A DNA stretch of 64,000 nt from NCBI GenBank assembly GCA_021826965.1, contig JAKAYA010000006.1, positions 1 to 64,000 of the forward strand. Direction: 5' to 3'. The notes below the pieces were generated by a model. That model was not told the origin of the DNA and ran no database searches. It worked only from the letters and a program-made list of their open reading frames with translations. The DNA comes from Nitrospirota bacterium. Its GTDB lineage: Bacteria > Nitrospirota > Leptospirillia > Leptospirillales > Leptospirillaceae. The number at the start of each line of letters is the position of its first letter. Positions within the stretch are counted from its first letter, which is position 1. Positions 1-64,000 of the stretch are shown here, piece after piece. The position numbers and the translations under genes were made by a program.

Positions 1-2
1 TG

Positions 3-119
3 GACCACTACCTGGGCTGGCGTCGCATGATCGAGACATTTGGAGAGCATCTCAACTCCGCTCTGTGGTTGACTGTATCAGCTGGTCGCTATGAGCTACA
101 ACATGAAACGGCAACATAG
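3..119 (+). CDS. Transposase C-terminal end (partial at window edge)
   Basis: The reading frame is open from the first bases of the window to a TAG at 117-119 and encodes 38 residues. The segment starts DHYLGWRRMIE and ends ELQHETAT. This resembles the C-terminal tail of several insertion-sequence transposases, with an aromatic-rich HYLGWRR stretch and a Thr-rich end. The 5' part lies outside the window, so I cannot name the IS family or say whether the gene is intact. It points tail-to-tail at the degraded integrase just downstream, which fits a mobile-element remnant beside a tRNA gene. Confidence 0.5.
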   Translation, partial: DHYLGWRRMIETFGEHLNSALWLTVSAGRYELQHETAT

Positions 120-132
120 CCATTTAAAATGA

Positions 133-1168
133 CTATCTCCTCAACCTTTCGACAGGTTCTTTTGTCCGCAATCTTTTAAGAGTGTCGATTTCTTCAGCGA
201 TATCTTCTGCCTTCAAATGAGTATACCTTGCCAAGATCTGATAGGTTTTGTGACCGGTAATCTCCTTCACCTTTTCGGCGCTGAGCCCCAATTCAAAAAG
301 CCTTGATGTCGCCTCATGCCGGAGGTCATGAAAGGTAAGATCAGCGATCCCGGCTCTCTTGCATGCGTGAATGAACGCCCAGGTAATGGAATGAGGATCC
401 GTATAACCAAAGACTCTTCCATCGATTCGACGAGGAATAGCTGAAAGGATCCCTACTGCTTCTGACGATAAAGAAACGACCCGTCTTTCCCCATTCTTTG
501 TGTTCGGAAGAATGATTGTTTTCTTTTTAAAGTTTACATCGTCCCAGGTCATACCAGCGAGTTCTCCCCTCCTCATAGCCGTTTCGAGAGCGAACCGAAC
601 GACATGAGGAAGATCACCTCCATATTCCTCGCAGGCTTCCAGGAGAATTTCTTCCTCTCCGGGCTTCAGACGACGATCTCGGGAAACGCCACGACCGGAG
701 GGGAGACGGATGGACTGGACGGGATTTCCAAGACCGGCCATGCCCCATTCTTTGCTGGCCACTGTGAAGAGATGGGAGAGAATGACGAGCTCCCTCCGGA
801 CTGTGGCCGGAGAAACGGTTTCCAATCGCTCGTCTCGATATTCGGCGATATCTTTTCCTTGAATCGTTCCAAGGAAACGCTTCCCAAGCCTATGTGCTTT
901 GAGGTTCTCTATACGGCGGGTTTCCTGATAGACCCCTTTTTTGTTTTCGGTGACTTCTTTCAGGTAGCGATCCAGGGCTTCGGCCAGTGATGTATTGTCG
1001 GCTTCCTTATCTTGAGACGAAGACGCCACGGACCATTTCGGATTCCGTGGTCGCAGCCCAAGCCTCGGCCTCCGATTTTATGTTGAAGGTCTTTGTCTGT
1101 GAGGGGTAACCCTTTCTCCGGATCCGGACCTGCCATTGGCAGGGACCCCGTTTTCGGATGTCGGCCAT
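133..1168 (-). pseudogene. int: Tyrosine-recombinase integrase, frameshifted near its N-terminus
   Basis: The long 298-residue part (133-1029) is a phage/ICE-type tyrosine recombinase. It has a SAM-like core-binding region near residues 10-110 and a catalytic domain. Catalytic motifs are visible: Arg in AMRRGEL, Lys in NTKNGERR, HDLRH, GHKTYQ and the Tyr in ARYTHL. The natural start appears to be the ATG at 1168, preceded by GAGGAG. From there the frame reads an arm-type DNA-binding segment (MADIRKRGPCQWQVRIR...) that ends in EMVRGVFVSR and a stop near 1008-1010. The catalytic part is in the +1 frame, so about one base has been gained (or two lost) around 1010-1030. The catalytic domain is intact but is uncoupled from its arm-binding domain, so the gene is probably inactive. 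It reads away from the 3' end of tRNA-Lys about 100 bp away, the usual layout of an element integrated in a tRNA gene. Confidence 0.85.
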
Positions 1169-1271
1169 CTTTTGCTCCTCAGGTCGTGAAATTCTTCTGA
1201 CTCATTGGAGAAAAATTGGAGCAAAAAATCAAATATTAGGGAGAGGAATTTGCAGGAAGTGGCTTAAAATA

Positions 1272-1347
1272 TGGTGAGCCGCCTGGGCTTCGATCCCAGC
1301 ACACTCGCCTTAAAAGGGCGATGCTCTACCGAATGAGCTAGCGGCTC
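1272..1347 (-). tRNA. tRNA-Lys (anticodon TTT), CCA encoded
   Basis: Read on the minus strand, the 76 bases fold into a cloverleaf. The acceptor stem is GAGCCGC/GCGGCTC. The D-arm is GCTC...GAGC. The anticodon stem is TCGCC/GGCGA around loop CTTTTAA, giving anticodon TTT. The T-stem is CTGGG/CCCAG. The discriminator A is followed by an encoded CCA at 1274-1272. The T-loop begins ATC rather than the usual TTC, a small deviation. The gene sits next to the integrase remnant and its 3' half is a likely attachment site. Confidence 0.9.
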
Positions 1348-1380
1348 GAGAAGTATTGTCGGAAAAAAGTGGGCGGGTTG

Positions 1381-2469
1381 TCAAACCTCGGAGGGCGAGG
1401 AGGCCAGAGCCTTCAAGAGGGCAAGGGTGACGGAAAGAACCACGGGGCCGATGAAAAGACCGATCAGGCCGAAGGCTTCGAGTCCCCCCATGACTCCCAG
1501 AAGGATCGCGAGAAAAGGGATATCGGACGAACGGCCGATAAACATCGGTTTGATCAAATGTTCGATGATGCCTCCGCCCAGAAGATTCCAGAGGCCGAAC
1601 AGGAGGGTGGCAATCCAGTGGTGCATGACCGCCAGGTACAACAGGGCAGGCACCCAGACCACCACCGCGCCGACGGGAAAAAGGGCGGCCAGGAAAGCCA
1701 TGGTCGTCAGCAGGAGGACGTTCGGGAGTCCCGCGGCCCAGAACCCAATGGCCGACAGGATGGCCTGGAAGAGGGCGGTGAAGAAGACACCGTAGAGGAC
1801 GCCCCGCGTGGTGGCCGGGATCACTTTCAGCGGAATCTCCATCCGGTTTCCGGCCCACTGGGTGAAGAGGCCCGACAGGGTGTTCCAGATGGTTTCTCCG
1901 TGAAGGGTGAAGGCAAAAAACGCCAGGAGGAAAATGATGAATTTCAGGAACCACTTTCCGAGATTCGTGGCGAGCGAGAGAACCTGATCGCCGAACGCGA
2001 GAATATGGGTCTGGAGCTTGGCCGTAGCGACATCGAGGCCGATCGGATGGGTCTTGAGGCCCGTCAGGAGTTCGACGATCCGGGGGCCGATCAGGGGAAG
2101 CCGCGCGATCCAGTCGGGAACCTGCGAGTGCGGGTCCTGCAGAAAATTGCGGATGCCATTGACCGCGAGTACGAGTTCGTGGGAAAGGGGGACGCCCAGG
2201 GACAGGAGCGGCGCCAGAACGAATCCCAGAAACAGGAAAGTGGTCAACAGGGCTGTCCAGAAGGGACGTCCGGTTTTTCGCAGCAGGAACGTATGGATGG
2301 GTGTGAGGGCGAAAGACAGGATCGCCGCCCACAGAAGCGCGGAAAGATACGGGGCAAGGATCAGGTAGAGGAGTCCGAAAAGACAGAGAAAAAGGGCCAT
2401 GGCGATGAACGGCCGTCCGGTGCTGTGACCGGACGGCAGAGACTCCGGAGGGCGTTCATCCGGGATCAT
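1381..2469 (-). CDS. AI-2E/PerM family permease
   Basis: This is a membrane protein of about 362 residues with a hydrophobic N-terminal pair of helices (FIAMALFLCLFGLLYLILAP), a long amphipathic middle region and several C-terminal transmembrane segments. The pattern ALFPVGAVVVW...LGGGIIEHLIKPMFIG near the C-terminus is typical of the AI-2E transporter family (PerM, YdiK, TqsA). Members export small molecules or ions; the substrate here cannot be told. The frame is open further upstream to 2586, but that would overlap leuD. The ATG at 2469, with GGAG about 10 bases before it and 62 bp after the leuD stop, is the more likely start. It may be co-transcribed with leuCD. Confidence 0.8.
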   Translation of the reverse strand: MIPDERPPESLPSGHSTGRPFIAMALFLCLFGLLYLILAPYLSALLWAAILSFALTPIHTFLLRKTGRPFWTALLTTFLFLGFVLAPLLSLGVPLSHELVLAVNGIRNFLQDPHSQVPDWIARLPLIGPRIVELLTGLKTHPIGLDVATAKLQTHILAFGDQVLSLATNLGKWFLKFIIFLLAFFAFTLHGETIWNTLSGLFTQWAGNRMEIPLKVIPATTRGVLYGVFFTALFQAILSAIGFWAAGLPNVLLLTTMAFLAALFPVGAVVVWVPALLYLAVMHHWIATLLFGLWNLLGGGIIEHLIKPMFIGRSSDIPFLAILLGVMGGLEAFGLIGLFIGPVVLSVTLALLKALASSPSEV

Positions 2470-2530
2470 GACGCAAGAGCTCCGGTTCGGAACGGATCGG
2501 AAAGTTCCAGGAGATCGGACGGGATTACGG

Positions 2531-3157
2531 TCATGCGCCGGTATGCGTGAAGAGCCAGGGGGCTTCCGCTTTGCGCCGGCCTTCATATTCGGCGATGCGA
2601 TCCTTGTGCGAGAGCGTGAGAGCGATGTCGTCGAGTCCTTCGAGGAGACATTTTTTGCGGAAGGGATCGATATCGAAGGTCCATCGGGTTTGATCCGGAA
2701 GCGTGACGGTCTGGGAAGGGAGGTCGACCGCGATCCGGTAGCCGCTTTGTTCGGGGATCTCGCGGAACAGCCGGTCGATCTGTTCTTCGGAGAGCCGGAC
2801 GGGCAGGATACCGTTCTTGAAGCAGTTGTTGTAGAAAATGTCGGCGAAGCTGGGAGCCAGAATCGAACGGATGCCGAAGTCCAGAAGGGCCCAGGGGGCG
2901 TGTTCCCGGGAACTTCCCGATCCGAAGTTCTGCCGGGCGACCAGGATCCGGGTGTTCCGGTAGCGTTCCCGGTTCAGGACGAATTCCGGATTGGGCGTCT
3001 TCCCGTCCGCAAGGTAGCGCCAGTCGTAAAAGAGGCTGACGCCGAGGCCGGTCCGCTTGATGGTTTTCAGAAACTGTTTGGGAATGATGGCGTCCGTGTC
3101 GATGTTGGCGCGGTCGATCGGTGCCGCGACGGCGTCGAGGGTCTTGAACGGTTCCAT
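2531..3157 (-). CDS. leuD: 3-Isopropylmalate dehydratase, small subunit
   Basis: The 208-residue protein is LeuD, the swivelling small subunit that joins LeuC to isomerise 2-isopropylmalate to 3-isopropylmalate in leucine synthesis. Family motifs are clear: [18 protein letters not shown] near the N-terminus, [15 protein letters not shown] around residue 75, and [10 protein letters not shown] near residue 110. The length is normal for the bacterial family. It lies 32 bp downstream of leuC in the same direction, a two-gene operon. leuA and leuB are not in the window. Confidence 0.95.
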
Positions 3158-3189
3158 TCGGATCGGTCTCCTTTAAAAGTTTTTTGAGT

Positions 3190-4587
3190 TCAGGACCAGG
3201 AGCGGATGTCCACGAATCGCCCCGCGATCGCGGCGGCCGCGGCCATCGCCGGACTCACCAGATGCGTCCGCCCCCCTTTTCCCTGGCGTCCTTCGAAATT
3301 GCGGTTCGATGTCGACGCGCACCGTTCCCCCGGAGACAGTTGGTCCGGATTCATCCCGAGACACATCGAGCATCCCGGTTCCCGCCACTCGAAGCCCGCT
3401 TCGACAAAGACCCGGTCGAGCCCTTCCATTTCGGCCTGCACCCGGACAAGTCCCGATCCCGGAACGACCATCGCGCTGACGTGGGAGGCCACTTTTCGTC
3501 CGCGAATGGCGGAAGCGGCCTGTCGCAGGTCTTCGATCCGGCCGTTGGTGCAGGAGCCGATGAAGACCCGGTCGATCTTGAGGGATTCCAGGGGTGTTCC
3601 CGGCGAAATCCCCATGTATTCGAGGGCGTTTTTGATGTTTGTGCGGGTCACTTCGTCCGGGGCCTGGGACGGATCCGGGACCCGTCCGGTCACGGGAAGA
3701 ACCATTCCCGGGTTGGTGCCCCAGGTCACCTGGGGGGCCAGAGACGTCAGGTCGAAGTCGAGCGTGCGGTCGTACTGCGCGTCGGGGTCCGAAGCCAGCG
3801 ATTTCCAGGCTTCGACGGCCCTGTTCCACATCTCGCCCTTCGGGGACATGGGGCGGTTCCGGAGGTATTCGAAAGTGACTTCGTCCGGTGCGATCATCCC
3901 TGCGCGGGCTCCGGCTTCGATGGCCATGTTGCAGACGGTCATCCGTCCTTCCATGCTGAGTTTCCGGATGGCCGGCCCGGAAAATTCCAGAACGTAACCG
4001 GTTCCTCCATCGGTTCCGATCCGGCCGATCAGCGCCAGAACCAGATCTTTGGCGGTGGTCCCGGCGGGGAATTCTCCCGCAATCCGGATCAGGAACGTTT
4101 TGGGTTTGCGCTGGAGCAGGGTCTGGGTCGCCAGAACGTGCTCGACTTCGCTGGTTCCGATGCCGAAGGCCAGGGTCCCGAACGCGCCGTGGGTCGACGT
4201 ATGGCTGTCTCCGCAGACCATGGTCATGCCCGGGAGGGTGAACCCCTGCTCCGGAGCGATGACGTGGACGATCCCCTGGCGGATGTCGTTCATCGAAAAG
4301 ATCGGAACGTGAAAGGACCGGGCGTTCTCTTCGAGCGTTTCGATCTGCAGGGCGCTGACCGGATCCTGGATGCCCCGGGAACGGTCGGTGGTGGGAACGT
4401 TGTGGTCCGGCACCGCAAGCGTCGCGTCGGGACGCCGGACCGGGCGCCCGCCCAACCGGAGACCCTCGAACGCCTGCGGGCTCGTGACTTCGTGCACCAG
4501 CTGGCGATCAATATACAAAAGGGTCGCCCCTTCGGTTTCGGTGACGACATGATCGTCCCAGACCTTTTCGAACAGTGTCCTTCCCAT
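3190..4587 (-). CDS. leuC: 3-Isopropylmalate dehydratase, large subunit
   Basis: LeuC, 465 residues from the ATG at 4587, is the [4Fe-4S] large subunit of isopropylmalate isomerase. The cluster ligands are Cys346 (in GSCTNGR) and Cys406/Cys409 (in GCSMCLG), the usual spacing of the family. [23 protein letters not shown] is also diagnostic. The frame extends five codons upstream to a TTG, but that stretch encodes the ribosome-binding GGGAGG, so ATG 4587 is preferred. leuD follows at 32 bp. The approximately 215 bp between leuC and the divergent rfbB must carry both promoters. Confidence 0.95.
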
Positions 4588-4695
4588 GCTCCTCCCTCGC
4601 AAACTCAGCCGAATGCTTTGTCCTGAACGAATACTCTGTCCAGAATATGGATACGGATCTTGTTACGGATTCCGGATTTTTCCCGAGGGTTTTTC

Positions 4696-4724
4696 TTGGA
4701 TTTTTCTCCGGGAATGTTTATCCT
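4696..4724 (+). promoter_or_regulatory. Possible sigma-70 promoter for rfbBAC
   Basis: TTGGAT at 4696-4701 and TATCCT at 4719-4724 are separated by 17 bases, about 80 bp before rfbB. The match to the consensus is partial (3/6 and 4/6), so this is only a candidate. Confidence 0.25.
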
Positions 4725-4802
4725 AACACAGGGTGCCCCGGTTGTGACATGGGTTTTGCGGGGGGGGAGAAAAGCCGGAATCCGGGGAGGCATCAGTCGG
4801 CT

Positions 4803-5894
4803 ATGGAACGGTGGCTTGTGACTGGCGGGGCCGGTTTTATCGGTTCCAATTTTGTTCTGGCCGCGCGCCGGGAAAAACGCGCGGAAATCCTGAATCTTGA
4901 CCGACTCACCTATGCGGGGAATCCGGCCAATCTGGAGGGGCTGAAATCCGACTCTTCCTATCGGCTTCTCCAGGGAGACATCGCCGATCGGGAGCTGGTC
5001 CGGAAGGCCTTGTCCGATTTTTCCCCGACCGCCGTGTTCCATTTCGCGGCGGAGAGCCATGTGGACCGTTCGATCGAAGGACCGGCGATCTTCCTTCGCA
5101 CCAACGTCGAAGGGACCTTCGTTCTTCTCGAGGAATCCCGACGCTATCGGGATTCCCTGCCGCCGGACCGGAAGAGCCGGTTCCGGTTCGTCCACGTTTC
5201 GACCGACGAAGTCTTCGGCTCCCTTTCGGCGACCGATCCCCCGTTCAGCGAACGGACGCCTTATGCCCCCAATTCGCCTTACGCCGCTTCGAAAGCCGCC
5301 AGCGACCATTTTGTCCGCGCGTGGTTCCACACTTACGGGCTGCCGGTTGTGACGACAAACTGCTCGAACAATTACGGTCCCTTCCAGTTCCCCGAAAAAC
5401 TGGTTCCCACCGTGATCCTGTCCGCTCTTAAAGGAAAGGACGTTCCCGTCTACGGCGACGGGATGAACGTCCGGGACTGGCTCTACGTCGAAGACCACTG
5501 CGACGCCCTCTTCCGGGTCCACGAGCGGGGCATTCCGGGAGAGACCTACAACATCGGCGGCGGGAACGAGCGGACAAATATCGAAATGGTTTCGTCCCTT
5601 CTCGCCCTTCTCGACAGAAAGAAGCCCCGGCCGGACGGTTCGTCGCATCGGGAGCGAATCCGGTTCGTCGCCGACCGTCCCGGACACGACCGCCGATACG
5701 CGATCGACGGTTCCCGTCTCCGCCGGGAACTTTCCTGGACCCCGTCCCATGCGTTCGACCGGGCGATCGAAAAGACGGTCGACTGGTATCTCCACAACGT
5801 TGCCTGGTGGACGGCCCTCGAATCGCGCCACGAGGCGGGGACCCGTCAGGGGCTGATTCCGGGAGAGGAAGCCGGAACGGGAGGGGGCCCTTGA
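4803..5894 (+). CDS. rfbB: dTDP-glucose 4,6-dehydratase
   Basis: A 363-residue extended short-chain dehydrogenase that converts dTDP-glucose to dTDP-4-keto-6-deoxyglucose, the first committed step to dTDP-rhamnose and related sugars. It starts with the Rossmann motif GGAGFIG. It also has [10 protein letters not shown] near residue 80, STDEVFGSL, the catalytic Tyr160/Lys164 pair in YAASK, and [17 protein letters not shown]. The ATG at 4803 is chosen because the NAD-binding motif follows at once; its ribosome-binding site is weak and rather distant (GGGGAGG about 13 bases upstream). The stop codon overlaps the rfbA start in TTGA. Confidence 0.95.
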
Positions 5895-6790
5895 GAGGGA
5901 TCGTTCTCGCGGGAGGGAGCGGTACCCGTCTCCATCCCCTGACCCATGTCGTCAGCAAACAGCTGATGCCCGTCTACGACAAGCCGATGATCTACTATCC
6001 GCTCTCCACCCTGATGCTGGCCGGCATCCGCGATATTCTGGTCATTTCCACGCCGCAGGACCTGCCGCTGTTCCAGAAACTCCTGAAGGACGGGAGCCAG
6101 ATCGGGCTTTCCATCTCCTATGCCGGACAACCTTTTCCCGGTGGGCTTGCACAGGCGTTTCTGATCGGTTCGGCCTTCGTCCGGGAGGAACCGGTGGCCC
6201 TCATCCTGGGAGACAACATTTTCTTCGGCCACGGTCTTCTGGAAAGCCTGCGACGGGGAACGAACCTCAAGAAGGGAGCGCTGATTTTCGGGTATCCGGT
6301 CCGGGACCCCGAACGCTACGGCGTTCTCGAGTTCGACAGCGGAGGGCGGGTTCTGGGAATCGAGGAAAAACCGGTTCGGCCCCGTTCCCGCTACGCGGTC
6401 CCGGGCATCTATTTTTACGACGGGACCGTTTCCCGTCGGGCGGAAGCCCTTCGTCCGTCGCTTCGGGGAGAGCTCGAGATCACCGATCTGAACCGGTCCT
6501 ATATGTCGGAGGGGCTTCTGGAGGTGGAGAAGATCGGACGGGGGATCGCCTGGCTGGACACCGGGACCCACGAATCGCTCCTTCAGGCGTCGAACTTCAT
6601 CGAAACCATCGAGAACCGGCAGGGCCTCAAGGTGGCCTGTCTCGAGGAGGTCGCCTTCCGCATGGGCTACATCACCGCCGAAACCGTCGAGAGGATCGGA
6701 AAATCCATGGAGAAGAACGGGTACGGGCAATATCTGCTGGGCGTCGCACGGGAGGCGCGCGAAGAAGCGGCTCCGGGAGGTGCGCGTTGA
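5891..6790 (+). CDS. rfbA: Glucose-1-phosphate thymidylyltransferase
   Basis: A 299-residue nucleotidyltransferase that makes dTDP-glucose from dTTP and glucose-1-phosphate, the substrate of RfbB. The N-terminus [18 protein letters not shown] is the nucleotide-binding signature. [33 protein letters not shown] and the metal-site region [14 protein letters not shown] are all present. The start is a TTG at 5891 inside the rfbB stop (TTGA) with GGGAGGGGG just before it, so translation is probably coupled. An in-frame ATG upstream at 5807 would lie deep inside rfbB and adds unrelated residues. Confidence 0.95.
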
Positions 6791-7338
6791 AGGTCTTCGA
6801 GACGCCGATCGCAGGACTTCTCCGGATCCGTCCCGAGGTCCACGGGGACGACAGGGGTTTCTTCCTGGAAAGTTTTCACGCGAAGAAATTCGCGGCCCTG
6901 GGGATTCCTCATCTTTTCGTCCAGGACAACCACTCCCGTTCCGCCCGGGGCGTCCTCCGGGGTCTGCATTTCCAGAAACGCCATCCTCAGGGAAAGCTCG
7001 TGCGGGTGCTTTCCGGCTCCCTGTTCGACGTGGCCGTGGACGTGCGGTCCGGATCGCCGACGTTCGGCCGATGGTTCGGCATGACCCTGTCTGCGAACGA
7101 ACCCGAGTTTCTGTATCTGCCGGAAGGGATGGCGCACGGATTTCTGGCCCTGGAAGACCGGACGGAGCTTTTTTACAAGTGCACCGATTTTTACGACGCC
7201 GCGGACGAAGGGGGCGTCCGGTGGGACGACCCCGCCATCGGGATCGCCTGGCCGGCCGCCCCGGCGGTCCTGTCACCGAAGGACGCCGCCTATCCGCTTC
7301 TTTCCGAGATTTCTCCGGAGGATCTGCCGCGGTTGTGA
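6787..7338 (+). CDS. rfbC: dTDP-4-dehydrorhamnose 3,5-epimerase
   Basis: A 183-residue cupin epimerase acting on the RfbB product. RGLHFQK carries the catalytic His61. The region from GKLVRVLSG to DVAVDVR and the segment [13 protein letters not shown] are family signatures. The usual length is 180-185 residues. It starts with TTG at 6787 overlapping the rfbA stop (TTGA), the second such junction in this operon. The reductase rfbD that would complete dTDP-rhamnose is not in the window. Either it lies elsewhere or the pathway feeds another 6-deoxysugar. Confidence 0.95.
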
Positions 7339-7346
7339 ACGAAGGA

Positions 7347-8624
7347 TCACCTTAGAGGCGAGAAACGCGTTTCGTCCAGCAGCAGGATCGAGAGAAGGGA
7401 GACCAGCGCCGCCACCGACAGGAGATCCCCGGCGGCCGTCCGGTCGTGGAAGTGGTGGGACAGCCAGGTGACGACAAGCGGTGTTGTACCGCCGAACAGG
7501 GCCAGATTTACGTTGTAGGTGACGGAAAGGGCCGAACAGCGGACGTTCGCCGGAAAGATTTCCGTGAGGATGCTGGGCAGCGGGCCGATGTACAGGGCGA
7601 GCAGGACGAGGAAGACCGTTTCTCCCGTCAGAAGGGCTCCCGATGTGCCTCCGTCAAATTTCCGGTAGAGGAACGGGGAAAGCAGGAAAAATCCCGCCGC
7701 GGAGATCAGGGTCACGGGTTTTCGCCCGAACCGGTCCGACAGGTGTCCCGAAAGCGGGACGAGGAACAGGAGCGCGAGAAGTCCCAGAACCTGGACGGTC
7801 AGGGCCCGTTCGAGTGTGCTGCCGGGAAGACTCGCGAGAAACGCCGGCTGATAGATGACGATCGTGTAGAACGCGATCGAATTGGTGACCAGAAATCCGA
7901 ATCCTTTGGCCATTTCCCGTCCGTGTCCGCGAAATGCCGCGATCAGAGGGGATCCATCCCGTTCTTCCGGCCGGAAAGCGGGCGATTCGGGAAGATGCCG
8001 ACGCAGGAAAAGACCGGCTCCCGTCAGGACGATTCCCGCCAGGAAGGGGATGCGCCAGCCCCCGGCCGCGAGCCGGTCGGGGCCCAGGGCCAGGGAGACG
8101 GAGAGCGCCGACAGCGTTCCCAGAAGGATGCCGGCGACTACTCCCACCAGCGCCCAGGAGCCGTGGTATCCTCTTTTATGAAAGGGTGCTGTTTCCACAA
8201 GAAACGACATGACGAGGGAGAACTCCCCTCCGATGGCCAGCCCCTGCAGGATGCGGAGGATCACCAGAAGGGCGGGCGACAGGAGCCCGGCCTCCTGATA
8301 GGTTGGCAGAAGTCCGACCAGCGCGGTGGGGACGGACATCAGAAGAATCGAGAAGATCAGCGCGCGTTTTCTTCCCCGGGTGTCTCCGGCGTGACCGAAG
8401 AGTACCCCGCCGATGGGCCGGCTGACATATCCCGCGGCGAAGGCCCCGAAGGTTTCCAGGAGGGCCAGGTAACCGTTTCCCGGCGGAAAGAATATCCGGG
8501 CGAACAGGGTGGCGAAACTCCCGTAAAGGGCGAAATCGTACCACTCCAGCACGTTGCCGACGATGTTGGCGGCGAGAACCCCGCCGGGGGAAAGAGTCTT
8601 TTTCAGAGGAGCGGGTTCGGTCAT
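7347..8624 (-). CDS. MHS-family MFS transporter (proton symporter type)
   Basis: A 425-residue major-facilitator protein with about 12 hydrophobic segments. The N-terminal NIVGNVLEWYDFALYG and GGVLFGHAGDTRGRKRAL are hallmarks of the metabolite:H+ symporter branch (ProP, KgtP, ShiA, CitA). ILRILQGLAIGGEF and SGHLSDRFGRKPV are the other conserved loops. The substrate (organic acid, osmolyte or other) cannot be inferred. Start ATG 8624 has AGGAAAG just upstream; the frame stays open far beyond this, but into non-family sequence. It converges on rfbC with only 8 bp between stops and diverges from the Sel1-repeat gene. Confidence 0.88.
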   Translation of the reverse strand: MTEPAPLKKTLSPGGVLAANIVGNVLEWYDFALYGSFATLFARIFFPPGNGYLALLETFGAFAAGYVSRPIGGVLFGHAGDTRGRKRALIFSILLMSVPTALVGLLPTYQEAGLLSPALLVILRILQGLAIGGEFSLVMSFLVETAPFHKRGYHGSWALVGVVAGILLGTLSALSVSLALGPDRLAAGGWRIPFLAGIVLTGAGLFLRRHLPESPAFRPEERDGSPLIAAFRGHGREMAKGFGFLVTNSIAFYTIVIYQPAFLASLPGSTLERALTVQVLGLLALLFLVPLSGHLSDRFGRKPVTLISAAGFFLLSPFLYRKFDGGTSGALLTGETVFLVLLALYIGPLPSILTEIFPANVRCSALSVTYNVNLALFGGTTPLVVTWLSHHFHDRTAAGDLLSVAALVSLLSILLLDETRFSPLR

Positions 8625-8774
8625 GTCTTTCCTGCCAGCGGCGGACGGATGTCCTTGGGTGAGGTCCTCTTGTTCCAGCGGGATGAGGAAATGCCTTTTC
8701 CTGATTCTTGCAGAAGTCGGCCGCCAGGGAAAGGGCAAGGCCCCGGTCGGGGACTTTCGGAGAGGAAGGTCCGG

Positions 8775-9743
8775 ATGAAGTTCCGATGGATTCTCTTCGT
8801 GACGGCGATGAGCTTTTTCCTTCCGTCCGTCTGTCCGTCCGTTTCCGGGGCGACGGAGCGTTCGGATGCGATCCGTCTCGCGAAAAAAGCCGAAAACGGG
8901 GACGCTGCCGCCCGGGGGACCCTTGCCGGAATGGCCCGTGCCGGCGATGTCTGGGCGGAAATCGTTTACGGGGACCTGATTGCCCGAGGGAAGGGGACGA
9001 AGCCCGATCCTGCCCGCGCACTCGTCTGGTACAGGAAGGCGGCCGAAGCCGGAAATCCGGTGGCCGAAACCAACATGGGGGCGGCGTATTATTTCGGTCA
9101 GGGTGTTTCCGACGATTATGTCGAAGCGGCAGGCTGGTTCCGGAAAGCCGCCCGGCAGAGGTTTCCGGCCGCCGAAAACTGGATGGGCTCGCTTCGCGCC
9201 GCGGGCCTGGGCGTCCGGCGGGATCCCTCCCGGGCTTTTTTCTGGTATGAAAAGGCGGCCCGCCACGGTGAACCAGGGGGCATGACGAACCTCGGGGAAG
9301 CCTACATGGAAGGGGTCGGGACGCCGCGCCTTCCGGAAAAAGGCGTCTTCTGGCTCCGGAAAGCCGCCCGTCTCGGCGACGCGGAAGCGGAGGCCATGCT
9401 GGGATCGGCCTACAAATACGGGCAGGGGGTTCCCCGGAGTTTCTCCCGGGCGGTCGACTGGTTCCGGAAAGGTGCGCGCGGAGGGGATGCCATGGCCGCT
9501 TACGGGCTCGGGATCTGTTATGCCCGGGGACAAGGCGTTTCCTCCGACCCCGTGCGGGGATACGCCTGGCTGACTGTCGCGCAGGCCATGTCCCGGACCG
9601 GTTCTCCGACGGCCGGCATCATCGCCCGGGAACGGGGATACCTGAAACGTCGCATGACTCCCGAGGACCTGTCCAGGGCGGAAGGTCTCGCGGGCGATCT
9701 GCTCCGGCGCTTTTCCCTAAAAAGCGAGCGTCTTGCCGGATGA
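8775..9743 (+). CDS. Secreted Sel1-repeat (TPR-like) protein
   Basis: The 322-residue protein begins with a signal peptide (basic MKFR, hydrophobic ILFVTAMSFFLP, cleavage probably after VSGA). At least six Sel1-type repeats of about 36 residues follow, seen as ALVWYRKAAEAGNPVAE, AAGWFRKAARQ, AFFWYEKAARHG, GVFWLRKAARLGD and AVDWFRKGARGGD, each followed by A..NLG or LGS-type turns. Such repeats form a solenoid for protein-protein contacts in the periplasm or envelope. No enzymatic domain is seen. AGAGGAAGG lies upstream of ATG 8775. The partner is unknown. Confidence 0.85.
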   Translation: MKFRWILFVTAMSFFLPSVCPSVSGATERSDAIRLAKKAENGDAAARGTLAGMARAGDVWAEIVYGDLIARGKGTKPDPARALVWYRKAAEAGNPVAETNMGAAYYFGQGVSDDYVEAAGWFRKAARQRFPAAENWMGSLRAAGLGVRRDPSRAFFWYEKAARHGEPGGMTNLGEAYMEGVGTPRLPEKGVFWLRKAARLGDAEAEAMLGSAYKYGQGVPRSFSRAVDWFRKGARGGDAMAAYGLGICYARGQGVSSDPVRGYAWLTVAQAMSRTGSPTAGIIARERGYLKRRMTPEDLSRAEGLAGDLLRRFSLKSERLAG

Positions 9744-9813
9744 ATCCTTGTTGGGCGAAAGGTATCCGGAAATGGTCGTACAAGATCAGAAAAGCGGAGC
9801 AGGAGGCTGAGAG

Positions 9814-12450
9814 ATGGATGACGCGGCGGCTCTGAACCGGAATGCCGGAACCGGCCCTCCTTCCTTCGACGACATCGGGGAGTTCGCCCGAAGAGTCTTC
9901 GACACCTGCGAGGCCGGCGTCGGCGTCGTCGACGCGGCGTCCGGACGGTATGTGTTCGCCAATACCCGGTGGTGCGAGATGCTGGGGTACGACCGGGAGG
10001 AACTGATTCGCCTGTCGGTCCGGGATGTGACCCATCCGGACGACTGGGAGGCGACGAAGTCCTGTGTGAAGGAAGCCAGTGAAGGTTCCCGGGAAAAGTA
10101 CTTCATCGAAAAACGCTTCGTCCGAAAGGACGGAAGCGTTTTCTGGGGATTCCTTCTCGTCCGGGTCTTCCGCGATCCGGTGACCGGCGACCGGCTTCTG
10201 AACGGAATCGTGCTGGACTTCGACGAGAAAAAGCGGATCGAGTTCCAGCTTCTGAACGAACGGAACATCACCCGCGCCCTGTCGGAGATCAACGCGCTCA
10301 TTTTGAAGCGACCGTCTCCGGAGGAGCTCTACCGGGAATCCTGCCGGATCGCGGTGGAGTTCGGAGGGTTCATGGCCTCCTGGGTGGCGGTTGTCGACCC
10401 TGACACGCTCGACACCCACAAGTCGGGTCTTTACATCAAGGATCCCCGTGTCCAGGAAGGAATCGACCGGGTCATCATTTCGGTGGATCCGGAAAAACCC
10501 AACGGTCGCGGATCGGTGGGGCAAGCCTATCGAACCGGAAAACCCGTTGTCCTGAACGATTACCTGGAAAATCCTTCCACGCTCCCCTGGCAAAAGGAGG
10601 CGCGGATGTTCGGGGTCGCCTCCGCCGCGGCTTTTCCCATCCGCAAAGGCCAGGACATTGTCGCCCTTCTCGTCATCCTGTCGAACCGGGCCAATTTTTT
10701 CGAAACGGAAAGCGTCGGGTTGCTGTCCCGGATCGCCGAGGCCATGTCCTACGCGCTCGACGATTTCGAACGGGGGCAGGATCTGTTTTTGACCTCTCTC
10801 GTCGTCGACGCCGTTCCGGAAGGGATCTTCATCACCGACACCCGGGGCCGGATCACCCGGGTGAACGAGGCGTTCTGCCGATTGTCCGGATTTTCCTTCG
10901 CGGATCTTCTGGGCCAGGAAGCCGACATGTTGACGGAGGGTCTCGAGAAGGGGGTTCTCTGCTCCTCGATCCGGGAGTCCGTCGAGCAGCGCGGTACCGT
11001 CGAGGGGATTTTCGAGCTCGTTCGAAAGGACAGATCGCCTTACATGGTCGAAGCCACCATCACGCTGGTGGAAGAGCCGGGGCGAGAAAGCCGCCACGTC
11101 GTCCTGCTTCTGAAGGACGTGACGGCCAAAATGGAGCGGGAAAAACAGATCTGGCGTCTCGCCAATATCGACGACCTGACGGGGCTCCTGAACCGCACCG
11201 CCCTGATCGAACGACTGGCAACGGAAATGGAGAAGTCCCGCCGGAAAGAGGAGGCACTGGCCCTCTTCTTTCTGGACTTCGACGATTTCAAGGGGATCAA
11301 CGACACGCTGGGACACAGTGCCGGCGATTGGTTTCTCCGGGTGATCGGCAATCGTCTGTCGAGTTCCTTCCGGCCCACGGACATCGTGGCCCGTCTGGGC
11401 GGAGACGAATTCGTCGTGGTGGTCGCGCTGGAATCGGACGAACACATCCTGGCCTTCGCCCAGAAAATCCTGGACATTCTGGGGGCTCCCGTTTCCATCC
11501 AGTCCCAGACCGTCCAGACGTCGGTTTCCGTCGGCATCGCGACCTTTCCCCGGGACGCCTCTTCCGTCGAGGACCTTCTCCGGAAAGCGGACATCGCCAT
11601 GTACCAGGCCAAGGGGAAGGGCAAGAACACCTGGCAGTTCTTTAACCTCGCGATGGAAGAACGGATCCGTGTGCGGTTCGAGCAGGAACAGATGCTCAAG
11701 ACCGGACTGCAGGAAGGGGCCTTCTTCCTGCACTTCCAGCCCCAGGTCGACGTGTTCCGCAACCGCCTGGTCGGCGTCGAGGCTCTGGCGCGATGGCCCG
11801 GTCCTGTGGGCGGGACCATCGGGCCTTCGACCTTCATCCCTCTGGCGGAAGAGACAGGGACGATCCTCGCGTTCGGCGAGTGGGTCCTCCAGGAGGCCTT
11901 CCGGGTCATTCAGGTCTGGTCCGAGGCCGGTCGGCCCCGCATCCGGATGGGGGTCAACGTCTCGTCCCGGCAGTTCTGGAGCCCGACCTTCTGGACCTTT
12001 CTCCGGGAGATTCTCTCCCGCCATTCGGAGTTGACCCGCTGGCTCACGTTCGAGCTGACGGAAACCGTTCTCATGCGCGATCCGGACATGGCCGGCGAAC
12101 AGCTGGCCTGGCTCAAGGATCTGGGAATCCGGATCGCGATCGACGATTTCGGGACGGGATATTCCTCCCTGACGTATCTGTCCCGGTTTCCCGTGGACGA
12201 GATCAAGGTTTCCCAGGATTTCGTCATCCGGATGGCGAAGAGTCCCCGGGACCTGAAGCTCGTCAAGACCATCATCCAGATGGGGAAGAGCCTTCGTCTG
12301 AACCTGGTGGGGGAAGGAGCGGAAACGGAAGAAGAGGTCCGCATGCTCGAAGCCCTCGGCTGCCATGTCATCCAGGGGTTCGCCCTCTCCCGCCCCTTGC
12401 CCATGGAGGAGGTTGAAGTTTACTGGGACCGGTTTCGGGAAGGGGTCTGA
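9814..12450 (+). CDS. PAS-GAF-PAS-GGDEF-EAL cyclic-di-GMP protein
   Basis: An 878-residue soluble signalling protein. The order is PAS (about 20-140), GAF (about 155-320), PAS (about 325-440), GGDEF (about 450-615) and EAL (about 630-875). The GGDEF motif is at 529-533 with a product-inhibition site RPTD five residues before it. The EAL motif is at 656-658 (VEALARW), and DDFGTGYSS begins at 777. Both cyclase and phosphodiesterase sites therefore look intact, so the net activity may be set by the sensors. There is no membrane segment, so the signal is cytoplasmic. A SixA-like phosphatase gene follows 32 bp downstream. Confidence 0.93.
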   Translation: MDDAAALNRNAGTGPPSFDDIGEFARRVFDTCEAGVGVVDAASGRYVFANTRWCEMLGYDREELIRLSVRDVTHPDDWEATKSCVKEASEGSREKYFIEKRFVRKDGSVFWGFLLVRVFRDPVTGDRLLNGIVLDFDEKKRIEFQLLNERNITRALSEINALILKRPSPEELYRESCRIAVEFGGFMASWVAVVDPDTLDTHKSGLYIKDPRVQEGIDRVIISVDPEKPNGRGSVGQAYRTGKPVVLNDYLENPSTLPWQKEARMFGVASAAAFPIRKGQDIVALLVILSNRANFFETESVGLLSRIAEAMSYALDDFERGQDLFLTSLVVDAVPEGIFITDTRGRITRVNEAFCRLSGFSFADLLGQEADMLTEGLEKGVLCSSIRESVEQRGTVEGIFELVRKDRSPYMVEATITLVEEPGRESRHVVLLLKDVTAKMEREKQIWRLANIDDLTGLLNRTALIERLATEMEKSRRKEEALALFFLDFDDFKGINDTLGHSAGDWFLRVIGNRLSSSFRPTDIVARLGGDEFVVVVALESDEHILAFAQKILDILGAPVSIQSQTVQTSVSVGIATFPRDASSVEDLLRKADIAMYQAKGKGKNTWQFFNLAMEERIRVRFEQEQMLKTGLQEGAFFLHFQPQVDVFRNRLVGVEALARWPGPVGGTIGPSTFIPLAEETGTILAFGEWVLQEAFRVIQVWSEAGRPRIRMGVNVSSRQFWSPTFWTFLREILSRHSELTRWLTFELTETVLMRDPDMAGEQLAWLKDLGIRIAIDDFGTGYSSLTYLSRFPVDEIKVSQDFVIRMAKSPRDLKLVKTIIQMGKSLRLNLVGEGAETEEEVRMLEALGCHVIQGFALSRPLPMEEVEVYWDRFREGV

Positions 12451-12482
12451 GTGTTCCCCGCCGAAGATGACAAGGACGAATC

Positions 12483-12953
12483 GTGGATCTGATCCTCTGG
12501 CGGCATGCGGATGCCGAAGACGGCGGGCCAGGACATCCGGACAACGAACGGAAACTGACTCCGAAAGGCCGTGCGGGAGCCCGTGAGGTCGCGGCCTGGC
12601 TCTCCCTCCGCCTGCCGGACCGGTTCATCGTGCTGTCGAGTCCCGCCGTCCGGGCGCGCGAAACGGCCATGTTCCTCCGGCCGGAACCCGTGATCGAACC
12701 CTCCCTGTCGACCGGAACCTCACCGGGGGCGTTTCTGTCCGCCACCGGATGGCCGGACCGGAAAGGGACGGTCGTGGCGGTGGGGCATCAGCCGACGCTG
12801 GGAGAGGTCGCGGCCCTGATCCTGACCGGCGAGCGGTTTCCCTGGACGATCAAAAAAGGGGCGGTCTGGTGGTTCAGGATCCATCCGGAAAAAGGGGAGG
12901 GGCCCGTTCTCCGGGCCGTCGTTTCCCCGGAAACGGTGTCTTCCCTCCCCTGA
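12483..12953 (+). CDS. sixA: SixA-like phosphohistidine phosphatase
   Basis: A 156-residue member of the histidine-phosphatase (RHG) superfamily. The N-terminal MDLILWRHADAE carries the catalytic Arg7-His8 pair. LTPKGRAGAREVAAWL, LSSPAVRARETA and the second catalytic His in AVGHQPTLGEVAALI follow in the order seen in SixA, which removes phosphate from phosphohistidine in phosphorelay proteins. The start is GTG at 12483 with AAGGA about 6 bases upstream. The close upstream c-di-GMP gene suggests co-transcription; a functional link is unproven. Confidence 0.85.
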   Translation: MDLILWRHADAEDGGPGHPDNERKLTPKGRAGAREVAAWLSLRLPDRFIVLSSPAVRARETAMFLRPEPVIEPSLSTGTSPGAFLSATGWPDRKGTVVAVGHQPTLGEVAALILTGERFPWTIKKGAVWWFRIHPEKGEGPVLRAVVSPETVSSLP

Positions 12954-13043
12954 AGACGTTTTTCTGCCTTATTTGTCCATGACTCCATCCCCATACTTCG
13001 CGTCGTCTTCTGGCAGGCCTGTTCCGGATCGCCGGGCATCCGT

Positions 13044-14417
13044 TCAGCAGAGCGGCGGATGCGGCTTTCTTTTCACGGGCGGATTTTCGAGAACGTCGAG
13101 GGAACGGTCGAGGTGTTCGAGAAGGTCGTCGAGCATCTGCCGGCTGACGTTTTCCCGGACGACGACCCGCAGGAGGGTGGTGTTCTCCGCGTCCGGAGGC
13201 AGGGTGTAGGCCGGAACGATCCAGCCGTACTTCCGGAGCTCGGACGCGATTTCGCTCTCCCGTCCGGCGTGGGGTCCGCGAAGGCGAAAGGCCACGATGG
13301 GCAGTGCCGGTTTCTCGTCCACCGGCTCGAACATCCGGTGGACGGAAAGTTTTTTCGCCAGGTGGCGGGCGTTGGCCCGGGCGTTTTCCATCACCGAGCG
13401 ATAGCCTTTCTTCCCCAGGCGGAGGAAGTTGTAATACTGGGCGATCACGAACGCGGCGTTCGAAGAAAAGTTCAGGGTGTAGGTTTCTTCCTCGGCGCCG
13501 AGGTAGTCGACCCGGAACACCAGATCGTCCGGAAGATCGGACCGGTCGCGGAACACGAGCCAGCCCACGCCAGGGTAGACCAGCCCGAACTTGTGCCCCG
13601 ACACATTGATCGATCGCACTCTGGACAACCGGAAGTCCCAGCGTCTTTCGGGTTCCAGGAAGGGGAGGATCAGACCCCCGCTGGCCCCGTCGATGTGGAT
13701 CGGAATGTCCCACCCCTTCTCCCGCTTCAGTTTCTCGACGGCTTCGTTCAGTTCTTCCACCGGATCGATCTGGCCGGTGAACGTCGTCCCCACGACCGCT
13801 CCCACGGCGATGGTGTTTTCGTCGATCCGCCGGACGGCTTCGTCCACGCTCAGGGTGAAACGACCGGGAGAAAGAGGCACCGTGCGCATTTCGACATCGA
13901 AATACCGGGCGAACTTGTCCCAGACCACGTGAACATCTCCTCCGACCACCAGGTTGGGACGGTCGGCCGGCTTTCCGGCACTGCGCCTCCGGATCTGCCA
14001 GGATTTCTTGTGAGCCAGAAGACCGAGCAGGATCGCCTCCGACGATCCGACCGTCGAGGTGCCGGCGATGTCGGCTTCCGGTGGCGCGTGAAAGAGATCG
14101 GCCAGCATATGGACCACCCGGTGCTGGATTTCCCCGGTCCGGGGATATTCGTTCTGGTCGACCAGGTTTTTCCGGATGTTTTCCCGGACGAGACGTTCGG
14201 CTTCCGGTTCCATCCAGGTGGTGACGAACGAGGCGAGGTTCAGGGAGGGGTTTCCGTCGAGCTCCAGTTCGTCGTGAATGATCTGGTAGACGCTGGCAGG
14301 AGGAAGGCTTTCCTCTCCTATCCGGAACGTTTCCAGATCCTTCGTGAAGAACCGGTTGCCGTAAGTGGTGGAAAGCGAATCGTCTCGGGTCTGACGGTGA
14401 CGTCGTCGGGTCAGCAT
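13044..14417 (-). CDS. gadB: Glutamate decarboxylase
   Basis: A 457-residue PLP-dependent group II decarboxylase that turns glutamate into GABA and consumes a proton. SVYQIIHDELELDGNPSLNLASFVTTWME near the N-terminus and the pyridoxal lysine in SGHKFGLVYPG (Lys276) are typical of bacterial GadA/GadB. HIDGASGG supplies the cofactor-binding Asp. ATG 14417 is chosen because AGGAGG sits right before it; the frame runs 34 codons further upstream without family similarity. No glutamate/GABA antiporter is adjacent. It may help pH homeostasis if the host is acidophilic, which is inference. It is divergent from treZ across about 260 bp. Confidence 0.93.
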   Translation of the reverse strand: MLTRRRHRQTRDDSLSTTYGNRFFTKDLETFRIGEESLPPASVYQIIHDELELDGNPSLNLASFVTTWMEPEAERLVRENIRKNLVDQNEYPRTGEIQHRVVHMLADLFHAPPEADIAGTSTVGSSEAILLGLLAHKKSWQIRRRSAGKPADRPNLVVGGDVHVVWDKFARYFDVEMRTVPLSPGRFTLSVDEAVRRIDENTIAVGAVVGTTFTGQIDPVEELNEAVEKLKREKGWDIPIHIDGASGGLILPFLEPERRWDFRLSRVRSINVSGHKFGLVYPGVGWLVFRDRSDLPDDLVFRVDYLGAEEETYTLNFSSNAAFVIAQYYNFLRLGKKGYRSVMENARANARHLAKKLSVHRMFEPVDEKPALPIVAFRLRGPHAGRESEIASELRKYGWIVPAYTLPPDAENTTLLRVVVRENVSRQMLDDLLEHLDRSLDVLENPPVKRKPHPPLC

Positions 14418-14676
14418 GTTTCCTCCTGGGTTCGCACGGTGGCAGATGGCAGGGTGCGGGAAAGACGCCTCCGGCAGAAATCCGGCGGCCCGTCCCGGAC
14501 GGGCGAAGCGTTCCCCCATTCACTCTAGCGGATTTTGTCTTCGACCGGTAGCCGTGTCAGAAGTTGGTCCGAAGGAGTTGCTGTTGATCCGGGCCGCCAA
14601 AAATGGCTATGGTAAGAAACCGGTCGCCAGTCCTCTCCCTCCAGGACAGCTCATCTTTCACGGAAAGGCTTGCCGT

Positions 14677-16586
14677 ATGAAGGAACACGACAGGCACCAC
14701 GATTTTCTCCCTCCGGCCCCGTTTGTCCCGGGTCCACGGGACCTGGGGCCCCTCGGCGCTTCGGCCGTCCCGGACGGCACCCTCTTTCGGGTCTGGGCGC
14801 CGTTGGCCGGATCGGTGGAGCTTCTGATCGACCGACCCGGCGAACTTCCCCGCCCGATGACTCCCGAAGGACAGGGGTATTATCGCCTGACCGCGTCCGA
14901 CGCCCCTCCTGGCACGCTCTACCGCTTCCGGCTGGACGGCGAAAGACCGCTGCCCGACCCGGCTTCGCGCTTGCAGCTTCATGGAGTCCACGGACCTTCG
15001 GCCGTCTGGTTCCCCCCCGGCGCAGAAACAGTCCGGAAGGGATTTTCGTCCGTCCCTCCGTTTTCCGGCCACACTCTGGAAGACCTGATTTTCTACGAGA
15101 TTCATACGGGAACCTATACGCCGGAAGGCACCTTTTCCGGCGTGGTCCGGCGACTCGACCACCTGGCGGACCTCGGCGTCACGGCCCTCGAGCTCATGCC
15201 CCTGTCCCAGTTTCCCGGAGAGCGCAACTGGGGATACGACGGGACCTTCCCGTACGCCGTCCAGTCGTCCTACGGAGGTCCGGACGGCCTTCTGGAACTC
15301 GTCCGGGCCTGCCACGCGCGGGGCCTGTCGGTGATTCTCGACGTCGTCTACAATCATCTGGGTCCCGAAGGCAACTACCTGGGCGCCTACGGTCCCTATT
15401 TCTCCCGGACGAGCCGGACCCCCTGGGGCGACGCCATCAACTTCGACGAGGCCCAGAGCGACCACGTCCGGCATTTCTTCCTCGAAAATCTGCGGTATCT
15501 GGCCCGGACGTTCGACATCGACGGTTTCCGGTTCGATGCGGTCCACGCCATTCGCGACCAGTCCGCCCATCCGTTCCTTGCGGACGTCTCGGTCCTGGCC
15601 GGACGGATCGGCAAATCCCGGGGCAGACCCCTCCATCTGGTGGCGGAATCGAACCTGAACGACCGCCGTCATGTCCTTTCCCCGGAACGGGAAGGCATGG
15701 GCTTCGAAGCCCAATGGTCCGACGATTTCCATCATGCCCTGCGCGTTTCGTTCACCGGAGAGCGGGATGGATATTATGCCGACTTTTCCGGCGGGAAGGA
15801 TCTGGCCCGCGCACTGGAAAGGGGATTCGTCTACCAGGGGCAGTTCGCTCCGTCCTTCGGACATCGCCGCGGGTCCTCCGGGGGAGATCTTCCGGGATCC
15901 GCGTTCGTCGTGTTCGCCCAGAACCACGACCAGGTGGGAAACCGCCGGGAAGGAGACCGTCTTTCCCGATCTCTTCCCGATGAAGCCCTGATGTGTGTGG
16001 CGGCCCTGGTTCTCCTGGCGCCGTCCCTTCCGCTTTTGTTCATGGGAGAAGAATATGGGGAAAGGCGCCCGTTCCAGTATTTCTCGAGCCACGGCGATCC
16101 GGATCTTGTCCGGGCCGTCCGGGAAGGCCGGAAACGGGAATTCGCTTCCTTCGGCTGGACCGGGGAGGTTCCGGATCCCCAGGATCCGCAGACCTTCGAG
16201 GCATCCCGTCTGGTCACGGATCCCTCCGGATTTTCGTCCGGAAGCCGGGAAGGCCGTATCCTGGCGTTTTACAAAAAACTCGTCCTTCTGCGGAAATCCC
16301 GCCCCGCCTTCCGGCTTCCCGACCGGATGGACGCCGCCGGGCACCGGGTGGCGGGACCCCGTTACGGCGTTCTCGCCCAACGGCGGGAGGGACAGGACGG
16401 ATCCCGTCTTCTGGTGCTCTGGAATCTGACGGATCGGGAGCGTCCCGTTCCGCCGGTCTGGCTTCGCCGCGATCTCGGATGGGAAGGAGAAGGCCGCCTG
16501 CTCCTCGATTCCCGGGAAGGCGACTCCGGGCGTCCCCACTTCCTGTTGCCCTACCAGGTGCGGGTTCTGGAAGGGGAGGACATCCG

Positions 16587-16590
<4 letters not shown>
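14677..16590 (+). CDS. treZ: Malto-oligosyltrehalose trehalohydrolase
   Basis: A 637-residue GH13 enzyme that cleaves free trehalose from the end of maltooligosyl-trehalose made by TreY. An N-terminal beta-sandwich (LFRVWAPLAGSVELL, residues about 30-110) precedes the (beta/alpha)8 barrel. The TreZ-type motif YEIHTGTYTPEG comes before ALELMPLSQFPGERNWGYDG. Catalytic residues are Asp287 (DGFRFDAVHA), Glu324 (VAESN) and Asp418 (QNHDQVGNR). The start at ATG 14677 has GGAAAGG about 9 bases upstream; a longer in-frame start upstream has no family similarity. The stop overlaps treY in GTGA. First gene of a four-gene coupled operon. Confidence 0.94.
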
Positions 16591-19477
<2,887 letters not shown>

Positions 19478-19481
<4 letters not shown>

Positions 19482-21148
19482 GCGAGCAGTCCCAAATCTG
19501 GATCCAGCAGGGGGTCCTCTACGAAATCTATCTCCGGAGTTTCGCCGATGCCACGAAAGACGGAGTGGGAGACTTCCGGGGTCTGGCGGAACGGATGCCG
19601 TACATTGCCCGTCTGGGGGTGAAGGCCGTCATCCTGAACTGCCCGTTCCAGTCCTTTTCCGGCAACATGCGCCATCCCCTCGTGGACTGGATGCGTCTCG
19701 ATCCGGTGCTGGGGACGCTGTCCGATTTCCTGATGGTGCTGGAAAAAGCCCACTCCCTGGGAATCCGGGTCGTTCTTTCCTTGCCGGTGAACGCGACCAG
19801 CGACCAGCACGTCTGGTTCTCCGAATCGAAAAATCGCCAGTCCCGCTATCTGAGGAAGAGCTATTTCTGGTCCGAACGCCTGAAGCTTGCCCAGGCCCCG
19901 GACAAGGAGACCCCCGAGGTCGCGAACTGGTCCCAGGACGACGACACCGGGCAATATTACTGGTACCAGGACCACAAGGACGAGCCCGCGATCAACTACG
20001 CCGACCCGGAGATTCTGGAAGAGATCCGGCGCGTGTTCGAGCACTGGCTCACCCTCGACATCGACGGCTTCCGTCTGGCGGGATCCGGTCGTCTCCATCG
20101 CATGAAGAACGGGGAGATCGAGCTGGTCACCGATCCGTTCAGGGTTTTCCAGCCCATTCTGGATCCCCTGAAGAAAAGCTTTCCCGACCGGGTGTTCCTG
20201 TTCGAGGTGGGTTCCCCCAGCCGTACGGAACTCCGGAAGGATCCCCGTCAGTACTACCATCTGAGCGGGTTCTTTCCGTCGGTCATCAGCGCCATCCGCT
20301 CGGAAAACAAGGATCCCCTGGCCCAGATGGTCCGGGAAGGGGGCAAGGAGATCCATGCCCGCAAGGACTGCCCCATTCACTGGACACTGGACCTGCGGGA
20401 GAGGTCGGAAGAGACGTTCGAAAAGTTCGCCGAATCCGACGGAGACACATGCGTTTTTCCGCTGGCTCCGGAGGTTCCGTCGGAGCGCCCGGTCCTTTCC
20501 CGCGTGGCGCGTCTTATGGAAAACGGACGCCGCCGCATCCAGCTGGTGATGAGCCTCTTTCTCACCTCTCCCGGGATACCGGTGATCTATTACGGCGATG
20601 AAATCGGCATGGGGGATCACCCCCACCTGCCGGGACGCAACCCCGTGCGCACGCCGATGCAGTGGTCCGCGGACCGCAACGGGGGATTTTCGACGGCCGA
20701 CCCCGAAGAGCTTTACAACCCGGTGATCGACGACCCCCTTTACAGCTATACGATGGTCAACGTCGAGAGCCAGGAGCGGTTCGCGGACTCCCATCTCTGG
20801 AACGTCCGTCAGATGATTGCGATCCGAAACCGCCAGACCGCCCTTTACGCGCACGGGCAGTTCGGTGTCATCGAAAGCGGCCACCCGTCGATCTACGCCT
20901 TTTTCCGACGGGCCGGAGGCGAGGTGTGCCTTCTGATCCACAACCTGTCGAAGACCTCGGTCTGCGGATATCTCGACCTTTCGGATTTCGCCGGTCTGGT
21001 CCCCCACGAACTGTTCGGGGACACGGTGTTTCCCCGGATTCCCCTCCATCCGTATCTCGTGACCATGACACCATACTCGTTCATCTGGTTTCGTCTTCTT
21101 CCTCCGCCGAAGCCGCGGGGCAGCCGTAAAACGGAGGGTCGGACATGA
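19478..21148 (+). CDS. TreS-like GH13 protein lacking catalytic residues (probable pseudoenzyme)
   Basis: A 556-residue paralogue of the trehalose synthase encoded directly downstream. Similarity is clear along the whole barrel: GVLYEIYLRSFADATKDGVGD at the start, then IPVIYYGDEIGMGD, RTPMQWSADRNGGFSTADP and the C-terminal beta domain. Aligned by eye with the neighbour, the catalytic nucleophile Asp is replaced by Ala201 (DGFRLAGSG instead of DGLRCDAVP). The transition-state Asp of RNHDE is Ser310 (RERSE), and the NH of MNHTSN is NA. Only the acid/base Glu243 remains. The frame is unbroken and coupled on both sides by ATGA overlaps, so it is a maintained protein rather than a decaying gene. 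It may be a regulatory, scaffold or sugar-binding partner of TreS; this is inference. Confidence 0.85.
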
Positions 21149-22830
21149 GCGGCATCAAACCTGAGCCGGGATGGTACAAGGATGCCATCATCTACGAAGT
21201 GCACGTGAAATCGTTTCTTGATTCGAACAGGGACGGGTGGGGAGACTTCCCCGGCCTGACGGCCAAACTCGACTATCTGCAGAAGCTCGGAATCACCACC
21301 CTCTGGCTTTTGCCGTTTACCGACTCCCCCCTGAAAGACGACGGGTATGACATCCGGGACTACTACAAGGTATACCCGTCCTACGGCACGATGGAAGAGT
21401 TCCAGGTCTTCCTTTCGGAAGCCCACAAACGGGGCCTCCGGGTCATCACCGAACTGGTGATGAACCATACGTCCAACACGCATCCGTGGTTCGTTTCGGC
21501 ATCGTCGTCCCGCTCTTCACCGTTTCGGGACTACTATGTCTGGAGCGATACCCCCGACCGGTACAAGGGGACCCGGATCATTTTCAGCGACACGGAAAAG
21601 TCCAACTGGACCTGGGAGCCGAAGACGCGCCAGTATTACTGGCACCGGTTTTTCCATTCCCAGCCGGATCTGAACTTCGACAACCCCAAGGTTCAGGACG
21701 AACTCCTGACCGTGGTGAAGTTCTGGTTCTCCCTGGGAGTGGACGGCCTGCGCTGCGACGCGGTTCCGTACCTGTTCGAACGGGAAGGGACCAACTGCGA
21801 GAACCTTCCGGAAACACATACCTTCATCAAGAGGCTCCGGGCCGAGATCGACCGGGAGTTTCCGGACCGGATGCTCCTGGCGGAAGCCAACCAGTGGCCG
21901 CAGGACGTGCTGCCCTATTTCGGGGAAGGGGACGGGGACGAATTTCACATGGCCTACCATTTTCCCTTGATGCCGCGGCTTTTCATCGCCATCGCGCAAG
22001 GGGACCGGAAGCCCATCACCGACATTCTCCAGCAGACCCCTGCGATTCCGGCCAACTGCCAGTGGGCGATCTTCCTCCGGAACCACGACGAACTGACGCT
22101 GGAGATGGTGACCGACCAGGAACGGGACTACCTCTGGACGACCTATGCCGAAGATCCCCGGATGCGCCTGAATCTCGGCATCCGCCGGCGGCTGGCCCCC
22201 CTCATGGGCAACGACCGTCGCAAGATCGACCTGATGCACAGCCTCCTCCTGACGTTGCCGGGTACGCCGATCCTGTATTACGGCGACGAGATCGGCATGG
22301 GGGACAATGTTCACCTGGGAGACCGGAACGGCGTCCGCACGCCCATGCAGTGGTCATTCGACCGGAACGGGGGATTCTCGACGGCCGATCCGTCGGACCT
22401 CTACGCCCCGCCGATCCAGAACCCGGTCTACGGCTACCAGGTTGTGAACGTGGAAACCCAGATCCGCTATCCCACCAGTCCCCTGAACGTGCTCCGCCAG
22501 ATGATCGAGGTCCGGCAGTCGAGCCACGTTTTCGGACGGGGGGCCATGACCGTCCTCCACCCGAAGAACCGTCATGTTTTCGCCTGTCTGCGGGAGATGG
22601 GAGACGAGGTGGTGATGGTCATCAACAACCTGTCGGACCGCACCGAATCCGTCCTTCTCGATTTGTCCCGCTTTCGGGGATATACGCCGGTCGAACTCTT
22701 CAGCCAGACCCCCTTTCCGGTTCTCGAACGGGCCCACTTCCATTTCACGGTGAGTCCTTACGGGTATTTCTGGCTGGCTCTGCGGCCTCCGGCTTTCTCC
22801 GTCCGTCGCCGGAAAAGGACCGGTCGATAG
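21145..22830 (+). CDS. treS: Trehalose synthase (maltose alpha-D-glucosyltransferase)
   Basis: A 561-residue GH13 enzyme interconverting trehalose and maltose. The N-terminal WYKDAIIYEVHVKSFLDSN and the run GWGDFPGLTAKLDYLQ are TreS-type. Catalytic residues are all present: Asp205 (DGLRCDAVPYL), Glu247 (LAEANQWP) and Asp315 (RNHDELTLEM), with the usual 42-residue gap between the first two. There is no fused maltokinase; that gene sits next to glgE at 34048. The ATG overlaps the stop of the degraded paralogue, so both should be made in similar amounts. This is the last gene of the operon. Confidence 0.93.
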   Translation: MSGIKPEPGWYKDAIIYEVHVKSFLDSNRDGWGDFPGLTAKLDYLQKLGITTLWLLPFTDSPLKDDGYDIRDYYKVYPSYGTMEEFQVFLSEAHKRGLRVITELVMNHTSNTHPWFVSASSSRSSPFRDYYVWSDTPDRYKGTRIIFSDTEKSNWTWEPKTRQYYWHRFFHSQPDLNFDNPKVQDELLTVVKFWFSLGVDGLRCDAVPYLFEREGTNCENLPETHTFIKRLRAEIDREFPDRMLLAEANQWPQDVLPYFGEGDGDEFHMAYHFPLMPRLFIAIAQGDRKPITDILQQTPAIPANCQWAIFLRNHDELTLEMVTDQERDYLWTTYAEDPRMRLNLGIRRRLAPLMGNDRRKIDLMHSLLLTLPGTPILYYGDEIGMGDNVHLGDRNGVRTPMQWSFDRNGGFSTADPSDLYAPPIQNPVYGYQVVNVETQIRYPTSPLNVLRQMIEVRQSSHVFGRGAMTVLHPKNRHVFACLREMGDEVVMVINNLSDRTESVLLDLSRFRGYTPVELFSQTPFPVLERAHFHFTVSPYGYFWLALRPPAFSVRRRKRTGR

Positions 22831-22836
22831 CGAACA

Positions 22837-22859
22837 GGCCGTTCGGGGAACGAACGGCC
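22837..22859. terminator. Perfect hairpin between convergent treS and desaturase genes
   Basis: GGCCGTTCG, loop GGGAA, CGAACGGCC: a perfect 9-bp stem just after treS. There is no T-run on the plus strand, so a terminator role is only probable. Confidence 0.4.
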
Positions 22860-22939
22860 GCATTTCGTGCATGGGGATGTCGCAAGGAATGCCCACAGTC
22901 CGAAAGGAGGGGAGGGATCTGTTTCTCCTTGATCGCTGC

Positions 22940-23953
22940 TTATTGTCCGGGATACTGGTAACGGCGGGTCACATACCGGAGGTTGTTCCAGAAGCCGTGT
23001 TCGACGAGAGCTCCCCCTTTGGCGAGAAAGCCTTTTTCGGACAGCCAGTGGTGGACCCGTGCGAGGTTGTAGCAGGGAACCCGCGGGTAGAGATGGTGTT
23101 CGAGGTGATAGTTGTTGAAGTAATAGAAGGCGGAGAGGAGAGGAGAGGTGCGTGTCCGGGAGGTGGTGAAGAGACTTCGGCCCGTTCCCGCATGTTCAAG
23201 GTAGGGGCGAAGACCGGTCAGGAGGGTGATGAGGAGGAGCGGCAAGCCGACGGACAGGAGTCCCGGAACCGGATGGAGGTCAACAAGGGTTCCGAAAAGA
23301 AGGAGCCAGAAGGCGGACACCAAAAGATTCGCCCGCGCGTACCACCGGATTTCCGAGGGACCCAGGGGGAATCCCCGCATGTCCTTGTCCCATTTTCCCG
23401 CGGCGGCCAGAAGTCCGTTTCCGAGATAGCGGACGTCGGCCATGAGACGGGCAAACAGGAAGCGGCTCAGCGCTGTCCGGAAACGGGCGAAGACTTGCCA
23501 GTCCGGGTCCTCCGGCTGGTTGGTGAACCGGTGGTGATGCCAGTGTGACAGGGCGAATCCGAATCCGTTGTGGCCTACGATCAGGGAAGAGAAGAGGAGA
23601 CCTGTCGCGACGTTGGCCTTCTTGCTCTTGAACAGGTTGAAGTGAAAGGATTCGTGACCGATCCATCCGAACAGGTGAAGGCCCTGCTGGGCCACCAGTG
23701 CCAGCAGAAAGATGGCGGGGGCCTTGATGCCCCATCCCAACGACCCGTCTGAGGCGAGACGATAGATCCCCGCCGCCGGCAGGAGCCAGAGGGCTGTGGC
23801 GTAAAGGAGGAAAAAGACGGCCTTGCCGGTGGACCGTTCGAAAAACTCCCGGGGAATCTTCGGCAATGGAGTGCGACCGGAGGACACTTCTTCCGGAACA
23901 GAAACAGAAGTGATCGATTCCTCGATTACGGGAATGGGAGTCTGAAAATCCAT
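22940..23953 (-). CDS. Membrane fatty-acid desaturase
   Basis: A 337-residue integral membrane di-iron desaturase. The three histidine boxes are GHESFH (about residue 100), HWHHHRF (about 135) and NYHLEHHLYP (about 285). Hydrophobic pairs lie before the first box and between the second and third. Such enzymes introduce double bonds into membrane acyl chains, often for fluidity control. The exact regiospecificity is not readable. Start ATG 23953 has GGAGA about 8 bases upstream. The region upstream is AT-rich with an inverted repeat that may be an operator. Confidence 0.88.
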   Translation of the reverse strand: MDFQTPIPVIEESITSVSVPEEVSSGRTPLPKIPREFFERSTGKAVFFLLYATALWLLPAAGIYRLASDGSLGWGIKAPAIFLLALVAQQGLHLFGWIGHESFHFNLFKSKKANVATGLLFSSLIVGHNGFGFALSHWHHHRFTNQPEDPDWQVFARFRTALSRFLFARLMADVRYLGNGLLAAAGKWDKDMRGFPLGPSEIRWYARANLLVSAFWLLLFGTLVDLHPVPGLLSVGLPLLLITLLTGLRPYLEHAGTGRSLFTTSRTRTSPLLSAFYYFNNYHLEHHLYPRVPCYNLARVHHWLSEKGFLAKGGALVEHGFWNNLRYVTRRYQYPGQ

Positions 23954-23983
23954 CCTTAATGTCTCCGGTTGTGTTTTTTAATT

Positions 23984-24000
23984 TCAATAATAAATATTGA
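23984..24000. promoter_or_regulatory. Inverted repeat upstream of the desaturase, possible operator
   Basis: TCAATA, spacer ATAAA, TATTGA lies about 31 bp upstream of the desaturase start. A half-site TTATTGA follows about 10 bases further on. The symmetry and position suggest a repressor site; no known motif is recognised. Confidence 0.3.
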
Positions 24001-24117
24001 TCTTAAATTATTGATTTTTTCCACATACGGATTTTACCACAGGGTCGGGGAAAAGCAAACCTCCGTTTCGTCCTGCGGAAAGCGGGAGAGAGGCTTGTCG
24101 AAGAGCCGGAAGAGAGA

Positions 24118-25263
24118 CTATCCCTTCCGGTCGGGAACCGGTTGCCTGAACATTGTCCAGAAGCGTTGCCGGACTGTCTTGTTGGACTTGCTTTCGTAAA
24201 GGGCCTGGTCGGCCAGTCGGAGGAGCATGTCGGGATTCTTGCTCCACTCCCGGGGAAAGAGGCAAACGCCCGCGCTCAGCTGGACCATGACCGATGCACC
24301 GTTTGCAAGCCGGATGGGCTGGCGGATGGCGATGCCGATTTTTTCGAGGATCGCCGCCAGGGCGTCTTCGTCCCGGATTCCTTCGAGGAGGAGGACGAAC
24401 TCGTCACCTCCGAGGCGCGCCAGAAAGTCGGACTGCCGGAGGCAATCCTTCAGCCGGGAGGTCGTTTCGAGAAGAACCTGGTCTCCCGCTTCGTGCCCAT
24501 GCGCGTCGTTGATCGGCTTGAATCCGTCGAGATCGAGCATGCAGACCGCCAGGGGGATCTGGTAACGCTCGGCCCTCTCGATGGCGCCTTCGAGGCTGTC
24601 TTCCAGGAGCCTCCGATTCGGAAGATGGGTCAGGGCGTCGTGAAAAGCGAGAATTTCCACTTCGTTCTTGATCTTTTCCAGTTCCTGTCGTTCCTGGTGG
24701 CGGTTCAGGGCCAGCCCCAGGGCGATGGCAAGCTCTTCCAGCGTGTTGATCAGTTCGGGGCTGAAATGCTGAAGCTCCCCGCTTTCGATCACGAGGACGG
24801 CGACAGGTTTGCCGCTTTTTTCCAGTTTGACCGGAAAGGCCATGACGCTTCGTACCTGTCCGTACATGGGGCGGATGTCCTCGACCTCCCGTGTCAGGTC
24901 CGACCGGCCGGGGTCCATCGGACCTTCTCTTTGTCCGGTCTGGAAAACGTTCCGGGCCACGACAGTCGGGCAGATCGCTCCGACGGGGGACGAACGTAAT
25001 CCGTCGCCGTTCTTTTCCCCGTCTGTCGGGGGCGCATCCACATCCCGGGCGGCTTCGATCAGGAACAGATCGTTTTGGACATCCTGAACGATGATGGTGG
25101 CCCCGAGGGCTTCCGTCTGCAAGACGATGTTGTCCACGAGCTTCTGGTACATTTCCCGGGGATTGTCCAGATGAAGAAGATCCCGTTGGCTCTGGAGAAT
25201 GACGGTCTGATACTGAAGCAACCGCCGCAACACCCCCACTTCATCGTCTCTGCCTGACTGCAT
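24118..25263 (-). CDS. GAF-GGDEF diguanylate cyclase
   Basis: A 381-residue soluble protein. Residues about 40-190 form a GAF-like sensor (KLVDNIVLQTEALGATIIVQD, then VMAFPVKLEKSGKPVAVLVIES, FSPELINTLEELA). A short coiled linker leads to a GGDEF domain at about 215-375. The GGDEF motif is at 285-289 with the inhibition site RQSD five residues before it. FHDALTHLPNRR and DLDGFKPINDAHGHEAGD are standard. It is predicted to make c-di-GMP in response to a cytoplasmic ligand or redox signal. The next gene downstream in the same direction is the desaturase, about 165 bp away. Confidence 0.92.
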   Translation of the reverse strand: MQSGRDDEVGVLRRLLQYQTVILQSQRDLLHLDNPREMYQKLVDNIVLQTEALGATIIVQDVQNDLFLIEAARDVDAPPTDGEKNGDGLRSSPVGAICPTVVARNVFQTGQREGPMDPGRSDLTREVEDIRPMYGQVRSVMAFPVKLEKSGKPVAVLVIESGELQHFSPELINTLEELAIALGLALNRHQERQELEKIKNEVEILAFHDALTHLPNRRLLEDSLEGAIERAERYQIPLAVCMLDLDGFKPINDAHGHEAGDQVLLETTSRLKDCLRQSDFLARLGGDEFVLLLEGIRDEDALAAILEKIGIAIRQPIRLANGASVMVQLSAGVCLFPREWSKNPDMLLRLADQALYESKSNKTVRQRFWTMFRQPVPDRKG

Positions 25264-25592
25264 GTCTGCACATCTCCGAACCTGGGCAGTCTCGAGAGTC
25301 CGTCTCTTCCTGCCAACATTGTATCCTGCGAAATGGCCGTTCCTTTGATCCTTTCCCGAATCCGGGAAGGATTTTCCCGGTCAAGGGTCCGCTTCCGATT
25401 CTTCAGGACGTCGCGTTTTGTCGAAGCTCGTCAACACCCATTTCCCTGACGGGATTTTCGGAAGGACCCAGAATGAAATTACACTCATCAATTTTTGATT
25501 TCAAATCGAAGACAGGAGGCTCTCTCCGGTACAGATCCGCAAGCGAGTCAAGACGGGCAAGAGTGCCGGAAGGAAAGCGGACGCGGGGATCG
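25264..25592. other. Intergenic stretch, no supported gene
   Basis: Between two minus-strand GGDEF genes. A minus-strand frame near 25403-25592 reads plausibly as protein but lacks a credible start, so I do not call it. I see no hairpin or promoter that I can defend. Confidence 0.4.
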
Positions 25593-28130
25593 TTACCGGT
25601 TCCCTTCCTCGAGGATGTCCGATCGTCGATCGGGCGGGTGTCCGTCCAGGACGGTGCGGTTTCGTCCGGAGTGTTTTGCAAGGTAGAGCGCTCTGTCGGC
25701 TCGTGTGTACAGAGCATTCCAGGAGGAATCCTGCGGTTTCGGAAGGGCGCAGCCGATGCTCACCGTCAGGGGTCTGTCCGGGATGTCGGGCAGCGAAGCG
25801 GAACAGAACGCCCGGTTGATCCGTTCCCCAAGCCTCTGCAGATCTTTGGGCTCCAGCTTCCCTCCGCACAGGATTGCGAACTCTTCCCCTCCGACCCGGA
25901 AAACCCGGTCGACATCGGGGCGGCAGTTCCCTTTCAGGAGGGATGCGACATGCTGCAAAACCCGGTCTCCGGCATCGTGGCCGAACGTGTCGTTGATGCT
26001 CTTGAACCGGTCGACATCGATCAGGAGAAGTCCGAGAGTAGGTTGTCCGTCTTCCATGGACCCGAACGCGTCTTTCATGCAACGGGAGAAGTGGCGGCGG
26101 TTGTAGAGACGTGTCAGGGGATCGGTGATCGATTCGAGGAGGAGCTTCCGGTTGGTTTTTTTCAGTCGGAGTTCTGTCTTTTCCCTCTCCCGTTCCGCTC
26201 GGGTCCGGTTCAGCTCCGACTGGACTTTCAGAGACAGAAGTTCGACGAGTTCGACGACATGGTGTCGGTGGGAAAGTCCGGCCCACGGGGTTTCAAAAAA
26301 AATGGCGATATGTCCGATCTGGTTTTGGGCGTCGTCGAAGAGGGGGACTCCAAGGAACGACTCGAAGCGGGTTCCTCGCGCGCTTTCGAAAAGGCGGTAA
26401 ACTTCCTGGTTCACCCGGACCGTGGAGCCGGTTCGAAGGGACGACCAGTCCTTCGTCTTTTCTTCGCCGGCGTAGACGAGTTCGCAGGGGGTGCCCGGAA
26501 CCCGGAACGACCAGCCGCTTTTTTCTTCGTTTCCCCGGAGGGATGCGATCACTTCGACTTCCTCGTCGTCGTCGGGATTCCGGGAGGCGATGAAAACGAA
26601 ATCGGCTTTGAAATGGTGGACAAGGGTCCGGATCGTCGCGCGGAAGAAAGCCTCCCCCGTCAGACCGGACGTCTCCCGGATCATCTGTTTCAGAACGGTA
26701 TGGGGATCGAACGGAATCGGACCGTCCGGTTCGACCGGACGGGGGGTGTGATGCCTGGAGAGGACCGGTGGCGAAAAGCCCGAGTGCAGACGGTCTTCCA
26801 GCGGACCTCCGGAGGATACGGGCGGAGAGATCAGACCGCCCTGGGCGTAGTCGCAACCGTATTCTCCGAGTCGCGCGAAGGCATCTTCCGACTCGACGCC
26901 TTCCGCGACGACCGACATGCCGAGGTTGTGGGCGAGTCCGATCAGGGAGCGAACGAGGGCGGCGTCCCGGGTATCGGTCGTCAACCGGGCGATGAAGGAC
27001 TCGTTGAGCCGGATTCCATTGACAGGGGAGTGCGCAAGAGACCAAAGGGAGGTCTTTTCGATCCCGAAATCGCCGATCGTCAGGGAAACACCCATCCGGG
27101 AAAGGGACTCAAGATGGGATGCCTGTCGACGGGATTCGCTTGAGAGCGCGCGTTCCGGAATTTCGAGGGCCAGACGGTCCGGGCGGGTGCGGGTTTTTCG
27201 GAGAATGTCCCGGATCATCTCCGGAAGTTCCGGATGGTTCAGGATGCGGGAGGACAGCCGGACGCTCACGGATCCGCTGCCATCGGGAAAGAGTTCCGGC
27301 CGGCACGTCCGAAGGGCTTCGTGAAGGATCCGGTGCGTCAGAGGCGTGATCAGGCTGGATTGTTCGGCGGCCGGCAGGAACCTGTCATGCGTCAACAGTC
27401 CGAGAGAGGGATGGTTCCATGCCGCAAAGACTTCGACCCCGGAGATTTTCCCTTTTTGCAGGTCGATCCGGGGTTGGTAGACCAGGGAAATCTCTTCGTT
27501 CTCGAGCGCGCGTTCGAGGTCGGCCAGAAGCGCAGTCTCCACGATGCCGGTGGAGTCCGGAACAAAAAGAGCGTCCGATCCGGTCTCCTTTGAGCGGTGA
27601 AGGCCGACGCGCGCACTTTGAAAAAGCCGGTCGGCCGTGTCGCCATCTTCCGGAAAAATCGCCACGGCGGTCGAGGCCTTCAAATGCCGGACGGTATGCC
27701 CCGCTTCAAAGGGACGCTCGAAACAGGAACGAAGTGTCCCGGTGAAGCGATCGACGTCTTCCCGGTTGACGGGTAGCCAAAGGCCGAACTCGTTCTCGCC
27801 CGTCCGGCCAACCAGTTCTCTTCCGGACAGAACGGAGGCGATCCGTTTTTCCGCTTCCGCCAGGATCCGGTCTCCGGCATCTTTTCCCAGATTCTCGTTC
27901 GCGCCCCGGAAAGAGTCGAGTTCGAGGAGAACAAGCGCTGCGCCTGTTTCAGGGTTCCCTTTTTTGAGGTCCTTTCGGAGATTGCGGAGGAAAAGGGAGA
28001 GATCGGAGAAACCGGTCGGGGGATCCGGTCCCGATTTCGGGACGCTTTCGCCGGCCGCTTCCGATCTGTCGGCCCGGGTCTTTCGGGAAGCTGGCCCGTG
28101 CCGGGATTCTTTTTTCGGGGGGACTTTCAC
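25593..28130 (-). CDS. Degenerate GGDEF/EAL + GAF + active-type GGDEF protein
   Basis: An 845-residue soluble protein with unusual order. Residues about 40-200 form a GGDEF fold whose motif is GENEF at 111-115. Residues about 205-455 form an EAL fold in which EAL is EVF (233-235) and the DDFG motif is GDFG (from 353). A GAF domain follows at about 495-655. The C-terminal GGDEF domain (about 680-835) has an intact GGEEF at 747-751, DVDRFKSINDTFGHDAGD, but no RxxD inhibition site (PDVD instead). The N-terminal pair is therefore probably a nucleotide-binding sensor, while the C-terminal domain is the cyclase. The frame is uninterrupted and the start ATG 28130 opens directly into a charged N-terminal tail. 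Confidence 0.88.
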   Translation of the reverse strand: MKVPPKKESRHGPASRKTRADRSEAAGESVPKSGPDPPTGFSDLSLFLRNLRKDLKKGNPETGAALVLLELDSFRGANENLGKDAGDRILAEAEKRIASVLSGRELVGRTGENEFGLWLPVNREDVDRFTGTLRSCFERPFEAGHTVRHLKASTAVAIFPEDGDTADRLFQSARVGLHRSKETGSDALFVPDSTGIVETALLADLERALENEEISLVYQPRIDLQKGKISGVEVFAAWNHPSLGLLTHDRFLPAAEQSSLITPLTHRILHEALRTCRPELFPDGSGSVSVRLSSRILNHPELPEMIRDILRKTRTRPDRLALEIPERALSSESRRQASHLESLSRMGVSLTIGDFGIEKTSLWSLAHSPVNGIRLNESFIARLTTDTRDAALVRSLIGLAHNLGMSVVAEGVESEDAFARLGEYGCDYAQGGLISPPVSSGGPLEDRLHSGFSPPVLSRHHTPRPVEPDGPIPFDPHTVLKQMIRETSGLTGEAFFRATIRTLVHHFKADFVFIASRNPDDDEEVEVIASLRGNEEKSGWSFRVPGTPCELVYAGEEKTKDWSSLRTGSTVRVNQEVYRLFESARGTRFESFLGVPLFDDAQNQIGHIAIFFETPWAGLSHRHHVVELVELLSLKVQSELNRTRAEREREKTELRLKKTNRKLLLESITDPLTRLYNRRHFSRCMKDAFGSMEDGQPTLGLLLIDVDRFKSINDTFGHDAGDRVLQHVASLLKGNCRPDVDRVFRVGGEEFAILCGGKLEPKDLQRLGERINRAFCSASLPDIPDRPLTVSIGCALPKPQDSSWNALYTRADRALYLAKHSGRNRTVLDGHPPDRRSDILEEGNR

Positions 28131-28617
28131 AATCCTTCGGTCTCTCCCGGCTTGATCTTGCCGCGGCGTATTTTCGGTGAATTCCTTATTCCTCCCTCGA
28201 TTCGCTGTTTAATCGAGGGGATTCTTCGAGGATTTCATAAAAACAAATAATAGATCTATGGCCCGTTCACATTCTTGAAATTTATCATGAGACACTTTGC
28301 TGTCGAGGTCAAACTTTTGCTCGGGACGTGGCCGGGATCGAACGTGAAAGGGGGTTCGCAAGGGTCCGGATGATCAGGACGGTTCCGGCATTGTCAACAT
28401 TTCTGACACATGTTGTGATTTTCGACACAATTTTGATCGGAGGTGGGGCGGAGAAAGGCGGATTGTTCGGGAAAGGTGTCCTTGCAAGGTCTTTGCTAGG
28501 CCGGTCAGAGGGTTTTTCGGATTCTGGAGGGATTTCGCGCGGAACGGGGTCCGGGAAGAGCCCGGTGGTCGGGACTGGGGAATCGGGAATGATCCTGCGT
28601 CAAAAGGGGGAAGGGCC
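28131..28617. other. Intergenic region between a GGDEF gene and a PEP-CTERM gene
   Basis: This divergent region holds a hairpin-forming inverted repeat at 28194-28219 (CCCTCGATT / AATCGAGGG, 9-bp stem) and a candidate plus-strand promoter at 28391-28419. The leader between that promoter and the gene at 28618 is about 190 bases long. I see no open frame with support. Confidence 0.45.
28391..28419 (+). promoter_or_regulatory. Candidate sigma-70 promoter for the PEP-CTERM gene
   Basis: TTGTCA at 28391-28396 and TGTGAT at 28414-28419 have a 17-base spacer (5/6 and 4/6 matches). Two copies of a GACACA element occur in and next to it (28405-28410, 28424-28429), which could bind a regulator. Confidence 0.35.
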
Positions 28618-29442
28618 ATGAAGAGGATCCGGCTTATGATTTTCGGGATCGTTCTGGGATCGGTTCTGATGAATGGCTCATTGGCCTGGGCCCTGATTCC
28701 GGTGGTTCCGTTCACCCCGGAAGAATATCTCGATGTCGTCACGGGGCCGGACAATTGTGGCTTGTCGTGCCAGACGAACACGTCCTTGCTTGTTCCAAAT
28801 GCCAGCACGAATCTGTCGGTCACATCTTCCGCGCCTTCCGGCTCCGCTTCGATCGACCTGACGGCGGCGGGGTTGCCGGATCTGTCTGTCTTTGCAGGAA
28901 ACACGGCCGGGACATCGACGAACGCGACCGCCAGTTATATCAACACGATCCGTTTCGTCTATACCGGAGCGGGTCCGGCTCCCGCCACGCTTACATCTGC
29001 CATCGGATGGACAGTCGCTGCCACGATCCTGTCGCCGCCCGGCATGCCTTCCGGTGAAGTCGGGGGAGCGGCCAGCATCGCCATCAGTCTTTCTTCCTGT
29101 TCTTGTCCGGCCCGGTATGCGTCGGTCCAAATCGGCCAGACCGGATCCTACGCCCTCTCCAACCCGTTCACGATCCCCGACGGAGGATCGATCGCCTACG
29201 AAGCCGGACTTTCGGCGTATGTCTATGGTTCTTCGACCCTGACCGGTTCGTCCTCTCTGGATCCGGCCCTGTCCATCACTCTTCCTCCGGGGTGGACGGG
29301 GTATCCGGGAAGCGGTGGCATCCTTGGGGAACCGGCCGTGGCGGCGACGCCGGAGCCGTCTTCCCTGCTCCTTCTGCTTCCGTTTTTCGGGGGGTGGGCG
29401 ATGTGGACCTTGTCCGGCGGGTTCAGGCGATGGGGTTGGTGA
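28618..29442 (+). CDS. PEP-CTERM sorting-signal protein
   Basis: A 274-residue exported protein. It has an N-terminal signal peptide (MKRIRLMIFGIVLGSVLM..., cleavage probably near AWA) and a Ser/Thr/Ala-rich body with four clustered cysteines. The C-terminal tripartite signal is PEPSS, then a hydrophobic stretch LLLLLPFFGGWAMW, then basic FRRW. Such proteins are processed by an exosortase (EpsH/XrtA type) and are commonly tied to exopolysaccharide. No exosortase is in the window. The body has no recognised domain. The last 20 bases overlap the end of the convergent GGDEF gene. Confidence 0.85.
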   Translation: MKRIRLMIFGIVLGSVLMNGSLAWALIPVVPFTPEEYLDVVTGPDNCGLSCQTNTSLLVPNASTNLSVTSSAPSGSASIDLTAAGLPDLSVFAGNTAGTSTNATASYINTIRFVYTGAGPAPATLTSAIGWTVAATILSPPGMPSGEVGGAASIAISLSSCSCPARYASVQIGQTGSYALSNPFTIPDGGSIAYEAGLSAYVYGSSTLTGSSSLDPALSITLPPGWTGYPGSGGILGEPAVAATPEPSSLLLLLPFFGGWAMWTLSGGFRRWGW

Positions 29443-30607
29443 CGCAGATCTGGTTCTTGCCCTGGTTCTTGGCCTGATAGAGCGCGCTGTCGGCCAGTTC
29501 GAGCAGATCGTCCATCTTCTGGGCTCCATGCATGTCGGTGCCGGTCAGGCCGAAGCTTGCGGTGATCGTGAGCGAACCGGTTCCCACGAGGACCGGCATG
29601 CAAGCGATGTAGCTCCGGATCCGCTCGGCGACGAAACGGGCCTGCGCGATTTCGAGTGCCGGCATCACGATGATGAATTCATCTCCGCCGAACCGGCTGA
29701 AGAGATCGACTTTCCGGACCAGGGTCCGGACGCCGTGGGCGATCTTCCGCAGGACCTCGTCTCCCGCGTTGTGTCCGAACTTGTCGTTGACCGTCTTGAA
29801 GTCGTCCAGGTCGAAGATCAGAAGCGACAGGACCGGGTCCCGGAGGAAGCTCAGACGGTGCTGGAGTCCCCGGCGGTTCAGAACCCCGGTCAGCGGATCG
29901 ATATTCGCTTCCCGTGTGACCTTCCGGTTGTGCTTCTGGAGGGTTCCCATCCGGTTTTCCATCGTCTGGACCAGGTTCTGGATATGGTTCATCTGGGACT
30001 GGAGCTTGGCCGCTTCCCTGGACAGATTGGCCAGAGTCGAGGCGATGCCTTCGGGACGCGTCTCCGCTCTTCCTCCGGTGTCGGACGGGTTTTTCCGGGA
30101 CTCCGGAAGGTCTTCCGGTTCCGTCAGGCGGTGATTGAAGAGGGGCCTTTTCCGGCTTGTGGACGATTCGCGCGAAGGGTCGTGGGACAGGACGGTCGGG
30201 AGCGGAGGCTCCGGAAGAGGGGCCCTGGGAACCTTCCGGATTTCGTTCCGGGACAGCAGCATCCGCTCCAGAAGCGTCTCGATCTGTGGGTGGGTCTGAA
30301 GGGCAACCTGATCCGAGTCCAGGAGGTTCCGGATCGCGTTCAGGTCCCGGGCCAGATGGGGCTGATCCGAAGTTTCGGACAGGCACAGGGTCAGGTCCAG
30401 AAGCTTCCGGAAAAGGTCTTCCATGGACGGAAGGTCCTTTTCGTAGAAGAACCGGGTGAAGTTTTCCGGCGTCGGGGGCAGGGAGAGCTCGAGAAGCTTG
30501 AAGAGAGCGTTTTTGGCCCGGGTCTTGGGTTCTTCGACTGTCCTCATTTCGAAGGAATCCTCCGTCTGTCCGCGAAGTCGTCGTATCCAGTGTTCCGCCT
30601 GGTCCAT
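29423..30607 (-). CDS. GGDEF diguanylate cyclase with helical N-terminus
   Basis: A 394-residue soluble protein. The first 220 residues are mostly charged and helical, without a named sensor domain, and contain a Pro/Ser-rich linker around 130-185. A predicted coiled coil (LANLSREAAKLQSQMNHI) follows. The GGDEF domain occupies about 230-390 with the motif at 307-311 and an RKVD inhibition site five residues before. DPLTGVLNRRG and DLDDFKTVNDKFGHNAGD are standard. It probably makes c-di-GMP. It follows the small degenerate-GGDEF gene in the same direction with about 210 bp between. Confidence 0.9.
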   Translation of the reverse strand: MDQAEHWIRRLRGQTEDSFEMRTVEEPKTRAKNALFKLLELSLPPTPENFTRFFYEKDLPSMEDLFRKLLDLTLCLSETSDQPHLARDLNAIRNLLDSDQVALQTHPQIETLLERMLLSRNEIRKVPRAPLPEPPLPTVLSHDPSRESSTSRKRPLFNHRLTEPEDLPESRKNPSDTGGRAETRPEGIASTLANLSREAAKLQSQMNHIQNLVQTMENRMGTLQKHNRKVTREANIDPLTGVLNRRGLQHRLSFLRDPVLSLLIFDLDDFKTVNDKFGHNAGDEVLRKIAHGVRTLVRKVDLFSRFGGDEFIIVMPALEIAQARFVAERIRSYIACMPVLVGTGSLTITASFGLTGTDMHGAQKMDDLLELADSALYQAKNQGKNQICVTNPIA

Positions 30608-30817
30608 GCGTCTAGACGGTCCGGCCGGACTTTTTCCCGAAAGGTCTCCCGATCAGGGCCCGGACGGAAGAGTCGTCCGGGCTGGCCTTTTCGGCAGGCT
30701 CCTTCCGGCCGGGAGACGGAAGGTCCGGGTAACCGGAGTCATTGTACCCGATGCGGCGAGCAGGGGGGAAGGGAAAATCGGGCCGACCGCCGGACGGAAG
30801 AAAAAAGCCGGTTCCCC

Positions 30818-31447
30818 TCATGCGGATGCGTCTTCTGCGGCATTCGGAGAAGACAGACGCATGAAGACCTGTCCGCTGCTGTGCTCCCAGTGCCACCGGG
30901 TGTTTTTCGCCAGGGACACGTACTGGATCCCCTTGGAGACCCGGAACAGGATCGGATCCAGCTCTTCGTTCGGATTGACTTCGGTCAGGCTCACCTGAAA
31001 ATCCGCGCCGTCGATTTCGCCCCAGTCGCTGAAGGGTGTGGTTTCGACCGAATACAGGATCCGCTCCATCACGAGAATCGCGTGAGGCAGGTCGTTGGGC
31101 ACCAGAATGACAAAGAGGCCCGGCTCGATGACGGCGATGAGGTCTTCGCTCTTTTCCCGCGTGGCCGTACGGAGAAGCTTTCCGAATTTGGCCCAGAAAA
31201 TGCGCGCGTTGATGTCCTTTTTTCCTGTCAGGGAAGGGATGCCGTCCACCCGGACGATCCCGATCGTGCAGGGAAACTTCTGTCGGATTAGACGGGCCTG
31301 GGCCCGACGGAACTCTTCCGCGAAAAATCCGAGGTTGTAGAGCCCTGTCACTTCGTCGCGGACGGGATTCGGCGATTTCCCCGCAGATTCGCGGGTGTCT
31401 TTCAGGAGCGCTTCGATCTCTTCCTGTGAGAGGACGGAAAAGTTCAT
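30818..31447 (-). CDS. Degenerate GGDEF-like protein with FliM/FliN-type N-terminal motif
   Basis: A 209-residue protein. Residues 6-15, LSQEEIEALL, match the N-terminal peptide of flagellar switch proteins FliM and FliN (ILSQ.EIDALL), which in FliM binds CheY-P. From residue 30 on it follows the GGDEF fold: DEVTGLYNLGFF corresponds to D.LTGL.NRR, and TIGIVRVDGIP to the first metal-binding strand. However, the GGDEF position reads EPGLF and the RxxD site is absent, so it cannot be a normal cyclase. No membrane segment is present. ATG 31447 follows AAGGGAAATCC. The next minus-strand gene is an intact diguanylate cyclase. A role linking c-di-GMP and a motility or chemotaxis output is inference. 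Confidence 0.75.
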   Translation of the reverse strand: MNFSVLSQEEIEALLKDTRESAGKSPNPVRDEVTGLYNLGFFAEEFRRAQARLIRQKFPCTIGIVRVDGIPSLTGKKDINARIFWAKFGKLLRTATREKSEDLIAVIEPGLFVILVPNDLPHAILVMERILYSVETTPFSDWGEIDGADFQVSLTEVNPNEELDPILFRVSKGIQYVSLAKNTRWHWEHSSGQVFMRLSSPNAAEDASA

Positions 31448-31724
31448 CGGATTTCCCTTTCTTCCGTCTTTTGGGCTCTGTGGGTGTCTGGCGGCATGTC
31501 CGGCCGTTCTCCTCCCGGATATTCGGGGTTGGTCCTCTTGTCTTGTCGTTATTTCGTTATTCCGGGCGCCCCCGGATTTCGGGATGTGATACCCGTCACT
31601 GGAGAAACAAAACAAGCAAATTTTATTCCAAAATGGTTCCCAGGGGAAGAGCCCGGATACCGCTTTCAGGCCGACCGGACGATGGTGCACCCGCGGTCGG
31701 GAGCGATTCCGGTGTAAAGGAAAG

Positions 31725-31754
31725 TTGACAGAAGGATCCTTATCGGAATGTTTT
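31725..31754 (+). promoter_or_regulatory. Candidate promoter for glgE-maltokinase
   Basis: A perfect -35 box TTGACA at 31725-31730 is followed 18 bases later by TGTTTT (3/6 match). If used, it gives a leader of roughly 290 bases before glgE. Confidence 0.35.
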
Positions 31755-31842
31755 GCAGAGACAACCATCGAAAAAATTGTTTGTTTTTCCGGTTTTTTTC
31801 CGTTTCTTCCGGGGAAAGATAGCGACCGGACATGACTATGGC

Positions 31843-31886
31843 GACTTGTCTTTTTCCGGTCGAGCCGATAAGCTGAAAGACAAGTC
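31843..31886 (+). other. Strong hairpin in the glgE leader
   Basis: GACTTGTCTTT and AAAGACAAGTC form a perfect 11-bp stem with a 22-base loop, extendable with GGC/GCC after a bulge. No T-run follows on the plus strand, so it is not an obvious terminator. A cis-regulatory RNA element or an operator is possible; it matches no riboswitch class I know. Confidence 0.4.
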
Positions 31887-32053
31887 CGGGAGATCGCCGG
31901 GGACGGCAGGAGCCATCTCCCTCTTCCCGTTCTCCTGCCTTTTCTGGTTTTTCCCCTTCGCGAACTCTCTCTGCTCCGATGTTTTCCGGGTAAGGTCCGT
32001 GCGGGCCCTCTTCCCGGAGAAACCCACCCGCCTTTCCCTAAGGAGGTTCTCCG

Positions 32054-34051
32054 ATGCCCAGAAAACGCGCCGCGTCCTCTTCCCCTCCTCCCGATGCGGG
32101 TCCTCGTGGCCGGCAGAGGGTCGTCGTCGAACGTCTTTTCCCGGAGGTCGACCAAGGGGCCTGTCCTGTGCGCCGGATTCCCGGGGAGCCTGTGGAGGTT
32201 CTGGCCGACGTCATCGTCGACGGCCACGAGCCCCTGCGGGTTCAGCTGGATTTCCGCCCTCCCGGAGAATCGGACTGGCAGACCTTTCCGATGCATCCGG
32301 AAGGCAACGACCGGTGGAGAGGGGTACTGGTCTTCGACCGTCCGGGAACGGCGGGTTTCCGGGTCCGGTCCTGGGTGGACGAGATCGCTCACTGGCAGGA
32401 GGGGTTTTCGAAGAAAGTCGGCGCCCGCCTGATGGAAGACTATGCCCTGGAGCTTCTCGAAGGCGCGGAAATCGTCCGGCGGCATGCCGACCGGGCTCCC
32501 GACGAAGCGGTGCGCAAGGACCTTCTGGAGTGGGTCTCCCGGTGGGAGACCCGACCGGATTCTTCCGAAGCTGTCGAACTGGCGCTGGATCGGGGGATGG
32601 GCGCTCTGGCCGGTTCTTTCCCGGATCCCCGTTTCGTCACCGAATCCGCGGCGGAGCGCGCGGTCCACATCGAACGGGAGCGGGCTCTCCGGGGAGCCTG
32701 GTACGAATACTTTCCCCGAAGCGCGGGACCGGTTCCCGGTCGCCACGCCACGCTCCTGGAAGCGATGGATCGCCTTCCCCGGATCGCGGCGATGGGATTC
32801 GACGTCGTCTACCTTCCTCCGGTCCATCCGATCGGGGAATCCTTCCGGAAAGGTCCGAACAACACCCCGAATGCCGGGCCGGACGTTCCGGGATCGCCCT
32901 GGGCGATCGGCGCCCGGTCGGGGGGACACACGGCGATCGATCCCCGGCTGGGGACGCTGGAGGATTTCCGGACGTTCGTGAAAAAGGCCGGCGAGGCGGG
33001 TCTCGAAGTGGCGATGGATCTTGCTTTCCAGTGTTCCCCCGACCATCCCTATGTGACGGAGCATCCCGACTGGTTCCGGCACCGTCCCGACGGAAGCATC
33101 CATTACGCCGAGAACCCCCCCAAGAAATACCAGGACATCTACCCTTTCGATTTTTTGACGGACGACTGGGAGAATCTGTGGGCCGAGCTCCGGAATGTGG
33201 TTCTGTTCTGGGTCGGACAGGGGATCCGGATCTTCCGGGTCGACAATCCCCACACCAAGCCCTTCGCTTTCTGGGAATGGCTCATCCGGGAAGTCCGGAA
33301 ATCCGAACCGGATGTCGTCTTCCTCGCGGAAGCCTTTACGCGCCCGAAGGTCATGTACCATCTCGCCCACGCGGGTTTTTCCCAGTCCTATACCTTCTTT
33401 ACCTGGAAAAATACCCGGGCGGAGCTGGTCGACTACATGACCGAACTCACGACCGCTCCGGTCCGGGACTTCTTTCGTCCGAACCTCTGGCCCAACACGC
33501 CGGACATCCTTCACGCCTATCTCCAGACAGGCGGACGGCCGGCATTCCTGGTCCGCCTGATGCTCGCGGCGACTCTTTCGGCCAGCTACGGCATTTACGG
33601 TCCGGCCTACGAATGGTGCGAAAACACTCCCCTGAAGGAGGGGAGCGAAGAGTACCGGAATTCGGAGAAATACGAAATCCGGCACTGGGAGCCCGAACCG
33701 CCTCACGCCCTTTCGGGGGTCATCACCCGAATCAACCGCATCCGGCGCGAACATCCCGCACTCGGCTGGAACCACACGCTGGTCTTTCATCCGGTGGACA
33801 ACGACCGGATCCTGGCCTTTTCCAAGACGGATCCGGCGTCCGGGGACTGGATCCTGGCGGTGGTCAACCTGGACCCGTTCAACGTCCAGACGGGATGGCT
33901 GTCGTTCGCTCCCGACGGACAGGGAGACCTCGCCGTGGAGGACCTGATGACCGGCAGCGTCTATCACTGGTCGTCCGGACGGCATTTTCTCCGTCTGGAT
34001 CCCGTGGATCCGGGAGTCCTTCCGTTTCACATTCTCCGGAGGGTGTCGTGA
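32054..34051 (+). CDS. glgE: Alpha-1,4-glucan:maltose-1-phosphate maltosyltransferase
   Basis: A 665-residue GH13_3 enzyme that adds maltosyl units from maltose-1-phosphate to alpha-glucan. The N-terminal domains (about 20-180) include a beta-sandwich (VEVLADVIVDGHEPL...). The barrel follows with YLPPVHPIGESFRKGPNNT, the GlgE hallmark. Asp397 (FRVDNPHTKP) and Glu426 (LAEAFTRP) are the catalytic pair, 29 residues apart as in characterised GlgE. ATG 32054 has an excellent site TAAGGAGG. It is translationally coupled to maltokinase through GTGA. Confidence 0.95.
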   Translation: MPRKRAASSSPPPDAGPRGRQRVVVERLFPEVDQGACPVRRIPGEPVEVLADVIVDGHEPLRVQLDFRPPGESDWQTFPMHPEGNDRWRGVLVFDRPGTAGFRVRSWVDEIAHWQEGFSKKVGARLMEDYALELLEGAEIVRRHADRAPDEAVRKDLLEWVSRWETRPDSSEAVELALDRGMGALAGSFPDPRFVTESAAERAVHIERERALRGAWYEYFPRSAGPVPGRHATLLEAMDRLPRIAAMGFDVVYLPPVHPIGESFRKGPNNTPNAGPDVPGSPWAIGARSGGHTAIDPRLGTLEDFRTFVKKAGEAGLEVAMDLAFQCSPDHPYVTEHPDWFRHRPDGSIHYAENPPKKYQDIYPFDFLTDDWENLWAELRNVVLFWVGQGIRIFRVDNPHTKPFAFWEWLIREVRKSEPDVVFLAEAFTRPKVMYHLAHAGFSQSYTFFTWKNTRAELVDYMTELTTAPVRDFFRPNLWPNTPDILHAYLQTGGRPAFLVRLMLAATLSASYGIYGPAYEWCENTPLKEGSEEYRNSEKYEIRHWEPEPPHALSGVITRINRIRREHPALGWNHTLVFHPVDNDRILAFSKTDPASGDWILAVVNLDPFNVQTGWLSFAPDGQGDLAVEDLMTGSVYHWSSGRHFLRLDPVDPGVLPFHILRRVS

Positions 34052-35613
34052 AGCCGGGAGAGGAGGCTCTCCCCCTCCTCGACGCTCCGGGGGACTGGAG
34101 GAGCTTTCCCGAATGGGGACCGGCCTCGAACCTGCCCATGATTCTTGGAGGATATCTCCCCCGGTGTCGCTGGTTCGGAGACAAATCGAGACGGATCGCG
34201 GATGTCCGGATCGAGTCGGCCGTGCCGCTCGGGACGGAAGGGGATCCCGTATTTCTGTGTGTCGTTTCCGCAACGTTCTCCGAAGGTCCCGCCCGGCGTT
34301 ATTTTCTTCCGTTGGGCCTGGGTTCCCCCGGCCAGTCCGGTCCGGCCGGTCCGGTGGCCCGATGGCCGGGTGCCGGAGACCGGGTTGTCGTCGATGCCCT
34401 GTTCTCTCCGGAAACCGCACAGGAGCTGCTGGGTCTCTTTTCGTCCGGGGAAGAGCGCCCTGCCGGTTTCCAGGTGGTTTCAACCCCCCTTTTGCCCGGC
34501 CTCCTGGCGTCCCCGCCGGAAGGGGTGCCACGGGCGTTCGGCGGAGAACAGAGCAACACGTCGCTCCTCTTCGGCCGTTCCCTGATCCTGAAATGCTACC
34601 GGAATCTCGAAACGGGAACGAACCCGGATCTGGAGGTGGGGGCGTTTTTGGCCGAAGCCGAAACGCCCGCCCCGATTCCCCCCACGGGCGGCGCGCTCGT
34701 GGGATTTACGCCGGAAGGCCGTTCCCTGACGGTGGCGCTCCTTCAGGGATTCGTCGACAACCGGGGGGACGCCTGGAGTTTTTTGATGGAACGTCTGAAG
34801 GAGATCCTTTCCGGATGTGCCCTGGATGAGGACTGTCCGGAGGCGGTCCGGGTCGACCGCTGGATCGAGCGGGCGGGGCAACGCACCGCCGAACTCCACC
34901 AGGCACTGGGACGGGACCCCGGTCATCCCGACTTCGCTCCCGTTCCCCTGTCGGATGAGGACGTCGAGGATCTGGTGCATGCAATCGATTCCCGGCATGA
35001 ACGGGTGATGCGGATGCTGGCGAAAGTCCGTCCGTCGCTCGACGAAGTTCTGCAAAACCGGATCGACTGTTTTTCGGGAGTATCCGGCCGACTCGGAAAA
35101 ACGCTTTTGGCCTGCCGCGGGGCGGTCCGCGGGGAATACGCGATCCGTTGCCACGGAGATCTGCATCTCGGGCAGATCCTGGTGACCCCTGGAGGTGATG
35201 CCGTTTTTCTCGACTTCGAGGGGGAGCCGGCTCTCCCGATCGAGGAACGGCGCAAGAAAACGTCTCCCCTGATCGACGTCGCCGGCATGCTTCGATCCTT
35301 CCATTATCTGACGGCTTCGTTACGGCCGGATGAGTCCGATCGCACCCGGGAAGACTGGCTCGATCGATGGCTTCACCGGCAGTCCCGGCGCTTCTGGAAA
35401 TCGTATCTCAAGTCGATGGAGGGCGGGCCGGTCTGTCTCCTGGGGGAGGACGCTTCGACCCGCGCGCTTCTGAGCCTGTATCTCATCCGCAAATCCCTTT
35501 ACGAAATCGAATACGAAATCAACAACCGGCCCTCCTGGATCGGCATCCCCCTGGCGGGCCTCGAAGCCATGCTCGACGGGGAAGGACCGGCGGGGGCAAC
35601 CGACTCGCCTTGA
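34048..35613 (+). CDS. mak: Maltokinase (maltose-1-phosphate forming)
   Basis: A 521-residue kinase of the aminoglycoside-phosphotransferase fold. The N-terminal cap region includes GGYLPRCRWFGDKSR, a maltokinase/TreS-C signature. FGGEQSNTSLLFG...LILKCYRNLETGTNPDLEV forms the N-lobe. The catalytic loop is CHGDLHLGQIL and the metal-binding Asp is in FLDFEGEP. It phosphorylates maltose with ATP to feed GlgE. GTG at 34048 overlaps the glgE stop. In many bacteria this domain is fused to TreS; here it is separate and paired with GlgE. Confidence 0.9.
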   Translation: MKPGEEALPLLDAPGDWRSFPEWGPASNLPMILGGYLPRCRWFGDKSRRIADVRIESAVPLGTEGDPVFLCVVSATFSEGPARRYFLPLGLGSPGQSGPAGPVARWPGAGDRVVVDALFSPETAQELLGLFSSGEERPAGFQVVSTPLLPGLLASPPEGVPRAFGGEQSNTSLLFGRSLILKCYRNLETGTNPDLEVGAFLAEAETPAPIPPTGGALVGFTPEGRSLTVALLQGFVDNRGDAWSFLMERLKEILSGCALDEDCPEAVRVDRWIERAGQRTAELHQALGRDPGHPDFAPVPLSDEDVEDLVHAIDSRHERVMRMLAKVRPSLDEVLQNRIDCFSGVSGRLGKTLLACRGAVRGEYAIRCHGDLHLGQILVTPGGDAVFLDFEGEPALPIEERRKKTSPLIDVAGMLRSFHYLTASLRPDESDRTREDWLDRWLHRQSRRFWKSYLKSMEGGPVCLLGEDASTRALLSLYLIRKSLYEIEYEINNRPSWIGIPLAGLEAMLDGEGPAGATDSP

Positions 35614-35784
35614 CGAGGGCCCGGTGCGCACTGAAGATAAAAGAAGAGACGAAAAAACCCTGGTCGACCGGAGGATCGGGCCGGATGCTGTCCGGGCTTT
35701 TCCGGGTCTGCCAGAAGCGCCGGGGACTTCTTTTCTTAACCCTTCAACAGTCTGTTCCAATTTTCGCATTCAGGAGGCTCGTTC

Positions 35785-36828
35785 ATGATCGAAACAAAAG
35801 GATATGCCACGCACGGGGCCAGAGAGGCCCTGAAACCGTTTTCCTTCCAGCGCCGGGACGTCGGGGCGGACGACGTCCTGATCGATATCCTCTATTGCGG
35901 CATCTGTCATTCCGACATCCACCAGGCCCGGAACGAATGGGGCCAGTCGACCTACCCCATGGTGCCCGGGCACGAGATTGTCGGAAAGGTCGGCGCTGTG
36001 GGAGCCAACGTCCGGGGCTTCAGGGTCGGGGACCTGGCGGGCGTCGGCTGTTTTGTCGATTCCTGCGGCGTCTGCCCCTCCTGTCGGGAAGGCGAGGAGC
36101 AGTACTGCGACCAGTCTCCCGTCTGGACCTACAACGCGGTTGAAAAAGACGGAAAGACGCCGACGTTCGGCGGCTATTCGCAAAAAATCGTGGTGAAGGA
36201 AAAATACTGTCTCCGCGTTTCTCCGAATCTTCCGCCGTCGGCGGTCGCGCCTCTTCTGTGCGCCGGTATCACCACCTATTCCCCCCTGCGCCAGTTCGGG
36301 GTCAAGGCCGGAGACCGCGTCGGCGTCGTCGGACTCGGCGGGCTCGGTCATATGGGGGTCAAGCTGGCCGCGTCCATGGGTGCCCATGTGACGGTGTTTT
36401 CCACCTCCGACAAAAAAGCTTCGGATGCGAAGAGACTTGGCGCCGAATCCTTCGTCGTCACGCGCGATCCGAAGAACATGGAATCTCTCGCCAACAGCTA
36501 CGATTTCATTCTGGACACCGTGTCGGCACCCCATGACATGAACGTCTATCTGAATCTCCTGCGCCGGGACGGGCAGCTCGTGTTCGTGGGTGTGCCGGAG
36601 AAGCCTATCGAGATCCAGCCGTTCGCAATGATCGGAAAGCGCCGCCGGATGGCGGCCTCCCTGATCGGAGGTATTCGGGAAACCCAGGAGATGCTGGATT
36701 ATTGCGCATCGAAGGGGATCACCTCCGATGTCGAAGTCATCGGGGTCGACCGGATCGGCGAAGCCTACGACCGGACCGTCAAGGGCGATGTCCGTTACCG
36801 CTTCGTGATCGACATGAAGACACTCTGA
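35785..36828 (+). CDS. Zinc-dependent NAD(P) alcohol dehydrogenase (YahK/Ahr type)
   Basis: A 347-residue medium-chain dehydrogenase. The catalytic zinc is bound by Cys41 (GICHSD), His63/Glu64 (PGHE) and a later Cys. The four structural-zinc cysteines are in FVDSCGVCPSCREGEEQYC. The Rossmann motif is GLGGLGHMGVK. The overall sequence fits the broad-specificity cinnamyl-alcohol/aldehyde reductase group, probably NADP-linked, reducing aldehydes. AGGAGG lies 7 bases before ATG 35785. A rho-independent terminator follows, so it is probably a single-gene unit. Confidence 0.92.
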   Translation: MIETKGYATHGAREALKPFSFQRRDVGADDVLIDILYCGICHSDIHQARNEWGQSTYPMVPGHEIVGKVGAVGANVRGFRVGDLAGVGCFVDSCGVCPSCREGEEQYCDQSPVWTYNAVEKDGKTPTFGGYSQKIVVKEKYCLRVSPNLPPSAVAPLLCAGITTYSPLRQFGVKAGDRVGVVGLGGLGHMGVKLAASMGAHVTVFSTSDKKASDAKRLGAESFVVTRDPKNMESLANSYDFILDTVSAPHDMNVYLNLLRRDGQLVFVGVPEKPIEIQPFAMIGKRRRMAASLIGGIRETQEMLDYCASKGITSDVEVIGVDRIGEAYDRTVKGDVRYRFVIDMKTL

Positions 36829-36863
36829 AGGGTTTCTCCCGCCTTTCGACAGGTTCGTCAAAG

Positions 36864-36900
36864 CCCTCGCCGGAACTCATCCGGCGGGGGCGTCGTTTTT
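36864..36900 (+). terminator. Rho-independent terminator after the alcohol dehydrogenase
   Basis: CCCTCGCCGG, loop AACTCAT, CCGGCGGGGG (one T-G wobble), then CGTCGTTTTT. The GC-rich stem and T-run are standard. Confidence 0.8.
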
Positions 36901-37571
36901 GGATGCCATGCGCAGAGGGAAGGTCCTTGTTTGGCGAAGGATTCCCGACGCGTTCGTTTTCTGAAACTGGTGGGAATTTTTTACGGAACTTTCTTTCCGC
37001 CCGATTGCGGAGCATGCGGAAGTATCCGGACATCCTTATTCCGCTTCAAGATTGTCGAGAAGTTTTTCGCCCTTTCGGGAAAGGGTTGTTGACCCGAGGA
37101 CCTTTAAGTCCAACTGGGATTTGTCCGAAATACAGGCATCATGTGACCGAAAATCCCCAAGCTATGCATTTCTGAGTTTCCCTAAGGGAATCCAGTCCAA
37201 AAAATCAGAACGGAAAGAGGCAAACAGTATAGTCTCAAGGAGTCATTTTGCCTTAGTCTGTCCGGATAAAAGTGTCTTGTGTTTTTTTCAAAATCCGTTC
37301 CGGAATCCTCTCCAATCCTCTGTGAAATGGACGAGAGTCATGGTTTTTTACAACTTCTTTCTTCCATCGTATTCCTCGAAGTCGGTTAGAAGCAGTCATG
37401 ACCCAGGAAATCCGGACATATTGTCATATTTCGGGATACAGATTTTGTGGCTCGTATGAAAATTGCTTGTTTGAACTTCATGCTTCATTTTGAAGTCGAT
37501 AGCGAAGTGAAGCCTTTTCATTCCAAGGAAGGAGTCTTCTTCACACACCTCAAGGAGATTAGGGGGATACG
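36901..37571. other. AT-richer intergenic region, no supported gene
   Basis: About 670 bp upstream of the glycine-rich gene, visibly less GC-rich than its surroundings. Short open frames here lack ribosome-binding sites and family-like sequence. A GAACTTCA / TGAAGTC near-inverted repeat sits around 37473-37500. It could be a regulatory region or an old insertion scar. Confidence 0.4.
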
Positions 37572-38483
37572 ATGACTGTCAGAAAAGTGATTCTGATCGC
37601 CCTGCTTCCGGTGGCTCTTCTCTTGGGCCACCGTGCGACTGCCCGGGCGACGATTGTGGATTTTACCTTTACGGGTTCCTATGAGACATACACCATCCCG
37701 ACCACCGGGACCTACGACATCACCGCATGGGGTGCCCAAGGTGGACTCGGCGGTTTTCAAAATTTGGGCGGGGGCAAGGGGGCGGAAATCGGAGGAGCCT
37801 TTACGCTTACGGCGGGGGAGAATCTTCAGATCCTGACCGGCGAAGCCGGAGGACAAGACAATCCTTACTCCGGTGGAGGCGGGGGCGCCAGCTTTGTGGG
37901 GCTGGGGAGCTCTTATCAGAACGCAACAGCCCTGCTGGTCGCCGGCGGCGGTGGAGGCAGCTCCCTCACGGGTGGTGGCGAGGGCGTTCTCAGTCCTTCC
38001 GGGACAGGAGCCGGAGGTAGCGGCGGCAGCGGGTCTTACGGTGGTGGAGGCGGGGGCGGCTACACTGGAAATGGAGGCCCAGGAGGCACCTCCGGAGGAC
38101 TCGGAGGTCAGAGCTTTATCGGGGGAGGAAGCGGAGGAGAGGGGGATCTGACCAATATCGGAGGAATCGGCGGCGGAGGGGGTGGAACCTACTACGGCGG
38201 GGGGGGTGGAGGCGGCTATACCGGTGGAAACGGGGGAAATAGCCTTGGTGGAATTGGCGGTAGCGGAGGAAGTTCCTTTATCGACTTGGCTCTTGGATCC
38301 CAAACAGTCGGTGTTGCCGGGGAAAACAGCGGCAATGGCCTGATCACCCTCTCCTTTGCCTCCGCTCCGCCGGTTCTTTCGGGGACGCCGGAGCCGTCGA
38401 CAGGAATCTTGTTTGGGACGGGGGCGGGTCTTCTGGGACTCAGAGCCCTCAGAAGGCGCAAGGTTCGAATAACCGGGGCATAA
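37572..38483 (+). CDS. Glycine-rich PEP-CTERM surface protein
   Basis: A 303-residue exported protein. A signal peptide (MTVRKVILIALLPVALLLG, cleavage probably at ARA) is followed by a beta-type domain starting VDFTFTGSYETYTIPTTGTYDITAWGAQGG. This resembles the glycine-rich receptor-like folds seen in some surface proteins. Residues about 80-250 are dominated by GGGGGG/GGY/GGS runs. The C-terminus is TPEPST, a hydrophobic segment GILFGTGAGLLGL and basic RRRK: a PEP-CTERM sorting signal. It may form a flexible adhesive or matrix layer. AGGGGG precedes the ATG, and a strong terminator follows. Confidence 0.85.
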   Translation: MTVRKVILIALLPVALLLGHRATARATIVDFTFTGSYETYTIPTTGTYDITAWGAQGGLGGFQNLGGGKGAEIGGAFTLTAGENLQILTGEAGGQDNPYSGGGGGASFVGLGSSYQNATALLVAGGGGGSSLTGGGEGVLSPSGTGAGGSGGSGSYGGGGGGGYTGNGGPGGTSGGLGGQSFIGGGSGGEGDLTNIGGIGGGGGGTYYGGGGGGGYTGGNGGNSLGGIGGSGGSSFIDLALGSQTVGVAGENSGNGLITLSFASAPPVLSGTPEPSTGILFGTGAGLLGLRALRRRKVRITGA

Positions 38484-38511
38484 CGACCGGCAACGGAAGA
38501 CGTTCACAGAG

Positions 38512-38542
38512 AACGGGACCCCCGCATGGGGTCCCGTTTTTT
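38512..38542 (+). terminator. Rho-independent terminator
   Basis: AACGGGACCCC, loop CGCAT, GGGGTCCCGTT with a run of six T overlapping its 3' side. A perfect 11-bp stem right after the glycine-rich gene. Confidence 0.92.
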
Positions 38543-38720
38543 CTTGTCAGGATTCTCCCCGTCCTGGAGCGTCTTGAACTGTGAAGGAAAGCCTCGGCCA
38601 TTGAACTGCCCGCCCCGAAATCCTAGACTCGAAGAGCGGGCTTAGGTCGGTGACGCCTATCACAAATCGCGCCGAAAAAGCCGAAAAGAAGAGGGAGCAT
38701 GTTTCAAAAGGAGGTCGCGC

Positions 38721-39059
38721 ATGCGTCTGATGAGCCGTCACTGGGCCTATCGGAACTACCACCCCGAGACTCTCTCCGAGTATATTGCCCTGGACCAGTT
38801 TCTTCTGGCGATCGAGCGCAATTTCCTGCTCCATGTCGCGACCGGGCTCAATATGACCGTGGTGGGTCTGGCGATGTTCCGTTTTTTCAGCCGGCATTCC
38901 AATGATCTTTATGCGGGGATCGGATTGGTCGCTTTTGGAGTTGCCGGCCTGATCGCCGGCAAGGGATTCTATGATTATCGTCGAATGCGTTTGGTCTTCG
39001 GCGTCCTGGAGCGGGATCTCGACCGGAAAGCCCGGGCGGGAGAAATTCCGGTTTCCTAG
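38721..39059 (+). CDS. DUF202-family small membrane protein
   Basis: A 112-residue protein with two membrane segments, about residues 36-55 (HVATGLNMTVVGLAMFRF) and 65-85 (AGIGLVAFGVAGLIAGKGF). The pattern LAIERNFLLHVATGLNMTVVGLAMFRFF matches the DUF202/YidH family (L.NERTFLAW.RT...). The basic YDYRRMR after the second helix suits an inside C-terminus. Function of the family is unknown. The Shine-Dalgarno AAAGGAGG, 6 bases before the ATG, is near-perfect. Confidence 0.75.
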   Translation: MRLMSRHWAYRNYHPETLSEYIALDQFLLAIERNFLLHVATGLNMTVVGLAMFRFFSRHSNDLYAGIGLVAFGVAGLIAGKGFYDYRRMRLVFGVLERDLDRKARAGEIPVS

Positions 39060-39244
39060 GCGCTTTCCTTGTCGCCGGACGGGCGCTGGTCTACAATGGG
39101 CATTGTCCATCAATATTCCTTGTTGTGTTTGATGGAGTTTTTGACAGGGCTTCCGGAAAATAAAGTGTCTGTCCGTCGGATAGCGGTCGGATCCCTCCCT
39201 GGAAAATCTTTTTTCGAGGCTTCCGGGGCATCGAGGAGCGTCCC

Positions 39245-42200
39245 ATGGACCGCCTGAATCTGGACCGCCTGAACTCCTTCAAGCCGCCTTCTCCCCGAAT
39301 CTGGACGGCCCTGGCGATGGCCGTCCTCCCGATCCTGTTTCTCCTGGGATTGTCTTTTTTCCTTCTTCTGGAAAAGCGTCCGCGGATCCAGGCCGACATC
39401 GCCGGTCTTTCCAGGGTCGAATACGACGGAGATTCGATCGAGCGGAGCCTGATTGCCCTCGCCTTCTTCCCCCGCGGACGACAGCTCCCGCTCCGGGAAC
39501 TCCGGCGCGTCACCGGATACCTGACCCAGGTCCGGGCGGACGCTCTCGACATCCTGTCCCGTGAGGACCTTCTTCCCTTCGACGAGAAACAGACGGTCCG
39601 GGCACTTCCGGGTTTTTCCCTCGGGGCCCCGGAGCTTCCTCCGGAAGACGTCCTGTCCGTGGCCCTTGCGAAGATGTCCTTTTTCGAAAAAGACGTGGAC
39701 ACCCGGGAACTCCGTCTGACCCGTTCTCTCGAAGAGGTCGACCGGAGCCTCGAACGGACGGGGTCTTTTGTGGCGGCGGGATTCCTCCTTCTGGCGGGAT
39801 TCCTGTTCGCCGGCGCCCGGGAAATGCGTCGCTCCTTTTCTCATCTGGCCCTCTATGAAGCCCTCCAGCGTTCCGACAGCGCAATCGCGTTTCTCGATCC
39901 GGTGTCCGGCCATTTTCTCTTCGCGAACGAAGGGTTTCTGCGGCTCGCCCGAAGGGGTCCGGAAGATCTCGCCACTCTCGATCCGGCTTCCCTGTTTCCG
40001 GACCTCCGGGGAATGTTTCCGGGCTATGGAGAGAAGAACGCGTTGCCTCCGGAAGGTCTCGAAACCGGACTCGCGAGAAAAGACGGACAGCGTCTTCCGG
40101 TCGAGATGCGCATCGAGCGATCGACATTCCAGGGACGAGAAGTCCTGCTTCTCATGGTCTCGGACCTCTCCCGCAAAAAGACCCTGGAAGAGAAAAACCG
40201 GGAGATCCTCCGGCATCTCGAAACGATCGTCCAGAGCCTGGGGGACGGCCTTCTCGAATTCGATGTCGAAGGCCGGATCCTCTCCTCCAATCCGATGGCC
40301 CGGACTTTGTTGGGGTTTTCGGAGGAGGAACTCGCCAGGGAAAATTCCCTGCATGCCCTCGCGGGCGGGGACAGGGACGTCGTGGCGCACATCCGGATGC
40401 TTCTCCGGCAGGTGTGTTCGAAGGCGATCGTCCTGGAAGAGCACAGTCTGATCCTTCGGCGGCGGGACCGGTCGTCGATCGATGTGCAGGGCGTGTTTTC
40501 TCCGGAGACGGCTCCCGGGCCGGAAAGACCGTCCCGAGTGCTTTTCGCCTTCCGCGACGCCGGACCCCGGAAGGCGATGGAAGCGGACCTTCGGGCCAGC
40601 GAGACCCTGAACCGGGGAATCGTTGAAAATTCTCCGGACGGCATTTTCATTCTCGATCCCGACCGCCTGGTTCTCCTGGAAGGAAACGTCCGCCTGGCGG
40701 AGATGATCGGTCTTCCGCAGGCGTCTTCCCTGAAGGGGTTGCCCCTGTTGTCTTTTGCGACCCGGTCGGAAAAGGAAATTCGCCAGAATCTCGAACGGAT
40801 CCGCCTTCCGGGAGGGTGGGAGATCCTCGAAACCGCCTTCCGGCGTCCGGATGGACGGACGGTTCCGGTGTCGATCAACGCGGTCGGAATTCCCTTCAAG
40901 GGGAAGGACGCCGTTCTGGTAACCGTCCGGGACATTACCTTCCGCCGTCAGGTCGAGCAGTCGCATCTCCTGTTTCTGGAACTCGACCGGCTCATCCTCG
41001 AGGGAACGCCTCCCCACCGCCTGTACCAGAAGATCGCCGACCGGCTGGTCGCGATCTTTCCTTTTGTCCACGTCGCCCTGTTCCGCCGGGGTCCGGGAGG
41101 GGTGCCCGTCCTGGAAGCGGTGTCTTCCCGCGATCCGGTGATGCAGATGGAAATCGTGCGGGAAGGGAAGTCGTTCGGGGGGATGACCGTCCCGGGATTT
41201 CAGGAAGACCGGTTTTGCGAAGTCGGAGACCTGTCCCCGCCCTGGAGCACCTGGCGGGAGGAAGGCCGCTTCGAGACGCTCGCCTGCCTCCCGTTTCAGT
41301 TCTCGGCCGACAGCCCGACGGGATTGATGGAGATTTCCCTGGAAAAAGGGGAAACGATCAGCGACGCCCTGCATGCGCTCCTGGGGGATATCGCCGGTCG
41401 ACTTGCCTTCTTTGCGCGCCACCGGGACGAGCTGGCCCGCATCCGGCTTCTGGAGAAGGCGTTCGAAGTGACGCCGGCTCCGGCCTTCCTTGCGGATGCC
41501 GAAGGACGGATCGAGTGGGCGAATCCGGCGTATTTTGCGCTTGTCGGGGAAAAAGCCGACCGCGTTTTTCAAACGGTTCATCCCTATCTGGAAAAGCGCG
41601 AAAAAAATCGGGCGAACGCCGATATGTGGAGCCGGCTCCGGAAAGGGCAGTCCACAAGCGGGGAGTTCCTGCACCGGCGAAGGTCGGGCCCCGAGTTTCT
41701 GGCGGAGATCCGGGTTTCGCCGATCCTGGACGAGGACAAGAATCTGGTGAATCTGGTCGCCATCGAGACGGATATCACCCGAGAACGCCGGAAAGAAAAG
41801 GAGCTGCGCCTCCTGGCGTTCCACGATCCCCTGACGGGACTTCCGAACCGGGCTGCCCTCGAACGCGAATTCGAGGGGTACCTGGCGGTGGCCCGCCGTT
41901 ATCGCCGGACACTCGTCCTTCTGTTTTTCGATCTCGACGGGTTCAAGGAGGTCAACGATGCCCTGGGGCACGAAGCGGGAGATCAGTTGCTCGCGGAACT
42001 GGCCGCACGACTGGAATCGGTTCTTCGCGGAGGCGACCGGCTGTTCCGGTTGGGAGGCGACGAATTTCTGGTCATTCTGAACAACGCCGGGACACGGTCG
42101 GAAATCGAACAGTTTGCGCAGAGACTTTTGGAGGTGATCCACCAGCCGTTCGAACTTGCGGACCAGGAAGTCGGAATCGGGGCGAGCATCGGTATCGCCC

Positions 42201-42355
42201 TTTATCCGGAAGATGCGGCGAGCCAGCAGGATCTGTTGCGGATGGCCGACATGGCCATGTACCGCGCCAAGAACCGGGGAAAGAACCGGATCGAGTTCAC
42301 CAACGGGGAAGAGAGGCGAAACGACTTTTCTCCGCCGGAAAAGAAGGACGGATGA
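39245..42355 (+). CDS. Membrane sensor with PAS/GAF modules and GGDEF domain
   Basis: A 1036-residue diguanylate cyclase. Transmembrane helices at about 19-42 and 178-198 enclose a periplasmic region of about 135 residues with no named fold. Several PAS modules follow (about 205-315, 325-440, 450-575), then a GAF-like domain (about 585-740) and another PAS (about 745-865). The C-terminal GGDEF domain covers about 870-1020, with GGDEF at 937-941 and an RGGD inhibition site five residues before. DLDGFKEVNDALGHEAGD is standard. It is predicted to make c-di-GMP on combined periplasmic and cytoplasmic cues. No partner gene is in the same operon. Confidence 0.9.
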   Translation: MDRLNLDRLNSFKPPSPRIWTALAMAVLPILFLLGLSFFLLLEKRPRIQADIAGLSRVEYDGDSIERSLIALAFFPRGRQLPLRELRRVTGYLTQVRADALDILSREDLLPFDEKQTVRALPGFSLGAPELPPEDVLSVALAKMSFFEKDVDTRELRLTRSLEEVDRSLERTGSFVAAGFLLLAGFLFAGAREMRRSFSHLALYEALQRSDSAIAFLDPVSGHFLFANEGFLRLARRGPEDLATLDPASLFPDLRGMFPGYGEKNALPPEGLETGLARKDGQRLPVEMRIERSTFQGREVLLLMVSDLSRKKTLEEKNREILRHLETIVQSLGDGLLEFDVEGRILSSNPMARTLLGFSEEELARENSLHALAGGDRDVVAHIRMLLRQVCSKAIVLEEHSLILRRRDRSSIDVQGVFSPETAPGPERPSRVLFAFRDAGPRKAMEADLRASETLNRGIVENSPDGIFILDPDRLVLLEGNVRLAEMIGLPQASSLKGLPLLSFATRSEKEIRQNLERIRLPGGWEILETAFRRPDGRTVPVSINAVGIPFKGKDAVLVTVRDITFRRQVEQSHLLFLELDRLILEGTPPHRLYQKIADRLVAIFPFVHVALFRRGPGGVPVLEAVSSRDPVMQMEIVREGKSFGGMTVPGFQEDRFCEVGDLSPPWSTWREEGRFETLACLPFQFSADSPTGLMEISLEKGETISDALHALLGDIAGRLAFFARHRDELARIRLLEKAFEVTPAPAFLADAEGRIEWANPAYFALVGEKADRVFQTVHPYLEKREKNRANADMWSRLRKGQSTSGEFLHRRRSGPEFLAEIRVSPILDEDKNLVNLVAIETDITRERRKEKELRLLAFHDPLTGLPNRAALEREFEGYLAVARRYRRTLVLLFFDLDGFKEVNDALGHEAGDQLLAELAARLESVLRGGDRLFRLGGDEFLVILNNAGTRSEIEQFAQRLLEVIHQPFELADQEVGIGASIGIALYPEDAASQQDLLRMADMAMYRAKNRGKNRIEFTNGEERRNDFSPPEKKDG

Positions 42356-42473
42356 TGCGGGGGTATTTGGGTTTACGGATGGATTTTGAACCGACTTTCA
42401 GCACTTCTCCAGGAAGTCTGGATTCTTTTTCAGGCCGGGGACCTTTTTTTCAAAAAAGCCGGTTTTTTGAGGC

Positions 42474-43858
42474 CTACCCGACCCCGTAGATTTTCCGCAC
42501 CTCCGGCGAGAAGAACGAGACGATCTTCCTCTGGACGTCCTTCATCCAGACCTCTCCCCCCGGGTCTCCCCGGGACGGCTTCCAGTGGATGTTGTCCATG
42601 AGCTGAAAGATCCACCGCATCGTCGGGCGGCTGGTGGGCTTTTTCTTCTGGTCCGGCAGGGACTCCCGGAGTTTTTTGAGGGTCTCCCGCAGTTCCTCTT
42701 CCGCCAGGGCATAGATCAGGAGCGCGATCGCCATGACCATCGTCAACGCCATGATCCGTTTCTCGCTCTTCCGGAAGAAGGCGTCTGCAAAAAACAGCGG
42801 ATCCTTCAAAAAACGGAACCCCAGCTCGATCGAGGTTCCCTGGGCCTTGTAGAGGTCCAGGAGGTCCCGGCCGGACAGGCGGGTGTCGTCGAGGGCGTTG
42901 GTCGCCACGACAAAGAACCCTTTCCGGTCCAGCGTCTTCGCCTCCCGGTCCCGGGCCGACTGGGAGAACACGACCACCCACCGTTGCCGGACTCCCCTGA
43001 AGGTGCTGCCCAGTTCGCACCACCGGTATCCCGGCCGTTCGGGGTCGGAGACGAACGACTCCGCCGGGATCTCGTCCAGAAGCTTTTTGAGGAGACCGAC
43101 CGTCTCCGGGACCCGGGTGACCCACTGGACCTTTTCGGAAAGCTCCCCGATCGTCTTTTTCGTATACAGGGCGCTGTCGGCCACGAAGCACCGGAGACCG
43201 TCCGACTCCTCGACCTGCTTCAGAAAGGCGTCGATGGTCCGGGAGAAACTCGTCTTGTCCACCGTGTTTCCGTCCAGAGCCTCGATCCAGACCGGAATCC
43301 GGCTCTTGTGCAAAGTGATCATGTTCAGCACGAACGGCTTGAGGTCCGGCCGGTGGTCCTTGGAGTCCCCGTGCGTGATCCGGACGACGTCCGGATCTCC
43401 GTCCTCTTCCGCCTCGTCCTCCCGCTTCCGGCATACCGTCCGGACAGCGTGAAGGAGGTGGAGTCGAGATGGAAAAACGTCCCGCCCCGGCGGGACAGCC
43501 CGACCGCCGCACTGGCCAGATGCAGGAAAAGGCGGGACAGCCCGGCCTCGTGCAGATCGTCCAGGGCCCGTCCCAACACGAACTCGTTCAGGTCCGCCGC
43601 CCGGAGGCCGGTCCGGATCAGGAGACCCACCGGCTTGCCCTCGAAATAGGCGGGCGTCAGGTACAGGGGGCGGCTCACAAACCCCAGCCCGTTCAACACC
43701 AGGACCAACACCGCCTCTCCCACGGAGACCCGCCGCGGGGGAGCCGGGGGAATCAGGCGGTCGAGGATCTCGACCAGCCGGACCCGGCGGGCCGCGCCCG
43801 CCACCAGGCCCAGGTGGTCCATGCGCCGGATCTGTGACAAGGATTTGCTGGTTCCCAC
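42474..43858 (-). pseudogene. IS1634-type transposase, frameshifted
   Basis: Two overlapping minus-strand frames make one transposase. The 5' part (from GTG 43858, preceded by GGAGG) reads LVAGAARRVRLVEILDRL, LVLNGLGFVSRPLYL and FHLDSTSFTLSGRY. The 3' part reads ITLHKSRIPVWIEALDGNT, FVADSALYT and the Tnp_1-type DDE C-terminal half with GTSIELGFRFLKDP. The frames join around 43400-43420, where EDEAEEDGDPDVVRITHGDSKDH appears in the second frame. One base seems to have been lost (or two gained). There is no slippery heptamer there, so programmed frameshifting is unlikely. I could not define terminal inverted repeats. Confidence 0.8.
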
Positions 43859-44070
43859 AGGACCTCCCGATGAAGGATCAACCGAGAGGCATTCAATCGA
43901 ATCCTTGCAAGGAAAATCAAGCACTTTTTTCAGGGATCAGGATTTTTCATAAACAAAAATCACTTGGAAAATCCTCCCGATTCTCGTTCATGCACTGCTG
44001 GATGTGGGTTTTCACGCCGCATTCCCTAATTTTCTACGCTACCAAGAAATTCCTTCGCTATCCAAACTTT

Positions 44071-46821
44071 TCAGTTGTTCCTGACATCGATCTTGCCAGA
44101 GAAAATAAGCTGAAATTCATCCTTGGACCGTTCCGGGGGTGTGTTCGGTGAACTCTTCCCTTCGTCTTCCAGCAACTCCAGATGACAATCCAAAAGTTCA
44201 CGCGAAAAAAGAGAAGATTTTTTCGTTTTCGATTCGAGCAATTCTGTCGCCCGCAGGCGGATCTCTCTTTTTGTCCGGTCAGTCATCGATGTGTAGGCCA
44301 TATATCGAAAGAGTGTGTGGCAGAAGGAATAATAAAGGGTTCCTCCGCTTTCCGAGACCTGCAGAAACTGCGTTCGGATAAGACCTTCTATCCGGGAATC
44401 GAAATCGCGCTGTTCTTCTTCCGAACAGAACAGGAACAGGAGATCCCGAGAGAATGTCTTCCCGAGCATGGCTGCTTTCCCTAGCAGAAACCTGCCTGTT
44501 CCTGCCATCTGCAGCCTGTGGTTCAGATAATCCTCGAGGGGTTGGGGGACGCTGATCGGATGGGGAGATCCTTTTTTATGATGCCGGACAAGTTCTTCGA
44601 TGAAGAGAGGAATTCCGTCGGAGTCCATTCCGATTTTTTCCCGGTTGGCAGGGGGGATTTCCCTCTGCGGGTCCATTTTCTTGATCAGTCTTTGAGTTTC
44701 GTGGAAAGCAAGGGGTTCTAGGCGAATGTGTTCAACGCTGGCGAATTCCTGATTCCGGTTAAAAGAGACTTCCCGGCTGGTGAACAGCAGGAGAAACGGA
44801 GCTGGTGGTGGAGAGGATCCGATTTCTCTCAGAATCCGGACCGTATCGGGATCGGCCCAGTGAATGTTTTCGACGGCCACAATGAGAGGTATTTTATTTG
44901 TCCGGCGAAGCAAAAATCTTGTCAGAAGATCGTTGGCATCCTGATGGAGTTTCTCCTGTGGAATAGGATTTTTGTCTCTTCCGTCTATCAAGGTGATTCC
45001 CATCAGTTGGGAGAGGACCTTTCCCATGCGATTCCTGGAGGGAAATCTGATGCCGATGGTATCGAATATTCTGTCCAATGACGCTTGGTATAAATGGGTT
45101 TCCACGCCAAAAGAGTCTCTGATTTCATCCAGAATCGATGAAAAGGGAGACGCTTGGCTTTCCGGACGACAGAAAATCTTTCGGATGAGAACCGGGCTGG
45201 TCCGTGCTTTCTTGAGAAAATGGTAAAGAAGACGGGATTTTCCGATACCTTTTTCCCCCCTGATCCCGAAGATCGCGCATTGGCATTGGAGCACTTTCTC
45301 CCATACGCCCATCAGCCTTTCCAGCTCATCCTTCCTCCCGATCAACGGAGTTCCGGAATCGGCTCCCAAAAGACTGAAATGTTGCCGGGTTCCGATTGTT
45401 GAGATGACCCGGTGGACTGTAGAGGGATCTTTTTCCCTCTTCAGTGGAAATGCAACCATGGGTTGAGTCTCGACATGTCCTTTCGCGCGCTCGACAATAG
45501 GGCCGGTTGCAAGAATTTCGAAGGGTGCCGCCCGCTCAGAAAGGCTGATTGCAGCCCGGATCACCCCTTCCGAGAAACTGGCGGATGTGTTGCCACTCTG
45601 AACAAGGATGCGTTCGCCATGCAGACCCATACAAACAGAAACACCGTGTGTGTGTGCTTCGATCGCTTGCATTTCTTTTTTGATCTGGATGGCACAGTAG
45701 AAAACCTGAAGGGACATGTATTCCTGGATGATCTGATGTCCAAAAGAGCCGACAATGAGGGTTCCGTTGTTTTGGAGTGTTGTTCCACCGTAGTACCGGA
45801 TCCACTTCTTGCACAGACCGATTATCTTGTGCGCCCACTGGAACTGCTCTTCGGGGTCCTGCAAGGTCAGAAAAGACAGTGAAACGGCCAGAAAAGCCAT
45901 GGGTCGCCATTCCGAGGGATCGGCATTTTTCAATCCTTGAAGGGGCGACTGTGTTTTCTGAAAGTTGTTTGCACGCTCGTAGATGGAACGGATCCGCTCT
46001 TCCGGTTCCGTTCCGAACAATTCCTGACACCGCGACCGGATTCTTCGAAACCGTTCCAGAATTTCTTCCTGACAACCGGCTTCCTCCAGTACGTCGAAAA
46101 GTTCGGCCTGAAAGGATTCCTCTTCCGGGTTGACCGATGCCATCAGTCTTGCGTGAAAAAGAGCTTTCTGAAGGTCTCCGTGGCTCCTGCAGTATTTCAC
46201 TACCTGTCTGAGCCTGTCCAGGGCAAGATTTTCCAGTTGGTTTCTCAGGTTGATGGCCCATTCATCGAACGGTTCTGTTCCGGTCAGGCTCCACCCTTCC
46301 AGAAATGAACCTCTGTAGAGGGAAAGGGAATGTTCCAGATCAGAAAAACAGGAAGGGCAAGAATCTGGTGGGTGGGGCACCAGGCAACGAAACGGGAATT
46401 GAAAAGACTTGACGTCCAGAAGGACGAGTTCCGGTTTTTTTATTGAAATCCAGTCCCGGTCCATCTCAAAAACAGGTGCCATTTCATCAAGAACGGGCTT
46501 CATCCTGAAGAGGAGCTGTCGCATGTTGTTCATCGGGGTCGGAGAGTCGGGCCACATCTGCAGGGCCATGTCGACTCTCCGGAATCGATGGGGTGATTCG
46601 AGGAGGAGCCGGATCAGCAACATGAAGGAAAGATTTTGTGGAGACAGCCGGATCAGCTTCTCGCCAAGTCGGACAGAAGGTGGCCCAAGAAGACGAAAGG
46701 TGATCGTCGAACAGCCATCGTTGTCGAAATCAACGGTCAAGTTACGCCCCCTGATCGGCTTCAGGAACAGAGACGGACTTCCTGAATGAACACCCCCCCT
46801 GCGTCGGGAAAGCTTGCTCAT
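44071..46821 (-). CDS. BTAD/SARP-type regulator with pseudo-cyclase and ATPase domains
   Basis: About 916 residues from ATG 46821. The N-terminal winged-helix (ITFRLLGPPSVRLGEKLIRL) and BTAD helical domain (YRGSFLEGWSL...EEESFQAELFDVLEEAG) resemble SARP activators. A class III cyclase-like fold follows at about 320-490 with its metal Asp positions changed (MAFLAVSLS; NNGTL). An AAA/NACHT-like ATPase has Walker A GEKGIGKS at 522-529 and Walker B-like PLIVAVENIHWAD. A helical C-terminus ends the protein. It is likely a signal-responsive transcriptional activator. The start is uncertain: the frame is open to 46977 and the ribosome-binding site is weak. It is divergent from a domain-for-domain similar gene at 47228. 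Confidence 0.75.
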   Translation of the reverse strand: MSKLSRRRGGVHSGSPSLFLKPIRGRNLTVDFDNDGCSTITFRLLGPPSVRLGEKLIRLSPQNLSFMLLIRLLLESPHRFRRVDMALQMWPDSPTPMNNMRQLLFRMKPVLDEMAPVFEMDRDWISIKKPELVLLDVKSFQFPFRCLVPHPPDSCPSCFSDLEHSLSLYRGSFLEGWSLTGTEPFDEWAINLRNQLENLALDRLRQVVKYCRSHGDLQKALFHARLMASVNPEEESFQAELFDVLEEAGCQEEILERFRRIRSRCQELFGTEPEERIRSIYERANNFQKTQSPLQGLKNADPSEWRPMAFLAVSLSFLTLQDPEEQFQWAHKIIGLCKKWIRYYGGTTLQNNGTLIVGSFGHQIIQEYMSLQVFYCAIQIKKEMQAIEAHTHGVSVCMGLHGERILVQSGNTSASFSEGVIRAAISLSERAAPFEILATGPIVERAKGHVETQPMVAFPLKREKDPSTVHRVISTIGTRQHFSLLGADSGTPLIGRKDELERLMGVWEKVLQCQCAIFGIRGEKGIGKSRLLYHFLKKARTSPVLIRKIFCRPESQASPFSSILDEIRDSFGVETHLYQASLDRIFDTIGIRFPSRNRMGKVLSQLMGITLIDGRDKNPIPQEKLHQDANDLLTRFLLRRTNKIPLIVAVENIHWADPDTVRILREIGSSPPPAPFLLLFTSREVSFNRNQEFASVEHIRLEPLAFHETQRLIKKMDPQREIPPANREKIGMDSDGIPLFIEELVRHHKKGSPHPISVPQPLEDYLNHRLQMAGTGRFLLGKAAMLGKTFSRDLLFLFCSEEEQRDFDSRIEGLIRTQFLQVSESGGTLYYSFCHTLFRYMAYTSMTDRTKREIRLRATELLESKTKKSSLFSRELLDCHLELLEDEGKSSPNTPPERSKDEFQLIFSGKIDVRNN

Positions 46822-47227
46822 TCCGGTCGGAAGGCCCGGCAAGCATAGGAAAACTCCGGGTAATGTCAGGTCATTGTGGTGATGTCCCAAGGATCCGGTT
46901 CGCTCTATTTTTTTTCTTTTGCGTCCCTGCACCTCCGGGGTCATCGGTCTTTCGCCCAAGGTTGCGAAGTTTGCCACGTTCTTTTCTTTGGTGGAAAAAA
47001 TCTCTTGAAATCCGGAGAAAAATCAGTTTTATTCTGGCATTGTTTGATTCTGAGCATTTATGGTGAATCTTTTATGTTGTCTTCAGGGTAGTAGGTATTT
47101 ATATTGATGAGAAGTCCATCCTATCAATCGGCAGACAATTCTCTCTGAATTGAAAATAAATTTGGTCTTTATCCTCATTATTCCTGTTTCTTGAGGGTGT
47201 CCTAATCCCGTTGGAGGTATGTTTCCG
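46822..47227. other. AT-rich divergent promoter region between two regulators
   Basis: About 400 bp, clearly AT-rich for this window, must carry the promoters for both large regulators if the starts are as called. Poor but possible -35/-10 pairs exist; none is convincing. If the upstream regulator starts at 46944 or 46977 the region is shorter. Confidence 0.4.
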
Positions 47228-50200
47228 ATGATTGGTTCCGGGGAGAAGAATGGATCGTTCAGCATCCGGGTTTTAGGGTCTCCCGAAATCGTGTTGGGAA
47301 GAAATGTCCTGCTGAAGTCGGTTTTCGACAAGCCTTACGCGCTTCTTCTTTATCTGGCTGTCGATCGGAGACGACATCGCAGGGCTGATCTCATCCGTCT
47401 GTTTTGGCCAGGCATGTCTGAACAGTCCGGGCGTCATAATCTCAACAGCACTCTCTATATCCTGAAAAAACGTCTTGGAATTCCTGCGGTGTTCGAGAAC
47501 GATCGAATTGCCGTCAGGTGGAGCTTTCCTCCCACCGGAGCGGATCCGGTTGATCTGATCCGCTTTCAGGACGAAACTCCTGCCGACGGATGCGAAATAC
47601 TTCACGAACCGACAAGCTGCGAACGGTGCCGCGAGAAGATCAGACTTCAGGTCGAAGAGTACCGGGGACCGTTTCTGGAAGACGCGACCATTCCCTGTTC
47701 TCCCGCTTTTGAGAGATGGGTCGAGGATATCCGGGAGAAAATGAACGTTCGTGTGAAGCATCTTAAACGACTCCTTTCCGGTAAGAGACCGGTTGCTGCC
47801 CGAAAGGAGATTCCCGATATTTCCTGGGAGTATCGTCAGCTCACGATTCTCCATGTCCATGTTCAGCCAGGTCCAGCAAGCGAAGAGGAGCCTGATCGGC
47901 TTCTCAGATGGTTGAGAGAATTCAAGAGCATTTCTGAATCGGTCGTCTTGAACCGGGGAGGATGGATCGCACCATTTCATGGCGCCGGGGTACTGGCTTA
48001 CTTCGGTTTTCCCGAAGCGCAAGAAAACACCGCCAGACTGGCCGTCTGTGCGGCCCGTGAGATACTGGATCGGATCATCTTGTCTGAAGAAGGCCTTCCC
48101 CAGCTAAAGATCGGCGTTCATACCGGAGAGGTCGTCTGTGACCGCCTGATTGGATACCCGGATGTTTTTGGAACGGAAACAGAGAAAGCTTTTTTCATTG
48201 CGTTGGCGGCGGCTCCGGGAGAGATTCTTGTCAGCGATGTGACGATTGGGATCGTCCGCTCTTTTTACTGGTCAGAGTCCTATGGAAGGATTTCTTCCCG
48301 GAATGGCGAAGATCTCCAGGGAGTGCACCGTATCCTTGGCGAATGCGAAGATCTTTCGGTTGGAGAATTTTTTGTGGGCAGGGAGAAGAATCTCAAGGAC
48401 CTTCTCCTTCTCTGGAAGGATGTCACCCAGGGCCACAAAAAGGTGGCCTGGATCACGGGAGAGGCGGGAATCGGCAAGTCCCGACTGGTACGCGCTCTTG
48501 TCCGGTCGGTCGGACAGTCCGGAACGATCCGGGAATTATTCTGTTTTCCGGAACACGAGAAGACTCCCTGGTTCCCGGTGATCCGTTTTTTTCGGGGATT
48601 TCTCGGACTGAACGGTCGAAAAACGCCTGAGGAACGGCAATATCTTGTCGAGAAATATCTTCTGTCCCTGGATCTTCCGGTAGAAGCAGCTCTCCCGGTT
48701 TTTCTCCAGTTTCTTCTTGGAGAGGGACCCTTCCGGCTAACCCAAAAGAACAGTGTCCAGATTGAAGATCTTATCTTGGAAATGCTTTCGAGACGGATCC
48801 GGAAGTCTCCTCTCCTGGTGGTCATCGAAGACCTGTCCTGGGCCGATCATGCGACCATCGCCCTGGTTCAGAAACTGCTCCGGAGGCTCGATCCTGGTCC
48901 TGCGATGTTCCTGTTCACCAGTCGGACGGAAGACAGGCTCAGCATGATCTCTTCCGTTGAACCGGACTGTCGCATGAGCCTTCTTCCTCTCAATGTCGAC
49001 GAAAGCCGGATGCTAGTGCAGAAGCTTTCCCGTGGGTCTCTCTCTCCAGCCCAGATCCAAGACGTGATGGATCTGGGAGACGGAATACCTCTTTTTCTGG
49101 AAGAAATTGTCCGGATGAAGAGACTGGCGACCGGCCATCGAAGGCCGGAATTCCCCCCGAATATCAGGGAACTCCTGTCTGCCCGGATCGACCATCTGGG
49201 TGATGCCAGGGAAGTTGCCCAGGTTGCCGCCTGTCTCGGTATGAGCTTTCCCAGCGACCTTCTGGAGGCTGTGTATTTGTCGGGTAGTCCGGAAGGAGAG
49301 TCTCTCAAAAAATGGATTATGAAGGAGGACAGCCTCTGTAAGAAGGGTATCTGGATCCGGGTCGAGGACGATTCGGTGAAGACATACGCTTTTCGGCACG
49401 CACTGCTTCGGGATGCGATTCTCCGGTCGTTGCCCCCTTCGGCGCGGAAAGAAATCCATCGACGAACGGCGGAGGTTCTGCGCTCCCGTTTTTCGGAACG
49501 GATGGAGCAGGAGCCTGAGTTTCTGGCGGAACATCTCACCTTGGCGGGAATGATGGACGAGGCTCTTCCTGTCTGGGTTCATGCCGCAAAGCGGGCCATT
49601 TCGACGGGAGCGCTCCGCGATGCGAGTTCCCACCTTGAAAAGGCGCTTGAGATTGTCAGAACGGATTCTTCCGGCTCCGAATCTTCCGCAGCCAGGGAAC
49701 TTGATCTCCTGCTTGCCATCGGACCTGTCTGCCGGGCGGTCCATGGTTATGGTGCTGCCCAGATCGACGCGATTTATGAAAGGGCCTCGGAATTGTGCGG
49801 CAGGATCAAGGCTTCATCCCGGACGTTTCCTGTGTTGTATGCCATGTGGTCCACCGCGGTGGCTCGCAAGGGCCCAGGGGAAGCATCCGGATGGGCGGAA
49901 GAGCTTGTGAGGGAGAGCGGGAAAAGCGGGCGGGGGGAGGAGAGGGTGCGGGCGAATCATGCGTTGGGCATCACACTTTTCTGGAGCAATCATCTTTTGG
50001 AGTCGGAGCGGAGATTGAAAGATGCGCTCTCCGACGCGGCTGCCTTCTATGACTTGGACCGGAATGGAACGCTTTCTCCTTACGAGGAAGAGCCGGTCGT
50101 CGGACTGATGTGCGATCTCTCCCGGAACTTCTGGTTTCAGGGCCGCTCGAACGACGCGGCGATCTGGGTCGACCGGGCCATCGAACGGTCGACGAGCCTC

Positions 50201-50842
50201 GATCATCCTCTTTCCCTGTGTTTGGCCCTGTCATCCTTGCTCCTTATACACATTCTTTCGGGTGAGGCTGAAAAGATCAATCCGGTTGCCCGAAAGATGC
50301 TTGTTCTTTCTGAGGACAACGGATTCCGTCTTTGGACACATTCCGCGATCTTCGTTCTCGGATGGGCGAAAGGAGATCCGGAAGGGTTCGTCATGCTCCG
50401 GGATGCGAAACGGATCATCCTGGAAGATCTTCCGGGTTATGCTCCTCTTTACAGTGCGCTTGAAGCCAATGCGGCCCTTCGGGCACAAAGGCCACACAAC
50501 GCTCTTGAGGCGATTGAGGAAGGGAAATCCGGTGCCGGGCGCACAGGGATCAATGTTCTCGATCCCGAATTTCTAAGACTCGAAGGGGAGGCCCGGCTTA
50601 TGATCGAGCCAAATAGTCGGGAACCAGCGGAGCAGTTGTTTCACGAAGCGCTGGACAAGGCGATTTCCGCCGATGCGTTCGGACTGGCCTTGAAGGCCGC
50701 TCTCTCCCTCGTACGTCTGTCTCCGGAGGATGTCCGTCGGGTCCGGGTGATCCTTGAACGGATCCCGGAAAGCCGGGGAACGCCGGATTGGGACGAGGCT
50801 TTCCGGATCTGTCAAGACGTACCGGCGTCATGGCTCCCGTAA
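47228..50842 (+). CDS. SARP/pseudo-cyclase/ATPase/TPR regulator
   Basis: A 1204-residue protein. The N-terminal winged-helix/BTAD-like part (FSIRVLGSPEIVLGRNVLL...ADLIRLFWPGMSEQSGRHNLNSTLYILKKRLG) is followed by a class III cyclase fold at about 200-340. There the two metal-binding Asp positions are His211 (TILHVHV) and Ala253 (GAGVLAYFG), so no cyclase activity is expected. The ATPase Walker A is GEAGIGKS at 411-418 with Walker B-like VVIEDLSWADH. The C-terminal approximately 450 residues are TPR-like helices. ATG 47228 is preferred over 47219, because GGAGG at 47213-47217 would abut the latter. It converges on the T6SS cluster. Confidence 0.8.
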   Translation: MIGSGEKNGSFSIRVLGSPEIVLGRNVLLKSVFDKPYALLLYLAVDRRRHRRADLIRLFWPGMSEQSGRHNLNSTLYILKKRLGIPAVFENDRIAVRWSFPPTGADPVDLIRFQDETPADGCEILHEPTSCERCREKIRLQVEEYRGPFLEDATIPCSPAFERWVEDIREKMNVRVKHLKRLLSGKRPVAARKEIPDISWEYRQLTILHVHVQPGPASEEEPDRLLRWLREFKSISESVVLNRGGWIAPFHGAGVLAYFGFPEAQENTARLAVCAAREILDRIILSEEGLPQLKIGVHTGEVVCDRLIGYPDVFGTETEKAFFIALAAAPGEILVSDVTIGIVRSFYWSESYGRISSRNGEDLQGVHRILGECEDLSVGEFFVGREKNLKDLLLLWKDVTQGHKKVAWITGEAGIGKSRLVRALVRSVGQSGTIRELFCFPEHEKTPWFPVIRFFRGFLGLNGRKTPEERQYLVEKYLLSLDLPVEAALPVFLQFLLGEGPFRLTQKNSVQIEDLILEMLSRRIRKSPLLVVIEDLSWADHATIALVQKLLRRLDPGPAMFLFTSRTEDRLSMISSVEPDCRMSLLPLNVDESRMLVQKLSRGSLSPAQIQDVMDLGDGIPLFLEEIVRMKRLATGHRRPEFPPNIRELLSARIDHLGDAREVAQVAACLGMSFPSDLLEAVYLSGSPEGESLKKWIMKEDSLCKKGIWIRVEDDSVKTYAFRHALLRDAILRSLPPSARKEIHRRTAEVLRSRFSERMEQEPEFLAEHLTLAGMMDEALPVWVHAAKRAISTGALRDASSHLEKALEIVRTDSSGSESSAARELDLLLAIGPVCRAVHGYGAAQIDAIYERASELCGRIKASSRTFPVLYAMWSTAVARKGPGEASGWAEELVRESGKSGRGEERVRANHALGITLFWSNHLLESERRLKDALSDAAAFYDLDRNGTLSPYEEEPVVGLMCDLSRNFWFQGRSNDAAIWVDRAIERSTSLDHPLSLCLALSSLLLIHILSGEAEKINPVARKMLVLSEDNGFRLWTHSAIFVLGWAKGDPEGFVMLRDAKRIILEDLPGYAPLYSALEANAALRAQRPHNALEAIEEGKSGAGRTGINVLDPEFLRLEGEARLMIEPNSREPAEQLFHEALDKAISADAFGLALKAALSLVRLSPEDVRRVRVILERIPESRGTPDWDEAFRICQDVPASWLP

Positions 50843-50949
50843 TCGCTCCATCGGCGTTCATTCCGGACTGCATGGGCGTTTTCGTCCGGTCAGACTGTTT
50901 CCGGAAACCGAATCCGGCAAGGATCCTTCCCGACTCGTACACGGTGAGT

Positions 50950-51303
50950 CTATTCCGGGAACTCCACCAGGAAATCGAGCGCCGATTCGAGCGGACAGGA
51001 TTTTTTGTCGGACAGGTTCAGGATGATCGAATCCCGCAGGGGAGCCCATTCGCGGATGGCACCCGAAAAAGATGTTTCTCCCTCCCGGAGCTTCTTGGCA
51101 ATGTTATGGAGAATGTTTCGGGGATACTTTCCCGTAGACTCAAGCACCCCGATCAGATCGGGAAGGTTCATATCGGTTCTCATCCGGATCAGACGGGCCA
51201 GTTCCTGGTAGAAAGCCCTCCGGCGGCTTTCGAACAACTCCCGCGCGATTTCGTCATGTTCTTTTCCGTTGTCAGACTCTTTGCCCGACGTCATGACCGC
51301 CAT
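50950..51303 (-). CDS. Small helical protein resembling a GspF/PilC half-domain
   Basis: A 117-residue, highly charged, membrane-free protein. Residues about 28-115 read FYQELARLIRMRT, LIGVLESTGK, ILHNIAKKLREGETSFSGAIREW, PLRDSIILNL and ALDFL in sequence. This resembles the repeated cytoplasmic T2SF domain of type II secretion/pilus platform proteins (FYRQLA.LL..G..L..AL..L; I...L..G.SLS.AL). The match is by eye and moderate, and the family normally has two such domains plus membrane helices. Start ATG 51303 has GAGGGG 7 bases upstream. It is the last gene of the minus-strand T6SS series, but a 164-bp gap with a palindrome precedes it, so it may have its own promoter. Confidence 0.5.
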   Translation of the reverse strand: MAVMTSGKESDNGKEHDEIARELFESRRRAFYQELARLIRMRTDMNLPDLIGVLESTGKYPRNILHNIAKKLREGETSFSGAIREWAPLRDSIILNLSDKKSCPLESALDFLVEFPE

Positions 51304-51382
51304 GATTGGACCCCTCGAGGTTAACTTTACGGTTTTAAGGAAGGATGAACAGTGTTCAGTATTCCTGTTCGCAGAAATCCTG

Positions 51383-51413
51383 ATCATAGGGAGACAGATC
51401 ACTGACCTGTCTA
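51383..51413 (-). promoter_or_regulatory. Promoter-like pair overlapped by a 21-bp palindrome
   Basis: On the minus strand TAGACA (51413-51408) and TATGAT (51388-51383) are 19 bases apart. A near-perfect palindrome AGACAGATCACTGACCTGTCT at 51392-51412 (one mismatched pair) covers the -35 and spacer, the position of a repressor operator. It lies between tssA and the small gene. Confidence 0.35.
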
Positions 51414-51467
51414 GAAAAACCATTACTCATTTTTCATTATATCCAGAGTTTTTTCATTTTTCTGTGA

Positions 51468-53015
51468 TCACCGTCGCTTCTGAAAGGTTTCGACTGCTTT
51501 GGACAGGTCGAGTTCGACAAGACGTCGCATGAGTTCGTCTGCTTTCTGCTGAAGCGAGGCATCATCGCTTTGGGAAAAAATCTGATAGAGCAATGGAATG
51601 AGCCGTCCGGAAAGGGGGGGGTCCCAGCTTGGGAGTCCGATGCGTTCCATCTCCAGAAGGAGCGACAGCGCAAGAATTTCGACAGGAAAGTCTCGTCCTT
51701 TTCCGATGACAAGTGCAAGGAATTCTGTGTTCAACAGGAACCGGAACTGTCCTGTCGGGGCGGATCTCCTGGCTTCTTCGAATCGTCTGGCTGCCTCCGG
51801 CATCCTCTCTTCCTCAATCATCCGCCGGATGGGTTCCAGGATCGCGGACACGGAAAGAGCATCCCGGTTTTTGTCTGCAGAATGTTCTCTTCCGGATCTG
51901 AGATGATCGACCCACTCCCGTCCGGAAGGAGACAGGAACGGCGTCTCATCCGAAAATGAAAGGAATTCGATTCCGGGGAGACGTCCGGTCAGAAAACGGA
52001 CTTCTTCTTTGAGGGCTTCGCAAGCCTGTTTTCCTTCTTCTCCCATTTTTTCGAGCGTCTGCGCCCCATGAAAAGACAGATCAAGCCAAAATGGATAGAT
52101 GAGTTGTTGCTTTTCGCAAAAAGCCAGCAGATCCTCCGGGTTTCCGGACTCCAGAATGGATGAGAGCGCGGATTGGACCGGATGGGGTGGTGGAGGAATA
52201 CGGGTAATCCCGTTTAGTGAATCCGGAAGATCGGTAATCGAATCCCACAGCGACATTCGCACATACCGATAGCTCCGGAAGTCGGTCGGGACGGATTCCT
52301 GAATGGTTTCCGAAACGTTTTTCAAGGCAAGGTAGATGTGCTCCAGCGCCTCTTCCGGGTCGCTGTCCGGAAGGAAGGAAGGATCAGCGGAACTTTTCTG
52401 GACAGAGGCCGGTTCCTGGGAGGCGGGCGGGAGGGAGGAGTTCTCTTCGGTGCTGGGGGGAGGCTCAATCTCCTGGACGGGGAGGGTGGAAACAAGGGGA
52501 ATCAGTGTGTTCAGCAGGGGTCCGTCCGGATCCTTTTCTCCCAGGTTCGCGTCCAGGTTCCGGATCAGTGACTTGGCGGTGGCCAGGTCTTCCGGAGAAA
52601 GCGCGGGGGATTCCAGCGTCGGCAGGATTTCCTGAAGGCGTTCCTCCCACCAGGCGATGGCGTTGCGCCTTCCCCGGATCCGTTTGAGCGGAGGAAAGAG
52701 GGTTTCCCAATATCCTTCGACAAGATCATTCAGGATGCAAAGACCCGCCAGAAATCCCGGAGGCCCTTCGTTCCGGGTCAGGGCTACCGAAAGGTAACAG
52801 GCGACAAGGATGTCTTTTCCCTGCGTGTCCAGGATGGATGTGGAGAGGTGCTGGACTTTTTTCCAGTCGACCGGCGTTGCCGCGGAGACCGACTGGGAGC
52901 GGTCGATTTCGGACTGAAGCTCGAGAAACTCCCCGAGTTCCCGGACTTCCTTTCCGGCAGCAGAATGTTCGGATATTGCCTTTTTTCCCAGTCCCCCGAG
53001 TGATTGAAGCGCCAT
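51468..53015 (-). CDS. tssA: Type VI secretion protein TssA
   Basis: A 515-residue T6SS component. The ImpA N-terminal domain is clear (WKKVQHLSTSILDTQGKDILVACYLSVAL, then LVEGYWETLFPPLKRIRGRRNAIAWWEERL, about residues 50-130). A Pro/Ser/Glu-rich linker (about 165-225) leads to a helical C-terminal region with YRYVRMSLWDSITDL and PFWLDLSFHGAQTLEKMG, of the VasJ type. TssA organises sheath/tube assembly at the baseplate or its distal end. It is 42 bp after tssM in the same operon. Confidence 0.88.
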   Translation of the reverse strand: MALQSLGGLGKKAISEHSAAGKEVRELGEFLELQSEIDRSQSVSAATPVDWKKVQHLSTSILDTQGKDILVACYLSVALTRNEGPPGFLAGLCILNDLVEGYWETLFPPLKRIRGRRNAIAWWEERLQEILPTLESPALSPEDLATAKSLIRNLDANLGEKDPDGPLLNTLIPLVSTLPVQEIEPPPSTEENSSLPPASQEPASVQKSSADPSFLPDSDPEEALEHIYLALKNVSETIQESVPTDFRSYRYVRMSLWDSITDLPDSLNGITRIPPPPHPVQSALSSILESGNPEDLLAFCEKQQLIYPFWLDLSFHGAQTLEKMGEEGKQACEALKEEVRFLTGRLPGIEFLSFSDETPFLSPSGREWVDHLRSGREHSADKNRDALSVSAILEPIRRMIEEERMPEAARRFEEARRSAPTGQFRFLLNTEFLALVIGKGRDFPVEILALSLLLEMERIGLPSWDPPLSGRLIPLLYQIFSQSDDASLQQKADELMRRLVELDLSKAVETFQKRR

Positions 53016-53057
53016 ACCCTGATATGTCCTTTCTCGGGCAGTCTCTCCCGGATGATT

Positions 53058-56000
53058 TTATAGACTCCTGGAGGGAGATGCCAACGGTTGTGGAGATGTT
53101 TCCGGTTCTCCCGGAAAACAGTTGGCAATCCGGGACGGAATTTTATGGGTGGCGAATGGCCTGTCCTTGAGAGACGTTTTTTGCTGATCCAGATCGTTCT
53201 GGTCCAGGATCGAAAGCTCGGAATCGATTTTCCGGATCTTTTCCCGGACTCTCTTCTGGGAGGCCAGGGCCAATTGGCCCTGTTTGTACTGGGACAGGAG
53301 AGCGTGCGCTCCTGTGAAGTGGAATCGAACATTGATGTGCGAGACGTGCAGGTTGACGAGAGCATCCTTCTCCAGAGGAAAATCCTGGGGAGTGAGACGG
53401 AGTGTCCCCTGGTAGAATTCTTCCAGAAAATGGGCAAATCCGTTCTGTCCGGGGTACCTCCGGGTCATCGTCAGATTTCCGATGTGGATATCAAGGGTGG
53501 TATTCCCGCAGACGAGAGGCGACCATGTCCAGGAACTGCGCACAGGGAGATTGAAATTGTTGAGAACATGGGTTTTCTGTGCGCACTCCAGGGTCAGCCT
53601 TGTCAGGTACGGACGGGCGAGTGTGTGCTCGTTGACATCGGTGGGAAGGGCCTTCAGTACCACTGGAAACTGTTTCTTGGCCATCTGGAGGATCTTTTTC
53701 GAATCGGTCTGGTCTTCTTTTTGAAGAGATTCACGCAGGGTGACAAGGTCAAGATGACGTTTCTTGCTTTCCAGCTCGGATTTTTTCATCGCCAGCTCCA
53801 GGGACCTCCGTCCCGCAATTGCCGTGTTGATGAACACGAGAAACTCGGGTGAGATGGCAATTCCGTAGCCATTCCTCCTGATCAGCCTGTATCCGTTGGC
53901 TCTTCTCGTGACGAACGGCTTCATTGTTTTGTCCATGAATGCGGGAATGGTCCCGCCGGATCCGAACAGGAAATGACCCAGCTCCTTCGATGTGAGCGAT
54001 GCCTGGGCGGGAGAAACGACACTGGCGATCCAGCGGTCATTGATTTCGCAAGCCGCTTCCCGATCAAGAAAATCGAGGGTGCTTCCGAACTGTCCCATGA
54101 CAAGGTTCCAGATGATGAGTTCCTTCGGATCATGATGAGAGATGAGCTCTTTTCGCATAGTGGAAAGGGCATCCGACATATCGACCAAAACAGGTCTCTT
54201 CTTCTGGAAACGGTGGTTGAAGGAAAAGAAGTCGGCAGTCAGTGCGAGCGCGTGCCCCCTTCCCTGAAGACCCTCTCCCACAGCCCCTGCCAGGTCTGTG
54301 GAAAATCGCGTATAGGCCTTGCTGGCTGCGATCATCGACACGAAATATTTTTGCCCCTGAGCTGCTCCCTGATGGGTGCCGGTGGTGCCCGACTCGTTTA
54401 AGATACTGGCGTATCCCTTGATGCGGGAGACGAATCCTCCCTGAGCCTGGGATTTTTCGATCCGGATGATTTTCCGGAGAAGATCCTGCCACCGTTCGTG
54501 ACGGCTGTCCTCGCTCGGGGGAAATTCGACCGCCAGCCGGTTCGCCAGAAGGACATAAGGGTTCCCGCTCGTGGGAAGGCTCTGGAAGAATCCTTTCCAC
54601 TGGATCGCGTCTGCTAGCGTGGATTCTCCTTGGGCAAAGTCCCGGACAAAGCGGAGCCATGCCGCCTCTTTCCGGATTCTGTACCAGGCCAGGAAGGATT
54701 TTTCATGGTCGGCAATGGGAAAGTTGGGTGGACTGGCCGACTGGACTTCGGAGAGAAAGTCGAAGATGCGTCTCATTCCGCCGTTCGTATAGGAGGCCGG
54801 AATGGTTCTGTCCGCATTCGGGCTGACCGTTCCTTTCCAGAAGGTGGCCAGAGTGACAGTAGGAAGATTCCGGGTGTCGACCCAGTCGACAAGCCAGTGA
54901 AAATCGGGAACAGTCTGCTCGACCTCAAGAAGAAGCGACTGGAGAAGATCCTGATTGTGGCCGATCAATTCCTTGGGAACCCAGGCGATGTAAGCCAGGT
55001 ACAGATCGGAAAAATGCCGGGCTTCCTGGGGGGAGATCGAAGGATCGATGGTGACAATGTCCTGGGTTCCGGGTTGTGGTTGGAGTTTCAGGTCGTCATA
55101 GCCCATTCCTTTGGTGCGATCCCGGATGAGGTTGATCCTTCGCACCAGAATCTCCGCGTAATCGGCCAGGTGGTTATGGGGATCGTCGTTCAGGAGCGAC
55201 CGGATTTTCGTCCGGAGGGATGCGTTCAATTCCGGAAGGATCGCTTTGTTGAACTGGTCGGTGAAGCGGCCCTTCATCCTGTCTTCGATCGCGATGACTT
55301 GTCCGGAGAATGCCAGCAGATGGAAGGAGAGCGACCGGTCCTTTCGAGACATCCAGTCGACAAGGCTCCGGTATCGCTCAAGATTTTCAAGGTTCTGGTG
55401 AAAATCTCCACCCAGCTGGACTTGGCTTGGTTGCCGATCTTCGAGAGTCCTGACTGTGCGATAGGTCACCAGGAAAGAGTAAGAAAAGTAAAGGCCTGCC
55501 ACGAGGTTGACCCCGTACCAGCTCACAAGAAGAATATTGGATGAAAAACGTCTCCATCGGGCCAACATCCCCAGTGGCGCATAAAGAGATCGGTCGGCCG
55601 GAAGGAGGTCGGTGAAGAATTCTTTCAGGAAAACGCCTGTCTGGGGGGGTGCGAATGGGGTGGCGGATCCCGTCAGGACCGTGCGCTCCCGATGGCCTTC
55701 CATTGCGGCGCTTTCCTCTTTGCCCAGACTTTTCTGTTCGGACTGGAGCGCGATCGAAGAGGTGGCGTCCAGAATTTCGACCTCCTGTTCGTCCCGCTCT
55801 CCTCCCGCATCTCCCAGCACCGAAGAAAATCGGGATCCCCGGATCGTTCCGCTGGAGAGAAAAAGGCCCCTGAAGGATGGGAGCTCAAGATAGGGGGACG
55901 GTTCGAACAGACCCCGGAGAAAAGTGGAAAGAAGGGGCTCCAGGGACTGGACCTCGAGGGGGAAGATCAGTCCGTCGGACGAATTGATTCCCAGATCGGC

Positions 56001-56900
56001 TCGTGAGAACAGGATGGTCCGTATCCGTCCGACCATGCTGTCCAGGGCTTTTTCCAGCGTCTGGCTCCACTGGTCTTCGGGCTTGGACAGATACCCCAGA
56101 ATCTCATCGGTGCGGGGCTCGCGGAGCGTGGTGACAAAATGTTTGAACCCCGCCAGAAGGTCGAGTTTGGTCACCATGACGTACACGGGGAAACGGGTAT
56201 TCGTGGAACGCATCAGGGAATCAATCCGTTGCCGGATATTTTGCGAGATCTGTGAAAGCCGGACACTGTCCAGCGTCCAGAGATCCTCCACGGAAATCGT
56301 GATGACGGCTCCGCTCAGGGACTCTTTCCGCCTGCTCCGCATCAGGAGACTGACGATCAGTTCCCATTCCTGGTTGATATCGGCGTTCTGCTCCAGATCC
56401 ACATACCGTCCTGAAGTATCGAGAAGGATGGCTTTGTCTTCGAAAAAGAATTCGATGGTATCGGTCGGCGGCGGATCCTTCCGGGGAGAGGCGTTTCGGA
56501 AGCGGATCGGGACGTTCGCGTTCGCCAGAAGAGTCGTTTTTCCTGACGCTCCCTTTCCCAGTACCATGAAAAAAGGCAACATGGTGATCGGGTTTCCGAT
56601 TTTTCCCCGGGAAGAGGAACGGAGGGTGGAGATGGCTGTTTTCCAGACTGTCTGAATCGAAAGAAGTCGTTCGGATTTTTTGTCGAGGATGGCAGCTGAC
56701 CGGAGCTTCTTCTGGGCTGCGGTTTTTCGGATGAACAGGAGGCTGCGCCGACTGGAAAACGCGATCAGGACGACAATGGCCGCGGTAACAAGAGAAACCC
56801 AGAGGGGCCAGTGTTTGTAGGCGCCGAACAGCCACATCGCGACGAACAGGGAGAGGGCCAGAAGGAGCATCAGAAGGGGATTCAGTATTTTTTTAATCAT
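53058..56900 (-). CDS. tssM: Type VI secretion membrane-core protein TssM (IcmF)
   Basis: A 1280-residue inner-membrane protein of the TssJLM complex. Two N-terminal membrane helices lie at about 5-25 and 33-52, and another around 445-465. The cytoplasmic domain carries Walker A GKGASGKT at 115-122 and a switch-like DTSGRYVD, so nucleotide binding is plausible. PVYVMVTKLDLLAGF is the NKxD-like region. The large C-terminal periplasmic part (about 470-1250) includes the IcmF-related/DUF1215 region. Its length is normal for TssM. It sits 15 bp after tssL and 42 bp before tssA. Confidence 0.93.
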   Translation of the reverse strand: MIKKILNPLLMLLLALSLFVAMWLFGAYKHWPLWVSLVTAAIVVLIAFSSRRSLLFIRKTAAQKKLRSAAILDKKSERLLSIQTVWKTAISTLRSSSRGKIGNPITMLPFFMVLGKGASGKTTLLANANVPIRFRNASPRKDPPPTDTIEFFFEDKAILLDTSGRYVDLEQNADINQEWELIVSLLMRSRRKESLSGAVITISVEDLWTLDSVRLSQISQNIRQRIDSLMRSTNTRFPVYVMVTKLDLLAGFKHFVTTLREPRTDEILGYLSKPEDQWSQTLEKALDSMVGRIRTILFSRADLGINSSDGLIFPLEVQSLEPLLSTFLRGLFEPSPYLELPSFRGLFLSSGTIRGSRFSSVLGDAGGERDEQEVEILDATSSIALQSEQKSLGKEESAAMEGHRERTVLTGSATPFAPPQTGVFLKEFFTDLLPADRSLYAPLGMLARWRRFSSNILLVSWYGVNLVAGLYFSYSFLVTYRTVRTLEDRQPSQVQLGGDFHQNLENLERYRSLVDWMSRKDRSLSFHLLAFSGQVIAIEDRMKGRFTDQFNKAILPELNASLRTKIRSLLNDDPHNHLADYAEILVRRINLIRDRTKGMGYDDLKLQPQPGTQDIVTIDPSISPQEARHFSDLYLAYIAWVPKELIGHNQDLLQSLLLEVEQTVPDFHWLVDWVDTRNLPTVTLATFWKGTVSPNADRTIPASYTNGGMRRIFDFLSEVQSASPPNFPIADHEKSFLAWYRIRKEAAWLRFVRDFAQGESTLADAIQWKGFFQSLPTSGNPYVLLANRLAVEFPPSEDSRHERWQDLLRKIIRIEKSQAQGGFVSRIKGYASILNESGTTGTHQGAAQGQKYFVSMIAASKAYTRFSTDLAGAVGEGLQGRGHALALTADFFSFNHRFQKKRPVLVDMSDALSTMRKELISHHDPKELIIWNLVMGQFGSTLDFLDREAACEINDRWIASVVSPAQASLTSKELGHFLFGSGGTIPAFMDKTMKPFVTRRANGYRLIRRNGYGIAISPEFLVFINTAIAGRRSLELAMKKSELESKKRHLDLVTLRESLQKEDQTDSKKILQMAKKQFPVVLKALPTDVNEHTLARPYLTRLTLECAQKTHVLNNFNLPVRSSWTWSPLVCGNTTLDIHIGNLTMTRRYPGQNGFAHFLEEFYQGTLRLTPQDFPLEKDALVNLHVSHINVRFHFTGAHALLSQYKQGQLALASQKRVREKIRKIDSELSILDQNDLDQQKTSLKDRPFATHKIPSRIANCFPGEPETSPQPLASPSRSL

Positions 56901-56915
56901 TACCAGGTCTCCGAT

Positions 56916-57590
56916 TCAATGGAGGTGTCCGATCACGTTTTGGGACATCGATTGGATAATCCTGTCATACAGAAAGAAGAGGATGAGGACCATCGCCGAC
57001 GGGACAACCCAGACAAAAACCGTATTCAGGGATTTTCGGGAGTCCACTTTTGTTGTCTGGCCAGGATCTTCCAGGGACAGATAGGCCGTCGGAAAGATTT
57101 TTTCCCGTTCCAGAGCGGTCCGATCCGGTTCGAGAATGGTCTGGAGATGTTTCCGGACTTTCAGGGATTCGTGTTCGTTCCGTTCCAGACCGTATTGTCC
57201 CTTGAACCCCAACTGGAGGACCAGATAATAGATTGAAAGGATTTCCAGGGTCTCCGGATCGGTTGTTTCCTGAAGGGGCATGCGCCTGTAGAACTCCACT
57301 CCACCGTTGCTGATCCGGAAGAAACTTTTCTGCAGCAGGTCTTTTCTCCAGTCGATCGACCCCGGCCAATTGGCACACATCAGACTTTCATCGATCCAGA
57401 CGACCACCGGAAAAAGTCCGCTTTCGAAAGTTTTTTCGGAGATGCCGGAATTCCGTGCGATGGAACGGGCGGAATCGATCCTGTCCAGGATCTCCTGACG
57501 GAGTCTGTCCGTTTCGGGAAGGGTCCGGTCGAGTTTGTCCTTGAGATAGGCCAGAACGGGAATGAGGCTATCGGAGAGCGTCATCATCAT
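56916..57590 (-). CDS. tssL: Type VI secretion protein TssL (DotU)
   Basis: A 224-residue protein with a cytoplasmic helical domain and one C-terminal membrane anchor (FVWVVPSAMVLILFFLYDRII). FPVVVWIDESLMCANWPG...WRKDLLQKSFF and EILSIYYLVLQLGFKGQYG are DotU signatures. No OmpA-like peptidoglycan-binding extension is present. The start ATG at 57590 overlaps the tssK stop (ATGA); three consecutive ATG codons make the exact first Met uncertain by two codons. Confidence 0.92.
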   Translation of the reverse strand: MMMTLSDSLIPVLAYLKDKLDRTLPETDRLRQEILDRIDSARSIARNSGISEKTFESGLFPVVVWIDESLMCANWPGSIDWRKDLLQKSFFRISNGGVEFYRRMPLQETTDPETLEILSIYYLVLQLGFKGQYGLERNEHESLKVRKHLQTILEPDRTALEREKIFPTAYLSLEDPGQTTKVDSRKSLNTVFVWVVPSAMVLILFFLYDRIIQSMSQNVIGHLH

Positions 57591-58966
57591 CGGACTCCAA
57601 TAAGATCGATCATGGCCCCTTCCGGGGCGTTGGGCCAATAGATCTGGATCGCTTCGTCCTGCCGGATGGCATCCCAGACAGGGTCATGGGCCTCGATCCG
57701 GAAATATTGTGCGTTGAGTCGCCGCGGGAGCCCCTGCGGCGGTCCGCTCATGCTGGTGAGTTCAACGCCAGGAAGAGCTCTCCGGATCAGGGAAGACATG
57801 ATGGACGGAGGCCCGACTTTCGCATTGTCCAGAAAGGACGAGATGTTTCGTTCCGGATCCTCTTCGGACTTGACCACCAGGTAGTACCGGGTCCGGGGGG
57901 AGAAAAAGGACTGGGAAAGAACTCCGTTGTAGGCTTCCTCCTCGTGTTCGAGCCGGATGATGAGATCGGGGCCCACGGTCAGATTGTTCAGGAGGGTAAA
58001 GAGAACCGTCTGGGCCTTGGTGAGACATCCCCAGATATCCTGGTGGTCGTAAGGAGGCAGTGGTTCGCCCGACAGATCGGATTCTCCCAGGAAGTTGACC
58101 CGGTCGGAGAATGTGCTGATTTCCCCCACCATTTGCCGGAGTGTCCCGTAGAGAACCCACGGGTGGAGGGGTTCGCTTTCGGCATAGTGATAGAGCAGGG
58201 GAACATAACGGTTCAGGGTGCGTAACGCCAGGATGTAGATCATGTATCCGGCGTCCATTCCTTCGGTTTTGGCGTCTCTTGGACTTTTGAACTCCTCGAG
58301 TTGCCGGGCGCGGCTGGCGCATTCGTTCCGGATCTCCTGGACGAGGCTTGAGAGGTTCCGGGAGGTGTTCAGTGAAAGGGAGGGGGGAATAAACGAAGGG
58401 CTGACCTTGATGACGCCGCTTTCCCAAAGGACCTGTGCCACCGGGACGAGGTTGTAATGCTCAAGGTTCTGGATTTCTTCGTCCCAGAAGAGCCGGACGT
58501 TGAAATACAGTGTTTTGACCGAAGCCGGAGGGCCCTCTCCGTAAAGGTCGTTCACTTCTTCGGGGTCGGACAGGGAGAGGAATCGGGTGTCTCCCTCGGA
58601 GTCCAGATGGGGAACGACCGTGACGTTCCCGTCCTGTTCCTTGAAGCGGCGGAGACCCGCATAGATCGTGAGGGGCCTGTCCCGGTAGGTCCAGTCCTTC
58701 TCGAAGGAACGGGGGCGGATGACTGCGTTGCCGGGATACTGCACGAAGCTTCCGTCCTGGAACACGAGGGAGAGAGAGTTGACGTGGACCGAACCCCGGC
58801 TGAGGGCCGAAGACTGGATATCGACCTTGCGGATTCCCCATCCATACGGGAGAACGGTGTCAAGAAGGGGCCGGGTCAGTTCCATCGCATAGGCGTCGGC
58901 CAATTGGAAATGCTGGGGCTGGAGAAACAGCCCCTGGTGCCAGAAGATCGGTCTCAGGGATTTCAT
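57587..58966 (-). CDS. tssK: Type VI secretion baseplate protein TssK
   Basis: A 459-residue baseplate subunit that docks the baseplate to TssJLM. It starts MKSLRPIFWHQGLFLQPQHFQLAD, the classic TssK N-terminus (HW.EGLFL.PQHFQ). The C-terminal region with TRYYLVVKSE and LPRRLNAQYFRIE fits the shoulder/head part. ATG 58966 is chosen because the family starts there; 38 upstream codons in the same frame have no similarity. AGGAGG is about 12 bases upstream, rather far. It overlaps tssL by 4 bases. Confidence 0.93.
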   Translation of the reverse strand: MKSLRPIFWHQGLFLQPQHFQLADAYAMELTRPLLDTVLPYGWGIRKVDIQSSALSRGSVHVNSLSLVFQDGSFVQYPGNAVIRPRSFEKDWTYRDRPLTIYAGLRRFKEQDGNVTVVPHLDSEGDTRFLSLSDPEEVNDLYGEGPPASVKTLYFNVRLFWDEEIQNLEHYNLVPVAQVLWESGVIKVSPSFIPPSLSLNTSRNLSSLVQEIRNECASRARQLEEFKSPRDAKTEGMDAGYMIYILALRTLNRYVPLLYHYAESEPLHPWVLYGTLRQMVGEISTFSDRVNFLGESDLSGEPLPPYDHQDIWGCLTKAQTVLFTLLNNLTVGPDLIIRLEHEEEAYNGVLSQSFFSPRTRYYLVVKSEEDPERNISSFLDNAKVGPPSIMSSLIRRALPGVELTSMSGPPQGLPRRLNAQYFRIEAHDPVWDAIRQDEAIQIYWPNAPEGAMIDLIGVR

Positions 58967-58982
58967 CTGCGTGTATTGCCTC

Positions 58983-59672
58983 CTAAAGGGGCCGGATGGC
59001 CGGAACCGGATGTCCCGGAGAGGGATTCTCCGGTTTTGTCGGATGTTTCGGCAGTTTTTGGGTTGTATTCTGGACCTCAACTGTTTTCAGGTGTCTGGAA
59101 CCAAGGTTCAATCGGATCGAGTCCCTGGCCGGACGATAATGATTGCTCCTGAAGATGATCCCGGATCGTTTGACTCTGACGGGCATCGGACGGATCTGGC
59201 TGTCTTTTTGGGAAGAGTAGTCCGAATATCCCGCAATGATCCCGATGTACATGGCGTTTCTCATCCGGTCGAGGACAATGTCCTGGCCCGTTCCCGGAGG
59301 GATGATAAAACGCCTTACGGACAGGATCCCGGAGCTTTTTTCCCCGGAGGCGAGAACTTCCATTGCCCGGTCCGGGTTCAGGACGATGGGAAGAAATCCG
59401 TTCGGGTCCTGAATCTGGACAATTCCGATGATCAGGGTGTGGGCGCGTTTGTCGGACCAGTTCAAATCCTTGTCCGAAGAAACATGCACCGTAATGGCCT
59501 GCTTCTGGTAAGTCCACCGGACTTTCTGCCGGACGGCATCGTCGGGTGAGGTATTGATCCGGATCGAGGTGCATCCCGAAAGGAAGATTCCGATGAGAAC
59601 GAGCCAGACAAAGGTCAGGATGCCTTTTTCGTCCAGACAACCCGGGAGCGGATGGAAGTTTTTGGGGCGCAT
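58983..59672 (-). CDS. tssJ: Type VI secretion outer-membrane lipoprotein TssJ
   Basis: A 229-residue lipoprotein. The signal ILTFVWLVLIGIFLSGC has a good lipobox (LSGC) at about residue 34, so the mature protein is anchored by lipid. The beta-sandwich body (IRINTSPDDA..., LPIVLNPDRAMEVLAS, RRFIIPPGTGQDIVLD, YIGIIAGYSD) fits TssJ. It is longer than usual at the C-terminus, ending in a Pro/Lys-rich tail. The start at ATG 59672 gives a long n-region; GGAGG lies 13 bases upstream. It lies 16 bp before tssK. Confidence 0.82.
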   Translation of the reverse strand: MRPKNFHPLPGCLDEKGILTFVWLVLIGIFLSGCTSIRINTSPDDAVRQKVRWTYQKQAITVHVSSDKDLNWSDKRAHTLIIGIVQIQDPNGFLPIVLNPDRAMEVLASGEKSSGILSVRRFIIPPGTGQDIVLDRMRNAMYIGIIAGYSDYSSQKDSQIRPMPVRVKRSGIIFRSNHYRPARDSIRLNLGSRHLKTVEVQNTTQKLPKHPTKPENPSPGHPVPAIRPL

Positions 59673-59703
59673 GGTGCGTGTGAGTCCTCCTCGATTCATC
59701 GGG

Positions 59704-60099
59704 TTAGGGTGCCAAAAGAAGGACGGTGACCTGGCTGGGGACAAGACAGACTCCAGGTGCGTTGACGCCGTTCTGGAGTGTTGTGGACGTCAGTCGAGTG
59801 GCGGGAGCTCCGCCCAATAATACGGTACTGGCTCCGTCCAGACACCGGCTTGTCCCCATCTCGGTGGAGGATAAAACCCCTCCGAGCACCCCTGCGTCAT
59901 CGCCCTGGGTCAGCGGGATTTCCGCCATGAGGTTTTGGGCGGGAGCTCCTCCGAACAGGATATTGGGGATGGGTGGCACGGCCATGGGGCCCATTGCAAT
60001 GTTGGGGTAGGGGACTGGAACCACAACAGGTCCTGCCGGTGTTTTGCATACATCGGGAAAACCGAGGGCCATTCCGCCCATTTGAGTGTTGGCGAACAT
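59704..60099 (-). CDS. PAAR-like DUF4150 protein
   Basis: A 131-residue protein rich in Gly, Pro and Val. MGGMALGFPDVCKTPAGPVVVPVPYPNIA and CLDGASTVLLGGAPATRLTSTTLQNG are typical of DUF4150, a PAAR-like family that caps the VgrG spike and often carries or recruits effectors. There is no extra effector domain here, so it is a bare tip. AGGAG precedes ATG 60099. It sits between DUF3540 and tssJ in the same operon. Confidence 0.88.
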   Translation of the reverse strand: MFANTQMGGMALGFPDVCKTPAGPVVVPVPYPNIAMGPMAVPPIPNILFGGAPAQNLMAEIPLTQGDDAGVLGGVLSSTEMGTSRCLDGASTVLLGGAPATRLTSTTLQNGVNAPGVCLVPSQVTVLLLAP

Positions 60100-60124
60100 C
60101 TGATTCTCCTTCTGTTTTCCCCGC

Positions 60125-60754
60125 TTATCCGAGGTGGATTTGTGAAGAATCGATCTTGACCAGATCCTGTGCGCTGATGACGGTTGTTGCTGAACTGACG
60201 GAATACAGAGAATCTGTTTCCACGATTGTCTGCCCGGATTTTGTGTGGTCGATCCCCTGAATCTCTTTGGTTGCATTGATGGTCTGTGTTCGAATCCATT
60301 TGGAGCAGATCTCAAGCTTATTCGACAGGAAGTCGATCGAGTCAGCGATAGCTGACAGGGTATTGAGCAAAAGACTGGTTCGAGAAGCAGAGACATGAAG
60401 TATTTTCGTTGTGAGGACACTCTCTGAAGCATCCAGAATGAATCCTTCTTCCGCAGTTACATGAAAGGGTTTTCCTTTCACGTGCAAGTCAACTCCTTCC
60501 GGGAAAGAGATTGTCGGTCTGGGCATCTCTCTCCGCTCCAGAATGGAGATGATTGTTGCAACATCATCATTGTCATTGCTTCGGAATGCCAGGACTGTAT
60601 CCCCCGGGAGTAAGTCGATAAGGCAGGTCGGAGCGAGTCTGGCCAGGACAGTCTCTCCGTCGACATCGATGATGTGCCGGCATTCTTCTGTTTTGAGCAG
60701 AATGCCGGTAATAAGAAGCGATGATGCTTTTTCCGAAGGCCAGTGCGTGATCAT
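60125..60754 (-). CDS. DUF3540 T6SS-associated protein
   Basis: A 209-residue protein. The N-terminal half (VLARLAPTCLIDLLPGDTVLAFRSNDNDDVATIISILER) resembles a small beta-barrel. The C-terminal half has VTAEEGFILDASESVLTTKILHVSAS, a spike-like beta pattern, then a helix. This order matches DUF3540, a family found beside DUF2169 and DUF4150 genes in some T6SS loci; its function is not established. Start ATG 60754 has AAGGAG upstream. Confidence 0.78.
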   Translation of the reverse strand: MITHWPSEKASSLLITGILLKTEECRHIIDVDGETVLARLAPTCLIDLLPGDTVLAFRSNDNDDVATIISILERREMPRPTISFPEGVDLHVKGKPFHVTAEEGFILDASESVLTTKILHVSASRTSLLLNTLSAIADSIDFLSNKLEICSKWIRTQTINATKEIQGIDHTKSGQTIVETDSLYSVSSATTVISAQDLVKIDSSQIHLG

Positions 60755-60785
60755 ATCGTTTCTCCTTGTTGATACCTTTCTCGTG

Positions 60786-61853
60786 CTACTTTTCGTCCTG
60801 CGGAGACCGAGAAAAATCTTCGGCTTCCGATCGTTCCCTATCGGTTTCTTTGGCCAGGGGCCGGGTGCTGCCCGAGTAGTTCGCTCCCCGGTCGGAAACA
60901 CGGTGCAAATTTGTTCGAGTCAGGTCTGCTTTCCGAAACAAAGCCTCTTCGATATTGGTATGGGAGAGATCGCCGAAAACGATTGAGGTTCCGGAGAAAT
61001 CCCCGCGCGAAAAATTCCCCTGTGTCATCAGGCACAGGGACATGTCCGATCCGGAAAATCGTGCTCCCGCTGCGGAGGCTTCCTGAAAGGAGGACATTCG
61101 GAAATTGGCATTCTGTCCGGAAATGCCGGTCAGGTTGGCTCCCATAAAGAGAGAGCTTTCGACATTTGCGCGGTCAAACACGGCACCTTCAAGATTGGAA
61201 CGGCTGAAGTTGCCGAAGGAAATATCACTTCCGGCAAATCGGGTCCCTTTGAGGGTTCCATCGGTGCATTGAATCATTCGCAGCGTTTGTCCCGAGAAAT
61301 CCAGGCCGGAAAGGTCGGTCCGGATGAATATCGGATTTTCGAACCTTGCATTCCGGAACGATGCCGTTGAGAGATCTGCCTGGGTAAATGTCATTTTGTG
61401 AAGAGTCGATCCATCGAACCGGGTACCGGAAAAGGTGCACTCGATAAACGATGTCTTTCTGAGCTGGATGTTTCTGAACGACGCTTCGGAAAGAAGAGAC
61501 TGAAAGAAAACCATTCTGCCAATATTGCTCTGTTCGAACCGGGCACCTTGAAGGTCGCCATTGGCGATCCGTGACTGTTCCAGTCGGGCGCTCAGGAAGG
61601 AGGAGCCTGCCATCCGGCATTGGTAGAAAATGGTCCGCTCCAAATCCCCATTGTCGAAAACAGCCTTATCAAGGTCGCATTCGGCGAAAAAGGTTTTGGA
61701 AAGATTGGCGCCGGGGAAAAGTGTCCCTGATGCCCTGACATTGAAAAAACGTCCTTCCGAGAGATCTTGTCCGGAGAAATCCAGGCCGGAGATGTCTGCT
61801 TCCCGAACCGGTTCTCCCATCTGGATCTTTTCAAGAACTTCCGCTCTTGTCAT
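60786..61853 (-). CDS. Pentapeptide-repeat protein
   Basis: A 355-residue protein. Residues about 18-330 consist of tandem A(D/N)LXX-type pentapeptides (for example DFSGQDLSEG, GANLSKTFF, GDLQGARFEQ, ANLTGISGQ), predicted to form a right-handed quadrilateral beta-helix. The final ~30 residues are charged. The ATG overlaps the stop of the DUF2169-pentapeptide gene (ATGA), so the two are co-translated. In T6SS clusters with DUF2169 such proteins are frequent, but their role is unclear (spike accessory, adaptor or effector). No toxin domain is seen. Confidence 0.88.
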   Translation of the reverse strand: MTRAEVLEKIQMGEPVREADISGLDFSGQDLSEGRFFNVRASGTLFPGANLSKTFFAECDLDKAVFDNGDLERTIFYQCRMAGSSFLSARLEQSRIANGDLQGARFEQSNIGRMVFFQSLLSEASFRNIQLRKTSFIECTFSGTRFDGSTLHKMTFTQADLSTASFRNARFENPIFIRTDLSGLDFSGQTLRMIQCTDGTLKGTRFAGSDISFGNFSRSNLEGAVFDRANVESSLFMGANLTGISGQNANFRMSSFQEASAAGARFSGSDMSLCLMTQGNFSRGDFSGTSIVFGDLSHTNIEEALFRKADLTRTNLHRVSDRGANYSGSTRPLAKETDRERSEAEDFSRSPQDEK

Positions 61854-64000
61854 GACACTGTCCTTTGGAGCGTGCTTTTTCCCGTCAACACTCCGTCGAA
61901 CACTGTTTCCTGGTTCTTCTGGGCGCCGATGAGAGTTGCTTCGTAAAGGCTTGCGGAAAGGAAAGAAGCGGAACGGATATCCGTCTTGAGAAAGAGGGCT
62001 TTCCGGAAATCTCCTTTCGTGGCATCCGCCATCTCGAGGTTGGATTTTGTAAATCGCGCCGAGATTGCCCTGGCTTTTCTGAAGAGGGTGTGTCGAAGGT
62101 CGGATTCAGAAAAGTCGGTCTTTTCGAGAATGGACTCGGTGAAATCTGAATGAGCAAAGAAACCGTTTCTGAGATTGGACTGGGATAGATCCGCTGCCAG
62201 AAAAGTGCATTGAGAAAAGTCTCCGCTCCGGATGAATCTGGACTGGATCATTGTTGCCCGGACAAAGCTGGTATTCGGTCCCGTGCATTCGAGAAAGGAT
62301 GCTTTGGTCAGGTTGGCGCGGTCGAAGACCACATTGCGAAGATCGTTTTTCATGAACAAGGCGCCTTCCAGAAAAGCCCCGGAAAAATTGACGTTGATCA
62401 TTGTCGAACGTGAAGGCATCTCTGTCTGGAAATTTGTTCCTTTTTCGGGAAGGAAGTCTTTAAGGGTTGGAATATCGAAGAGGTAGAAACGGATCTTGGG
62501 AGCATGGATACCGCGGGCATCCACATCTTTCAAGGAGGCATTCATCCAGTCAGATCCTTCAAGACGGGCGTTTGTCAGGTTGACATTGGTGAGGACTGCT
62601 CCGAAGAAAATCGTTTTTCTTGCATCAACCTCCGACAGGTCTGCTCCGTCGAGGGATACAAATCCCATATTGGCTCCGGAGAGGTCGGCGTGCACCAAAT
62701 TCGTTTGACGGAGACATGAGTGGGTCAGGAGTGACCCCGAAAGATTCGCCCCGCAGAGATTGGTTCCAGATAAATTTGACCCCATCAGGTCTGCTTTGGA
62801 CAGATCAGCCCCTTCCAGGGAAAGGCCGGACAAGTCCGCTCCCCTTAAGTCCCATTGCTGGAATTGACCGGGCATTTTCAGGCTGGAGAGGACCTTCTCT
62901 CTTTTTCGAAGGGCCTCTGCGGGATTAGGGGGCGGCGGTGCAAAGTAATGGGCAGAACGGACAAGCCCGTTCTGCCGGTCAGACCGGGTGTTCATCTGGT
63001 CAAGTTTGCTTTTGGTGGATTCCCATTTTTTCTTGAGATCGGGAAACGGGGGGGAAAGAAGGTCAATTTTCTCCCGGGGAAATTCCGGTGGAAGAGACTG
63101 TAAGAGAACCTTATCGACGTATGCTTCGAATGTGTCCGAAAGGGGTGACTCCGATTTGTATGACGGGGCTTGAAAGGACAATTGGCTCGAAATGTCAGGG
63201 GCAGGTACCCGAGCATTCCGGATTTTTTCTTTCGATTGTTCGCTGAGGGGAGAATCTTCTACGTCGGGAGGGGAATACGATTGACTGCGAGCCAGCTGGT
63301 CACCGGCTTCCGAGATTTTTTTCTGGAAGGAAGATTGCATTTTTTTGCTCAGGGAGAGTTCTTCTTCCTCTGTCTGTTCCATCATTTCTTTGCTGTGCAC
63401 TTTTTGCCGGAAATCCTCGACGGATTTGTCTGACGCCTGACGGGCCTGAAGAACCTTTTCCTGGAGTTTGTTGATTGTTGCAAGCCTGTTGTCGCTCCCT
63501 TCGGGAACGGGAGGGGAAGATGCAAGAATCCGTTGCTTCTGGTTCTCAAGGTCGTTTTCGATTTTGTCGAACCGTTTATTCATCCGGGACTGATATTTTT
63601 CCAGTGCCATCGGAAGATGTTTTTCGAGGTGGTATTGCGGATTGGACTGGTTTGCCAACGGATTGTCAGACAAGGAGTCCGGGAGCAGTGGAAGATCGCT
63701 GAAACGCCCCGATCCTCCGCTTTTCCCTTTTTTCATCCGCTTGTCACGAACTGTCCGGTAATGTTCGACGGTTCGATGCTGTGAAATGTCCTCGGCCGCC
63801 AGGAGAACGGATTCGACCTCCGAAGCATCGTCCGTCAGAATTGGTGCAAACCCTCGATAAATCAGGATCCCTCTTTCCCGATGAGGAATAAGCCAGAGCG
63901 TTTCTGGGGAAAGTGGGACCTCCACAAACGGCTCCGTTTCTTTCTGGTGAATCGTCAGGAAGGAACGGAGCCGGTAGGAAGGAATGCGTCCGACAAGAGA
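61850..64000 (-). CDS. DUF2169 and pentapeptide-repeat fusion protein (5' end outside the window)
   Basis: The frame is open to the last base of the window, giving 716 visible residues. The first visible part (GRIPSYRLRSF, then VPLSPETLWLIPHRERGILIYRG) fits the C-terminal end of DUF2169, a T6SS adaptor-like domain. A charged helical linker follows (roughly visible residues 80-365), rich in Lys/Glu/Gln and Ser/Pro. Pentapeptide repeats (GADLSGLSLEGADLSKADL...) make up about the last 330 residues. The gene overlaps the next by ATGA. The true start and the N-terminal domain are unseen. Confidence 0.82.
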   Translation of the reverse strand, partial: SLVGRIPSYRLRSFLTIHQKETEPFVEVPLSPETLWLIPHRERGILIYRGFAPILTDDASEVESVLLAAEDISQHRTVEHYRTVRDKRMKKGKSGGSGRFSDLPLLPDSLSDNPLANQSNPQYHLEKHLPMALEKYQSRMNKRFDKIENDLENQKQRILASSPPVPEGSDNRLATINKLQEKVLQARQASDKSVEDFRQKVHSKEMMEQTEEEELSLSKKMQSSFQKKISEAGDQLARSQSYSPPDVEDSPLSEQSKEKIRNARVPAPDISSQLSFQAPSYKSESPLSDTFEAYVDKVLLQSLPPEFPREKIDLLSPPFPDLKKKWESTKSKLDQMNTRSDRQNGLVRSAHYFAPPPPNPAEALRKREKVLSSLKMPGQFQQWDLRGADLSGLSLEGADLSKADLMGSNLSGTNLCGANLSGSLLTHSCLRQTNLVHADLSGANMGFVSLDGADLSEVDARKTIFFGAVLTNVNLTNARLEGSDWMNASLKDVDARGIHAPKIRFYLFDIPTLKDFLPEKGTNFQTEMPSRSTMINVNFSGAFLEGALFMKNDLRNVVFDRANLTKASFLECTGPNTSFVRATMIQSRFIRSGDFSQCTFLAADLSQSNLRNGFFAHSDFTESILEKTDFSESDLRHTLFRKARAISARFTKSNLEMADATKGDFRKALFLKTDIRSASFLSASLYEATLIGAQKNQETVFDGVLTGKSTLQRTVS

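Follow-up and report, generated by a model that had tools for sequence, protein, structure and literature searches.

A catalytically degraded trehalose synthase paralogue coupled to an intact trehalose synthase in Leptospirillum and its relatives

The trehalose gene cluster of a Nitrospirota bacterium raises the question of why a protein with the fold of trehalose synthase (TreS, which converts maltose and trehalose into each other), in which two of the three catalytic residues of that enzyme are replaced, is encoded immediately upstream of an intact TreS and has been kept there. The cluster lies in a stretch of 64,000 nucleotides (positions 1 to 64,000 of contig JAKAYA010000006.1; hereafter the window), in which the genes follow the order treZ, treY, the degraded copy (hereafter D) and the intact treS (hereafter A), and treZ-treY-D-A is likewise the usual order in the relatives. 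The features of the window that are relevant to the analysis, all on the forward strand, are listed below.

about 14674 to 16590, forward strand: treZ, malto-oligosyltrehalose trehalohydrolase, start codon uncertain (TIGR02402, 658 bits; cut-off 539)
16587 to 19481, forward strand: treY, malto-oligosyltrehalose synthase, with an ATGA overlap with D
19478 to 21148, forward strand: D, pseudo-trehalose synthase (GH13 TreS fold, without nucleophile and transition-state Asp), 556 aa
20078 to 20080, forward strand: Ala201 codon of D (position of the nucleophile Asp)
20204 to 20206, forward strand: Glu243 codon of D (acid/base Glu retained)
20405 to 20407, forward strand: Ser310 codon of D (position of the transition-state Asp)
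20594 to 20791, forward strand: subdomain S8 of D, approximate (around residues 373-438), the best conserved region of D
21145 to 21148, forward strand: ATGA overlap of the D stop and the A start
21145 to 22830, forward strand: A, treS, intact trehalose synthase, 561 aa (catalytic D205, E247, D315)
32054 to 34051, forward strand: glgE, maltosyltransferase (PF11896 match at 32114-32677)
34141 to 35571, forward strand: maltokinase (mak/pep2) region (TIGR02457, 331 bits, below the curated cut-off of 375 of a model named for TreS-fused kinases)

The frame of D carries no internal stop between 19478 and 21148. An earlier note on this DNA had described an uninterrupted gene joined to treY and treS by ATGA overlaps, and both junctions were confirmed, the treY stop and the D start sharing the ATGA at 19478-19481 and the D stop and the A start that at 21145-21148. 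The catalytic triad of the Deinococcus trehalose synthase consists of Asp209, Glu251 and Asp319 (PMC4257617); in D, the Asp-Glu-Asp triad is represented by Ala201, Glu243 and Ser310. The alignment of D to A is locally ungapped both at the nucleophile (DGFRLA201 in D, DGLRCD205 in A) and at the transition-state site (LRERS310EETFE in D, LRNHD315ELTLE in A), and E243 of D is aligned with E247 of A, which bears out the two substitutions and the retained Glu243 as first reported. A supply of the catalytic acids from shifted positions was considered and rejected: no acidic residue is found within three positions of A201 in this alignment, so that a shifted nucleophile is not in evidence, and around S310 the two proteins align gap-free.

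The degradation of the active site is wider than first noted. The DGYD of the -1 subsite (A 66-69) is M-R-H-P in D (xRHP), the region-I His108 of A is Ala106 in D (NH motif changed to NA), the +1-subsite Tyr is replaced by Arg205, and D has no counterparts of Arg148, Asn253 and His318 (Deinococcus numbering), of which Arg148 and Asn253 contribute to closing off the active site of the Deinococcus TreS. The equivalents of A201 and S310 are conserved as non-acidic residues, Ala or Ser occupying the nucleophile position and Ser that of the transition-state Asp in all 17 D orthologues compared (the window's included), with Ser instead of Ala at the nucleophile in one; both catalytic Asp residues are kept in 17 of 17 partner A proteins. 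The acid/base Glu is missing in one D orthologue, that of the genome G004 (L053 8528-10195), which reads FLFGTE. In established GH13 chemistry, TreS works by a double-displacement mechanism and, with these catalytic and subsite residues lost, D as judged from its sequence cannot carry it out.

The best sequence matches of D are nevertheless solved trehalose synthases (E = 3e-101 to 5x7u), at approximately 33% identity. With the TreS model TIGR02456, D scores 408 bits and A 901 bits, respectively below and above the curated cut-off of 678 bits. An AlphaFold model of D was built from a 62-sequence alignment (pLDDT 78, pTM 0.83) and used in place of that of an earlier, poor run with 15 close sequences (pLDDT 59); a Foldseek search with this model returned TreS structures as all of the top 28 matches, with a TM of 0.83 to 3zo9 (M. 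smegmatis TreS). The predicted fold is that of TreS with subdomains B, S7 and S8 and domain C (TMq up to 0.83), S7 and S8 being modelled with low confidence. D thus resembles the GH13_16 trehalose synthases (TIGR02456; 3zo9, 4tvu, 5x7u) in full-length fold, subdomain S8 and domain C, but differs from them in the missing nucleophile, transition-state Asp and -1 subsite and in its score below the TIGR02456 cut-off.

Orthologues of D (57-72% identity) occur in 17 of the 21 genomes of the window's family (Leptospirillum and relatives), the window's own included. The substitutions in D are not a matter of chance, since orthologues at 18 loci in five genera carry the same kind of catalytic losses. 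D lies directly upstream of an intact treS in every case and all 17 genomes that have one of the two genes also have the other, so that a search for the tandem in related genomes, as the earlier note had suggested, shows the pair across the family and not confined to one genome. Both D and A were undetected in the remaining four of the 21 family genomes; in one of these (G007) the match to treY is truncated, and the absence there may therefore be an assembly gap. A D profile run against 396 genomes of the phylum gave 558-675 bits for the family's D copies and no more than about 194 bits for the other matches, which are TreS-type genes, while a D-specific pattern scan of a species-genome collection gave 16 loci under the titles Leptospirillum sp. 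or Nitrospirae bacterium; the score gap and these loci indicate that D is restricted to the family, as far as seen. The plasmid-borne homologues are TreS-like genes of the ordinary kind, with at most 36% identity among the matches listed. A tandem in another family of the phylum (G045, L056 8361-11617) pairs two divergent genes resembling TreS or alpha-glucosidase, the first with NLDE for NHDE; it was considered as a possible D orthologue and rejected, as its first copy keeps both Asp residues.

The stop of D and the start of A overlap by four bases (ATGA, GTGA or TTGA) at 17 of the 18 loci, some of which are near-copies of each other, and at the remaining locus (L045) the two genes are separated by a short gap. 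The junction and spacing between treY and D vary among the loci, unlike those between D and A. The strict stoichiometry of D and A named in the earlier note is a presumption from this gene coupling. Two loci with different D-A pairs, L052 (G006:C30) and L045 (G006:C35), are present in the genome G006, where neither treZ nor treY adjoins the second pair. The G004 genome (99% complete) keeps D-A with no match to TreY, GlgE or maltokinase and no TreZ-like cross-match. Together, G004 and the second pair of G006 leave A as the only constant partner of D. In the phylogenetic tree, the D proteins form one clade and the A proteins another (100/100), and the stem leading to D measures 4.2 changes per site; the branching orders of the two clades largely match, and the extra pair of G006 takes a similar position in both.

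The regions of D have not diverged alike. In the window, the identity between D and A is 20-34% across the barrel, subdomain B, S7 and domain C, but reaches 59% over the beta8 stretch and 68% over S8. The earlier note was therefore wrong in calling the remainder of the barrel conserved; the YYGDEIGMGD motif of D is part of S8. Among the D proteins themselves, S8 is the region of highest identity (91%). Of the sites that are at least 95% conserved across 47 active TreS, D has retained 25 of 28 within S8 but 72 of 157 outside it (Fisher p = 2e-5); its least retained region is S7 (7 of 26), which is part of the active-site gate in TreS. S8 and domain C build most of the dimer interface of the Deinococcus TreS, and the tetramer of M. 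tuberculosis TreS uses subdomains B and S8 (PMC4257617). As S8 is the best retained region and the active site and S7 are lost, D appears to have given up its active site and gate and kept the pairing module.

The loss of catalytic residues with retention of the loop-rich pairing part makes D a probable non-catalytic partner subunit, and we consider it reasonably likely that D and A together form a heteromeric trehalose synthase in which D is the pseudoenzyme. This reading is favoured, indirectly, by the conserved catalytic loss, the purifying selection on D, its co-occurrence with A without exception, the conserved coupling of the two genes and the selective retention of S8. In the ancestor of the Leptospirillum family, an ancient treS copy would have given up the nucleophile, transition-state Asp and -1 subsite while retaining S8, the subdomain by which TreS protomers pair. 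Translational coupling would ensure that D is made next to A, with which it could assemble via the S8 and domain C face used for TreS dimerisation, and D may then stabilise, activate or gate A, possibly sensing a ligand in its altered pocket. What we infer here is the A-D complex as such and the direction in which it would affect A. A more elaborate form, in which the heteromer is obligate and a rebuilt metabolite-sensing pocket of the dead subunit switches A between trehalose and maltose metabolism, is doubtful. Certain observations weigh against the heteromer. An operon inherited vertically as a unit would likewise show the co-occurrence and the agreement between the trees; S8 is a conserved feature of TreS at large that D could have retained for the sake of folding or metal binding, and in D it is modelled with low confidence. 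In addition, A shows no burst of changed S8 residues in comparison with single TreS (2 of 30 sites), and hence no signature of an interface re-tuned on its side.

D might instead act by itself in binding or sensing a ligand (trehalose, maltose, a sugar phosphate or a glucan), with the altered pocket as its ligand site and no stable complex with A, which we regard as unlikely. Thirteen of 20 lost active-site positions, chosen by hand, are fixed in a new form (at least 93% identical within D), several of them basic (R65, H66, P67, P103, A106, Q164, D165, A201, G202, R205, R309, S310 and G386), and to judge from these residues a new ligand site in the former pocket is possible. Over all lost TreS sites, however, re-fixation within D is not above background (34% vs 42%, p = 0.18); the proposal that re-fixation of all lost sites proves a rebuilt pocket was accordingly rejected, only the hand-picked active-site subset looking fixed. 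A lone sensor also accords poorly with S8, not the pocket, being the best-retained part and with the constant coupling of D to A.

The remodelling of the barrel for another reaction, using E243, E311, E315 and D165, would make D a new enzyme. E311, E315 and D165 are invariant in D and E243 nearly so, as such a reaction might require, but there is no nucleophile near the beta4 end of D, the -1 subsite is gone, and E243 is lost in G004, where D-A persists without treY, glgE and maltokinase; this reading is quite improbable.

A further proposal makes D a docking platform for TreY, maltokinase and GlgE, similar to the mycobacterial TreS tetramer with Pep2. The treZ-treY-D-A operon, with glgE and mak next to it in some relatives, is in line with it, and the TreS:Pep2 complex, in which TreS is a hetero-oligomer core in trehalose-to-glucan metabolism, serves as a precedent to which D-A may be likened, although the partner there is a maltokinase and not a dead TreS (PMC6509496). 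The persistence of D-A in G004 without treY, glgE or maltokinase and the second pair of G006 without adjoining treZ or treY argue against docking, which appears very unlikely. In the window, glgE and maltokinase are situated approximately 9 kb downstream of treS (32054-35571). They follow treS directly in G003 and G005 and are nearby in several genomes; since they stand directly behind treS in G003 and G005, the trehalose/glgE cluster may be split in the window's lineage.

Strong purifying selection acts on D. Across 51 pairs with dS under 1.5, the mean dN/dS is 0.16 in D and 0.13 in A, values obtained by a simple counting method and rough because many of the pairs approach saturation of dS; in the ten closest pairs (five loci) it is 0.08-0.14 for D, lower than for A in the same pairs. 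Relaxed selection, with dN/dS near 1 in a single genome, had been named in advance as grounds for refutation and was not seen, D having a value of about 0.16 and being present in 17 genomes; a pseudogene of a single genome was rejected on the basis of the 18 loci and the ratios far below 1. A decaying duplicate hitch-hiking in the operon, as the lost catalytic residues and the frameshift near residue 356 in the D of G016 (L055 1051-2708; real, or a sequencing or assembly error) might suggest, is largely refuted and highly improbable in view of these ratios, the long lists of invariant D residues and the retention of D across the whole family.

The heteromeric reading has parallels among known systems, and D shares with pseudoenzymes that accompany an active paralogue the conserved catalytic loss, the purifying selection and the co-occurrence with the active gene. 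The SLC3 heavy chains (rBAT, 4F2hc) are GH13-like barrels acting as partner subunits. rBAT is among the sequence matches of D; these heavy chains differ from D in being membrane-anchored animal proteins that partner transporters and not a GH13 enzyme, and no hydrophobic anchor was seen in D by eye. In plant isoamylase, the non-catalytic GH13 paralogue ISA2 forms a heteromer with the active ISA1 (PMC12510319), a dead paralogue beside an active one as in D-A, but of another GH13 subfamily, reaction and kingdom, and with a complex demonstrated by experiment where that of D-A is predicted. The Trypanosoma prozyme is likewise a dead paralogue, which activates its sister AdoMetDC by heterodimerisation (PMC5201418); fold and reaction are unrelated to those of D-A, and the direction of the effect is known there and conjectural in D-A.

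No TreS pseudoenzyme or dead TreS partner was found in the literature searched, most subscription journals lying outside it, which agrees with the initial impression that none is described for trehalose synthase, yet dead and active GH13 pairs are known generally, as ISA2/ISA1 illustrates. If the proposed role is correct, D would be the first dead partner of a trehalose synthase, so far as this literature shows, and D-A would offer a simple testable system for examining why a protein is kept once its active site, but not its pairing surface, has been lost. In a genome paper on Leptospirillum ferriphilum, several genes of this context appear under the plain name of trehalose synthases (PMC4769503), and the dead copy has thus probably been counted as an enzyme. 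The hosts are acidophiles (iron-oxidising, Leptospirillum-type), in which trehalose is a likely compatible solute. In sessile cells of L. ferrooxidans, treS is reported to be up more than sixfold (PMC2996932), a value that may refer to either D or A. The trehalose cluster of the window is surrounded by GGDEF/EAL-type signalling genes, at 9814-12450, 24118-28130 and 29423-30607 as recognised by eye and at 39245-42355 by a family match.

Follow-up and report, generated by a model that had tools for sequence, protein, structure and literature searches.

A small protein of 209 amino acids, encoded in the genome of an acid-mine bacterium of the Leptospirillum family, combines a FliM-like N-terminal peptide with a catalytically degenerate GGDEF domain, and its gene opens a conserved cassette of two genes, the second of which encodes a predicted active diguanylate cyclase. 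Each of these parts is known already, and what seems to be new is the combination of a FliM-type peptide with a GGDEF domain. The best explanation, to which a probability of roughly 45% is assigned, sees the protein as an enzymatically inactive GGDEF adaptor, which would capture CheY via its FliM mimic and relay to the partner cyclase. The window, namely the whole stretch of 64 kb that was analysed, sits in an assembly of 2.2 Mb and contains the following features:

30818..31447, minus strand: 209-aa protein with a FliM-like N-terminal peptide, a linker and a degenerate GGDEF domain (translation; orthologue; sub-threshold Pfam match, FimX GGDEF match and Foldseek).
31397..31447, minus strand: residues 1-17, MNFSVLSQEEIEALLKD, a FliM-type putative CheY-docking peptide (orthologue identity, FliM profile and scan of 198 genomes).
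31361..31396, minus strand: residues 18-29, a variable linker with low pLDDT (orthologue comparison and AlphaFold2 model).
30851..31360, minus strand: residues 30-199, a catalytically degenerate GGDEF domain with a DEVTGLYN start (alignment with active GGDEF domains, AlphaFold2 and Foldseek).
29423..30607, minus strand: partner gene, 394 aa, with an N-terminal LPPTPENF-type region, an intact GGDEF motif and an RxxD I-site (Pfam, TIGR00254 and syntenic copy).

Translation of the window from 31447 to 30818 on the minus strand gives 209 amino acids followed by a stop codon, arranged from the N- to the C-terminus as MNFSVLSQEEIEALLKD, the linker TRESAGKSPNPV, and the GGDEF domain beginning RDEVTGLYN. 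LSQEEIEALL is thereby placed exactly at residues 6-15 and EPGLF at residues 108-112, in agreement with a first-pass annotation of this DNA that had located the former near the N-terminus and the latter at the active site. A single orthologue was found, in a metagenome-assembled genome (MAG) of Leptospirillum sp., i.e., in another genus of the leptospirilli (L009:8001-8621, the same gene as L004/G004), and is 67% identical overall. A reading frame of 1237 amino acids (34531-30818) was ruled out as the gene, since the orthologue uses the same Met and has an in-frame stop shortly upstream. An identity as FliM or FliN was likewise rejected, as both the FliM middle domain and the SpoA C-terminal domain are missing: in a Pfam scan with E-values up to 10, GGDEF was the sole match, and neither these two domains nor a receiver domain was detected. 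A promoter and terminator scan returned nothing on the coding strand of the candidate.

The GGDEF-like nature of the body, which had also been proposed from the sequence, is supported by the Pfam match, by a solved relative and by the fold. The profile comparison stands as regards the identity of the match but not as regards its score, which at 15.6 bits falls under the cut-off of 23.8 (best E-value of the two orthologues, 0.006). The best solved sequence relative is the GGDEF domain of FimX (PDB search, E 3.7e-4). Structure prediction could have given a non-GGDEF fold; the AlphaFold2 model obtained from the two-sequence alignment, whose quality is moderate (pTM 0.60, mean pLDDT 61, pLDDT about 40 in the N-terminal block), shows the strand and helix order of a GGDEF domain, and the 50 matches listed by Foldseek are all GGDEF proteins, including SiaD, PleD, DgcR, and FimX (TMt 0.69 against the FimX GGDEF domain). 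Alignment with active GGDEF domains from the same window reveals that GGDEF is replaced by EPGLF, that the first Asp of the DxD motif is replaced by R66, and that the NDxxGHxxGD stretch is lost together with its N and D. Judged by these residues, the protein cannot act as a diguanylate cyclase by known mechanisms.

At the position of the I-site, the candidate has KxxD (residues 99-102) and the orthologue RxxD, as a c-di-GMP receptor might keep, and this bears on a second reading, in which the protein would be a CheY sink or motility brake that binds CheY-P via the FliM mimic in competition with the motor, under the control of c-di-GMP bound to the degenerate GGDEF domain and supplied by the cyclase, which would have no direct adaptor role. 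The same motif evidence can be claimed for this reading as for an adaptor, and the partner cyclase is predicted to be active; however, the I-site is not clean, with a Lys in the candidate and a local insertion of two residues relative to active GGDEF domains, and a sink or brake is considered unlikely, if still worth keeping in mind.

The partner gene lies directly downstream (30607-29423), and its product of 394 amino acids scores 130 bits against Pfam GGDEF and 139.9 bits against TIGR00254; with an intact GGDEF motif and an RxxD I-site it is predicted to be an active diguanylate cyclase. The N-terminal region of the partner, EPKTRAKNALFKLLELSLPPTPENFTRFFYEKDLPSMEDLFRKLLD (residues 25-70), has no Pfam match and is conserved in the syntenic copy, and may represent a sensor or docking domain. 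Order and orientation of the two genes are the same at L009 (8001-8621, then 8774-9919), where the partner is 56% identical, and the gap between the genes is about 210 bp in the window and 150 bp at L009. Of 21 family genomes, the same two yielded both genes and the other 19 yielded neither; many of the 21 are incomplete, however (FliM was seen in 14), so that a gene not detected is not in every instance a gene absent, and shared ancestry of the two lineages may also contribute to the pattern. The other genes of the 16.6-kb L009 locus have no counterpart in the 64-kb window beyond the usual GGDEF cross-matches. A location near chemotaxis genes, which had been suggested as a check, was not found: no chemotaxis or flagellar genes were seen in the 64-kb window or at L009, and the conserved neighbour is instead the GGDEF protein with the intact active site.

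The surroundings of the cassette show several further features. The window is unusually rich in GGDEF/EAL genes, with five besides the candidate (9814-12450, 24118-25263, 25593-28130, 29423-30607, and 39245-42355), and 26 GGDEF matches were counted genome-wide. Two secreted-looking proteins (28618-29442 and 37572-38483, plus strand) end in PEP-CTERM-like tails (TPEPSSLLLL... and TPEPSTGILFG...); the first has no Pfam match, and one of the two is strongly Gly-rich. An IcmF/TssM-like protein (Pfam IcmF-related_N) is encoded at 53058-56900 on the minus strand, and its neighbours at about 51.4-60 kb resemble type VI secretion components. In the Leptospirillum MAG, a frame that by inspection resembles the RuBisCO large subunit (L009:9985-11259) lies directly downstream of the cassette.

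As a stand-alone peptide, the putative docking stretch of the candidate is written MNFSVLSQEEIEALLKDTRES. The FliM of the same genome starts with SILSQEEVNALLRG (its opening is also written ...SESILSQEEVNALLRGLSEG) and FliMs across the family read ILSQDEVNALLRG. The Leu of the motif is residue 6 in the candidate versus residue 5 in FliM, and the candidate departs from FliM at E12 (FliM [DN]) and at the KD following the motif (FliM [KR]G). Against a profile built from 39 distinct FliM N-termini of the phylum, the candidate scores 26.7 bits, which is below the range of true FliMs (34-49), yet none of 300,000 random N-termini reach this score, the best of them attaining 16.0 bits. The match to the FliM N-terminus originally noticed for residues 6-15 thus holds, and the resemblance exceeds chance: the peptide is clearly FliM-like yet unlike FliM in detail.

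To place the motif in a wider context, a back-translated pattern of the LSQ[DE]E[IV] type was scanned against 198 whole genomes of the phylum, and it matched in 103 of them, as compared to zero for the reversed pattern. Inspection of 108 matches (loci L110-L217) identified 103 as FliM (96 called by script and seven more read as divergent FliM), the remaining five being two internal NusG-like sites, one frame closing straight after the motif, an unrelated protein with an internal match, and the orthologue of the candidate. Among the matches inspected from these genomes, a motif adjacent to the initial Met is carried by FliM and the family of the candidate only. A stricter earlier pattern, applied to 61 genomes, recovered four FliMs, both family members and a tyrosine-recombinase-like protein that has the motif at an internal site. 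A literature search with the bare string EIDALL returned unrelated text only.

Conservation of the N-terminal match was likewise confirmed in the one orthologue, in which residues 1-17 are identical (17/17) although 8 of the 17 codons differ silently, whereas only 3 of 12 residues are shared in the linker (residues 18-29) before conservation resumes with RDEVTGLYN at the start of the GGDEF domain. From this one comparison, with two members known, the island of constraint has the form expected of a short docking motif that is flexibly tethered. A homologue scan with the candidate protein over contigs of 84,980 species returned one locus only, which is the same gene as L004; a search with residues 1-48 against 396 phylum genomes gave no further strong match in which the peptide and the GGDEF start were combined; the weak matches inspected are FliM, and a plasmid search gave no match to the candidate. 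The N-terminus could instead be an ordinary capped amphipathic helix of the S-x-E-E type that packs on or dimerises the GGDEF domain, with a coincidental likeness to FliM, as similar helices occur inside unrelated proteins, e.g., NusG and tyrosine recombinase, and the modelled N-terminal helix extends to residue 23. These chance cases are, however, internal and never Met-adjacent, random N-termini fall short of the score of the candidate, and the variable linker speaks against a helix of fixed structure running on into the domain; a merely structural role is therefore held to be distinctly unlikely.

A plausible receptor for such a peptide is encoded in the same genome, which has FliM and a single-domain CheY of the E. 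coli type (L095:1477-1857); by inspection, the CheY gene adjoins a CheR-like gene. This CheY matches E. coli CheY with an E-value of 6e-46, and the matched set of PDB sequences includes the FliM-peptide complex 1F4V. In the bound state, residues 1-7 of the FliM peptide are extended and residues 8-15 are helical (PMC7012829), and phosphorylation of CheY raises the affinity for the peptide approximately 20-fold (PMC7355467). In Caulobacter crescentus, the FliM peptide ASERILNQDEIDSLLG binds the CheY-like, c-di-GMP-binding Cle proteins, and binding is abolished by an ID-to-WA change (PMC5677366); of this ID pair, the candidate retains the Ile (I11), and the Asp is changed to Glu (E12). Leptospirillum ferriphilum is reported to have complete flagellar and chemotaxis gene sets and a rich c-di-GMP gene set, and its motility transcripts are up on minerals (PMC5772234). 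Binding of the candidate peptide to CheY is considered likely, and CheY-P is probably the ligand form. Docking to another response-regulator receiver or another partner, with a likeness to FliM that arose by convergence on one and the same receiver surface, would fit the 17 receiver domains of the genome and the E12 and KD residues that differ from FliM, but is judged improbable given that, apart from the family of the candidate, only the CheY-binding FliM has the N-terminal motif in the scanned genomes and that an E. coli-type CheY is present.

The adaptor model starts from what is directly established, namely the motif, its selective constraint, the degenerate GGDEF body, the two-gene cassette and the presence of FliM and CheY genes. 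The N-terminal 17 residues would mimic the CheY-binding peptide of FliM, with an extended start, a short amphipathic helix and a flexible tether, and would capture the CheY of the cell, preferentially in its phosphorylated form. The dead GGDEF domain may then contact the product of the next gene, the diguanylate cyclase, at its GGDEF domain or its N-terminal region; in this way, either the chemotaxis state would tune a local c-di-GMP source, or the c-di-GMP state would tune the amount of CheY left for the motor. We infer the binding of CheY, its phospho-dependence, the contact with the partner (solely from co-occurrence) and the direction of signalling. The adaptor model is favoured because of the placement of the motif, the island of constraint, the exclusivity to FliM, the CheY and FliM of the genome, the dead GGDEF domain and the co-occurrence with the cyclase, and it is weakened because there are two members only, E12 and KD deviate, the score is below that of FliM, the structural model is moderate, chemotaxis neighbours are missing and co-transcription across the gaps of about 210 and 150 bp is no more than possible.

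Several known systems share individual aspects with the candidate. Like the FliM N-terminal peptide (FliM_N; 1F4V), it has LSQ[DE]E[IV]xALL straight after the Met, a flexible linker behind it and a CheY in the genome, but it is without the FliM middle and SpoA/FliN domains and has a GGDEF fold as its body. FimX, a degenerate GGDEF protein from Pseudomonas aeruginosa (3hva), is the best solved-sequence match and a good fold match, and uses a dead GGDEF domain as a protein-interaction module, whereas the candidate has just 209 amino acids and lacks EAL and REC/PAS domains and a pilus context. In the network of CheY3, MxdA and PdgA-PdgB-SO4207 from Shewanella oneidensis, CheY touches diguanylate cyclases and a c-di-GMP effector, CheY3 contacting MxdA as well as diguanylate cyclases, and a chemotaxis regulator is thereby coupled to c-di-GMP output; in contrast to the candidate, no FliM-like peptide is described for the interface, and MxdA is encoded in the exopolysaccharide cluster mxdABCD (PMC7666153). 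The Cle proteins of Caulobacter (CleA/CleD) are also a physical junction of c-di-GMP, the CheY fold and the FliM peptide, but represent the mirror image: Cle is a CheY-like receiver with an Arg-rich c-di-GMP tail that binds FliM, while the candidate, which has no receiver domain by Pfam, is a c-di-GMP-type protein that itself carries the FliM-like peptide. Pairs of the SiaD/SiaC type similarly place a small regulator gene beside a diguanylate cyclase gene, but SiaC does not belong to the GGDEF proteins, and no FliM motif is present. Neither the family libraries nor the open-licence literature searched yielded a GGDEF domain with a FliM-type docking peptide, and to our knowledge there is no precedent for such a FliM mimic. 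The first impression that no characterised family has this build therefore holds within the families and open-licence literature searched, and CheY is known to dock to c-di-GMP proteins through different, still unmapped interfaces (PMC7666153).

Biofilm biology has yet to explain how chemotaxis output is coupled to c-di-GMP levels, and no mapped docking code for CheY on c-di-GMP proteins was found in the literature searched. A dead GGDEF protein that bears a FliM-like peptide and comes with its own cyclase offers a concrete candidate interface, namely a 17-residue peptide versus CheY. It further predicts that CheY-P acts on targets other than the motor, and that these can be recognised from their sequence. 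Tentatively, the FliM-mimic peptide grafted onto a dead GGDEF domain may serve to regulate a dedicated diguanylate cyclase in response to CheY-P, and the pair may form a portable two-gene cassette that links chemotaxis output directly, at the protein level, to c-di-GMP synthesis, or the reverse. For the leptospirilli, which drive ore leaching and acid mine drainage by swimming to mineral surfaces and forming biofilms, the candidate suggests a direct, so far undescribed link between the control of swimming and c-di-GMP signalling.
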